DNA of 64,000 nt from Magnetospirillum sp. ME-1 (GTDB taxonomy: Bacteria > Pseudomonadota > Alphaproteobacteria > Rhodospirillales > Magnetospirillaceae). Location of the stretch: positions 1,302,907 through 1,366,906 of the forward strand of contig NZ_CP015848.1 of NCBI RefSeq assembly GCF_002105535.1, written 5' to 3'. The notes under the pieces are model-generated. The model was not told where the DNA came from. It saw only the letters and a program-made list of their open reading frames with translations, and ran no database searches. Below are positions 1 through 64,000 of this stretch, in pieces. Every line of letters begins with the position of its first letter. Within the stretch, counting starts at the first letter, position 1. Both the position numbers and the translations under genes were made by a program.

Positions 1-188
1 GCATCCGCATCGACCACATGGGCCGCACCAGCGCCCGCTACGGTCTGGCCCTGTTCGAGGAGGGATGCGACGAGGCCGCCGCCGAGGGCCACTGGATTCA
101 CGTCTTCGTCGATCGGGCCAGCCAGCGCCCGGTTCCCATTCCCGACGCGGTGCAGGCCGTGTTCGAAGCCCACCGGAGGATGCCATGA
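1..188 (+). CDS. Acyl-CoA thioesterase, hotdog (4HBT) family, 3' end only
   Basis: Only the last 61 codons are present, read from position 3 to the TGA at 186-188; the start lies outside the window. The visible part includes IRIDHMGRTSARYGLALFEE followed by GHWIHVFVDR and ends with a proline-rich tail. This resembles the C-terminal strands of YbgC/FadM-type hotdog thioesterases, which hydrolyse acyl-CoA esters in the cytoplasm. The stop overlaps the start of the PaaY-like gene (ATGA), so the two are probably co-translated. An aromatic acyl-CoA role is inferred only from that neighbour. The family call rests on a short fragment. Confidence 0.6.
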   Translation, partial: IRIDHMGRTSARYGLALFEEGCDEAAAEGHWIHVFVDRASQRPVPIPDAVQAVFEAHRRMP

Positions 189-802
189 CCGGCCTTTGCT
201 ATGCGTTCGAGGGAATGGTGCCGGTGGTCGATCCCACTGCTTACGTCCATCCCACCGCGGTGCTGATCGGCGACGTGCGCATCGGACCCGGCTGCTTCAT
301 CGGGCCGGGCGCCAGTCTGCGTGCGGATTTCTCCAGCGTGATCATCGGCGCGGGCGTCAACATCCAGGACAATTGCATCCTGCACGGCACGCCGGGCTTC
401 CACACGGTGGTGGAGGATTACGGCCATATCGGCCATGCCGCCGTGGTGCATGGCTGCCGTATCCGCCGCAACGCCCTGGTGGGCATGGCGTCGTCCATCT
501 ATGACGGGGCCGAGGTGGGCGAGGAGGCGATCATCGCCGCCATGGCCTTCGTTCCCGCCGGCTTCAAGATTCCGCCCCGCACTCTGGTGGCCGGGCTGCC
601 GGCCAAGGTGCTGCGGGAACTCACGGCGGAAGAGGTGGCGCGCAAGACCCGCGGCACCGAGGCCTATCAGCAGCTGGCCCAGCGGGCGCTGAAGTCCATG
701 GTGCCGTGCGAGCCGCTGTCCGCGCCCGAACCGGGCCGCGCCGAGTTGAACCCCAGCGCGCTGTGGCCGGATGATCTGACCCGGCACAAGCCCAAGGGCT
801 GA
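185..802 (+). CDS. paaY: PaaY-like hexapeptide-repeat (gamma carbonic anhydrase fold) protein
   Basis: 205 aa from the ATG at 185, which overlaps the preceding stop; a longer in-frame extension upstream is rejected because it would run through the thioesterase gene. Left-handed beta-helix hexapeptide repeats fill residues about 15-150 (YVHPTAVLIGDVRIGPGCFI, then GAGVNIQDNCILHG). Metal-binding type histidines occur in the HG and GHIGHAAVVHGC stretches. PaaY of phenylacetate catabolism has this size and fold and is thought to act as a thioesterase removing dead-end CoA esters; CaiE is a close alternative. The thioesterase just upstream supports an acyl-CoA housekeeping role. No other paa gene is visible, so the exact pathway is inferred. 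Confidence 0.7.
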   Translation: MTGLCYAFEGMVPVVDPTAYVHPTAVLIGDVRIGPGCFIGPGASLRADFSSVIIGAGVNIQDNCILHGTPGFHTVVEDYGHIGHAAVVHGCRIRRNALVGMASSIYDGAEVGEEAIIAAMAFVPAGFKIPPRTLVAGLPAKVLRELTAEEVARKTRGTEAYQQLAQRALKSMVPCEPLSAPEPGRAELNPSALWPDDLTRHKPKG

Positions 803-806
803 GAAT

Positions 807-891
807 TTCGGGCTATCGCCCGAACCCATTTGGGGCGATGCCCCAACCCCCCCTTTGATTCTATTGGCAGAAAATAAAGGGGGGTTCGGGG
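807..891. terminator. Tandem hairpins between converging genes (bidirectional terminator region)
   Basis: The gap between the PaaY-like gene and the leftward cytochrome b gene holds perfect hairpins at 807-824 (TTCGGGC/GCCCGAA) and 830-846 (TTGGGGC/GCCCCAA). A longer inverted repeat, 841-856 with 876-891, has the core CCCCCCCTTT/AAAGGGGGG. The second and third structures share bases and are mutually exclusive. The position suggests transcription termination from both sides, but no clean T-run is present. Confidence 0.55.
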
Positions 892-906
892 TTCTCCCCG
901 ATCAGC

Positions 907-1887
907 CTACTCCGCCGCCTTCGGCTCTTTTCTCTCCACGTCCTCGACCCAGACGGCATGGTGCTCGCGGGCCCATTCCCGGTCCACGTAGCCGGTGGTG
1001 ACGGCGGTGGAGGCACCCTCCATGCCGATGGTGCCGATGTAGATGTGGCCCAGGATGAACAGCACCATCACCACCGCCAGGGCGGCGTGAATCAGGTGCA
1101 TCACCTGCATGGCGTGGATGTCGCCCATGGTGAAGGGGAACAGCAGGTTGAGCCCGGTGGACGACACCAGGGCGCCGACGATGATCACCATCCAGAACTG
1201 GGTCTTCTGGCCGAAATTGAACTTGGCCGCCGGGGGGTGGACGCCCTTTTTCAGCAGGCCGCCGCCGCCCTTGATCCAGCCCCAGTCATAGCGGTCCCAG
1301 AGATTGTCCCGGGCCCACAGGACGAAGATCATCACCAGTCCGATGATGAAGACGAAGCCGGCCAGATTGTGCAGCCACTTGCCCGCCCAGGTGATCCAGG
1401 AAAACAGCGTCTTGCCCAGCCAGGGCTCGATGATCCAGCGGCCGAACAACAGGTTCAGCCCCGTCAGGCCCAGGACCAGGAACGAGCCGGCGGTCAGCCA
1501 GTGGCCGATGCGCTCGATCTTGGTGAAGCGCAGGATGGTCTGCCCCGAGGGGCCGCCCTCCATCATGATCTTGCCGCGGATGAAGTAGAAGGCGGCGATG
1601 GCCAGCGTCACGCCGATCAGGGCCCAGCCGGCATAGACCGCCAGCTTGCCGTTGCGCACATTGCGCCAGATCTCGCCTTCGGACTGGATCAGCACGCCGC
1701 GCGCGGCGGGCTGGCCGGCGATGTAGCCGGCTTCGCCCTGGCGGATGGTGCGCCAGGAATCGGGCTCGGTGATGCGGTCCGACTGGGCGGCGCTGGTGAC
1801 GTCGCCGTCATAGCTGGCGGCCAGGGATGGCTGCGCCATGCCGAGACCGAGGACCAGCATCAGGACCGCGAGGATGGTTCGGCTCAT
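907..1887 (-). CDS. fdhC: Formate dehydrogenase gamma subunit, cytochrome b556
   Basis: 326 aa. The chosen ATG at 1887 follows a good ribosome site (AGGGGAGG) and begins a signal-peptide-like stretch (MSRTILAVLMLVLGLGMAQP); a longer frame upstream would run through the lipoprotein gene. After about 75 periplasmic residues come four or more membrane helices with haem-ligand-type histidines (ERIGHWLTAGSF, GKWLHNLAGF, MHLIHAALAV, LGHIYIG), as in FdnI/FdoI. The subunit takes electrons from the FeS subunit and reduces membrane quinone. It is the last gene of the leftward operon. The N-terminal periplasmic extension is longer than in the E. coli proteins, as in other alpha/betaproteobacterial versions. 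Confidence 0.9.
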   Translation of the reverse strand: MSRTILAVLMLVLGLGMAQPSLAASYDGDVTSAAQSDRITEPDSWRTIRQGEAGYIAGQPAARGVLIQSEGEIWRNVRNGKLAVYAGWALIGVTLAIAAFYFIRGKIMMEGGPSGQTILRFTKIERIGHWLTAGSFLVLGLTGLNLLFGRWIIEPWLGKTLFSWITWAGKWLHNLAGFVFIIGLVMIFVLWARDNLWDRYDWGWIKGGGGLLKKGVHPPAAKFNFGQKTQFWMVIIVGALVSSTGLNLLFPFTMGDIHAMQVMHLIHAALAVVMVLFILGHIYIGTIGMEGASTAVTTGYVDREWAREHHAVWVEDVERKEPKAAE

Positions 1888-1900
1888 GCGATGCCTCCCC

Positions 1901-2164
1901 TTAGAATTTCTGCCCGGTGATGCGGCCCGATGGGGTCGCCTCGCCGGTTGGAATGGGGCCGTTGGTCGCCAGCCTGGCGACGCCGTCGTTCTGGCTGGCG
2001 ATCCGCTGTTGCAGGGCGGTCCTGGCCGCCGGCGTAATCTCGCTGTCGGCCGGCCCCCTATAGCTTCCCTTGTCCAGCTTGACCTGACGGCCCATCTCCT
2101 CGCCCTTGCAGGCGGCAAGGGCGAGGAGGCAGATCAGGGCGGTGGCCAGTGCGGGCGGGCGCAT
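1901..2164 (-). CDS. Small lipoprotein in the formate dehydrogenase operon, function unknown
   Basis: 87 aa. The start is ATG at 2164, two bases after the stop of the FeS subunit. The N-terminus is a short hydrophobic leader ending in LLALAAC, a lipobox, so the mature protein should begin at the cysteine near residue 19 and be lipid-anchored. The remaining roughly 68 residues are polar, with a repeated basic/acidic pattern and no motif I recognise. Its place between the FeS and cytochrome genes suggests a role in assembly or stability of the periplasmic enzyme, but this is inference from position only. Codon use looks like that of its neighbours. Confidence 0.7.
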   Translation of the reverse strand: MRPPALATALICLLALAACKGEEMGRQVKLDKGSYRGPADSEITPAARTALQQRIASQNDGVARLATNGPIPTGEATPSGRITGQKF

Positions 2165-2166
2165 TT

Positions 2167-2802
2167 CTATTTGTCCTTGGCCGGAGCGCCCTGGCCTTCG
2201 CGGGCCCGTTCGCGCCGCTGCTCACCATAGGCCTGGCCCCAGCCCGAAGCACCCGAGCCGAAGCCGCGGGCCATGACGCGCTCGCGGTAGATGGTGGACA
2301 CCATGTCGCCATCGCCGGCCAGCAAGGCCTTGGTGGCGCACATCTCGGCGCAGAGCGGCAGCTTGCCCTCGGCGATGCGGTTGCGGCCGTACTTCTCCAG
2401 CTCCGCCTTGGAATGGTCGGCCTCGGGGCCGCCGGCGCAGAAGGTGCACTTGTCCATCTTGCCGCGTCCGCCGAAATTGCCGGTGGAGGGGTATTGCGGC
2501 GCACCGAAGGGACAGGCGTAGAAGCAATAGCCGCAGCCGATGCACAGATCCTTGTTGTGCAGCACGATGCCGTCATTGGTCTGGTAGAAGCAATCCACCG
2601 GGCAGACCGCCATGCACGGCGCGTCCGAGCAGTGCATGCAGGCCACCGAGAGCGACTTTTGCCCCGGCTTGCCGTCGTTGATGGTCACCACGCGGCGGCG
2701 GTTGATGCCCCAGGGGACTTCGTGCTCGTTCTTGCAGGCGGTGACGCAGCCGCTGCAGTGGATGCAGCGTTCGCCGTCGCAGAGGAATTTCATGCGGGCC
2801 AT
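2167..2802 (-). CDS. fdhB: Formate dehydrogenase beta subunit, four [4Fe-4S] ferredoxin
   Basis: 211 aa from ATG at 2802, preceded by a strong TAAGGAGG. Four cysteine groups are visible: CIHCSGCVTAC (near residue 13), CMHCSDAPCMAVCPVDC (near 55), CIGCGYCFYACP (near 87) and CTFC plus CAEMC (about 118-155). This is the pattern of FdnH/FdoH-type subunits that wire the molybdopterin site to the cytochrome. It lacks the long C-terminal transmembrane anchor of E. coli FdnH and is shorter, so it resembles the soluble FDH3-type beta subunit. The catalytic gene lies 12 bases upstream. Confidence 0.92.
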   Translation of the reverse strand: MARMKFLCDGERCIHCSGCVTACKNEHEVPWGINRRRVVTINDGKPGQKSLSVACMHCSDAPCMAVCPVDCFYQTNDGIVLHNKDLCIGCGYCFYACPFGAPQYPSTGNFGGRGKMDKCTFCAGGPEADHSKAELEKYGRNRIAEGKLPLCAEMCATKALLAGDGDMVSTIYRERVMARGFGSGASGWGQAYGEQRRERAREGQGAPAKDK

Positions 2803-2814
2803 GGTGGTTCCTCC

Positions 2815-5700
2815 TTACGCCTGGAACTTTTCGATGCGGCACAGGGTGACTTTCGTCTCCTGCATGCCGGTCACCGAGTCGTAGCCGTAGGTCTGGGCGG
2901 TGTTGGTGCTTTCGCCCAGCACGATGGGCGCCGCTCCCTCCGGGTATTTGCTTCGAAGGTCCTTGCCCTGGAACCAGCCGCCGAAGTGGAAGGGCATGAA
3001 GGCCACGCCGCGTCCCACCCGTTCGGTGATGCGGGCCTTGACCTTGACCTTGCCGCCCTCGGGGCCGCTCACCCAGACGTAATCTCCGGCGCGGATGCCG
3101 GCGTTGTTGGCGTCGAAGGGGTTGACCTCGACGAACATGTCGGGCTGCAGTTCGGCCAGCCAGGGATTGGAGCGGGTCTCGTCGCCGCCGCCCTCGTACT
3201 CCACCAGACGCCCCGAGGTGAGGATGATGGGGAAGTCCTTGGACACGTCCTTGTCCTGAATGGACTTATAGAGGAAGGGCAGGCGCATCATCTTCTTGTC
3301 GGCATGGGTGGGATACTTCTCCACCAGATCGCGCCGGGGCGTGTAGAGCGGTTCGCGGTGCAGCGGCACCGGATCGGGGAAGTTCCACACCACGGCGCGG
3401 GCCTTGCCGTTGCCGAAGGGGGCGGCGCCGTGCTTGACCGCCACGCGCTGGATGCCGCCCGACAGGTCGATGGTCCAGGCCACGTCGTCGGCCTTCTCGC
3501 CGCCGATCTTTTCGATGGTGGCCCTTTCCTCGGGCGTCAGGTCCACGTCCCAGCCCAGCTTCTTCAGCATGCCGTAGGTGAAGCCCGGGTGGCCGGCGGG
3601 CAGTTCCGAGCCCTCGGGCCAGGAATCGGTGGCCAGCAGGCTTTCCCCCTTGTACTCGGGGAACAGGGCGCGGAAGTTCAGCCCGCCGTCCTTCACCGGC
3701 TTGGAGGGGTCATAAAGGTTGGGCGTGCCGGGATGCTTCATGGCGGCGTTGCCCCAGCACGGCCAGGGCAGGCCGTAATAGTCGCCGTCGCAGGGGCCCC
3801 CCACGGCGCGCAACGTGGTCTTGTCGAAGGTCTGCTGGTTGGCCATGTGGGCCTTGAGGCGCTCTGGGCTCTGCCCCGTATAGGCGATGGTCCAGGCGCC
3901 CCGGTTGATCTCGCGCAGGATGTCCTCGGCCAGGGGGACGGTGCCCTCGACCTTGATATTCTTCACCAATTCATCGCCGAAGCCGAATTTACGCGCGAAC
4001 AGGTACATGATCTCCTGGTCGGCCTTGCATTCGAACATGGGCTTGATCACCCGCTCGGACCACTGGATCGAGCGGTTGGACGCGGTGCGCGAGCCGTCCA
4101 CCTCGAACTGGGTGGCGGCGGGCAGCAGGTAGACGCCGTCGGTGCGGTCGTGCAGCACGGCGGACACCGTCGGGTAGGGATCGATGATCACCAGGGTGTC
4201 CAGCTTCTCCATGGCCTTCTTCAGCTCGGGCTGGCGGGTCTGGGAATTGGGGGCGTGGCCCCAATAGACCATGGCCTTGATGGGCTCGGGCTGGGCGATG
4301 TTTTCCTTGGCCTCGTTGACGCCGTCATACCAGCGCGAGACGGGGATGCCGGGGGCTTCCATCAGCTCGGGCGTCTTGAAGCGGCCCTTGATGTACTCGT
4401 AATCCAGGCCCCACACCCGCGCCCAGTGCTTCCAGGCCGGGGCGGCCAGGCCGTAATAGGCGGGAAGCGTGGTGACGTCGAGGCCCATGTCGGTGGCGCC
4501 CTGGACGTTGTCGTGGCCACGGAAGATGTTGGTGCCGCCACCGGCCACGCCCACATTGCCCAGCGCCAGTTGCAGGTTGCAATAGGCCCGCACGTTGGCG
4601 TTACCCACGGTGTGCTGGGTGCCGCCCATGCACCACACCACGGTGCCGGGCTTGTGGGTGGCCAGCAGTTGGGCGACGCGCTTTACTTGAGCGCCGGGCA
4701 CGCCGGTGACCCGCTCGGTCTCTTCCGGAGTCCACTTGGCGACTTCGGCCTTGACCTGATCCATGCCCCAGACGCGCTTTCGGATGAATTCCTTGTCTTC
4801 CCAGCCGTTCTCGAAGATGTGCCACATGATGCCCCAGATCAGCGGCACGTCGGTGCCGGGGCGCATGCGGACGTATTCGTCGGCATGGGCGGCGGTGCGG
4901 GTGAAGCGGGGGTCACAGACGATCAGCGGCGCCTTGTTCTGCTCCTTGGCCTTGAGGATGTGGAGCATGGCCACGGGATGGGCTTCGGCGGCGTTGGAGC
5001 CGATGAAGAACATCGCCTTGGAATTGTGGATGTCGTTGTAGGAATTGGTCATGGCGCCGTAGCCCCAGGTCTGGGCGACGCCGGCGACGGTGGTGGAATG
5101 GCAGATGCGGGCCTGGTGGTCGACGTTGTTGGTGCCCCACAGCGCCGCGAACTTGCGCATCAGATAGGCCTGCTCGTTGGAGAACTTGGCCGAGCCCAGC
5201 CAGTAGACCGAATCGGGACCGGCGGTCTCGCGGATCTTCAGCAGGCGGTCGCCCACTTCCGTGATGGCCTGCTCCCAGGAGATGCGCTTGTACTTCCCGC
5301 CCTCCAGCTTCATGGGATATTTCAGGCGGTGGTCGCCGTGGGCATGCTCGCGCACCGCTGCGCCCTTGGCGCAGTGGCTGCCCAGGTTGAGGGGCGAATC
5401 GAAGGCCGGTTCCTGGCCCACCCACACGCCGTTGACCACCTCGGCGTTGACGGTGCAGCCCACCGAACAGTGGGTGCAGATGGATTTCTTGATCTCGGCC
5501 TTGGGGTCGGGGGCCGTGGGGGCGGCGTCGGCCTTGCGCACCGTTCCCGCACCGACACCCCCCACCAGGGCGGCGCCACCGGCGGCCAGGCCCGAGCGGC
5601 GCAGGAACGCACGGCGGTCCATGGCGCCGCCGGCCACCGAGGCCAGGGTTTCCGACAGGGCGGACTTGCGGGCTTCGCCGTCACGCTTCTTGATCAGCAT
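2815..5700 (-). CDS. fdhA: Formate dehydrogenase catalytic (alpha) subunit, Mo/W-bis-MGD, Cys form
   Basis: 961 aa from ATG at 5700 with GGGAGGAAG just before it. A twin-arginine signal (DRRAFLRRSG, residues 28-37) indicates Tat export, so oxidation of formate to CO2 should occur in the periplasm. A [4Fe-4S] site is formed by C75, C78, C82 and C110. The residue matching selenocysteine of E. coli FdnG (context HQARI-x-HSTTVAG) is encoded by TGC, giving Cys200, so no selenium machinery is needed. The molybdopterin oxidoreductase core and the C-terminal dinucleotide-binding domain (ILTSGRLVEYEGGG) are intact. It is full length for the family. A small Tat protein and a TorD-like chaperone lie just upstream. 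Confidence 0.95.
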   Translation of the reverse strand: MLIKKRDGEARKSALSETLASVAGGAMDRRAFLRRSGLAAGGAALVGGVGAGTVRKADAAPTAPDPKAEIKKSICTHCSVGCTVNAEVVNGVWVGQEPAFDSPLNLGSHCAKGAAVREHAHGDHRLKYPMKLEGGKYKRISWEQAITEVGDRLLKIRETAGPDSVYWLGSAKFSNEQAYLMRKFAALWGTNNVDHQARICHSTTVAGVAQTWGYGAMTNSYNDIHNSKAMFFIGSNAAEAHPVAMLHILKAKEQNKAPLIVCDPRFTRTAAHADEYVRMRPGTDVPLIWGIMWHIFENGWEDKEFIRKRVWGMDQVKAEVAKWTPEETERVTGVPGAQVKRVAQLLATHKPGTVVWCMGGTQHTVGNANVRAYCNLQLALGNVGVAGGGTNIFRGHDNVQGATDMGLDVTTLPAYYGLAAPAWKHWARVWGLDYEYIKGRFKTPELMEAPGIPVSRWYDGVNEAKENIAQPEPIKAMVYWGHAPNSQTRQPELKKAMEKLDTLVIIDPYPTVSAVLHDRTDGVYLLPAATQFEVDGSRTASNRSIQWSERVIKPMFECKADQEIMYLFARKFGFGDELVKNIKVEGTVPLAEDILREINRGAWTIAYTGQSPERLKAHMANQQTFDKTTLRAVGGPCDGDYYGLPWPCWGNAAMKHPGTPNLYDPSKPVKDGGLNFRALFPEYKGESLLATDSWPEGSELPAGHPGFTYGMLKKLGWDVDLTPEERATIEKIGGEKADDVAWTIDLSGGIQRVAVKHGAAPFGNGKARAVVWNFPDPVPLHREPLYTPRRDLVEKYPTHADKKMMRLPFLYKSIQDKDVSKDFPIILTSGRLVEYEGGGDETRSNPWLAELQPDMFVEVNPFDANNAGIRAGDYVWVSGPEGGKVKVKARITERVGRGVAFMPFHFGGWFQGKDLRSKYPEGAAPIVLGESTNTAQTYGYDSVTGMQETKVTLCRIEKFQA

Positions 5701-5720
5701 GTCTTCCTCCCGTCAGGTCT

Positions 5721-5957
5721 TTAGAAGCCGGCCGCTTCGTAGGCGCGCCGCACGTGTTCGGTTTCCCGGTAGCCGGCCCCGGCCCGGGTCTCGGACGCCG
5801 CCTGGGCGTCCTGGCCCGCGCCGATCACGCCGGCGGCGGCGGCTCCGGCCGCACCGGCCGACAGCACGGCGCCCTTCAAAAGGCCTCGGCGGCTGAGGAT
5901 GGTCTTGCTTTCGGAGCTTTGGGCATCGGGGCTCTCGGTCGTCATCTCGCTCTCCAT
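5721..5957 (-). CDS. Small twin-arginine signal protein of the formate dehydrogenase region
   Basis: 78 aa. The start at ATG 5957 overlaps the stop of the TorD-like gene by one base (TGATG); a TTG one codon upstream is possible. The protein is little more than a Tat signal: SRRGLLKGAVL near residues 22-32, then an Ala/Gly-rich hydrophobic stretch ending in AQA, then about 20 residues with RETEHVRRAYEAAGF at the end. It matches my memory of the small Tat-target family found beside formate dehydrogenases. The role is not established; a partner or maturation helper of the exported catalytic subunit is inferred. Confidence 0.8.
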   Translation of the reverse strand: MESEMTTESPDAQSSESKTILSRRGLLKGAVLSAGAAGAAAAGVIGAGQDAQAASETRAGAGYRETEHVRRAYEAAGF

Positions 5958-5959
5958 CA

Positions 5960-6562
5960 ATCCACCATGGCGAAAGCCTGGGTTTCGATCTCCAGGAACA
6001 CGCGGCCGATTTCCGCCACGCCGCGGTAGAAGCGGGCGGAGGGGGCCTTGTCCAGATCAATCAGGAAACGGGGCATCCAGCTGCCCAGATGGGCCTGGAA
6101 GAAAACCTTCTGTTCCGGCAGCGACAGCGGCTCGCCGAACAGGCCGGTGATCAGGCCCTGCATCATCTCGCACAGCGAGGCGGCGTGGTCCTCGGGCTCG
6201 GACACGCCGGGGGCGGGCTCGATTCCCAGCCGGGCCATGTCCTGGCGCAGCTCGGCCAGGGGCTTTTCATGCAAAAAGCCGGTCAGGTGCCAGGAGGCAT
6301 AGGGCATCACCTCGCCACCGGTCACGCCCACGAACAGGGCGGCGAATTCATCGGCGACGGCATCGGAATCGGTGGCGGCGGCGGCCTCGGCCAGACGGCC
6401 GAGCGCGGCGCCCAGCGGGGTGGAATCGGCCGTCATGGCGGCCAGCCGGCGCAGCAGATCATCGGGCGGCGGGGCGACCAGCAGGGCCGCCAGCAAGCCG
6501 TAGAAACGGGCGCGCAGAAAATCGTCCTCGGCAACGCCTTGGTGCGCCGTCACTGCCCTCAT
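5960..6562 (-). CDS. TorD-family redox enzyme maturation chaperone
   Basis: Read from the ATG at 6562 (GGGAGGAGTG upstream); the coordinates given leave out the three stop bases at 5957-5959 shared with the next gene. About 201 aa, all-helical in character, with the TorD/DmsD features LRARFYGLLAALL near the start, DEFAALFVG, PYASWHLTGFLHEKPLAELR and EPEDHAASLCEMMQGLI (the E-P-x-D-H signature). Such chaperones bind Tat signal peptides of molybdoenzymes and hold them until cofactor is inserted. As first gene of the operon it most likely serves FdhA. Confidence 0.88.
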
Positions 6563-6702
6563 CACTCCTCCCGTGGTTCCGATCTTGCGCCGGAACCTTG
6601 GCCATCTCCCATGGCGATCAGGTGATCATCCGGGAACTGGTGAGACCAGTCAAGAAGATCGGGAGTAGAAGCCTGTAATTCCATGGGTGTAGGGGTGATT
6701 TT

Positions 6703-6723
6703 CATTGCTGCACCACAGCAATG
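6703..6723. promoter_or_regulatory. 8-bp inverted repeat upstream of the formate dehydrogenase operon
   Basis: CATTGCTG and CAGCAATG are separated by CACCA, about 140 bases upstream of the TorD-like start. The surrounding stretch from about 6690 to 6800 is AT-rich, unlike the rest of the window, and must hold the operon promoter and the end of the DUF3306 transcript. The palindrome could be a regulator-binding site or a weak hairpin terminator without a T-run. No FNR-type TTGAT-N4-ATCAA box was seen. Confidence 0.35.
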
Positions 6724-6805
6724 ACGGGTGTTTTTTATTGTGGTATTTCTATGCTGTATTATTTTGTGTGAAAATTACGAAAGACGCGTAAAAAATGCAG
6801 AGTGG

Positions 6806-7225
6806 CTAGGAGTCCTGTTCCGGTGGGGTCGCCGGGGGAGCCGCCTTGGCTTTCTCCTCTTCCTCGGCGGCCAGTTCGGCGGCGTTCAGCACGCCCTTGC
6901 CCAGGCGCCAGGCGGTCTTGACCACTTCGCCGACGGGAGAGGCGTAATCGCCCATGTGCAGGTCCATGACTTCCGGCGCCATCAGGGTCGGGTCCGATTG
7001 CCACAGTTTTTGCAGCGCCGCCTGCTTCAACTCCTGCGGTACGCCGGCCTTGAGGAAGGCGGAGAAGTCCGAGTCCTTGGTCAGGGATTCCACCGGCGGC
7101 AGATCGGGCGGCGGGGGAGGCGGCGGCTCCGGCGCCTTGACCTCCTCGGGCGGCGGCGCTGCCGGCTCGGCCTTGGCGTCGAGCTTGCGGCGCGACCAGC
7201 GCGACAGGAAGGGTTCGTCGCTCAC
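6806..7225 (-). CDS. DUF3306 protein of the formate dehydrogenase accessory operon
   Basis: 139 aa starting at GTG 7225, which overlaps the stop of the upstream gene (GTGA). The N-terminus carries FLSRWSRRKLDA, followed by a proline-rich linker with a run of seven prolines, then a conserved core FSAFLKAGVPQELKQAALQK and SDPTLMAPEVMDLHMGDY, and an acidic Ala/Glu tail. The SRRK and KLW-SDP elements are typical of DUF3306, which regularly sits beside DUF3305 and fdhD in formate dehydrogenase clusters. The biochemical role is unknown; a maturation role is inferred from this recurrent linkage. Confidence 0.82.
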   Translation of the reverse strand: MSDEPFLSRWSRRKLDAKAEPAAPPPEEVKAPEPPPPPPPDLPPVESLTKDSDFSAFLKAGVPQELKQAALQKLWQSDPTLMAPEVMDLHMGDYASPVGEVVKTAWRLGKGVLNAAELAAEEEEKAKAAPPATPPEQDS

Positions 7226-8367
7226 GGTCGTCTGCCCTTGCCGGCGAACGCCTTGTCGGAATCCAGGCGGTCGCGCTTTCGCTTCCTCATGGGTTCGTCC
7301 GGGGGATGGCAGGCGCAGAACGCCATGGCCCAGTCGAACAGGGCGCGGGGCAAGGGCACGCCGTCCACCATGTCTTCGCCGCTCTCGCTCATGGCCTGGG
7401 CCTCGTCGGGGGCGATGGTGGCCATCACCACCCGGACCGGCTGGCCCGCGTTCCCGGTGCGGCGCAGCACCACGTAGAGGCGGGGTTCCAGACCGGCGAG
7501 GTTGTAGCGGTAGGAGGCGAGGTCCGAGCGGTGCAGCACCACCTTGATGCCGGTCTCCAGGTAATGCTCGAAGCCGTCGTCCCGGCGCAGCAGGGTCCAG
7601 GGCGCCGCGCCCGGCGCTTCGGCCAGGGCTTCCAGCGGCCGCCAGGATTCGGTGACCCAGGGGCTGGCGCCGTCGCGGCGCTCCACCAGCACGGCGATGC
7701 CGGTCTCTGCCCTGATCGGCGGTTCGGCCGGCAGGGTGCCGTCGAGGATCATGGACAGCCGCATCACGTCTTCGGGGGTATTGACGTTGAAGAAGGGATC
7801 ATGGGGCCGGGTGGGCCAGTCCACATGCACCACCTTATAGCGCTCGGTCCACAGATCGATCTTCCTCATATCCTCGTCCACCACGGCGCGGCGCAGATCG
7901 CCGGCCAGGCGCAGCGGCCACAGGGCGAAGACCGGGTGGGCCTGATCGCCGGTCCGGGCCACGGCGATGTCGGCGCCCTGCTCGGTGACGGCGGCCAGCA
8001 GGCGTTGTACCAGGTCGTCGGGGAACAGCGGCGTGTCGGCGGCGCAACTCACCATCCATTCCACGTCGAAGGTGTGGTCGCGCAGCCATTCCAGCCCGGT
8101 CAGCACGCCCACCAGCGGTCCGCCATAGCCCTCGATCACGTCGGGCACCACGGGAAGCGTGGTGTCGGCGAAGCGGGCGGGGTCGCCGTTGGCGTTCAAG
8201 ACCATCTGCCCCACCTGGGGGCGCAGCCGCTCGATCACCCTTTCCAGCAGGCTCTGGCCGCCGACGCTGATCAAGGGCTTGTCGCCGCCGCCCATGCGCC
8301 GGGACAGCCCGCCGGCCAGGATCAGGCCGGCGACGGTGTTGGAGGCGGGGGGCACCATGTCAGTCAT
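7222..8367 (-). CDS. mobA: Fusion: MobA molybdenum cofactor guanylyltransferase + DUF3305 domain
   Basis: 381 aa from ATG at 8367, overlapping the fdhD stop by 8 bases. Residues about 10-205 are a MobA nucleotidyltransferase: LILAGGLSRRMGGGDKPL, VPDVIEGYGGPLVGVLTGLE, CAADTPLFPDDL and FFNVNTPED. MobA joins GMP to molybdopterin to make the MGD cofactor needed by formate dehydrogenase. Residues about 220-360 look like DUF3305 (IAVLVERRDGASPWVTESWR, then a region ending RALFDWAMAFCACHPP). In related genomes these two are usually separate genes. The reading frame is continuous with no sign of an assembly error, and DUF3306 follows directly, preserving the usual DUF3305-DUF3306 order. Confidence 0.88.
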   Translation of the reverse strand: MTDMVPPASNTVAGLILAGGLSRRMGGGDKPLISVGGQSLLERVIERLRPQVGQMVLNANGDPARFADTTLPVVPDVIEGYGGPLVGVLTGLEWLRDHTFDVEWMVSCAADTPLFPDDLVQRLLAAVTEQGADIAVARTGDQAHPVFALWPLRLAGDLRRAVVDEDMRKIDLWTERYKVVHVDWPTRPHDPFFNVNTPEDVMRLSMILDGTLPAEPPIRAETGIAVLVERRDGASPWVTESWRPLEALAEAPGAAPWTLLRRDDGFEHYLETGIKVVLHRSDLASYRYNLAGLEPRLYVVLRRTGNAGQPVRVVMATIAPDEAQAMSESGEDMVDGVPLPRALFDWAMAFCACHPPDEPMRKRKRDRLDSDKAFAGKGRRP

Positions 8368-9241
8368 CGTCGCGGCTCCCCTTGCGCGACAGATGCCCGG
8401 GCTCGTCCGCCGCCTGGGCGGGGTCGGCGTCGAAGACGATGCGCTCGGTGCCGGCGAGCGCGATGAAGCGCTTGCCCTTGGCCCGGCCGATCAGGGTAAG
8501 GCCGGCCTTGCGCGCCAGATCCACCCCCCAGGCGGTGAAGCCCGAGCGCGACAGCAGCACGGGGATTCCCATCTGCACCGTCTTGATCACCATTTCGCTG
8601 GTCAGCCGCCCGGTGGTGTAGAGGCTCTTGCCCTTGGCGGACAGGCCGTGGCGGAACATGTAGCCGGCGATCTTGTCCATGGCGTTGTGGCGGCCGACGT
8701 CTTCCATGTAGATCAGCGGCCGGTCCTCCTCGCACAGCACGCAGCCGTGGATGGCGCCGGTCTTGAGATAGAGGCTGGGCATGGTGTTGATGGCCTTGGC
8801 GAGGCCGTAGAGCCACGAGGTGCGGAAGCGCTCGTCGGTGGGCAGGCTGACCGTCTCGAACTTCTCCATGACGTCGCCGAACACCGTGCCCATGGCGCAG
8901 CCCGAGGTCTGGATCTTCTTCTTCAGCTTCTCCTCGTAATCGGTCTGGCGCGTGGTGCGCACCACCACCGTCTCGATCTCCTCGTCGTAATCGACGGCTT
9001 TGACCTCGTCGTCGGCGCGCAGCATGTTCTGGTTCAGCAGGTAGCCCAGCGCCAGGTATTCCGGGTAATCGCCGATGGTCATGGCGGTGACGATCTCGCG
9101 GCCGTTGAGGAAGATGGTCAGCGGCCGCTCGTTGATGATGTCGGCGGGGACTTCCGCCCCGGTGTGGTCGATGCCTGAAACGGTCTGGTAAAGCCGCCTG
9201 TCGTCGGGGTCGGGGCGTACCAGCATGTCTTTGTCGTTCAT
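8360..9241 (-). CDS. fdhD: FdhD, sulfur carrier for formate dehydrogenase maturation
   Basis: 293 aa from ATG at 9241, first gene of the accessory operon. FdhD moves sulfur from a cysteine desulfurase to bis-MGD so that formate dehydrogenase becomes active. Family features: NERPLTIFLNGREI, GDYPEYLALGYLLNQ, MEDVGRHNAMDKIAGYMF and SGFTAWGVDLARKAGLTLIG. The loop that in E. coli carries the CxxC pair appears here as C115-A-M-G118, so only the first cysteine is kept, while a separate CxxC occurs at C167 and C170 (HGCVLCEED). The start shares an 84-base divergent promoter gap with the polyferredoxin gene. Confidence 0.93.
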   Translation of the reverse strand: MNDKDMLVRPDPDDRRLYQTVSGIDHTGAEVPADIINERPLTIFLNGREIVTAMTIGDYPEYLALGYLLNQNMLRADDEVKAVDYDEEIETVVVRTTRQTDYEEKLKKKIQTSGCAMGTVFGDVMEKFETVSLPTDERFRTSWLYGLAKAINTMPSLYLKTGAIHGCVLCEEDRPLIYMEDVGRHNAMDKIAGYMFRHGLSAKGKSLYTTGRLTSEMVIKTVQMGIPVLLSRSGFTAWGVDLARKAGLTLIGRAKGKRFIALAGTERIVFDADPAQAADEPGHLSRKGSRDDD

Positions 9242-9325
9242 TCTTGGCCTCCTGGTCTTTACAGTATGCGGCCCCGGCCCGACCTACAATGGGCCGAGGC
9301 AACGAAAACGGAAGGACGGCGAGGC

Positions 9326-11335
9326 ATGAAGGTCGGCGGCAAGCGGGTGATGGTGTGTTCGTGCGAGGGGACCATGCCCCTGGACGTCAAGGCCCTGGCC
9401 AAGGCCTTAGGCACCGAACCGCCGGATCAGGTGTATTTCCAGCTCTGCCGCTCCCAGGCCGACGCCTTCCGCAAGGCGGCGGCCGCGGGTGAGGAATTGC
9501 TGGTGGCCTGCGGCCAGGAGGCGCCGCTGTTCGCCGAACTGGCCCGTCTGGCCGAGGCACCCGAGCCGGTTTGCGTCGATATCCGCGACCGCGCCGGCTG
9601 GTCGGGCCAGGCGGCGCGCGCCACACCCAAGATCGCCGCCCTGATCTCCGACGCGGCCCTTGAGTCCGAGCCCACTCCCAGCGTGACGCTCGCCAGCGAA
9701 GGCTCGGTCCTGATCTTAGGGCAAGGCCAGGAGGTTCTCGACGCCGCCAGGCGCCTGGGGGCCGAGCGCGCCGTCACCTGCCTGCTGCTGCCTGGCCACG
9801 ATTCCGATCTGATTCCGCCCGCCGTGCGCGCGCTGGGCCTGTTCAAGGGCAAGCCGGTGCGCGCCTCGGGCCATCTCGGCGCCTTCACGGTGGCGGTCGC
9901 CGATCTGGCCGGGGCCTCGCCGTCTTCGCGCGGCGCGCTGGCCTTCGAGCCGGCGGTGGGCGGCCGCGACCTTGCCGCCGACATCGTGCTGGATCTGACG
10001 GCGCAGCCCGCGCTTCTGGCGCCCCGCGACGGCTGGCTGCGGGTCGATCCCCGCGACAGGATAGCGCTGGAGCGCGCACTGTCCGAGATCGGCGGATTGG
10101 TGGGCGAGTTCGAGAAGCCGCGCTGGATCAAGGTCGATGCGACCCTCTGCGCCCATTCGCGCAACGGACAGGTGGCTTGCACCCGCTGTCTCGATATCTG
10201 CCCCTCGGGGGCGCTGTCGCCGCTGGGCGATTCAGCCGCGGTGGACGCCCATGTGTGCGGCGGGCACGGCTCCTGCGCCGCGGTTTGCCCCACCGGGGCC
10301 ATCCGCTTCGACGTCCCCGCCGGCAACGGCCTGTTCAATCGCCTGGGCACTCTGCTGGAGACCCATCGGGCCGCTGGCGGTGGTTCGCCCGTCCTGCTGA
10401 TCCATGACGAGGCCGGGGGCGAGGCTTTGGCGGCGCTGGCCCGTTTCGGCGATGGCCTGCCCGCCGACGTGATTCCGGTGCAGGTGGCCGCCGTGGCCGC
10501 CCTGGGGCCGGATACCCTGCTCGCCGCCCTGGCCAAGGGGGCGGGTGAGGTGGTGCTGCTGGCCGATCCGGCGCGGCGCGACGATCTCGACGGGGCGCGC
10601 GCCGCCGTCGGTCTCGCCAACCGGGTGGCCGAGGGCCTGGGCTGGCAGGCCCGCGCCCGCCTCGAGGTGGTCTCCGACCCGGCGGCCATCGCCGCCCTGC
10701 TGCCGTCCAAGGCCCCCAAGCCGGTGGAGCCGGCGGCCGAGTTCCTGGTGCTGGGCGGCAAGCGCCAGACCATGGGGCTGGCGCTCACCCATCTGCACCG
10801 CCATGCCCCCGCCCCGGTGGAGGTGCTGGCGCTCGAGCCCGGCGATCCCTTCGGCACCATTCTCGTGGACGAGGCCAAGTGCACCCTGTGCATGGCCTGC
10901 GTCTCCGCCTGTCCGGCCAAGGCGCTGTCGGGCCACCCCGACAAGCCGTCGCTGGGCATATTGGAGGTCAATTGCGTCCAGTGCGGCCTGTGCCGCGTCA
11001 CCTGTCCGGAAAAGGCGGTCACCCTGGCTCCGCGCCTGGCCTTCGGCCCCGAGACGAAGGTGCGCCAGGTGCTGAAGGAGGAAGAGCCCTACCAGTGCAT
11101 CCGCTGCGGCAAGCCCTTCGCCTCGAAATCGGTGATCGAGCGCATGACCGAGCGCATGAGCGGCCACGCCATGTTCAAGGGCACCGGCAAGCTGGACCTC
11201 ATCAAGATGTGCGAGGATTGCCGCGTGGTCGCCCAGTACGAGCTGGAAGAAGGCGCGCGACCCATGGCCGGGGCGGCGGTGCCGGTGACCCGGACCACCG
11301 AGGATTATCTCAAGGAGCGGGACGGGAAGGGGTGA
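9326..11335 (+). CDS. Large polyferredoxin-like 4Fe-4S protein next to formate dehydrogenase genes
   Basis: 669 aa from ATG at 9326 (GGAAGGACGGCGAGG upstream). The N-terminus has CSCEGTMPLD and a later CRSQ and ACGQE, reminiscent of the first module of HdrA-type proteins. Cysteine clusters follow: CTRCLDICPSGAL near residue 286, CGGHGSCAAVCPTGAI near 310, CTLCMACVSACPAKAL near 518, CVQCGLCRVTCPEKAV near 550, and C-terminal CIRCGKPF and CEDC pairs. This suggests four cubane clusters plus possible further metal sites. No transmembrane or signal segment is seen, so it is probably cytoplasmic. It is divergent from fdhD. An electron-transfer role with formate metabolism is inferred from that position. 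It overlaps the next, convergent gene by 26 bases. Confidence 0.8.
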   Translation: MKVGGKRVMVCSCEGTMPLDVKALAKALGTEPPDQVYFQLCRSQADAFRKAAAAGEELLVACGQEAPLFAELARLAEAPEPVCVDIRDRAGWSGQAARATPKIAALISDAALESEPTPSVTLASEGSVLILGQGQEVLDAARRLGAERAVTCLLLPGHDSDLIPPAVRALGLFKGKPVRASGHLGAFTVAVADLAGASPSSRGALAFEPAVGGRDLAADIVLDLTAQPALLAPRDGWLRVDPRDRIALERALSEIGGLVGEFEKPRWIKVDATLCAHSRNGQVACTRCLDICPSGALSPLGDSAAVDAHVCGGHGSCAAVCPTGAIRFDVPAGNGLFNRLGTLLETHRAAGGGSPVLLIHDEAGGEALAALARFGDGLPADVIPVQVAAVAALGPDTLLAALAKGAGEVVLLADPARRDDLDGARAAVGLANRVAEGLGWQARARLEVVSDPAAIAALLPSKAPKPVEPAAEFLVLGGKRQTMGLALTHLHRHAPAPVEVLALEPGDPFGTILVDEAKCTLCMACVSACPAKALSGHPDKPSLGILEVNCVQCGLCRVTCPEKAVTLAPRLAFGPETKVRQVLKEEEPYQCIRCGKPFASKSVIERMTERMSGHAMFKGTGKLDLIKMCEDCRVVAQYELEEGARPMAGAAVPVTRTTEDYLKERDGKG

Positions 11336-12098
11336 AGCCGTCGGGCAATTCGCACAGCACGCGCACGCCGATATTGTAGCTCCACACCGCCGCGTCGTTC
11401 TTGGCCCGGGCCGAGGCACGCGACATGGCGGAGAAATAGTACCACGAGCCGCCTTTGACCACCTTGTCGCGGCAGGCGGGATCGTCAGGCGCGGGCTTGG
11501 AATGGTCGGGGGTCCAGCAATCGGCCGTCCATTCCCAGACATTGCCGTGCATCTCGTAGAGGCCCCAGGGGCTGGGCGGGAACGTCCGCGCCGGCTGCGA
11601 GCCGTAAGGCGGCTCTGGCCCCAGGCAGTCGCGGCAGTTGAGCCGCCCCTGGCCCGCCGCTTCCCCCCACCAATAGCCGGTAGAGGCGCCGGACCGGGCG
11701 GCGTATTCCCATTCCGCCTCGGTGGGCAGGCGGCAGACGAGCCCGCTTTCCCGCCCGACCCAGGCGGCATAGGCCCTGGCATCATCCCAGGTCATGTTGA
11801 TCACCGGCCGCTGGCCCTTGCCCCAGGTGTGGTCGTCCTGGCCGCCCTTGCAGGCCTTGGAATCGACGCAGGCCTGCCACTGGTCGAAGGTGATCTCGGT
11901 GGCCGACAGGGCGAAGGGGCGGGGAATGCTGATGGGGACGGCCGGTTTCTCGTTGGCGAATTTGGCCCGGTCGTCGCCCATCACCGACTGTCCCGCCGGA
12001 ATGCGCACCATGGGCGGGCATCGGGGACAGGGCTGCCATTCCTCCGCACGGGCGGGGAGGGTGAGGAAAGCAAGGAGGAGGGGTGAAATCCTCCTCAT
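11310..12098 (-). CDS. Exported formylglycine-generating-enzyme-fold (SUMF1-like) protein, probably non-catalytic
   Basis: 262 aa from ATG at 12098, overlapping the stop of the HybE-like gene (ATGA). A short signal peptide (ISPLLLAFLTLPARAEEW) is followed by the FGE/SUMF1 fold: MVRIPAGQSVMGDD, ALSATEITFDQWQACVDS, INMTWDDARAYAAWV, RLPTEAEWEYAAR, GLYEMHGNVWEWTAD and NIGVRV. The active-site cysteine pair of true FGEs, expected in the segment after KGGSW, is absent here (YYFSAMSRASARAKN), so sulfatase activation is unlikely. Proteins of this fold often act as binding or structural modules. No sulfatase gene is in the window. Confidence 0.82.
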   Translation of the reverse strand: MRRISPLLLAFLTLPARAEEWQPCPRCPPMVRIPAGQSVMGDDRAKFANEKPAVPISIPRPFALSATEITFDQWQACVDSKACKGGQDDHTWGKGQRPVINMTWDDARAYAAWVGRESGLVCRLPTEAEWEYAARSGASTGYWWGEAAGQGRLNCRDCLGPEPPYGSQPARTFPPSPWGLYEMHGNVWEWTADCWTPDHSKPAPDDPACRDKVVKGGSWYYFSAMSRASARAKNDAAVWSYNIGVRVLCELPDGFTPSRPAP

Positions 12099-12568
12099 GG
12101 CCCCTTGTTGACGCCCCAGCCGAAGCCGCAGCCCGCCTGCTGTTCCTCGCCCGGTTCCTGGAACCAGGGACCGACGGCCGCCCAGGCGGTGGTCGAGGCG
12201 CTGGCATGGTCGGGGAACTGGCCCATGGGCGAGTGGATGGAGTGCGACAGGTAGGGCCCCACCTCCTCGACCTCGCCGACCACGAACACCACCTCGCCCT
12301 TGGGCAGTTCGATGCGCCGCCGCGAGCCGGGCTCGACGCCCGCCAGGTTCTCGGTGTCGGGGCCGGGCAGCAGCATGAAGTTCATGAACCACGGCGTGAC
12401 CAGGATGCCGGCCAGCCAGCCCTGCCAGCGGCGGAAGCCCACCGCTTCCACCTGCAGTTCCGGATTGTAGAGGCCCAGATCCTTCATGCGCTCCTCGCCG
12501 ATGCGGGCAAAGACGCTCACCAGTTGGCGGATGCGGTTCTCGTCGGCGGAGGACAGCGGATCGGTCAT
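12095..12568 (-). CDS. HybE-like [NiFe]-hydrogenase assembly chaperone domain protein
   Basis: 157 aa from ATG at 12568. The core QGWLAGILVTPWFMNFMLLP followed by RRIELPKGEVVFVVGEVEEVGPYLSHSIHSPMGQF is characteristic of the HybE/HupJ family that helps assemble the hydrogenase large subunit. The C-terminal tail is Glu/Gly-rich with a single late cysteine. No hydrogenase or hyp gene is visible in the window, and its only operon partner is the FGE-fold protein, so the client may be distant or different. It is divergent from fbp with a gap of about 155 bases. Confidence 0.8.
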   Translation of the reverse strand: MTDPLSSADENRIRQLVSVFARIGEERMKDLGLYNPELQVEAVGFRRWQGWLAGILVTPWFMNFMLLPGPDTENLAGVEPGSRRRIELPKGEVVFVVGEVEEVGPYLSHSIHSPMGQFPDHASASTTAWAAVGPWFQEPGEEQQAGCGFGWGVNKGP

Positions 12569-12724
12569 TGAAAGGGTGCTCCTGGGTGACGGGGAAGGGA
12601 TCGTATCCTACCCGCCAGAAGGGGAGAAGCCCCCACCTTCAGATTGCATTTTTGTGGCCATGGGCTTAAGTCATTCCGCCATCCAATGACGGGGAAACCC
12701 CGCCCAGCGAGAGAGAGGGTAGAC

Positions 12725-13741
<1,017 letters not shown>

Positions 13742-13757
13742 TCTTGGAACAAGGACG

Positions 13758-13790
13758 GGGCCGGATGCCTTATGGCGTCCGGCCCTTTTT
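13758..13790 (+). terminator. Rho-independent terminator after fbp
   Basis: A GC-rich stem GGGCCGGATGCC / GGCGTCCGGCCC with a TTAT loop is followed directly by TTTTT. It begins about 17 bases after the fbp stop. Confidence 0.88.
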
Positions 13791-13796
13791 CATGCC

Positions 13797-15476
13797 CTAT
13801 CCCTGGCGCATGTTGGCGAGGAACCCGCCCACCTCGGACCGCAGGTGACCGGCTTCCTCCACCAGTTCGTCGGCGGCCTTGAACATGCCCGACGCCATTT
13901 CGCCGGTGGCGATGGCGGCCTTGGACACGTCGGCGATGTTGCGGGTGATCTCGGCGTTGCCCGACGCCGCCTCCTGCACCGAGCGGACGATCTCGTCGGT
14001 GGCGGCGCTCTGTTCCTCCACCGCCGCCGCGATGGACGACACCACCTGATTGACGCGGTCGATGGTCAGCCCGACGCTGCGGATGGTGTCCACCGCCTCC
14101 TTGGAGATGGACTGGATGCCGGCGATCTGCTGGGCGATCTCGTCGGTGGCGCGCGCCGTCTGGTTGGCCAGGGTCTTGACCTCGCTGGCCACCACGGCGA
14201 AGCCTTTTCCGGCTTCGCCGGCGCGGGCCGCCTCGATGGTGGCGTTCAGGGCCAGCAGGTTGGTCTGGCCGGCGATGTCGTTGATCAGCTGCACCACCTC
14301 GCCGATGCGCCGCGCCGCCTCGGCCAGCCCGTCCATGGTGCCGTTGGCGGCGTGAATGCCGCTGACCGCCTCGGTGGTGATGGTGGCGGTCTCGGTGACC
14401 TGGCGGCTGATTTCCTGCACCGACGATCCCAGCTGCTCGGCGGCGCTGGCCACGGTGGCCACGTTGGCGGCCGAGTGCTCGGCGGCGTTGGCGACGGCCG
14501 AGCCCTGCGAGCTGGTCTGCTCGGCATTGGCCTGCAGGGCGTTGGACAGAGTGTGGACCCGGTCGATGGAGGTGCTGACCGTCGCCATGATCTTTTCCAT
14601 GGCTTCGTTGAAGGCGACGATCATCTGGTCGCGCCGCGCCAGCAGCTCGGCCTGCTGGTCGCGCTGGCGGCGCTGCTGGGCCTCCAGTTCGGCGGCCCGC
14701 GTCATGGAATCACGGAACACCGCCACGGCGCGGGCCATCTCGCCCACCTCGTCCCGGTTGTCCTGGGAGGGGATGTCGACCTCGGTGCTGCCCTCGGCCA
14801 GCCGTCCCATCACGCCGGTCAACTGGGTCACCGGCCGGGCGGTGAGCCGGGCCATGCCCAGCGTCACCACGATACCCACCCCCAGGAATACCGCCAGCAC
14901 CAGGAAGTACTGGGCCTTGGTGGAATGGGCGGCGGCGGTGGCGTCCCGGTAATCGTCGGCGGCCTTGGCGGCCGCCTGGTCGACCAGGTCCCGCAGCTTG
15001 GTGCGGATGCCGTCGTATTCCAGCTCGGTGGCGCCCATCATGGACAGCGCCGTCATGTGGTCGCTGGCATACATGTCCAGCACGTCGCCGGCGGCCAGGA
15101 TGTAGTCCTTGACCTGCTTGGCGACCGCCGGGTCGGACTTCATGGACTCCAGCAAAGCCTTGGACTTGTCGCCCAAGGCCTTCAAGTCCGCGCGCACCTG
15201 GGTGTCGAGGCCCTTGATGCGCTCCTTGTCCTCCTTGGCGGCCTGCCAGCCCAGAAGGCGATAGATGTTGGATTCGATGGTGGCCGCCATGCCGTCCAGC
15301 TCGGCGGCGGCGCGGCTGTTGGCGAAGGAAACGGTCACCATGCCTTCCATGGAGCGTTCCTGCCGGCTCATGGCCACATTGAACACGATGCCCAGCACCG
15401 CGATGCAGGCAACCAAAAGGAGAGGCGCTATGAAGAACTTGACGGTGATGCGGGCGTCGGCAATGCGGGCGAGCAC
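13797..15476 (-). CDS. Methyl-accepting chemotaxis protein (four-helix-type sensor, HAMP)
   Basis: 559 aa starting at GTG 15476. A first membrane helix (about 12-34), a helical periplasmic domain of about 155 residues (about 35-190) resembling the 4HB_MCP class, a second helix (about 190-212), HAMP, then the cytoplasmic signalling hairpin whose tip reads [20 protein letters not shown]. The C-terminus ends [10 protein letters not shown] with no CheR-tethering pentapeptide. No residues identify the ligand. Adapter and kinase genes (cheA, cheW) are absent here, so it is an orphan receptor. It is divergent from the receiver-PP2C gene with a 248-base gap. Confidence 0.93.
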
Positions 15477-15724
15477 GGGAATCTCCCAGACGAGTAATGG
15501 CGATTACCGGACCCACAATGGTTCCGGCCCTACCGAATTACTGCTGGCTTCCCTATACGAACGCATAATTATTTTGTTTTGCCGCGTCCTGGCGCAACAA
15601 CATTGCCAAGATGGCGGCGATCAGGTCAAGCCCTTGTTGTCGGGTGCGGGAAATTGGTTCCGCGTCCTATCCCGGCCTTGGTGATTCATTCCGGCATGGC
15701 TATCCTGGGGCCAGGGAGGATGAT
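15477..15724. other. Divergent intergenic region with AT-rich core
   Basis: This 248-base gap separates a leftward chemoreceptor from the rightward receiver-PP2C gene and must hold promoters for both. An AT-rich core lies at about 15555-15590 (ATAATTATTTTGTTTTG). I see no confident promoter hexamers, RNA gene or short coding sequence. Confidence 0.4.
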
Positions 15725-16897
15725 GTGGACAGGCTGGACGAGGGGAGCATCGACCTGACCGGGGCCCGGGTTCTGGTTGTCGAGGACAACGAGATGAACC
15801 GGGTGTTCGCCTGCGCCGTGCTGGAAAGCATGGGGCTCCTGAACGTGGAGTGCGCCCGTAACGGCCGCGAGGGACTGGATAAGGTCGCGGCCTTCGATCC
15901 GGACATCGTGCTGCTGGACCTGATGATGCCGGTGATGAACGGCGAGGAGTTCCTGGTGGCCTTGCGGGCCGATCCGCGCTACCGCGCCCTGCCGGTGCTG
16001 GTCCTGTCGGCGGTGGTGGACCAGGCCACCCGCAATGCCCTGTTCGCCGCCGGCGCCAACGACTATATCGGCAAGCCCATCGATCGCCGGGAACTGGTGG
16101 CCCGCGTCGAGGTCCATCTGCGCAGCCACCTTGCCCTGGCCGATCTGCGCCGGTATCGCGACCGGCTGGCGGTGGATCTGCGCATGGCGCGCGGCATGCA
16201 GAACGCCCTGTTGCCCGGCCCGGAGCAGATGCGGGACATGCGGCAACGCTACGGCCTGGATATCAACGCGGTGTTCAGCCCTTCGTCCGAACTGGGAGGC
16301 GATCTGTGGGGGATGGCGCCGGTGGACGACCACCGTCTGGCGCTCTACACCGTGGACTTTTCCGGCCACGGCGTGGCGGCCTCCATCAACACCTTCCGCC
16401 TGCACCTGCTGCTGCAGGACCTGGACTCGCAGATGGGTGATCCCGGGGCGGCGCTGGAAAAAATCAACGTCTCCCTGAAGCAATTGCTGCCGCGCGGGCA
16501 GTTCGCCACCATGACCCTGGCGGTGGTCGATTGCGCCGCCCGGACCCTGTCCCTGGCCAATGGCGGCGGGCCGGCCCCCATCCTTGTGGGACCGGACGGG
16601 GCGCCGCGCCTGGTGGGCGGCGTCGGCTTGCCCTTGGGGATCAGCCAGACGGCCCGCTACGAGGTCGTGGACCTGCCGTTTCCGCCCGGGAGCCAATTGT
16701 CGCTGTACAGCGACGCCCTGACCGATGCCTCGGATTCCTCCGGCACGCCGCTGGGCGAGCAATGGGTCGTGGATCTGGTGCGCGAGGTGCTGACCGGCGA
16801 TCCCGCTGAAACCGTGGCGCGGGTCATGGCCGGGTTTGCCGTCCGCTCACCGGGCGAGTTCGCCGACGACGTCACCTGGGTTCAGCTGGTCGGCTGA
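15725..16897 (+). CDS. Response regulator with SpoIIE/RsbU-type PP2C serine phosphatase output
   Basis: 390 aa from GTG 15725 (CCAGGGAGGATGAT upstream); a longer frame to 15611 lacks a ribosome site. Residues about 13-130 are a receiver domain (VLVVEDNEMNRVF, phosphoacceptor in IVLLDLMMPVM, lysine in YIGKPID). A helical linker leads to a PP2C/SpoIIE domain (about 190-388) with the metal-binding motifs GGDLWG, DFSGHGVAAS, SDALTD and DDVTW. Such proteins dephosphorylate STAS-domain anti-sigma antagonists when the receiver is phosphorylated. The gene converges on, and overlaps by 16 bases, an anti-sigma-type kinase gene whose operon also encodes a STAS protein, so all partner-switch components are together. 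Confidence 0.92.
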   Translation: MDRLDEGSIDLTGARVLVVEDNEMNRVFACAVLESMGLLNVECARNGREGLDKVAAFDPDIVLLDLMMPVMNGEEFLVALRADPRYRALPVLVLSAVVDQATRNALFAAGANDYIGKPIDRRELVARVEVHLRSHLALADLRRYRDRLAVDLRMARGMQNALLPGPEQMRDMRQRYGLDINAVFSPSSELGGDLWGMAPVDDHRLALYTVDFSGHGVAASINTFRLHLLLQDLDSQMGDPGAALEKINVSLKQLLPRGQFATMTLAVVDCAARTLSLANGGGPAPILVGPDGAPRLVGGVGLPLGISQTARYEVVDLPFPPGSQLSLYSDALTDASDSSGTPLGEQWVVDLVREVLTGDPAETVARVMAGFAVRSPGEFADDVTWVQLVG

Positions 16898-17625
16898 CCT
16901 TCAGTCAGGGGCGGCAGGCTAAAGCGCATGGAAATACGGCGGCCGTGACGGCTGAAGGATACCCGCTGGCACAGGGCGCGTATCTGTCCGATGCCCCGCC
17001 CGCTGCAGGCTTGCGGAGCGACGGGAAGGGAAATGGCGGGCGGCTGAAAGCCCCGGCCGCGATCCTCGACCCTGATCACCAGATGGCTTTGGTTCCAGTC
17101 GGCGGCAATGGTCACCGGCCGGCGGGCGTAGCGCGGGTCGGCCAGACGTTGCTGCATGGTCTGGGTGAAGAGGCTGAGCCCCTCGCGGCTGCCGCGCAGG
17201 CGCCCGTCGAGGCAAAGGTTGCCATGCATGACGGCGTTGCTTACCGCTTCCTGCAGGGTCAGGCGCAGGTCCATGGCCAGGGGCTCGACCCGCGGCAGCC
17301 GCTGAACCAGGGCGGCGACCATCACGCCGACCAGATCATGGCTGACGGTGGCAAGCGTGGAGGCGCGCAGCAGCAGCCGGGCCGGCAGGCGTTCCAGCCC
17401 CTCGTGGGGGGAGGAACAGTCCAGGTCGATGGCCCAGGACGCCGGTGGACTGAGAATATCCTCGGCATCGGCGGTGCCGCCGCCTTCGAACAGCACGACG
17501 CAATGCCCGTATTCATCCGTGCGCAACGGCAGCAGCCCGGCGGCGGCCAGGCGGCCGAACCGTCCGAGGCCGCGCTTGCCGGCGGTCCGGTTCACAATAA
17601 TCGGCAATGTATTGGCCCGGCTCAC
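16882..17625 (-). CDS. RsbW-like anti-sigma serine kinase (HATPase_c) with N-terminal extension
   Basis: 247 aa from GTG 17625, overlapping the STAS gene stop (GTGA). The GHKL ATPase motifs are present: N-box QEAVSNAVMHGNL near residue 130, G1 VEDRGRGFQPP near 192, and G2 GRGIGQIRALCQRV near 220. RsbW-type kinases phosphorylate a STAS antagonist and hold a sigma factor or other client. At 247 residues it is longer than the usual 140-160, with about 100 unrecognised N-terminal residues and an insertion between N-box and G1. No sigma factor gene is adjacent, so the client is unknown. Confidence 0.85.
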   Translation of the reverse strand: MSRANTLPIIVNRTAGKRGLGRFGRLAAAGLLPLRTDEYGHCVVLFEGGGTADAEDILSPPASWAIDLDCSSPHEGLERLPARLLLRASTLATVSHDLVGVMVAALVQRLPRVEPLAMDLRLTLQEAVSNAVMHGNLCLDGRLRGSREGLSLFTQTMQQRLADPRYARRPVTIAADWNQSHLVIRVEDRGRGFQPPAISLPVAPQACSGRGIGQIRALCQRVSFSRHGRRISMRFSLPPLTEGQPTS

Positions 17626-17927
17626 TTGAACTCGAACAGGGTTTTGAAGGCGGCGCGTTCCATGGCGGACGCCACGGGCCCGCTGGCGCCCTGGATGGAG
17701 ACGTTGAGGTTGCGGCTTTGCGATGCGTCGTAAATGTGTATGAACAGGCTCATGCCGGTGGAATCGATGAAGCTCAGGCCGTTCAGGACGATCGCCAGGC
17801 TGGTCACCTCCCGTGCGGCCTCCAGCTCGGCCAGGACCTTGGGAAAAAGCGGAGCCTGGGCGAAGGTCAGCGTCCCACTGATGGTCAGCTGGGCCGTGTT
17901 GCCGTTGCTCTTTAGCGCGTATTGCAT
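17622..17927 (-). CDS. STAS-domain anti-sigma factor antagonist
   Basis: 101 aa from ATG at 17927, a single STAS domain. Beta-alpha pattern with the conserved loop NGLSFIDSTGMSLFIHIYD; Ser56 in D-S-T-G is the expected phosphorylation site. In partner switching, the unphosphorylated form binds the RsbW-like kinase and frees its client; a PP2C phosphatase reverses phosphorylation. It lies 18 bases after a chemoreceptor gene and overlaps the kinase gene, so chemoreceptor, antagonist and kinase are probably one transcript. Confidence 0.9.
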   Translation of the reverse strand: MQYALKSNGNTAQLTISGTLTFAQAPLFPKVLAELEAAREVTSLAIVLNGLSFIDSTGMSLFIHIYDASQSRNLNVSIQGASGPVASAMERAAFKTLFEFK

Positions 17928-17945
17928 GTCGAATTCTCTCGATTG

Positions 17946-19634
17946 CTAGGATGCCCGGATGCTGGTGAGGAAGGTGTCCACCCGTTCGCGAAGAGTGTTG
18001 GCGCGCCCCGCGACATCCTTGGCCGTGCCAAGCACGTCGTCGGCGATCCGCTCGGTCTGCTCGGCGGCCTGATTGACCCCCAGGATATTCGAACTGACTT
18101 CGCTTGTCGCCTGGGCAACTTGCTGAACGTTCTCGGCGATCTCGCCGGTGGCTTCGTCCTGCTGGTGGACGGCGCCGGCGATGCCCGACGACGCGTCCCT
18201 GATCCGCTCGATCACCGCCGAGATGGAGGCGATGGCGGCGACGGCGTCACCGGTGACCTTCTGAACCGTGGAAATCTGGGTGGCGATCTCGTCGGTGGCG
18301 CGTGCCGTCTGGTTGGCCAGGGTCTTGACCTCGTTGGCGACCACGGCGAAGCCCTTGCCGGCGTCGCCGGCGCGTGCCGCCTCGATGGTGGCGTTCAAGG
18401 CCAGCAGATTGGTCTGGGCGGCGATGTCGTTGATCAGCGCCACCACGGCGCCGATCTTGTCCACCGCCTGGGCCAGGCTGTTGATCAGCGCGGTGGTTCG
18501 CTCGGCCTCGATGGAGGCGTCGCCGGCGATGGTGACCGAGACGCCTACGCGCTGGCTGATATCCTCGCCGGAAATGGCCAGTTGCTCCGCCGAATTGGCC
18601 GCCGTGCGCATGTTGACGGCGGTTTCCTCGATGGCCGAAGCCACGGCGGTCGCCTGGGTCGAGGCGCCCTGGGCGGCTTCCGACAGCACCCGCGAGGTGG
18701 ATTCCAGCTGGCCGGCGGTGGCGGCCATGGCCTGCAGGGCTTCGGTGACCTCGTCGTTGAATTCCCGCAGAAGGTTGTCGACCACGCGGGCGCGCCTGTC
18801 CTTGGTCCACTCGGCCTCGCGCTGCTCGGCCGCCAGCTGCTCGGCGCGGATCAGGCCTTCCTTGAAGATCTCCACGGTGCGGGCCATGACGCCCACCTCG
18901 TCCTTGCGGGACTGGGCGGGAACCTCCATGTGAAAATCCTTCTTGGACAGCCCGTCCATGACCAGGGAGAGGTTGACCAGCGGCTTGGTGATGCGGCCCG
19001 CCACCAGCATGGACAGGGCCAGGACCAGAAGGGTGAGGGCCACGACGCCGCCGCCGAAATAGAATGCGGTGGACCAGAAGGCGGCATCCACGTCGTCCAG
19101 GTAGATGCCGGTGCCCACCACCCAGCCCCAGCCGGAGTTCAACTTGACGTAGGAGACCTTGCGCACCGGCTTAGGCGAGCCCGGCTTGGGCCAGTCGTAG
19201 TAATGGAAATCGGCGCCCTTGGCCTTGACCAGTTCGTTCATGCGCACGAACAGCGGATGACCGGTGGCATCCTTGAGGTCGCTGACATCCTTGCCGTCCA
19301 GTTCCGGCTTGATGGGATGCATGACCATGCGCCCGGTCAGATCATGGATCCAGAAGTAGTCGTTGTCGCCGTAGCGCAGGGCGGCGATGTCGCGCCTGGC
19401 CGCCGCCTTGGCCTCGGCCTCGGGCAGGCGGCCGGCCTTGGCCTCTGCCTCGTAGAAGGAGACGATGCCGGCGGCGCTGTCGACCAGGTCCTTGACCTTG
19501 GCCTTGCGCCCGCCCAGCACCTCGCCGTCCAACACCTGAAGGGCGCCAAGGAAGATCAGGCACATGCCGACGAAGGCCGCCGCCACGATCAATCCGATCT
19601 TTGTTCCGATCCGCCTGTCATCAAGCCAAGCCAT
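17946..19634 (-). CDS. Methyl-accepting chemotaxis protein with single Cache (Cache_2) sensor
   Basis: 562 aa from ATG 19634, which has GAGG six bases upstream; ATG 19640 is also possible, and a frame to 19706 is less likely. After one membrane helix comes a Cache_2-type periplasmic domain (residues about 35-185) with the typical [20 protein letters not shown] and [16 protein letters not shown], then a second helix, HAMP and the signalling hairpin ([20 protein letters not shown]). The family senses small organic acids, but no ligand can be read here. It is the first gene of an apparent operon with STAS and RsbW-like genes, which is unusual for a receptor. Confidence 0.93.
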
Positions 19635-19912
19635 CACCATCCTCGAGTTCAAATCCGATTTTGCTGCACCGCATATAAAACGAAATGCATGACGGATGTC
19701 AAACATTCGCGGTGATGAGGTGCAGACGAATTCGAGATGTGTCGGCTTGTGACAAAATGGAAAACAAGTTTCAAACTAGCCTATGAGATGCTCCTCTGTC
19801 TTACCCTTTGGTATTTGATGCCTGTAATATTAGCTTAATCCACTATGCCGTCGGGGTGGTGGCTGTAAGGTGCGCTGAAAATGTATCATTAATCTGTGGC
19901 TGTCTTTGCCGG
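19635..19912. other. AT-rich intergenic stretch
   Basis: A 278-base gap between two leftward genes (chemoreceptor start and GST stop). Base composition is clearly more AT-rich than the neighbours, mainly 19660-19900. It must contain the chemoreceptor promoter. No convincing hairpin terminator, RNA gene or coding sequence was found. Confidence 0.4.
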
Positions 19913-20608
19913 TCATGGCAGAGTCGCGGCGGTTTGTCCGAACAGCACTTTTCTGGCTTCGTCGGTGACCGCGCGCTGGGTGTTGATTTCGTCGGCCCGG
20001 GCATAGGCGCGGATCACCGCCGGGCGGGCGGCGATGGCGTTGAACCAGCGCTTGAGATGGGGGAAGTCGTCCAGGTTCTGTCCCTGGCGCTCCCACGGCA
20101 CGATCCAGGGATAGGAGGCCATGTCGGCGATGGAGTACTCGCCCGCCATGAATTCGCTATCGGCCAGGCGGCGGTTCAGCACGCCGTAGAGCCGGTTGGT
20201 CTCCTTGACGTAGCGGTCGATGGCGTAGGGGATCTTTTCCGGGGCGTATTGGACGAAGTGGTGGTTCTGGCCGAGCATGGGGCCGAGGCCTCCCATCTGC
20301 CAGAACAGCCATTGCAGCGTCTGGGCGCGGCCGCGCGGGTCGGCGGGCAGGAAACGGCCGCACTTCTCGGCGAGATAGACCAGGATGGCCCCGGATTCGA
20401 AGACGCTGAGGGGCGCGCCGCCATCGGCCGGTTCGTGGTCGACGATGGCCGGCATGCGGTTGTTGGGCGAGATGCGCAGGAAGTCGGGCTGGAACTGCTC
20501 GCCCTTGGAGATGTTGACCGGCTTGATGCGGTAGGCCAGGCCGGTCTCTTCCAGGAAGATGGTGATCTTGTGCCCGTTGGGCGTGGTCCAGTAATAAAGG
20601 TCGATCAT
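19913..20608 (-). CDS. yfcG: Glutathione S-transferase, YfcG/YghU (nu-class) type
   Basis: 231 aa from ATG 20608. The N-terminal thioredoxin-fold region reads LYYWTTPNGHKITIFLEETG, then ISPNNRMPAIVDHEPADGG and FESGAILVYLAEK, which closely follows E. coli YfcG, including the TPNGHK segment around the glutathione site. The helical domain has LQWLFWQMGGLGPMLGQNHH. Nu-class enzymes act as glutathione-dependent disulfide-bond reductases in the cytoplasm. Full length. It appears to be a single-gene unit. Confidence 0.92.
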   Translation of the reverse strand: MIDLYYWTTPNGHKITIFLEETGLAYRIKPVNISKGEQFQPDFLRISPNNRMPAIVDHEPADGGAPLSVFESGAILVYLAEKCGRFLPADPRGRAQTLQWLFWQMGGLGPMLGQNHHFVQYAPEKIPYAIDRYVKETNRLYGVLNRRLADSEFMAGEYSIADMASYPWIVPWERQGQNLDDFPHLKRWFNAIAARPAVIRAYARADEINTQRAVTDEARKVLFGQTAATLP

Positions 20609-20650
20609 GCCGGCGCTCCCGTTCGGTGTCCCAGAAAGGTAAGCCGGTCG

Positions 20651-20672
20651 CGGCAGGGCGGAAGCCCTGCCG
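20651..20672. terminator. GC-rich hairpin between bacteriohemerythrin and GST genes
   Basis: A perfect 9-bp stem CGGCAGGGC / GCCCTGCCG with a GGAA loop, 17 bases downstream of the leftward bacteriohemerythrin stop. There is no T-run on the relevant strand, so termination is plausible but not certain. Confidence 0.45.
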
Positions 20673-20688
20673 TTGGTATGACCTTATC

Positions 20689-21111
20689 CTAGCGCCACTG
20701 CTCGACCTTCATCTTGCCCTTCATCTTGAGGTCGGTTTCCAGGATGTGGTTCATCAGCCAGTGATTCAGGAAGGCCGACATTTCGCCGGCGGCGACCCCC
20801 AGGTCGGCGTATTGCCCGGCGTTGAACTTGGCGATGTAGTCGCCCAGCGTCTTGCGGAGCGCGGCGTGCTGGCGCTTGTTCTCTTCCAGCCCGTCATACT
20901 TGGCCACCGCCTGGATGTATTCCTCGCGGGCGAAGTGGTCGTAGGCGTAGAGCTGAAGGCGTTCGAGCGTCACCTGGATGGCGTGCTTGTCGACGCCGTC
21001 CGGGGCCTTGGCCTTGGCTTCAAAGTCGTTGATCAGTCCGATGAGTTCCTTGTGATCGGCGTCGATCTCGATGTCGCCGACCTTTAACGTTTCATCCCAA
21101 GCAATGGCCAT
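20689..21111 (-). CDS. Bacteriohemerythrin (single-domain O2-binding protein)
   Basis: 140 aa from ATG 21111. The di-iron ligands of hemerythrin are visible in order: DADHKELIGLIND, AYDHFAREEYIQ, RQHAALRKTL and LNHWLMNHILETD. Single-domain bacteriohemerythrins bind oxygen reversibly and are thought to deliver it or buffer it in microaerobic bacteria. The N-terminal AWDETLKVGDIEIDADH is canonical. It is monocistronic, 190 bases from the divergent LysR gene. Confidence 0.95.
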   Translation of the reverse strand: MAIAWDETLKVGDIEIDADHKELIGLINDFEAKAKAPDGVDKHAIQVTLERLQLYAYDHFAREEYIQAVAKYDGLEENKRQHAALRKTLGDYIAKFNAGQYADLGVAAGEMSAFLNHWLMNHILETDLKMKGKMKVEQWR

Positions 21112-21285
21112 GGTTGTTTCCCCTTTTGGCTACCTCGTTAGGGTAACCCGTCCGGCCGCCGGGCTCAACGGGCGAAGCTTGGGCCGGACTTATGGATGAA
21201 TTGCATTCACCCGCAAGTGGCGGCAAATCGTTTGCAAAGGCCGGCGTCGGCCCGGACACTTGGTGCGGGACCCATATTGGGGCGA

Positions 21286-22185
21286 ATGTCCATGGCCTAC
21301 CGACTTCCTCCGCTGAATTCCCTTCGCCTGTTCGAGGCCGCCGGCCGGCACCTCAGCTTCAAGCTGGCCGCCGAGGAACTGAACCTCACCCCCAGCGCGG
21401 TCAGCCACGGCATCGCCTCGCTGGAGGACTGGCTGGGCGTGCAGCTGTTCGCCCGCGGGCACCGCTCTTTGGCGCTGACCTCCGCCGGGCGGGCCTATCT
21501 GCCCCGTATCCGCGACGTGCTGCAGCAATTGGCCGGCGCCACCGAATCGGTGCCGGGGCGCAAGCCCACCGGCCGGCTGTCGGTGAGCGTGGCGCCCAGT
21601 TTCGGGCTGCGCTGGCTGATTCCGGGCCTGCCCCGTTTTCACGAGCGTCACCCCGATATCGAGGTGAGCCTGGACACCGCCCGGCGGCAGGTGGAGTTTC
21701 CCCGCGACGGTATCGACGTGGCCATCCGCATGGGGCAGGGGGGCTGGCAGGACCTCTACAGCCTGTGCCTGACCATGGAGGATCTGGTGCCGGTCTGCGC
21801 CCCCGGGATGGCCGCCAGGATCCGCACGCCCGACGACCTCAGGGGCGAAACGCTGCTGCAGGTGAGCAGCATCTCCGAGGACTGGGCCGCCTGGGCCGGT
21901 CTGGCCGGAGTGGAGGGGCTGGACCTGGAGCGCGGCCTCAAGCTCGACACCTTGCACATGGCCTGGGAGGCGGCATCCCAGGGGGTGGGAATCGCGCTCG
22001 GCCGCCTGCCCCTGGCCGCGCCCGACCTGGACAGCGGGCGGCTGGTTCCCGTGCTGGGGCCGCCGCGCCGCTGTCGCACCGGATACTGGCTGGTGGCGGG
22101 CCGGGACTCGCTCGCCCGGCCCGAGGTGGTGGCCTTCCGCAATTGGCTGCGCGAGGAACTGGCGGCTCATGTCATATCCCGATGA
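21286..22185 (+). CDS. LysR-family regulator, GcvA type
   Basis: 299 aa from ATG 21286; ATG 21292 is an alternative and frames further upstream lack support. The winged HTH reads LSFKLAAEELNLTPSAVSHG, followed by LGVQLFARGHRSLALTSAG. The effector domain (about 95-295) has the GcvA-like SFGLRWLIPGLPRFHERHPD and DGIDVAIRMGQG. The target is unknown: the nearest genes are divergent bacteriohemerythrin and a convergent enoyl-CoA hydratase. The stop codon lies within a perfect 14-bp hairpin. Confidence 0.9.
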   Translation: MSMAYRLPPLNSLRLFEAAGRHLSFKLAAEELNLTPSAVSHGIASLEDWLGVQLFARGHRSLALTSAGRAYLPRIRDVLQQLAGATESVPGRKPTGRLSVSVAPSFGLRWLIPGLPRFHERHPDIEVSLDTARRQVEFPRDGIDVAIRMGQGGWQDLYSLCLTMEDLVPVCAPGMAARIRTPDDLRGETLLQVSSISEDWAAWAGLAGVEGLDLERGLKLDTLHMAWEAASQGVGIALGRLPLAAPDLDSGRLVPVLGPPRRCRTGYWLVAGRDSLARPEVVAFRNWLREELAAHVISR

Positions 22186-22205
22186 TCGGAGCCGATCATC
22201 GGGAT
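22176..22205. terminator. Perfect 14-bp hairpin overlapping the LysR stop codon
   Basis: ATCCCGATGATCGG and CCGATCATCGGGAT are separated by only AG. The stem includes the TGA at 22183-22185. No T-run follows. It probably stabilises or ends the LysR mRNA. Confidence 0.5.
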
Positions 22206-22215
22206 CGCCCTCAGG

Positions 22216-22278
22216 CGCCGGGCACCGCCGGTGGCGGCTTGGCTCCCGCGCCACAAGGCGCGCGGCCCCTTGGGCCTA
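22216..22278. repeat. Three-hairpin repeat, copy A
   Basis: A 63-base element between converging genes that matches 52800-52862 at 61 of 63 positions by eye. It is made of three short palindromes in series: CCGCC/GGCGG, GCGCC/GGCGC and GGCCC/GGGCC. A third, diverged copy with the same order of hairpins lies at 56327-56392. Confidence 0.85.
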
Positions 22279-22279
22279 A

Positions 22280-22314
22280 CCCAATCCCAATGAGGCAGGC
22301 TCATCGGGATTGGG
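22280..22314. terminator. Hairpin directly after the enoyl-CoA hydratase gene
   Basis: CCCAATCCC and GGGATTGGG enclose ATGAG/CTCAT with a GCAGG loop, giving an almost unbroken 15-bp stem. It ends two bases from the leftward stop at 22317. No T-run is present. Confidence 0.5.
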
Positions 22315-22316
22315 AA

Positions 22317-23108
22317 TCACGCTCCCCTGTAGACCGGCGTCCGGTGGCCGATCCAGGCGTCCAGGCCCTCGCGCAGGTCGAAGGTGGGGATCATGCGGGC
22401 GAACTGCTCGCCTTCCACCGCCAGCCCCTCGGCGATGGGCAGGTTGATGCCCCGCGTCACCGCGTTGATCACCGCCCGCGTCGCCAGCGGCGAGTGGCGG
22501 ATGATGCGCCCGGCCAGATGGCGGGCGGCCTCCATCAGGGTGTCGTGGGGCACCACGGCGTTGATCAGTCCCAGTTCCAGGGCGCGGGCCGGCTTGAAGG
22601 GGTCGCCGGTCAGCAGCAGTTCCAGCGCCCGCTTGCGCCCGGCCAGGCGGGGCAGGCGCTGGGTGCCGCCGAAGGTGGGGGGCATGCCCAGCCTGATCTC
22701 GGGCTTGGCGAACATGGCGCGCTCGCTGGCGACGGCCAGGTGGACCGCCTCGGTGATCTCGCAGCCGCCGCCATAGGCGATGCCGTTGACCGCGGCGATG
22801 ATCGGCTTGCCGAAGGCCTCCAGCCGGGCGGTCATGGCCTGGCCCCGGCGGACGAAATCGCGCATGGCCTTCTCGCCGCCCGCCTCGACGCCCCGTGAAA
22901 ACTCGTGAATGTCGGCTCCGGCCGAGAAAGCCCGTTCGCCGGCCCCGGTGATGATCACGGCGGCCACCATCTCGTCGGCCTCCAGGGCATCGAGCAGGGC
23001 CATCAATGTATCGACAAGGTCATAGCTGATGGCATTTAGCTTTTCCGGCCTGTTCAATATAATTGTCGCGATGTTGTTTCGCACATCGCAAATGACGCTC
23101 TCGGCCAT
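22317..23108 (-). CDS. Enoyl-CoA hydratase/isomerase family protein
   Basis: 263 aa from ATG 23108 (AGGAG seven bases upstream); ATG 23114 sits directly on the ribosome site and is less likely. Crotonase features: LNRPEKLNAIS, the oxyanion-hole segments FSAGADIHEF and NGIAYGGGCEITEAVHLAVA, the conserved KPEIRLGMPPTFGGTQRLPR region and a C-terminal YRG. A glutamate in the GGCE position and EIRLG supports hydratase activity (trans-2-enoyl-CoA to 3-hydroxyacyl-CoA), but substrate cannot be told. It stands alone, with an AT-rich divergent gap before the next chemoreceptor. Confidence 0.9.
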   Translation of the reverse strand: MAESVICDVRNNIATIILNRPEKLNAISYDLVDTLMALLDALEADEMVAAVIITGAGERAFSAGADIHEFSRGVEAGGEKAMRDFVRRGQAMTARLEAFGKPIIAAVNGIAYGGGCEITEAVHLAVASERAMFAKPEIRLGMPPTFGGTQRLPRLAGRKRALELLLTGDPFKPARALELGLINAVVPHDTLMEAARHLAGRIIRHSPLATRAVINAVTRGINLPIAEGLAVEGEQFARMIPTFDLREGLDAWIGHRTPVYRGA

Positions 23109-23324
23109 GATCATCTCCTGTGCAATAGATTATGTTGAATTTTTGTCTTCGTCCATCGCATGCGGCAAGCGAAACAATTTCACCCGTGCATGAGCTTGTT
23201 GGAGTTTTTCTTGTATTGTGTTGGCTGCGCGTTGCGGGCAAGGCTGGCTTGCGCATTGTTGGCTTTACCCATCTAGGTGGTTACCGCTAATACTAAGGAA
23301 TAGGGTGTTGAGTGGGGGTATGTG
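23109..23324. other. AT-rich divergent intergenic region
   Basis: This 216-base gap between the leftward hydratase and the rightward chemoreceptor is AT-richer than its surroundings and must hold both promoters. I could not assign reliable -35/-10 pairs, and I see no RNA gene or small coding sequence. Confidence 0.35.
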
Positions 23325-25289
23325 ATGGCTATGGCGGTATCCTTGCGCGTGCGGTTGCTGGCTATTCCGGCGGTGGCTGCTCTGGGGCTTCTGTTCGTCG
23401 CCGTGGTGACCGTGCTGTCGGTGCGGGAGGCGCAGCTGGAGGTGAGGCGGGTTCAGATCCACTCGGTGGTGGAGGGCGCCGTCAAGCTGGCCGAGGCCTT
23501 TCATGCCAAGGCGAAAAAGGGAGAGATGAGCGAAGCCGAAGCCAAGGCCGCCGCGCTTCAGGCCATCGGGATGCTGCGCTTCGACGGCGACAATTATCTC
23601 TGGGTCAACGATCTTGACGGCAACCTGCTGATGCATCCCTTCCGCGCCAAGGAAGTGGGAAAGAGCATGCTGGAGGTGAAGGATTCCGCCGGCAAGTTCA
23701 TCTACCGCGCCTTCGTCGAGGCGGGGCGCGCCGGTGGCGGGCTCGTGGATTACGTGGGGCGCCGCCCCGGCGCCGATTCCTATGATTCGCCCAAGCTGGC
23801 CCAGATCATTCCCTATGCGCCTTGGGGCTGGGGGATCGGGACCGGGGTCTATGTGGACGATGTGGAGGCGGTAACCCGTCAGGCCATGGTGCGGGAGGGG
23901 CTGATCGCCCTGGTCATCATCATCGTGGTGGCCGCCGTTTCCATCCTGATCGGGGTGCGCATCGGCAACCGGGTCCGCCGCCAGGCTTCAGTGATGCTGC
24001 GCCTGGCCGAGGGCGACCTCGACGTGGAGGTCCATCAGGGCGGCCCCCGCGACGAGATCGGCGAGATGGCCGAAGCCATGGCGGTCTTCAAGCGCAACGC
24101 CCAGGAAGCCCGCCGTCTGGAGGCCGAGGCCCGGATGGAGCAGGACGCCCGCAACCGCCGCCAGGAGGCCATCGAGCGCCTGACCTCGGATTTCAACCGC
24201 AGCGTCGAAGGGGTGCTGCACTCGGTATCGGCGTCCACCACCCAGTTGCGGGGCGCGGCGCAATCCCTGACCCATGTGGCCGACGGCACCAGCCGCAACG
24301 CCTCTTGCGTGGCCGCCGCCGCCGACCAGGCTTCGGCCAATGTGGAGGCCGTGGCCGCCGCCGCCGAGGAGATGGCGGCGTCCCAGGGCGAAATCGCCGC
24401 CCAGGTGGCGCGCTCCACCGAGGTGGCCGAACGGGCCGCCGCCGACGTGACCCGCATCGACGAGATCGTTCAGGGGCTTTCGGCCGCTACCGCGCGCATC
24501 GGCGACATCGCGGGCATCATCAACGACATCGCGTCGCAGACCAACCTGCTGGCGCTCAACGCCACCATCGAGGCGGCCAGGGCGGGCGAGGCGGGAAAGG
24601 GGTTTGCCGTCGTCGCCAACGAGGTCAAGCATCTGGCCACCCAGACGGCGCGCGCCACCGACGAGATCGGTGTCCACATCCAGGAGGTTCAGGCTGTGGG
24701 GCGGTCCACCGCCGAAGCGGTGCGCGCCATCGGCGAGACCATCTTCGCCGTACGGCAAACCGCCACCGCCATCGCCTCCGCCGTCGAGGAGCAGGCGGCC
24801 GCCACCGCCGAGATCGCCCGCAACGTTCATGAAGCCTCGGTGGGGACCCGCGGTGTCACCCAAACCATTTCCGAGGTCAGCGACGGGGCGGGCACCACCG
24901 AACGCTCGGCCAAGCAACTGTTCGACACGGCCAATGAGCTGACCGCCCGGACCAATGAGCTGACCGGCGACGTCACCGATTTCCTGCTGGCCCTGCGCCA
25001 GAGCGGCAATCGCCGCCGGTTCGAGCGCTTCGCCATGGACCTGCCGGCACAGGCGGAAGGACGGCCTTGCCGGACGGTGGACATCTCGGCCGGGGGCGCC
25101 TGCCTGGAAACCGACCTGGGCCTGCCTTCGGGGGCATCCGTCAATCTGGTCATCGACGGCGAGCCGGTTCGCGCCCGGATCGTCGTGATCATGGACGGCA
25201 AGACCCATGTGCAGTTCGCCCTCGACGAGGCGACGCAGTCGCGGTTGGTCGCCCGGCTGAGCATCTGGCGGGAACGGGCGGCCGCCTGA
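23325..25289 (+). CDS. Methyl-accepting chemotaxis protein with Cache_2 sensor and C-terminal PilZ domain
   Basis: 654 aa from ATG 23325 (AGTGGGGG upstream); GTG 23322 is possible. Membrane helix about 10-32, Cache_2 sensor about 35-185 ([34 protein letters not shown]), second helix, HAMP, then the signalling hairpin ([20 protein letters not shown]). The last 80-odd residues form a PilZ domain: RRRFERF gives the R-x3-R type arginines and [12 protein letters not shown] the D-x-S-x2-G motif that bind cyclic di-GMP. The protein should therefore link second-messenger level to receptor output. It is an orphan receptor with no che genes beside it. Confidence 0.93.
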
Positions 25290-25317
25290 CCCTGGTGGGG
25301 GCCTTTTTCCGACCGAG

Positions 25318-25342
25318 CCGGGGGCGAACGTCCCGCCCCCGG
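25318..25342 (+). terminator. GC hairpin downstream of the PilZ chemoreceptor
   Basis: CCGGGGGCG and CGCCCCCGG form a perfect 9-bp stem with a 7-base loop, 28 bases after the stop. There is no T-run, so it is only a candidate terminator. Confidence 0.4.
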
Positions 25343-25370
25343 TCCGCCGCCATTTCCGGCCCCTACCACC

Positions 25371-25399
25371 TTGACCCTCAATGGCGGCGCGGCTAGGGT
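25371..25399 (+). promoter_or_regulatory. Candidate housekeeping promoter for glyQS
   Basis: TTGACC, a 17-base spacer and TAGGGT lie 40 bases before the glyQ start. The hexamers and spacing fit alphaproteobacterial sigma-70-type promoters. Found by eye. Confidence 0.5.
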
Positions 25400-25439
25400 T
25401 GCGGCAATTTCGTGAACCCTACTTGAACGGCGGTTTTCC

Positions 25440-26324
25440 ATGGGCATTGTCGGGACCAAGAAGCCGAGCTTCCAAAGCCTGATCCTCACGCTGCAGGCCT
25501 TCTGGGCCGAGCAGGGCTGCGTCATCCTCCAGCCCTACGACATGGAGGTGGGCGCCGGGACCTTCCATCCGGCCACCACGCTGCGCGCCCTGGGGCCGGA
25601 GCCCTGGAAGTGCGCCTATGTCCAGCCGTCGCGCCGGCCCAAGGACGGCCGCTACGGCGAGAATCCCAACCGCCTGCAGCATTACTACCAGTACCAGGTG
25701 CTGCTGAAGCCCTCGCCGCCCAATTCCCAGGAACTGTACCTGGAAAGCCTGCGCCGTCTGGGCATCGATCCGCTGGCCCACGACATCCGCTTCGTCGAGG
25801 ACGACTGGGAAAGCCCGACGCTGGGCGCCTGGGGCCTGGGCTGGGAGGTGTGGTGCGACGGCATGGAGGTGACCCAGTTCACCTATTTCCAGCAGGTGGG
25901 CGGCATCGAGTGCGACCCCGTCGCCGTGGAGCTGACTTACGGCCTGGAGCGCCTCGCCATGTACATCCAGGGGGTCGAGAACGTCTACGACCTGGACTTC
26001 AACGGCGACGGCGTCACCTATGGCGACGTCTTCCTGCAGGCGGAGAAGGAATACTCCGCCCATAATTTCGAGCACGCCGACACCGACATGCTGCTCGCCC
26101 ACTTCCTCGACGCCGAGAAGGAGTGCCAGAACCTGCTGGCCAAGGGCGTGGCGCTGCCCGCCTACGACCAGTGCATCAAGGCCAGCCACCGCTTCAATCT
26201 GCTGGACGCGCGCGGCGTGATTTCCGTCACCGAGCGCCAGGCCTATATCGGCCGCGTCCGCGCCCTGGCCAAGGCCTGCTGCGAGGGCTGGCTGGCGTCC
26301 CGAACCAGCGGGAAGGAGGCTTAA
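25440..26324 (+). CDS. glyQ: Glycyl-tRNA synthetase alpha subunit
   Basis: 294 aa from ATG 25440. The alpha subunit of the bacterial alpha2beta2 enzyme carries the class II catalytic site for glycine activation. Visible signatures: [74 protein letters not shown] and [15 protein letters not shown]. Normal length. No strong Shine-Dalgarno precedes the start. glyS follows three bases after the stop. Confidence 0.97.
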
Positions 26325-26327
26325 GCC

Positions 26328-28394
26328 ATGGCTGAATTCCTGCTCGAGATCTTTTCCGAGGAAATCCCCGCCCGCATGCAGGCGCGCGCCGCCGACGACC
26401 TGCGCACCATGGTGGTGGACGGCCTGGGCAAAAACGGCATCGCCTTCGAGGCGGTGCGCTCCTATGTCACGCCGCGCCGTCTGGTTCTGGTGATCGAGGG
26501 CCTGCCCGCCGCCGGTCCCGACGTCTCGGAGGAAAAGCGCGGCCCCCGCGTCGGCTCGCCCGCCCAGGCCATGGAGGGCTTCCTCAAGTCCACCGGCATG
26601 AGCGTCGAGCAACTGGAACAGCGCGACACCGGCAAGGGCGTGTTCTATTTCGCCGTGATCAACCGCAAGGGCCGCCCCACGGCCGAGGTCCTCAAGGACG
26701 TGGTCGAGGGCGCCATGGCCGCCTTCCCCTGGCCCAAGAGCCAGCGCTGGGGCGCCAATTCCATCCGCTGGGTGCGCCCCATCCAGTCCATCCTGGCCCT
26801 GTTCGGCGGTCAGGTCGTGCCGGTGACGTTCGGCCCCCACGCGGCGGGCGACATGACCGCCGGCCATCGCTTCCTGGCCCCCGAGCCCTTCCGGGTCAAG
26901 GATTTCGCCGATTACCTCGCCAAGCTGCGCCACGCCAAGGTGATGCTCGACCCGGTGGAGCGCCGCCACGCCATCCTTTCGGGTGCCGAAGCCCTGGCGG
27001 CGGCCGAGGGCCTGCAGCTCAAGGCCGATGACGGCCTGCTGGCCGAGGTCACGGGGCTGGTGGAATGGCCGGTGCCGCTGGTGGGCTCCATCGACGACAA
27101 GTTCATGGACGTGCCGGCCGAGGTGCTGATCACCTCCATGCGCGCCCACCAGAAGTACTTCTCGCTGTTGAAGGCCGACGGCTCGCTGGCGCCCCGCTTC
27201 ATCGTCATCTCCAACATGGAGACCAGTGACGGCGGAAGCGCGGTGGTGGCGGGCAATCAGCGCGTGCTGCGTGCCCGTCTGTCCGACGCCAAGTTCTTCT
27301 GGGACACCGACCGCCGGCATCGGCTGGATTCGCGCCTGCCCAAGCTGGCGGAGCGCACCTTCTATGCCAGCCTGGGCACCGTGGCCGACAAGGCCGAGCG
27401 CATCGCCCAGCTGTCGGCCAACATCGCCGGCATGATCGGCGCCGACAAGGCGGCGGCCGAGCGCGCCGCGCTGCTGGCCAAGGCCGACCTGTCGTCCGAG
27501 CTGGTGGGCGAATTCCCCGAGCTGCAGGGCCTGATGGGCCGTTATTACGCGCTCAACGACGGCGAGAAGGCAGAGGTGGCCGACGCCATCGCCGCCCATT
27601 ACTCGCCCCAGGGGCCGGGTGATTCCTGCCCCACCGCGCCGGTGTCGGTGGCCGTGGCCCTGGCCGACAAGATCGATTCCCTGGTGGGCTTCTTCGGCAT
27701 CAACGAGAAGCCGACCGGGTCCAAGGACCCCTTCGCGTTGCGCCGCGCCGCGCTGGGCATCATCCGTCTGGTGGTAGAGAACGGCCTGCGCCTGCCGCTC
27801 ACCCAGGCCATCTTTCTGGCGTCGGGCCACTACAAGGCCAGGCTGGAGATGGCGCCCGGCGAGGTGGCCACCGAGCTGATGAACTTCTTCGCCGACCGTC
27901 TGGCGGTGGCGCTGAAGGAGAAGGGGGTGCGTCACGACCTGATCACCGCCATCTTCTCCCTGGGCGGCGAGGATGATCTGGTCCGCCTCTTAAAGCGGGT
28001 GGACGCCCTGGGCGCCTTCCTGGCCTCCGACGACGGCGCCAACCTGCTGATCGCCTATCGCCGCGCCGCCAACATCGTGCGCATCGAGGAGAAGAAGGAC
28101 GGGACCCAGTTCAGCGGCGCGGCCGATCAAGCCCTGCTGCGCCAGGACGAGGAAAAGGCCCTGGCCGCCGCCCTGGCCGATGTGGGGCCGGCGGTGGAGA
28201 AGGCCCTGGCCGCCGAGGACTTTGCCGCCGCCATGGCCGCCCTGTCCCGGCTGCGCCGTCCCGTGGACGCCTTCTTCGACAAGGTCACCGTCAACGCCGA
28301 CGAGGCGCCGCTTCGCATCAACCGCCTCAAGCTGCTGGCGCAGATCGGCTCGACCATGGGCCACCTTGCCGACTTCTCCAAGGTAGAGGGGTAG
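26328..28394 (+). CDS. glyS: Glycyl-tRNA synthetase beta subunit
   Basis: 688 aa from ATG 26328, family-typical length. The beta subunit binds tRNA-Gly. Signatures: [17 protein letters not shown] at the N-terminus, [12 protein letters not shown], the central [20 protein letters not shown] and [11 protein letters not shown], and [12 protein letters not shown] followed by [16 protein letters not shown], with a C-terminal anticodon-binding-like helical region. It is co-transcribed with glyQ. Confidence 0.97.
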
Positions 28395-28441
28395 AAAGCA
28401 GTACTCCCTATTTTCAATCCCTCTGGGACGTAGCATGATGA

Positions 28442-28479
28442 AGCCCGCGCTGCCCTCGGTGGCGCGGGTTTTCCTTTTT
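28442..28479 (+). terminator. Rho-independent terminator after glyS
   Basis: CCCGCGC and GCGCGGG enclose a loop of about 11 bases and are followed by TTTTCCTTTTT. Confidence 0.82.
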
Positions 28480-28502
28480 CTGGATCGGGGACGAGAACGG
28501 CC

Positions 28503-31187
<2,685 letters not shown>

Positions 31188-31196
31188 CGATAAAGG

Positions 31197-31221
31197 AAAA
31201 GGGCCTTTCGGGGCCCTTTTT
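31197..31221 (+). terminator. Rho-independent terminator after ppdK
   Basis: AAAAGGGCC and GGGCCC with a short TTTC-containing loop, followed by TTTTT, ten bases after the stop. Confidence 0.85.
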
Positions 31222-31291
31222 CAATTCAGGGGCTGGAAACTGGCGAGGTGCCATACTAAAGTTATTAGGGGGTTTGCAGGAGATACCGTTG

Positions 31292-31699
31292 ATGAATGCG
31301 CCGGACGATGCCGACTTCTCCGCCTGGATGGGCGGCAAGGTGTTCATGGTGGTCGAGGACATGACCTCGGCCCGCATGCTGGAAGCCAGCCTGCTGCGCG
31401 GCTTAGGCGCCAAGAAGGTGGTGCCCGCCACCGACGGCGCCGACGCCCTGGCCAAGCTGGAACACGCCGATCACATGCCCGACATCATCATCAGCGACTG
31501 GATCATGCCCGAGGTGGACGGTCTGGCCCTGCTGGAGGCCGCCAAGGCCAAGTACCCCCAGGTGCAGTTCATCATGCTGACCTCGAAGACCGACCTGGAC
31601 GACGTGCGCGTCGCCCGGACCAAGGGCGTCGACGGCTATATCGCCAAGCCCTTCACCCGCGAAACCCTGGTGGCGGCGCTGAAGAAGCTGAAGGGATAG
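31292..31699 (+). CDS. CheY-like single-domain response regulator
   Basis: 135 aa from ATG 31292, with GCAGGAG upstream; TTG 31289 is an alternative. A lone receiver domain: KVFMVVEDMTSARMLEASLL (acidic pair E-D), phosphoacceptor in IIISDWIMPEVDG, the MLTSK switch residue segment and IAKPFTRETL with the conserved lysine. The N-terminal 15 residues are variable. No kinase is adjacent. The domain resembles stand-alone receivers used in chemotaxis, but flagellar-motor binding cannot be judged. Confidence 0.88.
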   Translation: MNAPDDADFSAWMGGKVFMVVEDMTSARMLEASLLRGLGAKKVVPATDGADALAKLEHADHMPDIIISDWIMPEVDGLALLEAAKAKYPQVQFIMLTSKTDLDDVRVARTKGVDGYIAKPFTRETLVAALKKLKG

Positions 31700-31702
31700 G
31701 GC

Positions 31703-31808
31703 TGTCATCCCGACGACCAACGGGAGGAGGGATCTCGTTCTGGAATAGTTTTTCCAAACCGGAAAAGGCATCACAGGCGGAGATCCCTCGACTTCGCTCG
31801 GGATGACA
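31703..31808. repeat. Imperfect palindromic repeat (MITE-like), 106 bases
   Basis: The ends are inverted copies, TGTCATCCCGA and TCGGGATGACA, with a second matched block GAGGGATCTC / GAGATCCCTC further in and an AT-rich centre. This type of TGTCATCCC...GAGGGATCTC palindrome is, to my knowledge, scattered through many bacterial genomes. It fills most of the gap between two rightward genes and could fold as a long hairpin in RNA. Confidence 0.75.
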
Positions 31809-31898
31809 TAAATAAATTTCGCTCTCCGGGGAATAATCCCCGCCGTCATCCGTTTCCTTAAGGAGTGGCCCATGCCGGGCCGATCCCTGGAGGAAACC

Positions 31899-32273
31899 AT
31901 GAAAGCCAAGAGCCTCACCGTCTTCGCCGCCGCGCTTCTCCTGAGCACGGCCGCCTTCGCCGCCCCGGTCAAGCAGGGGCAAAGCGCCCTGGGCGCCGTG
32001 CTGACCGACGAGAAGGGTATGACGCTCTATACCTTCGACAAGGACACGCCCGGCATGTCGGCCTGCGTCGACGCCTGTGCCCAGAACTGGCCGCCGCTGA
32101 TGGCCGCATCGGGCGCCATGGCCGAGGGCGACTACACCGTGATCAAGCGGGCGGACGGCTCCATGCAATGGGCCTACAAGGGCAAGCCGCTCTACACCTG
32201 GATGAAGGATGCCAGGCCCGGCGACATCACCGGCGAGGGCTTCAAGGATATTTGGCACGCCGCCAGGCCGTAG
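31899..32273 (+). CDS. Secreted COG4315-like repeat protein
   Basis: 124 aa from ATG 31899 (TGGAGGAAACC upstream); ATG 31872 also has a ribosome site but would put nine residues before the signal peptide. A cleavable signal (SLTVFAAALLLSTAAFA) is followed by two related segments, LTDEKGMTLYTFDKDTPGMS with CVDACAQNWPPL, and DGSMQWAYKGKPLYTWMKD with GEGFKDIWHAA. These match small secreted proteins described as lipoprotein-repeat family; function is unknown. Two cysteines may form a disulfide. It stands 13 bases before an ECF sigma factor gene, suggesting a shared transcript. Confidence 0.8.
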   Translation: MKAKSLTVFAAALLLSTAAFAAPVKQGQSALGAVLTDEKGMTLYTFDKDTPGMSACVDACAQNWPPLMAASGAMAEGDYTVIKRADGSMQWAYKGKPLYTWMKDARPGDITGEGFKDIWHAARP

Positions 32274-32286
32274 CCATCTATTCCTC

Positions 32287-32793
32287 ATGAACGCGTTGGA
32301 GAGCCAGATCGAGGCGGAGATTCCCGGGCTGCGGCGCTACGCCCGCGCCCTGTCCGGGAATGCCGCCCAGGCGGACGACCTGGTCCAGGATTGCCTGGAG
32401 CGGGCTCTCGCCCGGCTGGCCCTGTGGCGCCGCGACGGCAATCTGCGGGCCTGGCTCTTCACCATTTTGCGCAATGTCTGGATCGACGAGTTGCGGCGGC
32501 GCAAGACCCGCCCCGATTCGAGCGCCATGGACGAGTCGTGCGATATGATGGCCAGCGCGCCCGGCCAGATGGACCGACTGGCGGTGCGCGATCTGGCCGC
32601 CGCCCTGGCCCAACTGGCCCCCGAGCAGCGCGAGACGGTGCTGCTGGTGGGGCTGGAGGGCATGAGCTACGCCGAGGTCGCCGCCGTCACCGGCGTGCCC
32701 ATGGGCACGGTGATGTCGCGCCTGAAGCGCGGCCGCGACCGCCTCGCCCAGCTCATGCACGGCGGAGAGACCGCCATCCGGAGAGTGAAATGA
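32287..32793 (+). CDS. ECF-type RNA polymerase sigma factor
   Basis: 168 aa from ATG 32287. Region 2 is visible as LRRYARALSGNAAQADDLVQ and DCLERALARL, then LRAWLFTILRNVWIDELRRR; region 4 as LAQLAPEQRETVLLVGLEGM and YAEVAAVTGVPMGTVMSRLK. The length is typical. It overlaps the next gene (ATGA), which encodes a membrane protein of anti-sigma type, so this is a standard sigma/anti-sigma pair. Confidence 0.92.
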   Translation: MNALESQIEAEIPGLRRYARALSGNAAQADDLVQDCLERALARLALWRRDGNLRAWLFTILRNVWIDELRRRKTRPDSSAMDESCDMMASAPGQMDRLAVRDLAAALAQLAPEQRETVLLVGLEGMSYAEVAAVTGVPMGTVMSRLKRGRDRLAQLMHGGETAIRRVK

Positions 32794-33554
32794 GCTGCCC
32801 CGTTTCCGACGACGACCTGCTGTCCTATGTGGACGGCGTTCTCGACCCCGGCAGGGTGGGGGAGGTCGAGGCGTGGCTGGCGGCCAATCCCCGCGACGCC
32901 GAGCGGGTGCGGCAATGGCGCGAGCAGGTGGAGGGCCTGCACCGGCTGTTCGACCCGGTGCTGGACGAGACCTTGCCCGACCGGCTGCGGGTGGCGGCGG
33001 TGAAGGCCGGGCGGCCGGGGGGCTGGCTGGCGCCGTTGCTGCGCATGGCCGCCATGGTGCTGCTGGTCCTGGCCGGCGGGGCGGGGGGCTGGTGGCTGCG
33101 CGGCGGTGCCACCGCCCCGGCCCCCGGTGCCCTGGTGGCCGCCGAGGCCCTGTCGGCCCATGTGGTCTTCGCCGCCGAGATCCGTCATCCCGTCGAGGTG
33201 GCGGCGGTCGAGCGCGCCCATCTGGTCGCCTGGCTGTCCAAGCGGCTGGGAGCCGAACTGAAGGTTCCCGACCTGTCGTCGGCCGGCTTCTCCCTGGTGG
33301 GCGGGCGGCTGCTGCCCGCTTCGTCGGGGCCCGCCGCCCAGTTCATGTACGAGAATGCCGACGGCCGCCGGGTGACCCTTTACCTGCGGCGCAACGCCGA
33401 GGGAAGCGAGACCGCCTTCCGCTTCGCGGCGCAAGGACGGGTCGAGGCCTTCTACTGGCTGGACGGGCCGCTGGGCTATGCCCTGGCCGGCGACGTGGAC
33501 CGCGAGCGGCTGATGGAGATGGCCAAGGCGGTCTATCACCAGCTGGAGAGCTAG
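32790..33554 (+). CDS. Transmembrane anti-sigma factor
   Basis: 254 aa from ATG 32790. The N-terminal cytoplasmic part (VSDDDLLSYVDGVLDPGRVG, VEAWLAANPRDAERV) resembles RsiW/anti-sigma domains, without the zinc-binding H-x3-C-x2-C motif. A single membrane helix at about residues 78-98 (LLRMAAMVLLVLAGGAGGWW) is followed by a periplasmic domain of about 155 residues with YENADGRRVTLYLRR and YWLDGPLGYALAG. It should hold the ECF factor at the membrane until an unknown envelope signal. Confidence 0.88.
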   Translation: MSCPVSDDDLLSYVDGVLDPGRVGEVEAWLAANPRDAERVRQWREQVEGLHRLFDPVLDETLPDRLRVAAVKAGRPGGWLAPLLRMAAMVLLVLAGGAGGWWLRGGATAPAPGALVAAEALSAHVVFAAEIRHPVEVAAVERAHLVAWLSKRLGAELKVPDLSSAGFSLVGGRLLPASSGPAAQFMYENADGRRVTLYLRRNAEGSETAFRFAAQGRVEAFYWLDGPLGYALAGDVDRERLMEMAKAVYHQLES

Positions 33555-33736
33555 CGCTTGTCCGATCGAGCCTGAGGCGCTCCCCCCGGGCCGCTGCCCA
33601 AGGCCGGGAGGACGGCGATGTCATGAATTCTTCATGCCGGGGGGCAGCATTCCCGAATGTGCATAGGCTGATTGCGACGAAATGTGATAAAAGGCGCTTC
33701 TAAAATGCCTGTCATGACCGAGGGGGGATGGGTACC

Positions 33737-35788
33737 GTGACTCTCCGCAATTCCCGTATCGGCGGCCGCATCGCCTTTGGCATCCTGCCGGTGATCGCCG
33801 CCCTGATCGCGCTGTCGTTCTGGCTGGTGCGCCAGGATATGGCCGCCGCCGGGCGCGGCAAGGTTCTCACCGGATTGGCCGACGTGGCGGTGAAGGCCAA
33901 CGGGGTGGTCCATGAACTGCAGCGCGAGCGCGGGTCGTCGGCCCTGTTCCTGGGCAGCAAGGGAACCCAGTTCGCCGCCGAACTGGCGGAGCGGCGCAAG
34001 GCATCGGATTCGAAGCTCTCCGATTTGGAGGCAGGGCTGGGGGGGCTGGACGCCGCTACCGCCGAGGCGCTGGGGGCCGGCACCGTGGAGAACGTGCGCG
34101 AGGCGCTGCGCCGCCTGCCCGACCTGCGGGGCCGGGTGGACCGGCTGGAGCCCAAGGTGCCCGAGGCTGTGGGCGCCTATACCGAGACCATCCGCCGCCT
34201 GATCGCCGCCGTCGCCCGGGTCGGCATCGTCAGCCCCGACGTGGAGACCGCCAAGCTGGTCTCGTCCTATGTGGCGCTCACCGACGCCAAGGAAAGTGCG
34301 GGGCTTGAGCGCGCCACCGGGGCGGGTGGATTCGCGTCGGGCAAGTTCGAACCGGTCTTGTACCGGCGCTATCTGGAATTGGGGGCGGAACAGCGTTCCT
34401 CCTTCGCGGTGTTCCAGCGCTATGCCTCGGCCGACGCCATCGCCGCGCTGAAATCGGCACTTTCTCCCGAAATCGAGGAGCCGGTGGCGCGCATGCGCGC
34501 CGTGGCCACCGAAAGCGTCACCACCGGGAGCCTCGGCGACGTTACCGGTCCCGCCTGGTTCGCCGCCTCGACCAGGCGGATCGATGCGCTGAAGACGGTG
34601 GAAGACCATATCGGCAAGGAAATCCACGCCCAGGCCACCCGCCTCAGGGACGAGGCCACCCGCTCGCTGGTCATGCTCTCGGCCGGGCTGGCGGCGCTGC
34701 TGGTCCTGACCGGGGTGATCATCGTGGCGGTGGTGCGCTCCATCGTCCAGCCCGTCTCCCAACTGGCCCAGGCCATGACCCGCCTGTCGGGCGGCGACCT
34801 TAACGTCCACCTGGACGGCACCGAGTATAAGGACGAGATCGCCGAGATGGCGCGGGCCACCCAGGTGTTCCGCGAACACAGCGAGGCCCGCCAGCGCCTC
34901 GAGGCCGAGCGGGCCGAGGCGGAGCATCAGGCCGCCGTCAACCGGCGGCAGATGCTCCACGATCTGGCCGACCATTTCGAAGCCACCGTCAAGGCCAAGG
35001 TGGCCGAGGTGGGGCGTTCCACCGCCGGCATCCGGGGGACCGCCCAGATCATGGCCAGGCGCTCGGAGACCAGCGGCGGCCGGTCCCTCGACGTGGCCGA
35101 GGCTTCCAGGCAGACCACGGAACGCGCCGACATCGTCTCCGAGGCCACCCGGCAGATGACCATCTCGGTCAACGAGATCGCCCAGCAGGTGGGCCAGGCC
35201 AGCCATATCGCGCGCCGCGCCGTCGATGACGTCGGTGAAACCACCCGCCAGATGAACGACCTGTCCCAGGCGGTCCAATCCATCGGCGAGATCGTCAAGA
35301 TGATCAGCGACATCGCCGCCCAGACCAACCTGCTGGCCTTGAACGCCACCATCGAGGCGGCCAGGGCGGGCGAGGCGGGAAAAGGGTTTGCCGTCGTCGC
35401 CAATGAAGTGAAGAATCTGGCCAACCAGACGGCCAGGGCCACCGACGACATCACCACCCAGGTGGCGGCCATCCAGGACTCCACCCGCGAGATGACCGGC
35501 AGCATCGCCGGCGTGGTGGAAACCATCCGCTCCATCGATCAGGTCTCGTCGGCCATCGCCGGCGCGGTGCAGGAGCAGGAGGCCACCACCCGCGACATTT
35601 CCGGCAATATCGGGCAGGTGGCGGTGGAGGCGGCCGCCGTGTCGGGCAGCGTCGCCGAAATGTCCCGCTCCTCGGCCATGGCCTGCGCCGGAACGGTGCG
35701 GGTCATCTGGAGCGCCAGGGCGCTTGCCGATGTGGTGTCCAGTCTGGAGGCCGAAGTAGAACAGTTCTTGAGAACGGTTCGGGATTAG
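33737..35788 (+). CDS. Methyl-accepting chemotaxis protein with NIT (nitrate/nitrite-type) sensor
   Basis: 683 aa from GTG 33737, which sits at good distance after the GAGGGGGG run; ATG 33728 directly abuts that run and would add three residues. Two membrane helices (about 15-35 and 312-335) bracket a large helical periplasmic domain of NIT type ([35 protein letters not shown]). HAMP and the signalling hairpin follow ([19 protein letters not shown]). NIT domains are implicated in nitrate/nitrite sensing, but that ligand is not proven from sequence. The hairpin DNA is nearly identical to that of the PilZ chemoreceptor over about 60 bases. Confidence 0.92.
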
Positions 35789-35824
35789 CCTTATCCTACC
35801 TCACGGGCTTGAGGGGGAGGCAGC

Positions 35825-38410
35825 GTGGACTTCAGGTCGTTACGGATTCGGATTCTCACCCTTTTTCTCCTGTCGTTTCTTGCGGTTGGCGCCATCGTCG
35901 CCGTGGTGCTCGCCGGTTCGCTGCAGCGTGACGTCGAAAGCCTTCTGGCCCGTCAGCAGCTCGCCTTCGTCGGCGGGCTGGCCGAGGAACTGGATCAGAA
36001 GATCAAGCTGCAGATCGACGCCATGGAACGGGTGGCGGAGCTGGTTCCGGCCGTCGGCTGGAACAATCCGGCGGCTTTGACCGTGTTTCTCGAAAATCGC
36101 ATCGGCATCAGGGGATTCTTCGCCGGCGGGCTGATTTTTCTCGACCACCAGGGCGTGGTGCTGGCCGAGTCCCCCGCCCTGGGGCGAGTGGGAAGTAATG
36201 TGGCGCGGCTGAAGGGGATCGGTTCGGTCATCGAGACCGGTCGTTCCATGCTGAGCGAGCCCTATTTCGATACCTCCCTCGGTCAGCCTGCCGTCGCCAT
36301 GGCCGTGGCCATCCGGGATGGCCAGAAGATCGTCGGCGCGCTGGTGGGGACCGCCACCCTGACCCAGAGCAATTTCCTGGGCCGTCTGGTGGAGCAGCAA
36401 GTGGGCGCCACCGGCGGACTTTACATGGTGTCGCCGAAGTCGGGGCTCATCGTCGTTTCCACCAACAAGGACCGCATATTCACACCGGTGCCGGCACGGG
36501 GCAGCAACCGCATGCTGGATCGCTACGTGGATGGCTACGAGGGAGCCGGCGTGACCGTAAGCTCGGTGGGGAGCGAGGAATTGACCGCCGGTCGCCGTAT
36601 CGGCTCGACCGGCTGGGTACTGGTGGCGCGGCTGCCCACGGCGGAGGCCTTCGAGCCGGTGGCCGGCATCAAGAGCCGCCTGGTGGCGGCCCTGGCCGGG
36701 CTGGGGCTGGTGTCCCTGGGGCTGTTGTGGCTGGTGCTGCGCACCGCCCTGTCTCCGCTGCACCGGGCCACCGGGCGTATCCAGGCCATGGTCAATGGCG
36801 ATGCCCCGCTTGAAGCGCTCGAGGTGACCCGGGTCGACGAGGTCGGGCGGATGATCGGCGCGTTCAACGATCTGCAGGCCAAGGTGGCCGCCGCGGAATC
36901 GGTGCTGCGGGAGCGCGAGGCGCTTTACCACGCGCTGTTCCGCGGCTGCAAGGCGGTGGAGATGCTGATCGATCCCGCCGACGGGCGGATCATCGACGCC
37001 AACCGGGCCGCCGAGGCCTATTACGGCTGGTCCCACGAGCAATTGGTCTCCATGCGCATCTCGGAGATCAACACCCTGGACAAGGCGGCCATCGCCGAGG
37101 AGATGCGCAAGGCCAAGGCCGAGCTTCGCGATCACTTCGATTTCCAACACCGTCTGGCCTCGGGCGAGATCCGCGACGTGGAAGTGTGGTCGGGGCCGGT
37201 GGAGGTGACGGGCCGCCAGTTGCTTTATTCCATCGTCCACGACGTGACCGCCCGAAGGCTGGCCGAGCGCGAGGTCCGCTCGCTGCTGGCCTTCCGCCGC
37301 GCGGTGCTGGATGGGGCGGGGTCCTCCATCATCGCCACCGGCATCGACGGCACGATCCTGCTGTTCAATCCCACCGCCGAACGCTGGCTGGGCTATGGTG
37401 CCGAGGAGATGATCGGCAAGACATCGCCTTCCATCTTCCACGACGCGGGCGAAGTGCGGCGCCGCGCCGCTCAACTGGGCGAAGAGCTTGGCCGGCCGGT
37501 CGAGGCGGGATTCGAATGCTTCGTCGCCAGAATCCTGGCCACCGGCAAGCCCGACAGCGGCGAATGGACCTATATCAGGAAGGATGGCAGCCGGTTCCGC
37601 GTCCTGCTGACCATTACGGCGCTCTATGACGATGCCGGCGAACTCAGCGGATTTCTGGGCGTCGCCCAGGACATTTCCGCCCGCTTGTCCATCGAGAAGG
37701 AACTGAAGCGCTCCAACGCCGAACTGGAGCATTTCGCCTATGTGGCCTCCCACGATCTGCGCCAGCCGTTGCGCATGATCAGCTCCTACATCACCTTGCT
37801 CCAGCGTCGTCTGGGGGACGATCTCGACCACGACAGCCGCGAATTCATCGGATTCGCGGTGGACGGGGCCAAGCGCATGGACCGTCTGATCACCGATCTG
37901 CTGGAATATTCGCGCATCGGGCGCAGTGGCCATGATGACGAAACGGTTCCGCTCGACGACGTCATGGAACTGGCGGTCACCAGCCTGGGGGCGCTGATTC
38001 AGGAAAGCGGCGCCTCGCTCAGCGTGGCCAAGGGGCTGCCCGCGCTTCACGGCAATGCCGTCGAACTGGAACGCCTGTTCCAGAATCTCATCGCCAATGC
38101 CATCAAGTTCAGGGCCGAGGGCCGCCCGCCCCATGTGGATGTCTCGTGCGAGGCGGTGGGCGACGAATGGGTCATCTCGGTCCGCGACAACGGCATCGGC
38201 ATCGATCCATCGGGGCAGTCGCGCCTGTTCCAGATTTTCCAGCGCCTGGTGGGCCAGGAACAGTATCCCGGAACCGGAATCGGCCTGGCCTCGTGCCGCA
38301 AGATCGCCGAGCATCATGGTGGACGGATCTGGGTGGAATCCGTGCTCGGACAAGGCTCGGTCTTCCGGGTGGCCCTGCCGGTCGGAGGGCCGAATGTCGA
38401 GGTGGCCTGA
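35825..38410 (+). CDS. Membrane sensor histidine kinase: Cache, HAMP, two PAS, HisKA, HATPase
   Basis: 861 aa from GTG 35825 (GGGGGAGGCAGC upstream). Membrane helix about 8-30, a periplasmic dCache-type region (about 35-275), second helix about 285-307, HAMP, PAS (about 360-480) and PAS/PAC (about 490-620), then a dimerisation helix with phosphoacceptor His in LEHFAYVASHDLRQPLRMIS and an ATPase with FQNLIANAIKF, VRDNGIGI and GTGIGLASC. The HDLRQPL kinase core is the type found in phytochrome-like kinases paired with Rcp1 regulators; such a regulator is the next gene. No chromophore domain is present. Confidence 0.92.
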   Translation: MDFRSLRIRILTLFLLSFLAVGAIVAVVLAGSLQRDVESLLARQQLAFVGGLAEELDQKIKLQIDAMERVAELVPAVGWNNPAALTVFLENRIGIRGFFAGGLIFLDHQGVVLAESPALGRVGSNVARLKGIGSVIETGRSMLSEPYFDTSLGQPAVAMAVAIRDGQKIVGALVGTATLTQSNFLGRLVEQQVGATGGLYMVSPKSGLIVVSTNKDRIFTPVPARGSNRMLDRYVDGYEGAGVTVSSVGSEELTAGRRIGSTGWVLVARLPTAEAFEPVAGIKSRLVAALAGLGLVSLGLLWLVLRTALSPLHRATGRIQAMVNGDAPLEALEVTRVDEVGRMIGAFNDLQAKVAAAESVLREREALYHALFRGCKAVEMLIDPADGRIIDANRAAEAYYGWSHEQLVSMRISEINTLDKAAIAEEMRKAKAELRDHFDFQHRLASGEIRDVEVWSGPVEVTGRQLLYSIVHDVTARRLAEREVRSLLAFRRAVLDGAGSSIIATGIDGTILLFNPTAERWLGYGAEEMIGKTSPSIFHDAGEVRRRAAQLGEELGRPVEAGFECFVARILATGKPDSGEWTYIRKDGSRFRVLLTITALYDDAGELSGFLGVAQDISARLSIEKELKRSNAELEHFAYVASHDLRQPLRMISSYITLLQRRLGDDLDHDSREFIGFAVDGAKRMDRLITDLLEYSRIGRSGHDDETVPLDDVMELAVTSLGALIQESGASLSVAKGLPALHGNAVELERLFQNLIANAIKFRAEGRPPHVDVSCEAVGDEWVISVRDNGIGIDPSGQSRLFQIFQRLVGQEQYPGTGIGLASCRKIAEHHGGRIWVESVLGQGSVFRVALPVGGPNVEVA

Positions 38411-38516
38411 TAGGGATCGCGAGCTTTATCCGATACAGGGAGGCATGTGTGCTTGCAACAATTCGTCTTCAAGGCATGGTTGCATTCTGGCCATGTCGGG
38501 GATAGGCTGCTTCTTG

Positions 38517-38548
38517 AACGCCGTGTCCCGTTAGGGCGGCGTTTTTTT
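38517..38548 (+). terminator. Rho-independent terminator between kinase and Rcp1-like gene
   Basis: ACGCCG and CGGCGT with an inner CCC/GGG pair, followed by seven T. It separates the kinase transcript from the following regulator. Confidence 0.75.
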
Positions 38549-38610
38549 ATGTTGCCACGGATGGTTGTGTAGACGTCGGATTTTGATTAAGGCAGGAATG
38601 GGGCCGGCAT

Positions 38611-39069
38611 ATGCAGCAGAATCAGGTCGCACCCTTCGAGGTTCTGATCGTCGATGACGAACCCGGCGATGTGGAGTTGATCCGGTCCGCCATCGTCGAG
38701 GGCCGCTTCATCTGCCGCACCCATGTGGCCCAGGACGGGGTCGAGGCCATGGCCTTCATGCGCAAGGAAGCGCCGGCGTTCAGCGGGGCGGTGACGCCCG
38801 ATCTGGTGCTGCTCGATCTCAACATGCCCCGCATGACCGGCCGCGAGGTTCTGGCCGCCATGCAGTCCACCGACCATCTGGCCCGCATTCCCGTGGTGGT
38901 TCTGACCACCTCGGACGTGGAGCGTGACGTGCTGCAGGCCTATGACTTGGGGGCGTCCGGGTTCGTCACCAAGCCGGTGGACATCGAGCAATTGTTCACC
39001 GCCATCCACGGAATTCAGGATTACTGGTTCGGCGTGGTGCGCAAGCCCAGTCTCAACGGCAACGCCTGA
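38611..39069 (+). CDS. Rcp1-like response regulator
   Basis: 152 aa from ATG 38611 (AGGAATGGGG upstream). Single receiver of the Rcp1 class: FEVLIVDDEPGDVELIRSAI, longer loops than CheY, phosphoacceptor in LVLLDLNMPRMTG, PVVVLTTSD and SGFVTKPVDIEQL. Rcp1-type regulators accept phosphate from HDLRQPL kinases, so the upstream kinase is its likely partner even though a terminator lies between them. No output domain. Confidence 0.92.
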   Translation: MQQNQVAPFEVLIVDDEPGDVELIRSAIVEGRFICRTHVAQDGVEAMAFMRKEAPAFSGAVTPDLVLLDLNMPRMTGREVLAAMQSTDHLARIPVVVLTTSDVERDVLQAYDLGASGFVTKPVDIEQLFTAIHGIQDYWFGVVRKPSLNGNA

Positions 39070-39141
39070 CCGCTTCCTTCGGCGATTTCCCCCCGCATAG
39101 TCTGCTATAAGACCTGCCGGAACCATTGGCGGCGGACGGTG

Positions 39142-40233
39142 ATGGCCGAGGACGGTAAGGGGAAGGTGTTGCGGTCGGGCTGGACCACCGGGGCTTGCGC
39201 CACGGCGGCGGCCAAGGCCGCCTGCTCGGCCTTGCTGGGGGGCGGCTTTCCCGATCCGGTGGAGATCGCGCTGCCCGGCGGCCAGACCCCCGCCTTCGCC
39301 CTGGCCCTGGCCGAGACCGGCCCCGGCTGGGCGCGGGCCGCGGTGGTCAAGGATGCCGGCGATGATCCCGACGTCACCCATGGGGCGATGATCATCGCCA
39401 CTATCCGGCATGGACAGGCCGGAGCGGGATTGCTCTTCCGGGCCGGGCCGGGGGTGGGCACCGTCACTAGGCCGGGCCTGCCCCTGGCGGTGGGCGAGGC
39501 GGCCATCAATCCGGTGCCGCGCCGGCTGATGGGCGAGGCGCTGGCCGTCCTGGCCGGCAGCCACGGCGTGGCCTGCGATTTCGAGCTGGAGATCGCGGTT
39601 CCCGGCGGCGAGGACCTGGCGCTGCGCACCTGGAATCCCCGTCTGGGCATCCTGGGCGGCATTTCCATCCTGGGCACCACCGGCGTGGTGATTCCCTATT
39701 CCTGTTCCGCCTGGATTCACTCCATCCAGCGGGGAATCGACGTGGCGCGGGCCTGCGGCGTGACCCATGTGGCCGGCTGCGTCGGCTCGACCTCGGAAAA
39801 AGCGGTGCGCCGGGCGCGCGGCCTGGGCGAGGAGGCGATCGTCGACATGGGCGACTTCGCCGGCGGCATGCTGAAATACCTGCGCCGTCATCCCGTGCCC
39901 CGCGTCACCATCGCCGGCGGTTTCGCCAAGATGTGCAAGCTGGCCAAAGGCGAGATGGACCTGCATTCCAGCCGCTCGCAGGTGGACATGGAATGGCTGG
40001 CCCGGCAACTGGGCCAATTGGGGGCGGACGAGGCGCTGGTCGCCGCCGCCGCCCGGGCCAATACCGCCTTGCAGGTTCTGGACCTTGCGGGGACTTTGCC
40101 GCTCGGCCAGTCCGTCGCGCGGCAGGCGGAGGCGGCGGCGCGGGCGGTGCTTGATAATGGAGATATCGGCCTGGACGTGCTGGTGGTGGACCGTCAGGGC
40201 CGGGTGATCGGCGACAGCGCCCGTTCAGGCTGA
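39142..40233 (+). CDS. cbiD: Cobalt-precorrin-5B C1-methyltransferase CbiD
   Basis: 363 aa from ATG 39142; GTG 39139 one codon earlier is possible. CbiD methylates C1 of the corrin ring in the anaerobic (cobalt-early) cobalamin pathway. Features: LRSGWTTGACATAAAKAA, VTRPGLPLAVGEAAINPVPR, LGILGGISILGTTGVVIPYS and GDFAGGMLKYLRR. Full length. No cobalamin riboswitch is visible in the 70-base upstream gap. It converges on, and overlaps by 9 bases, the cobK gene, so these two vitamin B12 genes are adjacent but not co-transcribed. Confidence 0.95.
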   Translation: MAEDGKGKVLRSGWTTGACATAAAKAACSALLGGGFPDPVEIALPGGQTPAFALALAETGPGWARAAVVKDAGDDPDVTHGAMIIATIRHGQAGAGLLFRAGPGVGTVTRPGLPLAVGEAAINPVPRRLMGEALAVLAGSHGVACDFELEIAVPGGEDLALRTWNPRLGILGGISILGTTGVVIPYSCSAWIHSIQRGIDVARACGVTHVAGCVGSTSEKAVRRARGLGEEAIVDMGDFAGGMLKYLRRHPVPRVTIAGGFAKMCKLAKGEMDLHSSRSQVDMEWLARQLGQLGADEALVAAAARANTALQVLDLAGTLPLGQSVARQAEAAARAVLDNGDIGLDVLVVDRQGRVIGDSARSG

Positions 40234-40974
40234 GAACTGCGCCCTGACCCAGGCGGCGGCCTCTTGGGCCGATTGGACGCTTGGGCCAGCGGGGCGGGGT
40301 GGGCGGCGGCGCATGATCACCGGCAGGCCCAGTTCGGCGGCGGCGGCCAGCTTGGCCCGGGCGGCGGCTCCGCCGCTGTTGCGGCAGACGATGGTGTCGA
40401 TGCCGTGGGCCAGCAGCAAGGCCCGTTCGCCCGCCGGGGTGAAGGGGCCGCGATCGGCCACCAGGGCGAAGCGGGCCGGAGCGGGCCGGGGCGGGGCCTC
40501 CTCGGCGAAGCGCAGCAGGAACCACAGGTCGTCCAGTCCGGCGAAGGGCTCCAGTTCCTGACGCCCCAAAGCCAGGAAGGCGCGCCGGGACAGGCGGCGC
40601 AGGATGGGAACCGCCTCATTCCAGTCGTCCACCTCGGTCCAGCGGTCCGTCGGTCCGGCCACCCAGGCCGGGCGTTGCAGGCGCAGCCACGGAAGGCCCA
40701 GGGCGGCGCAGGCATGGGCGGCGGTCCAGCCCATGCGGCGGGCGAAGGGGTGGGTGGCGTCGACCACCATGGTGACGGCTTCGCGCCGCAGATAATCGGC
40801 CAGTCCGCTTTCGCCGCCAAAGCCGCCGATGCGGCATTCTCCCGGGGGGAGGCGGGGCGACGCGGTCCGTCCGGCCAGCGAGGAGACGACCCGCAATCCC
40901 TGGATTCCGTCCAGGATGCCGGCCAGATCCGCCGCCTCGGCGGTGCCGCCCAGGATCAGCAGCCCGGCCGTCAT
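40225..40974 (-). CDS. cobK: Precorrin-6A (cobalt-precorrin-6A) reductase
   Basis: 249 aa from ATG 40974, overlapping the preceding receiver gene stop (ATGA). CobK/CbiJ reduces the macrocycle using NADPH. Features: LLILGGTAEAADLAGIL at the N-terminus, VVSSLAGRTASPRLP, the GGFGGESGLADYL segment, VVDATHPFARRMGWTAAHAC and VADRGPFTPAGERALL. Length is normal. With CbiD nearby, cobalt-precorrin is the probable substrate. It shares an operon with a response regulator, which is odd for a biosynthetic enzyme. Confidence 0.94.
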   Translation of the reverse strand: MTAGLLILGGTAEAADLAGILDGIQGLRVVSSLAGRTASPRLPPGECRIGGFGGESGLADYLRREAVTMVVDATHPFARRMGWTAAHACAALGLPWLRLQRPAWVAGPTDRWTEVDDWNEAVPILRRLSRRAFLALGRQELEPFAGLDDLWFLLRFAEEAPPRPAPARFALVADRGPFTPAGERALLLAHGIDTIVCRNSGGAAARAKLAAAAELGLPVIMRRRPPRPAGPSVQSAQEAAAWVRAQFSA

Positions 40975-41381
40975 CGTCCGTCGGCCAGGGGATCGGGACG
41001 CTGGGGACGCGGCGACAGGGCGATTCCGGCGGCAATCAGCTTGGTCGCCAGGATCTCGACGTCGAAGGGCTTCATGATGTATTCGTCCGCCCCCTCCGCC
41101 AGGGCCCTGGAGATGTGCTCCAGGTCGCTTTCGATGGTGCACAGCACCACCTTCGGGGCGCTTCCCGCCGGCATGGCCCGCAGGGTCTTGAGGAAGGTGA
41201 AGCCGTCCATGACCGGCATGTTCCAGTCCACCAGGATGAGATCGGGCATCCGGCCGGAACAGACGCCCAGGGCGTCCTCGCCGTTCTCGGCTTCGCTCAC
41301 CGTCAGGCCCAGTTGGGCCAGCATGCGGCAATGGATGGTGCGGATCAGCTTGGAATCGTCAATGACCAGGCAGTGGCTCAT
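40971..41381 (-). CDS. CheY-like response regulator overlapping cobK
   Basis: 136 aa from ATG 41381; a TTG seven codons upstream is less likely. Receiver domain with MSHCLVIDDSKLIRTIHCRM, phosphoacceptor in DLILVDWNMPVMDG, KVVLCTIESD and YIMKPFDVEIL with the conserved lysine. A short basic tail follows. The family resembles CheY-type stand-alone receivers near chemotaxis and kinase genes. Its stop overlaps the cobK start, so expression of cobK is translationally coupled to it. The large hybrid kinase gene upstream on the same strand is 70 bases away. Confidence 0.9.
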   Translation of the reverse strand: MSHCLVIDDSKLIRTIHCRMLAQLGLTVSEAENGEDALGVCSGRMPDLILVDWNMPVMDGFTFLKTLRAMPAGSAPKVVLCTIESDLEHISRALAEGADEYIMKPFDVEILATKLIAAGIALSPRPQRPDPLADGR

Positions 41382-41451
41382 GATGGGGGCGGTCTCGACC
41401 AATGGGAATTGTCTCTATATGGGGGGCGCGGGCGGTGGATCGTAGACCCGG

Positions 41452-43365
41452 CTACAGGCCGAATTGCCGGATCAGCTCGGCCTTGGTCTGGTCCCATTCC
41501 CGGCGCAGGCGGCCGATCATCCGCGCGACCCCGTCCGCGTCGCCGGCCTGCAGGGACTGGCCGATGGCAATGGCCAGATTTTCCAGCCAGGGGGTGCCCG
41601 AATAGGCCGCCAGCCCTTTCAACTCGTGGACGGCCGCGCCGACAAGCCGGGTATCGCCATCGGCGGCTTCCAGGCGCGAGCAAACCTCCTCGCCGCTTTC
41701 CATGAAGGTCCGGGCCAGGATGGCGGCGTTTTCGTTGCCCAATTGCTCGGCCATGCGGGCGAGGGAATAGCCGCCTTCGCCTTCGCCCGCCGGCGGCGAC
41801 TGGCGGATCAGCACCTCGGCAATGGTCGAGCGCAGCAGCAGCGGGTCGATGGGCTTGGCCACATGGGCGTCCATGCCGGCCGCCCGGCAGCGGGCAATGT
41901 CTTCCACCATGGCGTTGGCGGTGAGCGCGATGATGGGCATGCGGGCCACCGGACCCGGCATGGCGCGAATGCGCCGTGCCGCCTCGGGGCCGTCCATTTC
42001 GGGCATCTGCATGTCCATCAGGATCAGGTCGAAATTCTCCTGGCGCAGCTTGTCGAGGGCCTCCAGGCCATTGCCGGCCACGGTGACCCGATGGCCCTCG
42101 CGGCTGAGCAGGCCGGCCGCGACCTTCTGGTTGAAGGCATTGTCCTCGGCCAGCAGAATCGACAGGGGGCGAAGCGCAGGCGGGTCGCATCGCGACGATT
42201 CGACGGCCGGGGCGGCGGCCGGGGGGTAGTCAAGGCGGAACCAGAAGCGGCTGCCGAGGCCCTTGGCGCTATCGACGCCGATGGTTCCTCCCTGGGCCTC
42301 GACCAGCTTCTTGCAGATGGCCAGGCCCAGGCCGGAGCCGCCGAAACGCCGGCTGATGGAGGCGTCGGCCTGATGGAAGGGCTGGAACAGCGAGGCGGCC
42401 TGATCGGCATCCAGGCCGATGCCGGTGTCGGTCACCGAGAATTCGTAGCCGTCGGCCTCGGCCACGCGGGCAAGGCGGAGCACGATGCCGCCCTGGGCCG
42501 TGAACTTGATGGCGTTGCCGATCAGGTTGATCAGCACCTGACGCAGGCGGGCGCCATCGCCGCTGACCCAGCCGGGCAGGGGGGCCGAGGCGTCGAGCGA
42601 CAGGCTGAGCCCTTTTTCCGAGGCGCGGCCGTGCAACAGCGACACCACCCCCTGGACGGTGGCGCCCAGGTTGAAGGGGGCCGTCTCGAACTGGACACCG
42701 TCGGCCTCCAGGCGCGAAAAATCGAGGATATCGTTGATGATGCCCAGCAGGGCGGCGCCGGAATCATGCACCACCGCCAGCTTCTCGCGGTCCTCGGCGG
42801 CCAGGGGGCGGTCCATCAGCAGATGAACCATGCCGAGGATGCTGTTCATGGGGGTGCGGATCTCGTGGCTCATCACCGCCAGGAACTCGCTCTTGGCGCG
42901 TTCGGCGTCGCGGGCCTGGGTGACCGCCTTCTGCAGATCGCGGTTCTTCAGCGCCAGTTCGGCATGGGCCTCGGCCAGGGCGTTCTGGAAGCCCTTGAGC
43001 GCGCTGATATCGACGGCGATGGAATACTTGGCGCGCCGTCCGTCGAACCAGGTGAGCATGGTTTCGCGCAACTGGTACCAGCGGTCGTCGCGATCATTGA
43101 AATGCTCGAATTCCAGCGAGGTCTCCACCTCCTGGGCCACCATCTCCGGCATCTTGCAGAAACGGCAGGGATGGGTTTGCTGGTAGATGGCCTCGTAGCA
43201 CTTGCGGCCCTGCACCACGCCGACCTTCTGGCGCATGGCGCGGTTGGTGCAGATGATCTCGTGGGTGGCGAAATCGGCCACGTAGACGGGAAACGGAATG
43301 ACGTCGAAAATCACTTCCCAGTAGCCGGGGTCGCCGGGATTGAGACCTGGGAAGGGGGACGTCAT
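41452..43365 (-). CDS. Hybrid sensor kinase: Cys-containing PAS, HisKA, HATPase, receiver, Hpt
   Basis: 637 aa from ATG 43365, no membrane segments, so cytoplasmic. The PAS domain (about 15-125) contains Y-W-E-V-I-F-D-V-I-P-F-P and a cysteine pattern IICTNRAM, GRKCYEAIYQQTHPCRFC. Kinase: phosphoacceptor in FLAVMSHEIRTPMNSILGM, ATPase motifs LINLIGNAIKF, VTDTGIGL and GGSGLGLAICKKLVE. Receiver with ILLAEDNAFNQKVAAGLL and LILMDMQMPEMDG, and a C-terminal Hpt with VHELKGLAAYSG. This is a complete phosphorelay in one chain. A shorter paralogue with the same PAS lies at 44384. Confidence 0.93.
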   Translation of the reverse strand: MTSPFPGLNPGDPGYWEVIFDVIPFPVYVADFATHEIICTNRAMRQKVGVVQGRKCYEAIYQQTHPCRFCKMPEMVAQEVETSLEFEHFNDRDDRWYQLRETMLTWFDGRRAKYSIAVDISALKGFQNALAEAHAELALKNRDLQKAVTQARDAERAKSEFLAVMSHEIRTPMNSILGMVHLLMDRPLAAEDREKLAVVHDSGAALLGIINDILDFSRLEADGVQFETAPFNLGATVQGVVSLLHGRASEKGLSLSLDASAPLPGWVSGDGARLRQVLINLIGNAIKFTAQGGIVLRLARVAEADGYEFSVTDTGIGLDADQAASLFQPFHQADASISRRFGGSGLGLAICKKLVEAQGGTIGVDSAKGLGSRFWFRLDYPPAAAPAVESSRCDPPALRPLSILLAEDNAFNQKVAAGLLSREGHRVTVAGNGLEALDKLRQENFDLILMDMQMPEMDGPEAARRIRAMPGPVARMPIIALTANAMVEDIARCRAAGMDAHVAKPIDPLLLRSTIAEVLIRQSPPAGEGEGGYSLARMAEQLGNENAAILARTFMESGEEVCSRLEAADGDTRLVGAAVHELKGLAAYSGTPWLENLAIAIGQSLQAGDADGVARMIGRLRREWDQTKAELIRQFGL

Positions 43366-43383
43366 GCTGTGGGCCGTTCCGGA

Positions 43384-43758
43384 TCAGGTGGGCCGGGCCA
43401 TGACCTTGTCGATCATGTCCGAGAGCTTCTCGATGCGGACCGGCTTCAGCACATAGCCCTTCGCGCCGGCATCCAGCGAGTCGATCACCATCCGCTCCTG
43501 GCCGTGCGAGGTGACCATGATGATGCGGGCGGCGGGAAACTCACCGATGATCCTGGCGGTGGCCTCGACCCCGTTCATGTCCGGCATGGTGATGTCCATG
43601 GTGACCAGATCGGGATTGCTGGCGCGGTAGGCGTCCACGGCCTTGGCGCCGGTGCCGGCGGTTCCAACCACCTGGTGGCCCATTCCTTCCAGCATCAAGG
43701 TCAGCTTTTTGACTGCGATAAGAGAATCGTCGACGATGAGGACTTTAAGCGCTGACAT
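43384..43758 (-). CDS. Single-domain response regulator (paralogue 1 of a twin pair)
   Basis: 124 aa from ATG 43758. Receiver motifs: LKVLIVDDSLIAVKKLTLML, LVTMDITMPDMNG, MVTSHGQ and VLKPVRIEKLSDM. By hand alignment about 86 of 124 residues equal the receiver at 45548-45922, with the C-terminal third almost unchanged. The pair resembles the CheY-like proteins that work with CheX phosphatases. It lies 18 bases upstream of the hybrid kinase gene and 10 bases after the CheX gene, so all appear to be one transcript. Confidence 0.92.
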   Translation of the reverse strand: MSALKVLIVDDSLIAVKKLTLMLEGMGHQVVGTAGTGAKAVDAYRASNPDLVTMDITMPDMNGVEATARIIGEFPAARIIMVTSHGQERMVIDSLDAGAKGYVLKPVRIEKLSDMIDKVMARPT

Positions 43759-43768
43759 CGGTTCGGCC

Positions 43769-44290
43769 CTAGGATTGGTAGTTCAGGTGGTCATCGAACA
43801 GGTCACGGGGACCGACAAAACTTACGCTGACGATACCTCTTTCGGTACGTATCCGCATGTTTGCGAATACTGCGTTCTTTGGTCGATGAATGCAACGCGC
43901 ATCCTCGATGATCACAGGTGGAGAGAGCGCGATACTCTCCTCGATGATCTGGAAATCGGTGGTACAGAGCCCAAGGATGGTGTTGACGATTTCCGCCGCC
44001 GTCTCGCGCCGGTACAGGTCTTCCTCGCCGGACGGGATCTCGATGTCGGCGGTGACGCGGGTGTACAGGGCCTCGACCAGCGAGTTCTCGAAGCTGAAGG
44101 CGATCAGCAGGCTGATGGGGCCGCCCAGTCCGGCGATCACCGTCATGTCGTGAAGGTGAAGCTTGGTGACGTCGCAATCAAACGTCTCCGCCCCATCGAC
44201 GGCGATCACCGCCTCGGCGGCCAGCACCTCCCTGGTCTGCCCGAGGATGGACGCCATGACACGGGGGATGATGGTTTTGTTGAAGGTCAT
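43769..44290 (-). CDS. cheX: CheX-like CheY-P phosphatase
   Basis: 173 aa from ATG 44290, where the CheX-like start FNKTIIPRVMASILGQTREV begins; a frame to ATG 44344 would add 18 residues without family support. The catalytic E-x2-N helix is seen in RRETAAEIVNTILGLCTTDF, after GLGGPISLLIAFSFE. CheX dephosphorylates receiver proteins. It sits between two receiver/kinase sets and could serve both. Translation in the cytoplasm is expected; there is no signal or membrane segment. Confidence 0.85.
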   Translation of the reverse strand: MTFNKTIIPRVMASILGQTREVLAAEAVIAVDGAETFDCDVTKLHLHDMTVIAGLGGPISLLIAFSFENSLVEALYTRVTADIEIPSGEEDLYRRETAAEIVNTILGLCTTDFQIIEESIALSPPVIIEDARCIHRPKNAVFANMRIRTERGIVSVSFVGPRDLFDDHLNYQS

Positions 44291-44383
44291 TCCTTGCCAA
44301 TCCTTGACTAGACCCGCCTGACGGGGGGACGACGATACTGCCATGAATTCTCAACCCGCGCGATCCCTTCCCGCCGCGGGATT

Positions 44384-45526
44384 TCAGGCCTTTTCCACGG
44401 GGAGGCTGATGGTGAAGACCGAACCGCCGGCTGAACCGGGTTCGACCATGATTCGTCCGCCGTGGCTTTCGGCGATACGCTTGACGATGTAAAGGCCCAG
44501 TCCCGCGCCTTTGGTGCCGGTCGCCGAGGGGCAACGGTAGAACTTCTCGAAGATCCGCTCGACCTCGTCGGCGGGAATGCCGGGGCCGTTGTCGGTGACG
44601 ATGATGCGCGCTTCGGCCGGGCCCCGTTCCAGGGCGATTCGGACGGGGCCGCTGCCGGGTGGCGAGTATTTGAGGGCGTTATCCAACAGGTTGGAGACCG
44701 CGACCCGCAGCAAGGCCTGGTCGGCACAAGCCGTGACGGGGGCGTCGATGGTCAGGTGAAGGCGTTCCGGCCCGGCCAGTTCGGTCTTTTCCCGCAAGAT
44801 GTCCTCGATCAGCGGCGCCAGGTCCAGGGGGCTTGGCTGCAAGGCCGCCACCGCCGAGGTGAAGCGCTCGTCGGCGAGACAGACGTCGATCAGGTCGGAC
44901 ATGCGGTGGACGGCGCGATCGATCTTGGCGATCTCCTCCCTGGGCTCGGGCTTGTCGCCGACATAAAGCTCGAGAACCTGGGCCGCTCCGCCGATGATGG
45001 ACAGCGGCATGCGGAATTCGTGGGAGACCATGGCGAGGAAATTACGCTGGTTGAGGGTGACCTCCTGCTCGGACAGCAGGGCGCCGTTCAGCCGGCGGTT
45101 TTTCAGCGCCAGTTCGGCGTGGGCCTCGGCCAGGGCGTTCTGCACTTCCTTCAGTGCGCTGATGTCCACGGCGATGGAATACTTGGCCCGGCGTCCGTCG
45201 AACCACGCCACCATGGTCTCGCGCAGTTGGTACCAGCGGTCGTCGATATCGTTGAAAAGCTCGAATTCCAGGTAATTGGTGCCGCAGGCCGCGATACCTT
45301 CCAGTTCCTGCATGCGGCAGAAGGTGCAGGGTTCGGCCTGCTGGTAGATGGCGGCATGGCACTTGTCGCCGGGCTTGACGGCCACCCGCTGCATCATGGC
45401 GCGGTTGGCGCAGATGATGTCGTAGGTCTTGCTGTCGGCCACGTAGACCGGAAAAGGGATGACGTCGAAGATGACTTCCCAATAACCGGGATCGCTTGGA
45501 TTGCCACCGGGAAAAGCTGCCGACAT
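44384..45526 (-). CDS. Cytoplasmic PAS histidine kinase, paralogue of the hybrid kinase
   Basis: 380 aa from ATG 45526. The PAS part matches that of the kinase at 41452 (GYWEVIFDVIPFPVYVAD, ICANRAM, GDKCHAAIYQQAEPCTFC, YSIAVDISALKEVQNALAEA). HisKA: FLAMVSHEFRMPLSIIGGAA; ATPase: VSNLLDNALKYSPPG, VTDNGPGIP and KGAGLGLYIVKRIAESHGG. It ends after the ATPase and lacks receiver and Hpt parts, so its phosphate presumably goes to the adjacent receiver at 45548. The gene is 93 bases upstream of cheX on the same strand. Confidence 0.93.
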   Translation of the reverse strand: MSAAFPGGNPSDPGYWEVIFDVIPFPVYVADSKTYDIICANRAMMQRVAVKPGDKCHAAIYQQAEPCTFCRMQELEGIAACGTNYLEFELFNDIDDRWYQLRETMVAWFDGRRAKYSIAVDISALKEVQNALAEAHAELALKNRRLNGALLSEQEVTLNQRNFLAMVSHEFRMPLSIIGGAAQVLELYVGDKPEPREEIAKIDRAVHRMSDLIDVCLADERFTSAVAALQPSPLDLAPLIEDILREKTELAGPERLHLTIDAPVTACADQALLRVAVSNLLDNALKYSPPGSGPVRIALERGPAEARIIVTDNGPGIPADEVERIFEKFYRCPSATGTKGAGLGLYIVKRIAESHGGRIMVEPGSAGGSVFTISLPVEKA

Positions 45527-45547
45527 CGATTTCTCGCCTGCGCCTCT

Positions 45548-45922
45548 TTAAGGGGCGCGCTCCATGATCCTGGCGATCATATCGGAGAGTTTCTCGATTC
45601 GCACTGGCTTTAGCACATAGCCCTTGGCGCCGGCGTCGAGCGAATCCATCACCATCCGCTCCTGGCCATGCGAGGTGACCATCATGATGCGGGCGGCGGG
45701 GAACTCGGCGACGATCTTCGCGGTGGCCGCCATGCCGTCCATGTCCGGCAGGGAGATGTCCATGGTCATCAGATCGGGGTGGTGCCGGCGATAGGCTTCG
45801 ATGGCGTCACGGCCGTTGGATACGGTGGCGATGACCTGATGGCCAAGCCCCTCCATCAACACCGTCAGCTTTTTGACCGTGATGATCGAGTCGTCGACAA
45901 TAATAACTTTTAGTGGAGCCAT
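45548..45922 (-). CDS. Single-domain response regulator (paralogue 2 of a twin pair)
   Basis: 124 aa from ATG 45922; a TTG two codons earlier is less likely because the ATG makes the length equal to its paralogue. Receiver motifs: LKVIIVDDSIITVKKLTVLM, LMTMDISLPDMDG, MVTSHGQ and VLKPVRIEKLSDM. First gene of the leftward signalling operon; the PAS kinase follows 21 bases later. It has no output domain, so it should act by protein-protein contact and be reset by CheX. Confidence 0.92.
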   Translation of the reverse strand: MAPLKVIIVDDSIITVKKLTVLMEGLGHQVIATVSNGRDAIEAYRRHHPDLMTMDISLPDMDGMAATAKIVAEFPAARIMMVTSHGQERMVMDSLDAGAKGYVLKPVRIEKLSDMIARIMERAP

Positions 45923-46203
45923 ATGCAAACCGGAAAGCTATTCGTATCTGTGGCTGTCGTGTCGCAGAATAGCAAAATATTGTTGAATGGAGCTGTTGGA
46001 TGCAAATGGAATTTCTTGCTGTTTTATGTTGGTATATTTCTGATTGAGAAGGCGGGCGTCAATGGATGTCCATGGTTGGGGCGAAAAAGAGAGGCCGGGT
46101 GTTGCCACCCGGCCTTGAAGTCTGGCTCGTGAAGGGAGACACAGCGATTCCGACAGAGGACTCGAATTTGCGGAATCGGAAAGCCGTCGAGAGCCGCCGA
46201 CGG
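45923..46203. other. AT-rich promoter region and acyl-CoA dehydrogenase 3' region
   Basis: 281 bases between two leftward genes. Positions about 45925-46060 are AT-rich and should contain the promoter of the receiver/kinase/CheX operon; no clear hexamers were assigned. The remainder holds the terminator at 46083-46115 and about 85 bases without any feature I recognise. Confidence 0.4.
46083..46115 (-). terminator. Rho-independent terminator of the acyl-CoA operon
   Basis: Read leftward, GGCCGGGTG and CACCCGGCC form a 10-bp stem with a GCAA loop, followed by CTCTTTTT. It lies about 90 bases after the acyl-CoA dehydrogenase stop. Confidence 0.82.
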
Positions 46204-47982
46204 CTATAGGATCGCTTCATCCACCCCCATGACGGTGGCGGAACCGCCGATGGCGGCGTGTTCCAGGGCTCCGGCGTGGGGCAGGGTGTGCTGGGCGTAG
46301 AAATGGGCGGTGGCCAGCTTGGCGGCATAGAAGCCGTCATGGTCGCGGCCCGCATCCATGGCCGCCTTGGCGACCTTGGCGGCCAGGGCCACCTGTTGGC
46401 CGCCCACCACGATGCCCATCAGTTCCAGCGTGGGCACGGCTGCCGCGGCGGCGAGGCGCGGGTCTTCGCCCCCCTGGCTCACCAGCCAGTCCACCACCCG
46501 GGCGGCGGCGGCCGCCGCCTCGGACAGGCGCGAGCCCGTGACGGACAGGGCGGGCAACGGACTGGCCGACAATTCGGCGGCGAGGGAGGCGATCTCGGCC
46601 AGCATGGTATGGGCAAAGGCGCCCTTGTCGCGCAGGATCTTGCGGCCGATCAGGTCGTTGGCCTGAATGGCGGTGGTGCCTTCGTAGATGGTGGTGATGC
46701 GGGCGTCGCGCAGATGCTGGGCGGCGCCGGTTTCCTCGATATAGCCCATGCCGCCGTGGACCTGCACGCCCAGCGAGGCGATATGCTGGCCCAGCTCGGT
46801 GCACCAGCCCTTGGCGATGGGGGTGAGGAATTCCAGGCGCTGGCTGGCCTCGTAGCGGGCGTTGGGCTCGGGGTGGTGATGGGCGATGTCGGCCTGGGCG
46901 GCGGCGGTGTAATGGATGCCGCGCATGGCCTCGATGCCGCTCTTCATGGTCATCAGCAGGCGGCGGACGTCGGGATGGTGGACGATGCCGGCCGGGCCCG
47001 GGCCGGTCCAGCCCGCCGGCTTGCCCTGCACCCGGTCGCGGGCGTAGGCGCGGGCCTGCTGGTAGGCGCGCTCGGCGATGGCGAGGCCCTGCAGGCCGAC
47101 CGCCAGACGGGCGTGGTTCATCATCACGAACATGTATTCCAGGCCGCGATGGGGCTGGCCCACCAACTCGCCCAGGGCGCCCTCGTGGTCACCGAAGCTC
47201 ATCACGGCGGTGGGGCTGCCGTGGATGCCCAGCTTGTGCTCCAGCGACACGCATTTGAGGTCGTTGCGCGAGCCGTCGGCCAGGATCTTGGGCACCACGA
47301 ACAGCGAGATGCCCTTGACGCCGGCGGGCGCGTCGGGCAACCGGGCCAGGACCAGATGGACGATGTTGTCCGCCAGGTCGTGGTCGCCGTAGGTGATGAA
47401 GATCTTCTGGCCGCTGATGCGGTACTTGGTCCCGTCGGGAACCGCCTTGCTGCGGATGGCGGCGAGGTCGGAACCGGCCTGGGGTTCGGTCAGGTTCATG
47501 GTGCCGGTCCATTCGCCGGTCACCATCCTGGGCAGGTAATACGCCTTCTGTTCATCCGAGCCGTACAGGGTCAGCGCGTTGACGGCGCCCTGGGTCAGCA
47601 TGGGATTGAGAGTAAAGGCCATGTTGGCGGCCTGCCACATCTCGTGGACGGCATGGTTGAACAGGTTGGGCAGCCCCATGCCGCCGTAATCGGGCGAGAA
47701 GGGCAGGCCGTTCCAGCCGCCGTCCACGATGGTGGTCCAGGCCTCCTTCCAGCCCGGCGTGGTGCGGACCACGCCGTTCTCTTGGACAGCGCCGTTCTGG
47801 TCGCCCTCGCGGTTCAGGGGCGACAGCACGCCCTCGGCGATGTGGCCGGCCTCGGTCAGGATGGAATCGGCGGTGTCCGAGGTGGCGTCCTCGAAACCGG
47901 GCAGCGCGGTGATGGACTCCAGGCCCACCACCTCTTCCATGGTAAAGCGGATATCCCTGAGCGGCGGAATGTAGGTGGACAT
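46204..47982 (-). CDS. Acyl-CoA dehydrogenase, long (about 590 aa) DmdC-like class
   Basis: 592 aa from ATG 47982. FAD enzyme oxidising acyl-CoA to 2-enoyl-CoA. Features: YIPPLRDIRFTMEEVVGLES at the N-terminus, MNLTEPQAGSDLAAIRSKA, ISGQKIFITYGDHDLADNIV, GVQVHGGMGYIEETGAAQHL and the catalytic glutamate in IYEGTTAIQANDLIGRK. The extra C-terminal domain makes it longer than classic 380-residue enzymes; this architecture is shared with DmdC (methylmercaptopropionyl-CoA dehydrogenase) and other long-form enzymes, so the substrate is open. It is the last gene in an operon with its own ETF. Confidence 0.92.
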   Translation of the reverse strand: MSTYIPPLRDIRFTMEEVVGLESITALPGFEDATSDTADSILTEAGHIAEGVLSPLNREGDQNGAVQENGVVRTTPGWKEAWTTIVDGGWNGLPFSPDYGGMGLPNLFNHAVHEMWQAANMAFTLNPMLTQGAVNALTLYGSDEQKAYYLPRMVTGEWTGTMNLTEPQAGSDLAAIRSKAVPDGTKYRISGQKIFITYGDHDLADNIVHLVLARLPDAPAGVKGISLFVVPKILADGSRNDLKCVSLEHKLGIHGSPTAVMSFGDHEGALGELVGQPHRGLEYMFVMMNHARLAVGLQGLAIAERAYQQARAYARDRVQGKPAGWTGPGPAGIVHHPDVRRLLMTMKSGIEAMRGIHYTAAAQADIAHHHPEPNARYEASQRLEFLTPIAKGWCTELGQHIASLGVQVHGGMGYIEETGAAQHLRDARITTIYEGTTAIQANDLIGRKILRDKGAFAHTMLAEIASLAAELSASPLPALSVTGSRLSEAAAAAARVVDWLVSQGGEDPRLAAAAAVPTLELMGIVVGGQQVALAAKVAKAAMDAGRDHDGFYAAKLATAHFYAQHTLPHAGALEHAAIGGSATVMGVDEAIL

Positions 47983-47985
47983 GGA

Positions 47986-48921
47986 TCAGCCTCCCAGGGC
48001 GTTGGAAAGGTCAGGCAACACCTTGAAGAGATCCGCGACCAGGCCGTAATCGGCGACCTGGAAGATGGGGGCCTCTTCGTCCTTGTTGATGGCGACGATG
48101 ACCTTGGAATCCTTCATGCCGGCCAGGTGCTGGATGGCGCCCGAGATGCCGACGGCGATGTAGAGGTCGGGGGCGACGATCTTGCCGGTCTGGCCCACCT
48201 GGAAGTCGTTGGGCACGAAGCCGGCGTCCACGGCGGCGCGGGATGCCCCCACGGCGGCGCCCAGCTTATCGGCCACCGCTTCCAGCAGGTGGAAGTTGTC
48301 GCCCGACTGCATGCCGCGACCGCCCGAGATGATGATGCGCGCCGAGGTCAGCTCGGGGCGCTCGGACTTGGACAGCTGGCTGCCCACGTAAGCCGACAGG
48401 GCCGGGTCGGCGGCGGCCGCCACGGTTTCCACCGAAGCGGAGCCGCCTTCGGCCTTGGCCGCCTCGAAGCCGGTGCCGCGCACGGTGATCACCTTGACGG
48501 CATCCTTGGACTGCACGGTGGCCAGGGCGTTGCCGGCATAGATGGGCCGCACGAAGGTGTCGGCCGACACTACCGCGGTGATCTCGGAGATCTGGGCCAC
48601 GTCCAAGAGCGCCGCGACGCGGGGCGCCACGTTCTTGCCCCCCGTGGTGGCGGGCGCCAGGATGTGGGAATAACCGCCGGCGAGGCTGACCACCAGGGCG
48701 GCCAGGGGCTCGGCCAGATGGTTGGCGTAAAGGGCGGCATCGGCGGCCAGCACTTTGGCCACGCCCGCCACCTTGGCGGCGGCCTCGACCACCGCGCCGA
48801 TGCCCGCACCGGCGACCAGCACATGGACGTCGCCGCCGATCCTGGTGGCGGCGGTGACGGTGTTCAGCGTGGCGGATTTGAGAGCGCCGCCCTCGTGCTC
48901 GGCAATGACGAGAACGGTCAT
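47986..48921 (-). CDS. etfA: Electron transfer flavoprotein alpha subunit
   Basis: 311 aa from ATG 48921, normal length. N-terminal [20 protein letters not shown], then [19 protein letters not shown], and the C-terminal FAD-binding domain with [36 protein letters not shown] and [16 protein letters not shown]. With EtfB it carries electrons from acyl-CoA dehydrogenase to ETF-quinone oxidoreductase. The genes are two bases apart. No ETF-QO gene is in the window. Confidence 0.96.
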
Positions 48922-48923
48922 GA

Positions 48924-49676
48924 TCAGATCACCTTCGCTTCGTTCTTGAGCTTGTCCACCAGGGCGGCCACGTCGGCCACCTTGATGCCGGCGGAACGCT
49001 TGGGCGGCTCGGCCACCGACAGGGTGACCAGGCGCGGGGCGATGTCGACGCCCAGATCGGCCGGCGAAACCGTGTCGATGGGCTTCTTCTTGGCCTTCAT
49101 GATGTTGGGCAGCGAGGCGTAGCGCGGCTCGTTCAGGCGCATGTCGGTGGTCACCACCGCCGGCAGCTTGAGGCTCACCGTCTCCAGGCCGCCGTCGATC
49201 TCGCGGGTCACGGTGACCGCGTCCGAGCCGATCTCCACCTTGCTGGCGAAGGTGCCCTGGGGGCGGCCCAGCAGGGCGGCCAGCATCTGGCCGGTCTGGT
49301 TGGAATCGTCGTCGATGGCCTGCTTGCCCAGGATGATCAGGCCGGGGGCCTCCTTGTCCACCAGGGCCTTCAAGGCCTTGGCCACGCCCAGGGGCTGCAC
49401 CTCGTCGTCCGTCTGCACCAGGATGCCGCGATCGGCGCCCATGGCCAGCGCGGTGCGCAGCGTCTCCGACGCCGCCGCCGGGCCGATGGAGACCACCACA
49501 ACTTCGGTGGCCTTGCCGGCTTCCTTGAGGCGAACCGCCTCTTCCACCGCGATCTCGTCGAACGGATTCATGGAGAACTTCACGTTCTGGGTCTCGACCC
49601 CAGAACCATCCGACTTCACGCGAATCTTGACGTTGTAGTCGATCACCCGCTTGATCGCGACCAGTACCTTGATCAT
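48924..49676 (-). CDS. etfB: Electron transfer flavoprotein beta subunit
   Basis: 250 aa from ATG 49676, whose first base is the last base of the preceding TGA. Features: [58 protein letters not shown] and [20 protein letters not shown], the signature of bacterial EtfB. It forms the heterodimer with EtfA. The one-base overlap couples its translation to the acyl-CoA synthetase. Confidence 0.96.
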
Positions 49677-51304
49677 CACAGCTCCTTGGCCTTCTGGCGC
49701 AGCATGAACTTCTGGACCTTGCCGGTCGAGGTCTTGGGCAGGCCGCCGAACACGATGGTCTTGGGCACCTTGAAGTGGGCCATGCGTTCGCGGCAGAAGG
49801 AGATGATATCGGCTTCGGTGGCGTCCGCGCCATCCTTCAGAGCGATAAAGGCGCAGGGCGTCTCGCCCCACTTCTCGTCGGGCCGGGCCACCACGGCGGC
49901 TTCCAGCACCGCCGGATGGGCGTAGAGGATGTCTTCCACCTCGATGGACGAGATGTTCTCACCGCCCGAGATGATGATGTCCTTGGAGCGGTCCTTGATC
50001 TCGATATAGCCGTCGGGGTGGCAGACGGCCAGGTCGCCGGTGTGGAACCAGCCGCCCTCGAAGGCCTCCTGGGTGGCCTTCTCGTTCTTGAGGTAGCCCT
50101 TCATGACGTTGTTGCCGCGCATGAAGATCTCGCCCACCGTCTTGCCGTCCTTGGGCGCCGGTTCGAGCGAGAGGGGATCGGCGACCATCAGGCCTTCCAG
50201 CATGGGGCCGCGCACGCCCTGGCGCGCCTTGATCTGGGCCTTCTCCTCGATGGAAAGCCCGTTCCACTTGTCGTGCCAGACGCACTGGACGGTGGGGCCG
50301 TAGCATTCGGTCAGGCCATAGACATGGGTCACTTCCCAGCCCATGCGCTCCATGCCGGCGATCACGGGAGCGGGCGGGGCGGCGCCGGCGGTCATCACCT
50401 TGACCGGGTGGCTGATGCCGTCCTTCAGGCCGGCGGGGGCGTTGTTGATCATGTTGAGCACGATGGGGGCGCCGCAGAAATTGGTCACCTTCTCGTCCCT
50501 GATGGCGGCCATGATGGCGTCGACGCGCACATGGCGCAGGCAGACCGAGGTGCCGGCCACCACCGCCATGGTCCAGGGGAAGCACCAGCCGTTGCAGTGG
50601 AACATGGGCAGCGTCCACAGATAGACGGTGTTGTCGCCCATCTGCCAGGACAGCGCGTTGGACACCGCGTTCAGGTGGGCGCCGCGGTGATGGTAGACCA
50701 CGCCCTTGGGATTGCCGGTGGTGCCCGAGGTGTAGTTGAGCGCGATGGCCTGCCACTCGTCGGTGGGCAGGACCCAGGGGGCTTCTTCCTTGGCCTCGGC
50801 CAGCAGCGCCTCGTAATCCTTCTCGCCCAAGAGTTCGCCGCCCTTGAACTGGGGATCGTCGATGTCGATCACCGGGATGGTGCGGCCCAAGCCGGCCAGG
50901 GCCTTCTTCACCACCGGCGAGAACTCGCGGTCGGTGATGAGGATCTTGGCCTCGGCGTGGTTGAGGATGAAAGCGATGGCGTCGGCGTCGAGGCGGGTGT
51001 TGATGGCGTTCAGCACCGCGCCGGTCAGCGGCACGCCGAAATGGGCCTCGAAGGTCTCGGGCGTGTTGGCGCCCATCAGCGCCACGGTGTCGCCCCGGCC
51101 GATGCCGCGCTGGATGAGCGCGGCGGCGAGCCTGCGGCAGCGGGAATAGGTCTCGGCCCAGGTGCGGCGCACCGGGCCGTGAATGACGGCCAGACGGTCG
51201 GGCCACACGGCGGCCGAGCGCTCGAGGAAGGTGAGCGGCGTCAGCGCGACGAAATTGGCGGCGTTCCTGTCGAGACCCAGTTCATACGGATTGGCGGACA
51301 TCAT
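49676..51304 (-). CDS. Acyl-CoA synthetase (AMP-forming), DmdB/medium-chain type
   Basis: 542 aa from ATG 51304, placed 5-6 bases after GGGAGAG; ATG 51301 is the next codon. ATP-dependent activation of a carboxylic acid to its CoA ester. Motifs: [64 protein letters not shown] and the catalytic lysine in [15 protein letters not shown]. The family includes DmdB and medium-chain fatty acid ligases. As first gene of the operon it should provide the substrate of the acyl-CoA dehydrogenase encoded downstream. Confidence 0.93.
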
Positions 51305-51449
51305 GGACTCTCCCTTCCAGCATTTTGCCAAGGGTTGTAGCGGCCCGTCATTGCCCAAGTGTCTCCGGATTATAACGAATTGTTTCCGCTGGACGGGGCT
51401 GGGCAGTTTCGGGCAATCAGGATGCGTGATTTGCCGCAAGGAGAGGGCC

Positions 51450-52055
51450 ATGGGAACGTTGCGCTTCGGAGCCATGCTGGCCGGATGCGTCCTGCTGCTG
51501 GGGATGCCCGTCCAGGCCGCCGACATCAAGGCGCGGGTCAAGGAGATCGTCACCGAGCGCTGTTCGCTGTGCCACGGCGTGGACGGTGAGGCGGCGACCT
51601 CGGTCTATCCCCGTCTGGCCGCCCAGAACGAGACCTACATGGTGAAGCAGCTCAAGGATTTCCGCGACGGGCGGCGCAAGGGCACCATGAACGAGATGGC
51701 CAAGGACCTGACCGACGAGGAGGCCGCCGGGCTGGCCGCCTATTTCAGCGGCAAGAAGGCCCAGTCCAAGCGCCCCCTGGACGGCGATTTCGCCGCCGTC
51801 GGCAAGTACATCTTCCACAGCGGCAACCGCTATTCCGGCATCGCGCCCTGCGCCTCGTGCCACGGCGCGTCCGGCCACGGGACCGAGCAATTGCCGCGCC
51901 TTGCCGGGCAGCATCCCTCTTACGTGGAAGGCCAGCTGATGGAGTTCGTGTCGGGCTCGCGCACCAACGACAAGTCCATCATGCACGCGGTGGCCACCAA
52001 GCTGACCACGCTGGAGATGAAGGCGGTGGCGGCCTATATCGGCGGGCTGGAATAG
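51450..52055 (+). CDS. Dihaem cytochrome c, c4-like
   Basis: 201 aa from ATG 51450 (CAAGGAGAGGGCC upstream). A signal peptide (LRFGAMLAGCVLLLGMPVQA) precedes two c-type domains with haem sites CSLCH (near residue 38) and CASCH (near 134). Each is followed by a methionine that could be the distal ligand (KGTMNEMAKDL and KSIMHAVATKL). The pattern YPRLAAQNETYMVKQLKDF / LPRLAGQHPSYVEGQLMEF shows the internal duplication typical of cytochrome c4. It is a periplasmic electron carrier, probably to a terminal oxidase or nitrogen-oxide reductase. Divergent from the acyl-CoA synthetase. Confidence 0.92.
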   Translation: MGTLRFGAMLAGCVLLLGMPVQAADIKARVKEIVTERCSLCHGVDGEAATSVYPRLAAQNETYMVKQLKDFRDGRRKGTMNEMAKDLTDEEAAGLAAYFSGKKAQSKRPLDGDFAAVGKYIFHSGNRYSGIAPCASCHGASGHGTEQLPRLAGQHPSYVEGQLMEFVSGSRTNDKSIMHAVATKLTTLEMKAVAAYIGGLE

Positions 52056-52059
52056 GGGG

Positions 52060-52776
52060 CTATTCCCACCGCACGTCGGTGGCGAACAGGTAGCCGGCGC
52101 CGTAGACCGTCTTGATCAGGCGGGGCGATTTGGGGTCGGATTCGATCTTCTTTCGGATGCGCGAGATGCGCACGTCGATGGCGCGGTCGAAGGCGATATC
52201 GTCCTTTTCCGGCTCGGCGCCCTGCAGCTGCTCGCGCGACAACACCCGCTTGGGCGCCTTCAGCAGGGCGGTCAGCAGATGCGCCTCGGCGGCGGTCAGC
52301 GTTTCGGTGCGTCCGTCGGCGTGGGTCAGACTGAGATCGCCGGATTCGAAGACCCACTCGCCGAACGCCGCCCGGGTGGTGACCGGTCCGCCGCTGGCCG
52401 CCAATTGCTCGCGGCGGCGGATGACGGAATTGACCCGGGCCACCAGCTCGCGGGGCTCGAACGGCTTGACGATGTAGTCGTCGGCGCCCAGTTCCAGGCC
52501 CAGCACCCGGTCGGAGACGCCGCCGCGCCCCGTCAGGATGATCACCCCGAAGCGCACGTCCTCCCACAATTCGCGCACCAGGGTGAGACCGTCCATGTCG
52601 GGCAGGCCGAGATCGACGATGCACAAATCGGGGGGGGCGCGCCGGATGGCCTGGCGGGCCAGGGCGCCGCTGGCCAGCGGCGTCACGTGATAGCCGTAGC
52701 CTTCCAGCACCTGGCGCAACAGGGCGCGGATGTCCGGCTCGTCGTCGATGACGTAGATGCGTTTCTTTCCGCTCAT
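52060..52776 (-). CDS. OmpR/PhoB-family response regulator
   Basis: 238 aa from ATG 52776. Receiver: RIYVIDDEPDIRALLRQVLE, phosphoacceptor in LCIVDLGLPDMDGLTLVREL, IILTGRGG and YIVKPFEPRELVARV. The winged-helix DNA-binding domain (about 140-235) has TLTAAEAHLLTALLKAPKRV, LSREQLQG, IDVRISRIRKKIE and KTVYGAGYLF. It follows the large hybrid kinase gene on the same strand after 120 bases that contain a three-hairpin repeat. The downstream stop is only five bases from the convergent cytochrome gene. Confidence 0.93.
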   Translation of the reverse strand: MSGKKRIYVIDDEPDIRALLRQVLEGYGYHVTPLASGALARQAIRRAPPDLCIVDLGLPDMDGLTLVRELWEDVRFGVIILTGRGGVSDRVLGLELGADDYIVKPFEPRELVARVNSVIRRREQLAASGGPVTTRAAFGEWVFESGDLSLTHADGRTETLTAAEAHLLTALLKAPKRVLSREQLQGAEPEKDDIAFDRAIDVRISRIRKKIESDPKSPRLIKTVYGAGYLFATDVRWE

Positions 52777-52799
52777 GCCTTCACATCCAGCCCCTCAAT

Positions 52800-52862
52800 C
52801 GCCGGGCGCCGCCGGTGGCGGCTTGGCTCCCGCGCCATAAGGCGCGCGGCCCCTTGGGCCTA
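52800..52862. repeat. Three-hairpin repeat, copy B
   Basis: Same 63-base element as 22216-22278 with two differences (positions 52808 and about 52837). It lies between the hybrid kinase stop and the start of its probable partner regulator, inside the likely transcript, so the hairpins would be in the intercistronic RNA. Confidence 0.85.
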
Positions 52863-52896
52863 GCCGGGTCTTTCGCAAGCCCCGGCCTTCCTGCCC

Positions 52897-55704
52897 TCAC
52901 GCCGCGTCCGACGGCTCCGTCGTCCGGGCGATCGCCGAGGCCAGGTCGGACATCTCCCACGGCTTTCGCAATATGACCAGATCATCGGCCTCGGGGCTAG
53001 TGTCGAACGAGAATCCGCTGATTAGAATCACCGGAAGGGTGGGGTGCGAGAGTTTGATGCGCGACGCCAGTTCGATCCCGCTCATGCCGGGCATGACGAT
53101 GTCGGAGACCACCAGGGACAGGCCTTCGATCTGGCCCACCAGCTCGGCGGCCTCGTCGCCGCTTTCCGCCTCGACCACCGAGAAGCCCAGCTCCACCAGC
53201 TGGCCGCGCAGCACGGCGCGCACATCCCCATCGTCCTCGGCGATCAGGGCCAGCTGGCCCTGCCAGCGCGATGGCGAAAGCTCCCGGTCTTCCTCCTCGC
53301 TTTCCATCGCCACCGGCGCGGCACGGGGCAGCAGGATGGTGACGGTGGAGCCCAGGCCGGGGCGGCTGTCCAGCGTGATGTAGCCCCTGGATTGCTTGAC
53401 GAAGCCGTAGACCATGGACAGCCCCAGGCCCGAGCCCAGGCGCTTGGTGGTGAAGAAGGGCTCGAACGCCCGGCTCATGGCCTCGGGGGCGAAGCCGGTG
53501 CCGTTGTCCGAGACGCGGATTTCCAGGTAGTCGTCGGGCTCCACCTGTTCGTCGAAGGTCAGCGGGTCGCTGACGGTGCGCAGGCGCACGTCCATCTCGA
53601 GGCGCCCGCCGTCGGGCATGGCATCCTTGGCATTGAGCGCCAGGTTGATCAGGGCGTTTTCCAATTGGTTGGCATCGGCGATGGCCCAGCATTCGCCGCC
53701 TTCGTCGGGGATTGTGATGGTGATGGAGGACGGCAGCGAGCGCGACAGCAGCACCGACACCTCGCGCACCAGGGCCGAGACGTCCACCGGCTGGGGCTTC
53801 AAGGGCTGCTGGCGCGAGAAGGCCAGCAGGCGCGACGTGATGTCGGCCCCCCGACGGCTGGCGCGCACCGCCGGCTCCAGATAGGACTCCAGGCCGTCCA
53901 CCTCGCAGTAGCGGTCGCGCGCCGCCGCCAGATTGCCCAGAATCACCGACAGCAGGTTGTTGAAGTCGTGGGCCAGCCCGCCCGACAGCTGGCCCACCGC
54001 CTTCATGCGCTGGGCCTCCATCAGCCGGGCCTCGGTCTCCTTTTCCGCCGAGACGTCCAGCGCCAGCACGAACATGGCGGCCACCGTTCCGTTGGCGGCC
54101 AGCTGGGGTATCAGGGTGTTGCGGGTGGTGACCACGTGGCCGTCGGGATGGGGGAAGGAATAGGTGAAGGTCACTTCCTCGCCCGCCCAGGTGCGTTCCA
54201 TATGGGGTTGGATGGAGGTGTGGGCGAAGCGGCCGATGGCCGATTTGAGGTCGCGGCCGATCAGGGTTTCCGTGTCCTGGCGCACCAGTTCGGCCCAGCC
54301 CCTATTCACGAAGCGGATGATCTCGTCGCGGCCCAGATAGGCGATGGCGGCCGGAATGGCGTCGAGAATCAGGCGGCGGCGGGTCTCGGCCTCTTCCAGC
54401 TCATTGGTGCGCTCCCGCACGCGGGTATCCAGCGTCAGGATGTCGTCCTTGACGCGGCGCACCATGGCGTCCAGCGCCTCGGCCAAAAGGCCGATCTCGT
54501 CGTCGCGGCGGATGCCGCTCTGGGCGTCCAGGTTGCCGGCCTGCACCTGCTCGGCGGTCTCGGCCAGGCGGTTCAAGGGCCGGGTCAGCCAGTCCACCGC
54601 CAGATAGCCCAGCGCGGCCGCCACCACCATCAGGGCCAGCGCGATGGTTACCAGCCGGTTGCCCAGCACCTCGGACGAGCGCTTCAACTCGTCCACATAG
54701 ACCGAGGAGGCGATGTACCAGTCGAAGCCCTTGAAGTGCCGGACCCAGGAAATCTTCTCGTAGGCGTAATTGCCGGGGTCCGAGGGCTTGTCCCACAGAT
54801 AGGAGAGCGGCCGGTCGCTGTCGGCGGATTCCATCAGCTCCTCGCTGATGCGCCGCCCGGTGGCGGGATCGACGCGGGTGCCGAAATCCTGGCCCTCGAT
54901 ATTGGGGTTGGGGTGGATGATCATCTTCTTGGCGGAATCGAAGATGTAGACGTAGCCGGTGCGCGCGATGCGGATGTTCCTGAGCGACTGGCGCAGATCC
55001 TCGATGGCCTCTTCCTTGCGGCGCTCCACCTCGCGGTCGATGTCGGCGAGATAGGCTCCGGTGCCGATCACCAGGCCGCGATGGGGCAGGTCGATGAAAT
55101 AGGACAGCTTCTCGCTGGGCCTCGTGTCGCCCAGGCGCTGCCAGGGATAGGTATGGAAGCCCTCGCCCTTGTCCCTGGCGATGGCGATGATGGTGGGCAG
55201 GATGGCGCGGCCGTCGGGGCCCTGGACGCGCGACGCGTCGCGGCCCTGGAACTCCGGGTCGGGATGGGAGCGGATGACCGAATTGTAGTCGGTCACCCAG
55301 ATATAGTCGTTGTTGCCCCATTTGAAGGCCCTGAGGCCGTCGAAGGCCAGACGCTTGGCCTCGGCCTCGCTGATTTCGCCCCTGTCGGCGCGGGCGAAGG
55401 CGTGGTCCAGGTAGGACGCCGCCAGCGACACCACGTTCTTCAACTGGGTCTTGTAGGATTCCACCGTGAGCGCCCGGCGGTCTTCCAGGCTGCCGTCGAT
55501 CTTGCCCGCCATGACGAAGACGTTGTCCAGGATGGTGCGGCTGGCGTTCAGCTCGATCTCGTAGGCCTTTTCCTCGATGAGCGGCACGGAAAAGGCATAG
55601 ATGGCCGCCGCGAACAAGGCGACGGCGGCGAGGATGGCCGAGAACAGCCGGAAGAACAGGCGCGAGCGGATCAAGGCACAGTCCGAATAGTAAAGCGGCT
55701 CCAT
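52897..55704 (-). CDS. Hybrid sensor histidine kinase: double Cache, HAMP, PAS, HisKA, HATPase, receiver
   Basis: 935 aa from ATG 55704; a TTG at 55731 lies inside a repeat and is less likely. Membrane helix about 10-33, tandem Cache-type periplasmic region (about 40-345) with WGNNDYIWVTDYNSVIRSHP, GLVIGTGAYLADIDRE and TGYVYIFDSAKKMIIHPNP, second helix, HAMP, PAS (about 445-560), kinase with SGGLAHDFNNLLSVILGNLA as phosphoacceptor region, ATPase (LINLALNAKDAMPDGGRLEM, GLGLSMVYGFVKQS) and a C-terminal receiver (LIAEDDGDVRAVL, LVVSDIVMPGMSG). Likely partner of the OmpR-type regulator downstream. Proximity to the acetate symporter suggests a carboxylate ligand, by inference only. Confidence 0.92.
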   Translation of the reverse strand: MEPLYYSDCALIRSRLFFRLFSAILAAVALFAAAIYAFSVPLIEEKAYEIELNASRTILDNVFVMAGKIDGSLEDRRALTVESYKTQLKNVVSLAASYLDHAFARADRGEISEAEAKRLAFDGLRAFKWGNNDYIWVTDYNSVIRSHPDPEFQGRDASRVQGPDGRAILPTIIAIARDKGEGFHTYPWQRLGDTRPSEKLSYFIDLPHRGLVIGTGAYLADIDREVERRKEEAIEDLRQSLRNIRIARTGYVYIFDSAKKMIIHPNPNIEGQDFGTRVDPATGRRISEELMESADSDRPLSYLWDKPSDPGNYAYEKISWVRHFKGFDWYIASSVYVDELKRSSEVLGNRLVTIALALMVVAAALGYLAVDWLTRPLNRLAETAEQVQAGNLDAQSGIRRDDEIGLLAEALDAMVRRVKDDILTLDTRVRERTNELEEAETRRRLILDAIPAAIAYLGRDEIIRFVNRGWAELVRQDTETLIGRDLKSAIGRFAHTSIQPHMERTWAGEEVTFTYSFPHPDGHVVTTRNTLIPQLAANGTVAAMFVLALDVSAEKETEARLMEAQRMKAVGQLSGGLAHDFNNLLSVILGNLAAARDRYCEVDGLESYLEPAVRASRRGADITSRLLAFSRQQPLKPQPVDVSALVREVSVLLSRSLPSSITITIPDEGGECWAIADANQLENALINLALNAKDAMPDGGRLEMDVRLRTVSDPLTFDEQVEPDDYLEIRVSDNGTGFAPEAMSRAFEPFFTTKRLGSGLGLSMVYGFVKQSRGYITLDSRPGLGSTVTILLPRAAPVAMESEEEDRELSPSRWQGQLALIAEDDGDVRAVLRGQLVELGFSVVEAESGDEAAELVGQIEGLSLVVSDIVMPGMSGIELASRIKLSHPTLPVILISGFSFDTSPEADDLVILRKPWEMSDLASAIARTTEPSDAA

Positions 55705-55717
55705 TCTCACCGCTGGC

Positions 55718-55808
55718 GTCACCCCGGACAAGCGAAGCGCGATCCGGGGTCCATGGTGCCGCTGGAACCATGGATTCCGGGTTCTCGCGATGCTCGCCCC
55801 GGAATGAC
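55718..55808. repeat. Imperfect palindromic repeat (MITE-like), 91 bases
   Basis: The outer ends GTCACCCCGG and CCGGAATGAC pair imperfectly, and inner blocks ATCCGGGGTCCATGG and CCATGGATTCCGGGT also pair, so the whole unit can fold on itself. The pattern resembles a palindromic repeat common in alphaproteobacterial genomes. It lies 13 bases upstream of the hybrid kinase start codon and probably forms part of its leader region. Confidence 0.75.
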
Positions 55809-55988
55809 GAGCGACGGACGGACGGGCGCTCGGGATGACTGGCTGAGTGTTCCTTTAAACACCTGCCCATATCAACCGCCCATTCATGCCGCATGGCTGC
55901 GTCCCGGCAACAATTGGCAACAATTGGGGAAAAATTCGGACACGCTCCTTTGATAGGTGGGGAGGCCAAGAAAACCTCCGGAGGGGAC

Positions 55989-56303
55989 ATGTCCAACTCA
56001 TCCATCTACGAACGGGTTCGCCAGAATCCGAAATTCCATGAACTGGTCCGCAAGCGCTCGCGTCTGGCGGTGGCGCTGTCGGTGATCGTTCTGGGCTCCT
56101 ATTACACCTTCATGATGATCGTCGCCTTCGCGCCGGAAATCCTGCGCACGCCGCTGGGCCAGGGGTCGACCCTGACCGTGGGCGTGCCGGTGGGCGCCGC
56201 CATCATCGTGGTGTCCTGGCTGCTGACCGGGCTTTACTCCCACTTCGCCAACGGCGAGTTCGAGGAGCTGAACAAGGACGTGGTGCGCGAGGTGCTGGAA
56301 TAA
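55989..56303 (+). CDS. DUF485 membrane protein paired with ActP
   Basis: 104 aa from ATG 55989 (CGGAGGGGAC upstream). Two transmembrane helices, about residues 24-48 ([20 protein letters not shown]) and 61-84 ([20 protein letters not shown]), with FHELVRKRS before and [20 protein letters not shown] after. These are DUF485 features. The family is regularly encoded just before actP and is thought to assist the symporter. The TAATG overlap with the next gene indicates translational coupling. Confidence 0.92.
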
Positions 56304-58051
56304 TGAACCGGAATATCATTGCCCCTCGCCGGGCGGGCGCCTCCGCGCCCTTGGCCGCCGCCTCAATGGCGGCTGTCGGCCGTAAGGCCTCCATGATTCT
56401 CCCCGCCCTGGCGGCCTTGCTGGTTGCGGCCCCTGCTTTGGCCGGTCCCGGCGATCTCGGCGGCTCGGAGAAGCAGCCGATCAACATGACCGCCATCATC
56501 ATGTTCTTCGTCTTCGTCGCCAGCACGCTGGGCATCACCTGGTGGGCGTCCAAGCGCACCAAGTCGGCCAGCGACTTCTACACCGCCGGCGGCGGCATCT
56601 CGGGCTTCCAGAACGGTCTGGCCATCGCCGGCGACTACATGTCGGCGGCCACCCTGCTGGGCCTGTCGTCCATGGTGTTCGCCACCGGCTTCGACGGCTT
56701 CATCTACACCATCAGCTTCTTCGTCGGCTGGCCGATCATCCTGTTCCTGCTGGCCGAGCGCCTGCGGAATCTGGGCAAGTACACCTTCGCCGACATCGCG
56801 TCGTACCGTCTCGACCAGACCAAGGTGCGCACCTTCGCCGCCATGGGCTCGCTGACCGTGGTGTGCTTCTACCTGATCGTCCAGATGGTCGGCGCCGGCC
56901 AGCTGATCAAGCTGCTGTTCGGCCTGGACTATGCCGTGGCGGTGATCCTGGTGGGCGTGCTGATGGTGGTCTACGTCACCTTCGGCGGCATGATCGCCAC
57001 CACCTGGGTGCAGATCATCAAGGCGGTGCTGCTCCTGGGCGGCGGCACCCTGCTGGGCCTGCTGGCGCTGTCCAAGTTCGGCTTCAGCCTGGAGAATCTG
57101 GCCGCCAAGGCGGTGTCGTCGCACAAGGCGGGCGTCAAGATCATGGGTCCCGGCACCCTGCTGGCCGATCCGGTCTCGGCGGTGTCGCTGTCGCTCGGCC
57201 TGGTGTTCGGCACCGCCGCGCTGCCGCACATCCTGATGCGCTTCTTCACCGTTCCCAACGCTAGGGAAGCGCGCAAGAGCGTGTTTGTGGCCTCGGGCTT
57301 CATCGGCTTCTTCTTCCTGGTCGTCTGCATCCTGGGCATGGCCGCCATCAGCATCGTCGGCACCGATCCGCAGTTCTTCGAGGGCGGCAAGGTGGGCGGC
57401 AAGCTGCTGGGCGGCGGCAACATGCCGGTGATGCACCTGGCCAAGGCACTGGGCGGCGACATCTTCCTGGGCTTCCTGTCGGCGGTGGCCTTCGCCACCA
57501 TCCTGGCGGTGGTGTCGGGTCTGGCCCTGGCCGGCGCCTCGGCCATCGCCCATGACATCTATGCCCGCGTCATCCGCAAGGGCCACGCCACCGAGGCCGA
57601 GGAGATGCGCGTCTCCAAGCTGGCTTCGCTGCTGCTGGGCGTGCTGGGCGTCATCCTGGGCATCATGTTCGAGAAGCAGAACGTCGCCTTCCTGGTGGGG
57701 CTCACCTTCGGCATCGCGGCTTCGGCCAACTTCCCGGTGCTGTTCCTGTCCATGTACTGGCGAGGCCTGACCACCAAGGGCGCCCTGTGGGGCGGCATCG
57801 CCGGCCTCGTCTCGGCGGTGACCTGCGTGGTGCTGTCCAAGACGGTGTGGGTGGCGGTGCTGGGCAACGCGGCGCCCATCTTCCCCTACGAGCATCCGGC
57901 CCTGTTCTCCATGACCTTCGCCTTCGCCGTCACCATCCTGGTGTCCAAGCTGGACGGCAGCGAGACGGCCAAGGCGGAGAAGGCCCTGTTCGACGACCAG
58001 TACGTCCGCGCCCAGACGGGAATCGGCGCGGCTTCGGCCTCGAATCACTAA
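56303..58051 (+). CDS. actP: ActP-type acetate/cation symporter (SSS family) with repeat-derived N-terminal extension
   Basis: 582 aa if ATG 56303 is used (TAATG overlap with DUF485). The transporter proper begins with a signal-like stretch [18 protein letters not shown] at residue 31 and then [40 protein letters not shown], and about 13 membrane helices, as in E. coli ActP (549 aa). Residues 9-30 are encoded exactly by a three-hairpin repeat (56327-56392), and ATG 56393 directly follows it. That second ATG could be the original or actual start. It carries acetate and related short carboxylates into the cell with a cation. Confidence 0.93.
56327..56392. repeat. Three-hairpin repeat, diverged copy C inside actP
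   Basis: Starts with CGCCGGGCG like copies A and B, then shows hairpins at 56335-56350 (GGGCGC/GCGCCC), 56357-56373 (GCCGCC/GGCGGC) and 56378-56389 (GGCC/GGCC), joined by a CTTGGC linker shared with the other copies. Base sequence of the stems differs from copies A and B, yet each stem still pairs. Confidence 0.7.
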
Positions 58052-58075
58052 GGTTTCCTCCCGCAAACTGCGAGA

Positions 58076-58109
58076 CCCGCCGGAGTTCTTCTCCGGCGGG
58101 CTTTTTTTT
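58076..58109 (+). terminator. Rho-independent terminator after actP
   Basis: CCCGCCGGAG and CTCCGGCGGG with a TTCTT loop, followed by C and eight T. One of the strongest terminators in the window. Confidence 0.93.
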
Positions 58110-58121
58110 GAGCATTGCCCG

Positions 58122-58151
58122 TTGACAAGGCACTCGTAGGACCGGAAATAT
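58122..58151 (+). promoter_or_regulatory. Candidate sigma-70-type promoter for the pot operon
   Basis: A consensus TTGACA at 58122-58127 is followed after 18 bases by AAATAT, about 65 bases before the binding-protein start. The -10 match is weak. Confidence 0.4.
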
Positions 58152-58215
58152 CGGCCCCGCGCGGGCAAGCGGCGTTTGGCCCGGCGTTCCGGTTTTCTGG
58201 CTGGGGGGTAAGGTC

Positions 58216-59313
58216 ATGCGCGTTTCCTTGACGGCTGTCGCGGTGTCGCTGATTGCAATGGTCTCGGCCGCCCAGGCGGCGGAGGACAAGGTGCTGAACG
58301 TCTACAACTGGTCGGACTACATCGCGCCCGACACGCTGGAGAAGTTCACGGCCCAGACCGGCATCAAGGTCAACTACGACGTTTACGACAGCAACGAGGT
58401 GCTGCAGGCCAAGCTGCAGGCCGGCAAGTCGGGCTATGACGTGGTGTTTCCCTCGGCTTCGCCGTTCCTCGCCAACCAGATCAAGGCCGGCATCTACCGC
58501 AAGCTGGACCGCTCCAAGCTCACCAATTACGGCAACCTGGACCCCCAGGTGATGGTGACGCTGAACCGTTCGGCCGACCCCGGCAACCTCTACGCCATTC
58601 CCTACGCCATTTCGCCCACCGGCTTCGCCTACAACGTGGACAAGGTGGCCAAGGCGGCGCCCGGCATGGATCTGTCCGGCTGGTCGGCGCTGCTCGACCC
58701 CAATCAGGTGTCCAAGCTGAAGGGCTGCGGCGTCAGCCTGCTGGACGCCCCCACCGAGGTGTTTCCCGCCGCTCTCGCCTATCTGGGCAAGAACGGCGCC
58801 TCGCTGGACTCCACCGACCTGAAGGCGGCGGCCGAGGTGGTGACCAAGGTGCGCCCCAACATCAAGTATTTCCACTCGTCCAAGTTCATCAACGACCTGG
58901 CCAACGGCGACATCTGCATGGCGCACGGCTATGTGGGCGATCTGGTCCAGTCGCGCAACCGCGCCGCCGAGGCGGGCAAGGGCGTCACCATCAAGATCGT
59001 CATTCCTCGGGAAGGCGCGGTGATCAACATCGATTCCATGGTGATTCCGGCGGATGCCCCCCATCCCGACAACGCCCACAAGTTCATCGACTTCCTGATG
59101 AAGCCGGACGTGGCGGCGGGGTTCACCAACCTCACCGGCTACGCCAATCCGATCCTGGATTCCAAGAGCCTGATCAGGAAGGAGATTCAGGCGGACCCGG
59201 TGGTGTTCCCGCCCGAGGCGGTGGCCGCCAAGCTGTTCCAGGTTCCCCCGGCCGACATGGCCAAGGAGCGCGAGCGCACGCGGCTGTGGACCACCGTCAA
59301 GACGGGTCGCTGA
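58216..59313 (+). CDS. potF: Polyamine ABC transporter periplasmic binding protein
   Basis: 365 aa from ATG 58216 (GGGGGGTAAGGTC upstream). Signal peptide RVSLTAVAVSLIAMVSAAQA, then KVLNVYNWSDYIAPDTLEKF, the family hallmark of PotD/PotF proteins, YDVVFPSASPFLANQIKAGI and PYAISPTGFAYNVDKVAK. It captures putrescine or a related polyamine in the periplasm. Length agrees with PotF. The three other transporter genes follow directly with tight spacing. Confidence 0.94.
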   Translation: MRVSLTAVAVSLIAMVSAAQAAEDKVLNVYNWSDYIAPDTLEKFTAQTGIKVNYDVYDSNEVLQAKLQAGKSGYDVVFPSASPFLANQIKAGIYRKLDRSKLTNYGNLDPQVMVTLNRSADPGNLYAIPYAISPTGFAYNVDKVAKAAPGMDLSGWSALLDPNQVSKLKGCGVSLLDAPTEVFPAALAYLGKNGASLDSTDLKAAAEVVTKVRPNIKYFHSSKFINDLANGDICMAHGYVGDLVQSRNRAAEAGKGVTIKIVIPREGAVINIDSMVIPADAPHPDNAHKFIDFLMKPDVAAGFTNLTGYANPILDSKSLIRKEIQADPVVFPPEAVAAKLFQVPPADMAKERERTRLWTTVKTGR

Positions 59314-59318
59314 CGGGC

Positions 59319-60458
59319 ATGGCGCAGGCGGCGGTCAAACGGGAGACGGTTGCTCCCTGGAACGATCCCCAGGCGGTTCCGATGATCCGCTTCGAGGGGA
59401 TTTCCAAGCGGTTCGGCGACTTCACCGCCGTGGAACACGTGGATCTGGCCATTCACAAGGGCGAGTTCTTCTCGCTGCTCGGCGCGTCGGGCTGCGGCAA
59501 GACCACGCTGCTGCGCATGCTGGCCGGCTTCGAGACGCCCACCACGGGCCGCATCCTCATCGATGGCCAGGACGTCACCGCCGTGCCGCCCTATGAGCGG
59601 CCGGTGAACATGATGTTCCAGTCCTACGCCCTGTTCCCGCACATGAGCGTCGCCGACAACATCGCCTTCGGCCTGAAGCAGGACGGGCTGGCGCAAGCGG
59701 TGATCAAGGACAAGGTGGCGGCCAGCCTGGACCTCGTCCAGATGGGCAGGTTCGCGGGCCGCAAGCCGCACCAGCTGTCCGGCGGCCAGCGCCAGCGCGT
59801 GGCCCTGGCCCGCTGCCTCGCCAAGGAGCCCAAGGTGGTGCTGCTGGACGAGCCGCTGGCGGCCTTGGACAAGAAGCTGCGCGAGGCCACCCAGCTGGAG
59901 CTGGTCAACATCCAGGACCGGGTGGGAATCACCTTCGTCATGGTCACCCACGATCAGGGCGAGGCCATGACCATGTCGAGCCGCATCGGCGTGATGAACG
60001 CCGGCCGCATCGAGCAGGTGGGCAGCCCGGTGGACATCTACGAATATCCCGGCACCCGCTTCGTGGCCGATTTCATCGGCGTCGCCAACATGTTCGAGGG
60101 CACCGCCAAGGGCGGCGAGGGGACGCTGGCCGTTTCCTGCCCCGAGCTGGAGCACGATCTGTCGGTGACGGGTGGCGCTTCGGTGGCGGGCGGCGCGTCC
60201 GTGACCGTCATGGTGCGCCCGGAAAAGATGATCATCGGCCGCGAAAAGCCGCAGGCGGGCCTGAACTGGGCGGAAGGGGTGGTGAGCGACATCGCCTATC
60301 TGGGCGACGTCTCCGTCTACCACGTGCGTCTCGCCTCGGGCCGCAAGGTGCAGGCGCTGCGCACCAACCTGCATCACGGCGAGGAAAGCCGCCTGACCTG
60401 GGACGATCCGGTGTTCCTGGCCTGGCATCCCGCCGATTGCCTGGTGCTGACCAAATGA
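59319..60458 (+). CDS. potG: Polyamine ABC transporter ATP-binding protein
   Basis: 379 aa from ATG 59319, six bases after the potF stop. Walker A GASGCGKTTLLR, signature LSGGQRQRVALARCL, Walker B VVLLDEPLAALDKKLREATQ and H-loop VTHDQGEAM, followed by a C-terminal TOBE-like regulatory region (VMVRPEKMIIGREKP). The N-terminal 30 residues before the first ABC strand are longer than minimal ATPases, as in PotG. It powers the importer from the cytoplasmic side. Confidence 0.95.
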   Translation: MAQAAVKRETVAPWNDPQAVPMIRFEGISKRFGDFTAVEHVDLAIHKGEFFSLLGASGCGKTTLLRMLAGFETPTTGRILIDGQDVTAVPPYERPVNMMFQSYALFPHMSVADNIAFGLKQDGLAQAVIKDKVAASLDLVQMGRFAGRKPHQLSGGQRQRVALARCLAKEPKVVLLDEPLAALDKKLREATQLELVNIQDRVGITFVMVTHDQGEAMTMSSRIGVMNAGRIEQVGSPVDIYEYPGTRFVADFIGVANMFEGTAKGGEGTLAVSCPELEHDLSVTGGASVAGGASVTVMVRPEKMIIGREKPQAGLNWAEGVVSDIAYLGDVSVYHVRLASGRKVQALRTNLHHGEESRLTWDDPVFLAWHPADCLVLTK

Positions 60459-61342
60459 AAAAACTGGCAGAGGGCAGGGGCGGCCGCTTCCTGGTGGGTC
60501 TGGGGCCCTATGCCTGGCTGCTGCTGTTCTTTCTGGTGCCCTTCCTGATCGTCCTGAAGATCAGCCTGTCCGAGCCGCAGATGGGCATTCCGCCCTATAT
60601 GCCGCTGTGGGTGGACGGCGTGTTCAGGGGCACACTCGCCGGCTACAACACGCTGCTGGGCGACAATCTCTATGTGCTGGCCTATTTGGGCTCGCTGAAG
60701 CTGGCGGGGATGGCGACGCTGGGGTGCCTTCTGCTGGGCTACCCGGCGGCCTACGCCATCGCCCGCGCGCCCAAGGCGCGGCGTCAGGCACTGCTGATGC
60801 TGGTGGCGCTGCCGTTCTGGACCTCGTTCCTGATCCGCGTCTATGCCTGGATCGGCATCCTGAAGACCGAGGGCCTGCTCAACATGGCCCTGATGGCGGT
60901 CGGGATCATTTCCGAGCCGCTGCAGATCCTCGAGACCGACATCGCGGTGACCATCGGCATGGTCTATTCCTACCTGCCGTTCATGATTCTGCCGCTGTAC
61001 GCCACGCTGGAGAAGATGGACCTGTCGCTGCTCGAAGCCGCCGCCGATCTGGGCTGCCGGCCGTTTAAGGCCTTCCTTTCCATCACCCTGCCGCTCAGCA
61101 TGCCGGGCGTCATCGCCGGCTGCATGCTGGTGTTCATTCCGGCGGTGGGCGAGTTCGTCATTCCCGACCTGCTGGGCGGTCCCGACACATTGGTGATCGG
61201 CAAGGTGCTGTGGGCCGAGTTCTTCGACAACCGCGACTGGCCCACGGCCTCGGCGGTGGCGGTGGCCATGCTGGTGCTCCTGGTGGTGCCCATCATGATC
61301 TTCCAGCATTTCGAGGCCAAACGGGCGGAGCGCGAGGGATGA
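60455..61342 (+). CDS. potH: Polyamine ABC transporter permease 1
   Basis: 295 aa from ATG 60455 with ATGA overlap to potG. About six membrane helices, beginning YAWLLLFFLVPFLIVLKISL. The ABC permease coupling loop is visible as EAAADLGCRPFKAFLSITLP. PotH-type length and order. Forms the channel with the next gene product. Confidence 0.94.
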   Translation: MKKLAEGRGGRFLVGLGPYAWLLLFFLVPFLIVLKISLSEPQMGIPPYMPLWVDGVFRGTLAGYNTLLGDNLYVLAYLGSLKLAGMATLGCLLLGYPAAYAIARAPKARRQALLMLVALPFWTSFLIRVYAWIGILKTEGLLNMALMAVGIISEPLQILETDIAVTIGMVYSYLPFMILPLYATLEKMDLSLLEAAADLGCRPFKAFLSITLPLSMPGVIAGCMLVFIPAVGEFVIPDLLGGPDTLVIGKVLWAEFFDNRDWPTASAVAVAMLVLLVVPIMIFQHFEAKRAEREG

Positions 61343-62145
61343 ACAACCGCGGCTTCGCCCTTTATACCACCCTGGCGCTGGTCTACGCCTTCCTCTACCT
61401 GCCCATCGCGTTGCTGGTGATCTATTCCTTCAACGCCTCCAAGCTGGTGACGGTGTGGGGCGGCTTTTCCACCCGGTGGTACGCCGAGCTTCTGCATGAC
61501 GAGCAGGTGCTGGGGGCGGCCTGGCTGAGCCTCAAGATCGCCGTCCTCAACGCCTGCCTTGCCACCGGGCTGGGCACCCTGGCGGCGGTGGTGCTGGTGC
61601 GCTTTCAGCGCTTTCCCGGCCGCGCCCTGTTCACCGGCATGGTCTCCGCGCCGCTGGTGATGCCCGAGATCATCACCGGTCTGGCCCTGCTGCTGCTGTT
61701 CGTCGGCATGGAGCAGATGCTGGGCTGGCCCGACGGGCGGTCCATGACCACCATCGTCATCGCCCATGTCACCTTCAGCCTGTCCTTCGTCACCGTGGTG
61801 GTGCGCTCGCGCCTCGCCCAGATGGACCGCTCGCTGGAGGAGGCGGCCATGGATCTGGGGGCCCGGCCGCTGACCGTGTTCATGAAGATCACGCTGCCCA
61901 TCATCGCGCCGGCCCTGGCGGCGGGCTGGCTGCTGGCCTTCACGCTGTCGGTGGACGACGTGGTGATCTCCGCCTTCGTCTCGGGGCCCGGCGCCACCCC
62001 GCTGCCCATCGTCATCTTCTCCAAGGTCCGCCTAGGCGTCAGCCCCGAGATCAACGCCCTGGCGACCATCGTGGTGGCATTGGTGGGAATCGCCATCGCC
62101 GTGGCCGGGCGGGTGATGATGACCAGGGAGAACCAGGGCGGGTGA
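61339..62145 (+). CDS. potI: Polyamine ABC transporter permease 2
   Basis: 268 aa from ATG 61339, ATGA overlap with potH. Six membrane helices with the coupling segment EEAAMDLGARPLTVFMKITL and the PotI-type LSVDDVVISAFVSGPGATPL. Completes the PotFGHI set in its usual order. Its stop overlaps the GTG start of an antiporter gene. Confidence 0.94.
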   Translation: MNNRGFALYTTLALVYAFLYLPIALLVIYSFNASKLVTVWGGFSTRWYAELLHDEQVLGAAWLSLKIAVLNACLATGLGTLAAVVLVRFQRFPGRALFTGMVSAPLVMPEIITGLALLLLFVGMEQMLGWPDGRSMTTIVIAHVTFSLSFVTVVVRSRLAQMDRSLEEAAMDLGARPLTVFMKITLPIIAPALAAGWLLAFTLSVDDVVISAFVSGPGATPLPIVIFSKVRLGVSPEINALATIVVALVGIAIAVAGRVMMTRENQGG

Positions 62146-63359
62146 GCCTTTTCCTCATCCAGACCGCGCTGATCATCGGCTTGCCCTACGGCCTGTGGCG
62201 GCTGGGAATCGTCGGCCGCCTGATGCCGCTGGCCGCCGTGCAGATGGCGGCGGGCATCGCGCTGGGGCCCAGCCTGCTGGGCTGGCTGGCGCCCGAGCTG
62301 TCCATGCGGCTGTTCCCGCCGGCCTCGCTGGCGGCGCTGGACGGGTTGGTGCGCCTCGCCGTGGTGTTCTTCGCCTTTTCCATCGGCCTGCATTTCGATT
62401 TGGCCCAGATCCGGGGGCAGGGGCGGTGCTTTTCCGTCCTCGCCCTGTCCAGCGTGGCCATTCCCACCCTGGCCGGCACCTTCGGCGGCTGGTGGCTGTT
62501 CGCCGCCGTACCCGAGTCCGCCGGATTCTTTGCTTCCAGGCCCATCTTCGCCGCCGCCATGGGCATCGCGGCGGGGGTAACGGCGCTGCCGGTGCTGGGC
62601 GCCGTGGTGCGCGAGATGGGGCTGGAGAATCACAAGGTGGGCGTCATGGCCCTGGGGGCGGCGGCCTTCAACGATGCCGCCCTGTGGGTGGCGGTGGCGC
62701 TGCTGCTGGCGGTGGCCCAGGGGGGTGATCCCTGGTCGGCGGGCTGGGCGGCGGCCGGGGCCCAGCTGTTCGTCGGCTTCATGGTGGTGGTGGTCCGGCC
62801 GCTGCTGTCGCGGGTGTTCGCCGGGGTCGAGGCCAGCGGCCGGGTGTCGCCCGGCGACGTGGTGCTGCTGACCATCGGCCTGTCGGTTTCGGCGCTGGCC
62901 ACCGAGTCCATGGGCCTGCACGCGGTGATCGGCGCCTTCGTCTTCGGGGCGGTGATGCCGCGCCCCCTGGCCCAGGCCATCGTCGGCAGCTTCGAGACCT
63001 TCGTGCAGGTGGTGCTGCTGCCGTTCTTCTTCATTTCGGTGGGGCTGAAGACCCGCATCGATCTGGGCGGCGGCGCCATGACCATCTTTCTGGTGATGAG
63101 CGCGGCGGCGGTCCTGGGCAAGCTGGTCTCGGCGCTGCCCGCCTGGATGGGCGGCTGTTCGGCGCGCGAGGCCTGGATGCTGGGCGGCCTTTTGACCTGC
63201 AAGGGGCTGATGGAACTGGTGGTCCTCACCCTGCTGGCCGATGCCGGGCTGATCTCGGAGACCACCTTCGGGGCCATGGTCCTGATGGCCCTGTTCGCCA
63301 CCCTGCTGACCAAGCCGCTGGCGTCACTGGGCGGCAAGGCTCTTTTTACTCAGAGATGA
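62142..63359 (+). CDS. CPA2-type cation/proton antiporter (Kef/NapA-like), membrane part only
   Basis: 405 aa from GTG 62142, overlapping the potI stop (GTGA). About 12 hydrophobic helices: LMPLAAVQMAAGIALGPSLL, VVFFAFSIGLHFDLAQI, ALGAAAFNDAALWVAVALLL with the N-D pair in a membrane helix typical of ion-exchange sites, and HAVIGAFVFGAVMPRPL. No RCK/TrkA nucleotide-binding tail is present, so it is like shorter NapA-type exchangers. Co-transcription with polyamine import is likely from the overlap and is unusual. The ion is not determinable. Confidence 0.88.
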   Translation: MSLFLIQTALIIGLPYGLWRLGIVGRLMPLAAVQMAAGIALGPSLLGWLAPELSMRLFPPASLAALDGLVRLAVVFFAFSIGLHFDLAQIRGQGRCFSVLALSSVAIPTLAGTFGGWWLFAAVPESAGFFASRPIFAAAMGIAAGVTALPVLGAVVREMGLENHKVGVMALGAAAFNDAALWVAVALLLAVAQGGDPWSAGWAAAGAQLFVGFMVVVVRPLLSRVFAGVEASGRVSPGDVVLLTIGLSVSALATESMGLHAVIGAFVFGAVMPRPLAQAIVGSFETFVQVVLLPFFFISVGLKTRIDLGGGAMTIFLVMSAAAVLGKLVSALPAWMGGCSAREAWMLGGLLTCKGLMELVVLTLLADAGLISETTFGAMVLMALFATLLTKPLASLGGKALFTQR

Positions 63360-63369
63360 AAAGAGGGTT

Positions 63370-63412
63370 CGGGAGGCATGCCTCCCGATCGGGGACCGGG
63401 GCGGAAGCCCCG
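63370..63412. terminator. Two hairpins between converging genes
   Basis: A perfect 18-base palindrome CGGGAGGCATGCCTCCCG (63370-63387) and a stem-loop CGGGGC-GGAA-GCCCCG (63397-63412) fill the gap between the antiporter and the leftward gene. A TTT follows the second. They resemble the hairpin pair at 807-846 in layout. Confidence 0.5.
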
Positions 63413-63423
63413 TTTGCGCCCGA

Positions 63424-63837
63424 TTAGAACTCCTTCTGCACCTTGGCCCGCAATTCCGCCGAGCGGGGGCTTTGGGTGTCCAGCGTGCCGTCGCTGCTGC
63501 CCATGCGGATGGATTCGGCCACCGCGCCCAGGCATTGCTCGTTTCGGAGCTCGTACTGGTCCAGTTGCCAGCTGGCGTTGCGGTTTTCGCTCATCAGCAT
63601 GGCCGCCTCGGTCTGCAACTGGGTCGCCTCGGCCAGCAGGCGGGCGGCGTTGGAGGCGGACTTGGCCGAAGGGGTCGAAGCCCCCGCCGCCGCCATCTGG
63701 GCCGAGGCCGCGGTGCGGTCGTCGCCCTTCAGCCAGATATGGGCCCAGGCCTTCCAGGGGGCGCCGGCCTCGATGTCCAGGGCGTAGAGGACGGAATAGG
63801 CCACCGCCTGGGTGACGGTCAGATCCTCGGTGCTCAT
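63424..63837 (-). CDS. Conserved-looking protein of unknown function downstream of rnfH
   Basis: 137 aa from ATG 63837, overlapping the rnfH stop (ATGA), so translated together. No signal or membrane segment. The N-terminal 45 residues (TVTQAVAYSVLYALDIEAG, PWKAWAHIWLKGD) look folded and contain five Trp/Tyr; the middle (about 50-95) is Ala-rich helix with coiled-coil character (NAARLLAEATQLQTEAAMLM); the C-terminus is charged. A single cysteine lies at NEQCLGA. I do not recognise the family. The context suggests a link to the Rnf electron-transport complex. Confidence 0.65.
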   Translation of the reverse strand: MSTEDLTVTQAVAYSVLYALDIEAGAPWKAWAHIWLKGDDRTAASAQMAAAGASTPSAKSASNAARLLAEATQLQTEAAMLMSENRNASWQLDQYELRNEQCLGAVAESIRMGSSDGTLDTQSPRSAELRAKVQKEF

Positions 63838-64000
63838 GACTCGGCTCCTCCCGCCGCCGGGGCCTCGGAGGCGGCGCGGCGTTTGACGGTCTTGGGATCG
63901 ACGGTGATGGGGCGGTAGATCTCGATGCGCGCCCCTTCCTCGACCACGGTGTCCAGGGTTGTGGCCTTGCCGAAGATGCCGACCTTCTGGGTTTCCAGGT
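63834..64000 (-). CDS. rnfH: RnfH/UPF0125 family protein, 3' part only
   Basis: About 55 codons are visible, running to the TGA at 63834-63836; the start lies beyond the window. The segment VGIFGKATTLDTVVEEGARI and EIYRPITVDPKTVKRR is typical of the C-terminus of RnfH, a small ubiquitin-fold-like protein often encoded at the end of rnf operons. Rnf complexes use ion gradients to drive ferredoxin reduction, often for nitrogen fixation. That the rest of an rnf operon lies to the right is inferred. Confidence 0.8.
   Translation of the reverse strand, partial: LETQKVGIFGKATTLDTVVEEGARIEIYRPITVDPKTVKRRAASEAPAAGGAES

Follow-up and report, generated by a model that had tools for sequence, protein, structure and literature searches.

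A chemoreceptor (MCP) of Magnetospirillum sp. ME-1 is inherited together with a STAS switch and the enzymes that would operate it. This suggests, for some receptors, a phosphorylation switch in addition to their link to swimming. Receptor and STAS protein form the core pair: they are linked in 25/25 high-scoring loci and the receptors fall into a single clade; the kinase and phosphatase genes adjoin them less often. Partner switches and chemosensory arrays generally count as separate systems and have been joined in few cases, such as the che1 operon of Shewanella. A receptor clade that keeps its STAS partner whatever its sensor makes direct contact between the two systems testable and, if such contact is real, would provide a function for STAS genes without an evident sigma-factor client.

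Organisation of the locus

The genes lie within a 64,000-nucleotide stretch of the genome, referred to here as the window (Table 1). The sCache_2 MCP, STAS and RsbW-like kinase genes are read leftward and the receiver-PP2C gene runs head-on against them. The layout described in an earlier sequence-only reading was confirmed on the sequence in all coordinates and strands, including the 18-base gap between the MCP and STAS genes (17928-17945), the 4 bases shared by the STAS and kinase genes (17622-17625) and the 16-base convergent overlap of the kinase and receiver-PP2C genes (16882-16897). We give the last of these no weight, because it is present in L081 and L083 and absent from L079, L080 and L082. 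Pfam matches above cut-off identify sCache_2, HAMP and MCPsignal in the receptor, STAS, HATPase_c_2, and Response_reg with SpoIIE. A scan between and inside the module genes found no promoter and one terminator-like site, fewer than in shuffles; such a scan is weak for this genome.

Table 1. Features of the locus, in window coordinates
Feature	Position	Strand	Basis
Chemoreceptor (MCP): sCache_2, HAMP, MCPsignal; 562 aa	17946..19634	-	ORF and Pfam
MCP signalling region assigning the receptor to the STAS-linked clade	18003..18662	-	tree, profile, alignment
Single-domain STAS protein, RsbV/SpoIIAA-like, 101 aa	17622..17927	-	Pfam, alignment
STAS Ser56 codon, predicted phospho-acceptor	17760..17762	-	alignment; phosphorylation predicted
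RsbW-like kinase (HATPase_c_2), 247 aa	16882..17625	-	Pfam, alignment, model, fold matches
Kinase N-terminal extension, about 79 aa, small alpha/beta region	17389..17625	-	alignment, model, profile comparison
Response regulator with PP2C (SpoIIE-type) phosphatase, 390 aa, convergent	15725..16897	+	Pfam, alignment
Second MCP: HAMP, MCPsignal; 4HB match below cut-off	13797..15476	-	Pfam, tree

Parts of the RsbV/RsbW/RsbU type are present, namely a phospho-acceptor serine, a GHKL kinase with N/G1/G2 boxes and the PP2C metal-site motifs, and the alignments bear out the earlier claim that the motifs of a partner switch are intact. Ser56 of the STAS protein is invariant in 27/27 aligned homologues; kinase residues E126, N130, H134-G135, D188-G190-G192 and G211 are kept in 21/21, and the receiver Asp (D65) and Lys (K117) in 15/15. 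The PP2C motifs GGD, D-F-x-GHG and SD likewise occur in 15/15, and the DD pair in 14/15, the remaining row being gapped there. Receiver, PP2C and kinase are divided between two separate genes, unlike in the CrsR/HsbR family; a fused kinase-receiver-PP2C form occurs in the same genome at L070, and fused forms are found elsewhere too.

The N-terminal extension of the kinase, previously put at about 100 residues, is probably nearer 80, as the model places the start of the RsbW-like core near residue 80; it might hold the client of the kinase, as the earlier reading suggested, and is absent from the relative L095. The best Foldseek matches of the kinase are LvrC, SpoIIAB and RsbW. LvrC, the top match, has been described as a response regulator and carries a receiver plus a GHKL domain; yet the extension, when compared with receivers by profile, reached a probability of 0.1, and we therefore make no claim that the extension is a degenerate receiver.

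Linkage of receptor and STAS genes across genomes

Sampling comprised 60 relatives, one scan of a genome collection and a 20-locus phylum sample. The contig scan of the collection recovered 25 loci with this STAS type, so the arrangement is not peculiar to this strain, an outcome that the earlier reading had named as refuting: an MCP lies directly upstream in 23/25 and the kinase directly downstream in 17/25, and a PP2C gene adjoins in 10/25, two of these ten in variant order. When the 60 related genomes were searched with a signalling-domain profile, the STAS gene was found directly downstream in 25/25 MCP matches above 330 bits, about ten of which score highly by construction because the profile was built from STAS-linked MCPs including them (the linkage count leaves out most STAS rows of genomes without an MCP match, and a few others). 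It adjoined 0/26 further matches, all at or below 314 bits, which are the next-best matches rather than every MCP, since at most 49 first-look candidates were scored per genome and the list ends at the E-value cut-off of 1e-85. The informative part of this result is that no STAS-less MCP reached an equally high score. A kinase gene adjoins in 21/29 STAS-linked receptor loci. These adjacency counts place the arrangement beyond chance, and in the related genomes and the collection scan alike the genes behave as one conserved module.

In a tree of 93 signalling domains, from which four short MCP fragments and identical domains had been removed, the STAS-linked receptors of the window's signalling-domain type form one clade (29/29, support 94/92); 4/33 STAS-linked MCPs fall outside it (L069, L071, L094 and L098). 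Sensor domains differ across the clade (sCache_2, NIT, TarH/4HB), and since it holds together despite them, the cytoplasmic part is what is conserved. The hairpin tip of an MCP is its contact with CheA and CheW. Its consensus here is nearly the same as in other MCPs, and clade-specific residues flank it on both sides; such residues would be expected in any clade, and the tip itself varies too little to be informative. Distances among the MCPs correlate with those among the STAS proteins (r 0.83; 0/2000 permutations), a correlation that cannot tell contact from co-inheritance.

Might the genes simply be neighbours without functional link, one block kept by common descent? Synteny within the genus extends beyond the block to its surroundings: a second MCP gene just beyond the phosphatase gene, unmentioned in the earlier reading and placed by the tree outside the STAS-linked clade, GST and hemerythrin recur in 7/7 syntenic loci, window included, and fructose-bisphosphatase in 6/7. 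The MCP-STAS pair, however, is also retained elsewhere, beside different genes and with different sensor domains, and within the genus it comes and goes together with the kinase and phosphatase. We consider mere common descent very unlikely.

Possible action of the switch on the receptor

We tentatively favour, with slightly less than even confidence, a chemoreceptor with a phospho-switch subunit of its own, the partner switch feeding an internal signal into an ordinary CheA-competent receptor. In this view the receptor class would have the STAS protein as its dedicated partner, which the kinase would phosphorylate on Ser56. The receiver-PP2C protein would strip the phosphate once CheA or some other histidine kinase had phosphorylated its receiver. 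In one form or the other, phosphorylated or not, the STAS protein may dock on the receptor's cytoplasmic stalk in its membrane-proximal region and so change receptor signalling, the signal presumably flowing in that direction. That this amounts to a receptor class with a built-in serine-phosphorylation switch, in which kinase and phosphatase set sensitivity via docked STAS instead of, or besides, control of a sigma factor, is somewhat less likely than not.

At the level of sequence comparison, the conserved receptor-STAS unit, the single clade and the correlated distances suggest such action at the receptor. So do the MCP-STAS pairs of the same genome that have no adjacent kinase or phosphatase (L068, L071), the lack of a sigma factor among the scanned neighbours, and L091, where histidine kinases share one gene run with a receiver-PP2C (a receiver-EAL gene in that run makes a c-di-GMP output possible there too). 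On the other side, one copied ancestral gene pair can also produce clade restriction without contact between the products, and STAS-linked MCPs outside the clade exist.

The sequence-only reading had the signal pass from the receptor through the CheA array to the receiver-PP2C, which would dephosphorylate STAS, leading to capture of the kinase and release of a client, a sigma factor or other. Its conserved module stands; the proposed flow fares less well, because STAS, not the phosphatase, is most tightly tied to the receptor, the receptors form a clade of their own and L091 has histidine kinases. The route through CheA draws on the canonical hairpin tip retained by the receptor, on the genome's one CheA recognised by H-kinase_dim and a second frame with a CheW domain and a HATPase match, and on the Shewanella che1 operon, which has two MCPs, cheA1 and CrsR/CrsA and whose Che1 system is suggested to act on RpoS (PMC9855816). 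CheA is, however, not encoded at the locus, and most out-of-clade receptors, though not linked to STAS, have the tip as well. We regard this route as unlikely, if still a serious contender; a link running solely by way of CheA to the phosphatase seems to us less probable than action of STAS at the receptor itself.

Nor did the scans show a client for this route. As previously stated, frames scanned at 6806-31699 contain no sigma factor or che gene, further MCPs excepted, and among the module's neighbours, of which a part was scanned, no sigma factor or other client was recognised. Farther off, the window contains a gene for an ECF-type sigma factor (32287-32793) and one resembling cheX (43769-44290); the former, separated from the module by >12 kb and intervening genes, is not a favoured client candidate. 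This also bears on a scheme in which STAS is kept at the receptor array until a change of ligand frees or exposes it, leading to capture of the kinase and liberation of its client. That scheme shares the linkage and clade evidence with action of STAS at the receptor, and RbaV of Rhodobacter is itself the determinant regulator (PMC3999984), but it needs an extra client; we judge it rather improbable.

A further candidate is a helper like CheS of rhizobia, a single-domain STAS protein that is encoded in che clusters of Alphaproteobacteria, is tied to chemotaxis and binds CheA (PMC12654446). Here STAS would bind CheA and alter the choice of response regulator, with kinase and phosphatase tuning STAS. 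Unlike the CheS gene, the STAS gene here accompanies a receptor gene and is not part of a che operon; the CheA-type frames are elsewhere in the genome, with no STAS match of this genome within 5 kb of either, and we consider this option very unlikely. A GAF-PP2C/STAS pair about 6 kb from the main cheA (L077) was set aside, its STAS gene sitting among transporter-type genes, as judged from their sequences. Two further STAS matches fall within sulfate-permease frames of this genome, and one, below cut-off, in FliG.

Comparison with known systems

In the portions of the literature cited here, the targets of tested partner switches are sigma factors, an anti-sigma factor or a diguanylate cyclase. 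RbaV-RbaW-RbaY of Rhodobacter capsulatus resembles our module in its separate STAS, HATPase and receiver-PP2C proteins, its overlapping STAS and kinase genes and, in the account drawn on, the lack of a nearby sigma factor; it differs in that its operon has two genes, neither encoding a chemoreceptor, and the gene for the receiver-PP2C protein lies elsewhere (PMC3999984). HsbR-HsbA (with HsbD and FlgM) of Pseudomonas aeruginosa is likewise a partner switch, there near cheR/cheW-like and flagellar genes, but HsbR is fused, is activated through HptB and has known clients (PMC5085249, PMC6482189). In Magnetospirillum gryphiswaldense, CetB2-CetA2 is also a gene pair, whose partner protein interacts with its MCP; that partner is a PAS-FAD protein, and the main text of PMC12442639 does not use the term STAS.

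The published precedents for the module idea are RbaVWY, CrsR-CrsA and a suggestion made for Campylobacterota. In the latter, which have a REC-PP2C-kinase, a STAS protein and a chemoreceptor, the STAS target has already been suggested to affect receptor conformation, as proposed here; the enzyme is fused, the phylum is another and, in the sections cited, the suggestion comes without experiment or receptor-clade analysis (PMC9239204). A receiver-PP2C/STAS switch within a chemosensory operon has a direct precedent in Shewanella oneidensis che1, where STAS, receiver-PP2C and kinase domains are co-transcribed with chemoreceptor genes (PMC9855816). Unlike at our locus, CrsR is one fused receiver-PP2C-kinase protein (domain order in PMC6482189), the operon includes cheA, cheW and others, and the client is RpoS (PMC9855816).

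Conservation of the module

The sequence-only reading had described four genes, for a chemoreceptor (MCP), a STAS protein, a kinase and a convergent receiver-PP2C protein, and their number, spacing and domains were confirmed by re-reading the sequence and by a domain scan. It had also reported the lack of sigma factor and che genes nearby; no sigma factor, cheA, cheW, cheB or cheR was found in the frames scanned between positions 6806 and 31699 of the window. Around the module lie more MCP genes and genes of metabolism, translation or regulation. An MCP gene that the earlier reading had passed over adjoins the receiver-PP2C gene in all seven syntenic loci (the window and the comparison loci L079-L084). 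Among the surrounding genes (see table), the PilZ-bearing MCP may be a point at which c-di-GMP feeds into a chemoreceptor.

The kinase is RsbW-like in its predicted fold, because the best fold matches of its structure model, which is good (mean pLDDT 89), are LvrC, SpoIIAB and RsbW. The model adds to this fold an N-terminal piece of about 80 residues, which is variable among relatives and missing in one of them (L095).

The order MCP-STAS-kinase, for which a neighbourhood search had been proposed, proved to be conserved in several genera. A profile search of the contig collection, with 19 aligned STAS relatives as the query, returned 25 loci, several of which come from genomes also present in the relatives search and are therefore not independent. 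They belong to Paramagnetospirillum, Magnetospirillum and Terasakiella and to bins labelled Phaeospirillum, Magnetovibrio, Rhodospirillaceae, Rhodospirillales or Proteobacteria. By domain scan, 23 of the 25 have a same-strand MCP frame as the immediate upstream neighbour of STAS, the exceptions being L111, with no MCP upstream, and L130, whose contig starts about 120 bases upstream; the kinase lies directly downstream of STAS in 17. The receiver-PP2C gene converges on the kinase in eight, while L128 and L130 show variant arrangements. The module is thus real and conserved.

Features observed in the window and in comparison loci
Sequence	Positions	Feature
Window	13797-15476	MCP adjoining the receiver-PP2C gene
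Window	20689-21111	Gene for a hemerythrin-domain protein, close to the receptor gene and retained in 7/7 syntenic loci
Window	23322-25289	sCache_2 MCP with PilZ domain at the C-terminus (34.6 bits against a cut-off of 22.5)
Window	32287-33554	Gene for an ECF-type sigma factor (matches to PhyR_sigma2 and Sigma70), then 254-aa frame without Pfam match
Window	33728	MCP following the two preceding frames
Window	40971-45928	Cluster of single receivers, hybrid kinase with Hpt, CheX-like phosphatase gene
L070 (own genome)	7198-11481	Kinase-receiver-PP2C as one protein, between STAS gene and MCP with zinc-binding CZB domain
L083 (relative G009)	6157-7804	Module's receptor called as two frames; STAS, kinase and phosphatase frames whole
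L091	3347-15373	Single gene run: MCP, STAS, kinase, hybrid histidine kinase, receiver-EAL, receiver-histidine kinase, receiver-PP2C, PAS kinase
L202 (phylum sample)	5854-6837	One frame with STAS and kinase domains, beside receiver-PP2C gene

A receptor clade linked to STAS

We built a signalling-region profile from 15 MCPs of the STAS-linked type and searched 60 related genomes, where its scores split into two groups. All 25 MCP matches above 330 bits have a STAS match directly downstream on the same strand, a one-sided test inasmuch as about ten of these MCPs had also gone into the profile; of the remaining 26 matches within the cut-off (314 to 288 bits), none adjoins STAS, the nearest exception being a 314-bit match in the related genome G003. 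Every MCP of this type seen in the 60 genomes, with up to 49 candidates scored in each, was accompanied by STAS. The window genome (4.55 Mb, single contig) has 12 STAS matches, nine counted as single-domain genes and the remainder being two sulfate permeases and one FliG. The next same-strand gene is an MCP in four of the nine, and a fifth has an MCP two genes off; of 54 MCP matches in this genome 52 exceed the cut-off, and if the genome has about 4,400 genes, chance alone would make roughly one gene in 80 an MCP.

In trees of 93 MCP signalling domains, 49 of them from the window genome, the 29 MCPs adjoining this type of STAS form one clade (FastTree support 0.947; bootstrap/SH-aLRT 94/92, or 100/99 for 28 MCPs once L125 is left out). 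Four further STAS-linked MCPs (L069, L071, L094, L098) fall outside it, so that a single origin of the linkage is unlikely. The sensors within the clade include sCache_2, NIT and TarH/4HB types, and one member (L074) has no recognised sensor domain. The hairpin tip of MCPs is the contact for CheA and CheW; it is nearly the same in the clade as in other MCPs, and the residues distinguishing the clade lie on both sides of it.

Distances among the receptors correlate with those among the STAS proteins (r 0.83, n=29) and the kinases (r 0.90, n=21), neither value being reached in 2000 permutations. Such an MCP is present in 13 of the 17 genomes of the genus, the window genome included; all 13 have a kinase match above 100 bits and 12 a receiver-PP2C match above 280 bits (258.6 in G008). 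The best scores in the four genomes without such an MCP are 57-71 and 193-199, respectively.

Direction of signalling and known systems

We argue that the direct partner of the receptor is STAS and not the phosphatase, since STAS shows the tightest linkage, the receptor is distinctive in its cytoplasmic part, and some receptor-STAS pairs stand by themselves (L068, L071). The receptor may instead feed the phosphatase via CheA, as the sequence-only reading had it, and Shewanella che1 is a real precedent for such a route; through CheA only, however, any CheA-competent receptor could feed the phosphatase, making a special receptor class needless. In L091, the histidine kinases encoded in the same gene run as the receiver-PP2C protein offer another phosphate source, and the EAL domain is a possible further output. 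The signal may also pass from the receptor through STAS and the kinase to a putative client, but as no client is recognised among the neighbours scanned, the simplest scheme would run in the opposite direction, with the switch acting on the receptor.

The kinase profile matched 70 of 299 genomes in a phylum sample. The 20 high-scoring loci fetched from it hold mostly fused receiver-PP2C-kinase proteins and a STAS gene, with an MCP directly upstream of STAS in five (L203, L206, L212, L218, L221); the adjacency of chemoreceptor and STAS therefore reaches beyond this order, yet is a minority arrangement in this sample. Among the open-licence papers listed by our literature search, none was seen to deal with a magnetospirillum receptor clade linked to STAS. 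The gene combination is not without precedent. The known cases comprise CrsR-CrsA, encoded in one transcription unit with two MCP genes (PMC9855816), HsbR-HsbA (PMC5085249, PMC6482189), RbaVWY (PMC3999984) and the suggestion made for Campylobacterota that the STAS target might affect the conformation of a chemoreceptor (PMC9239204).
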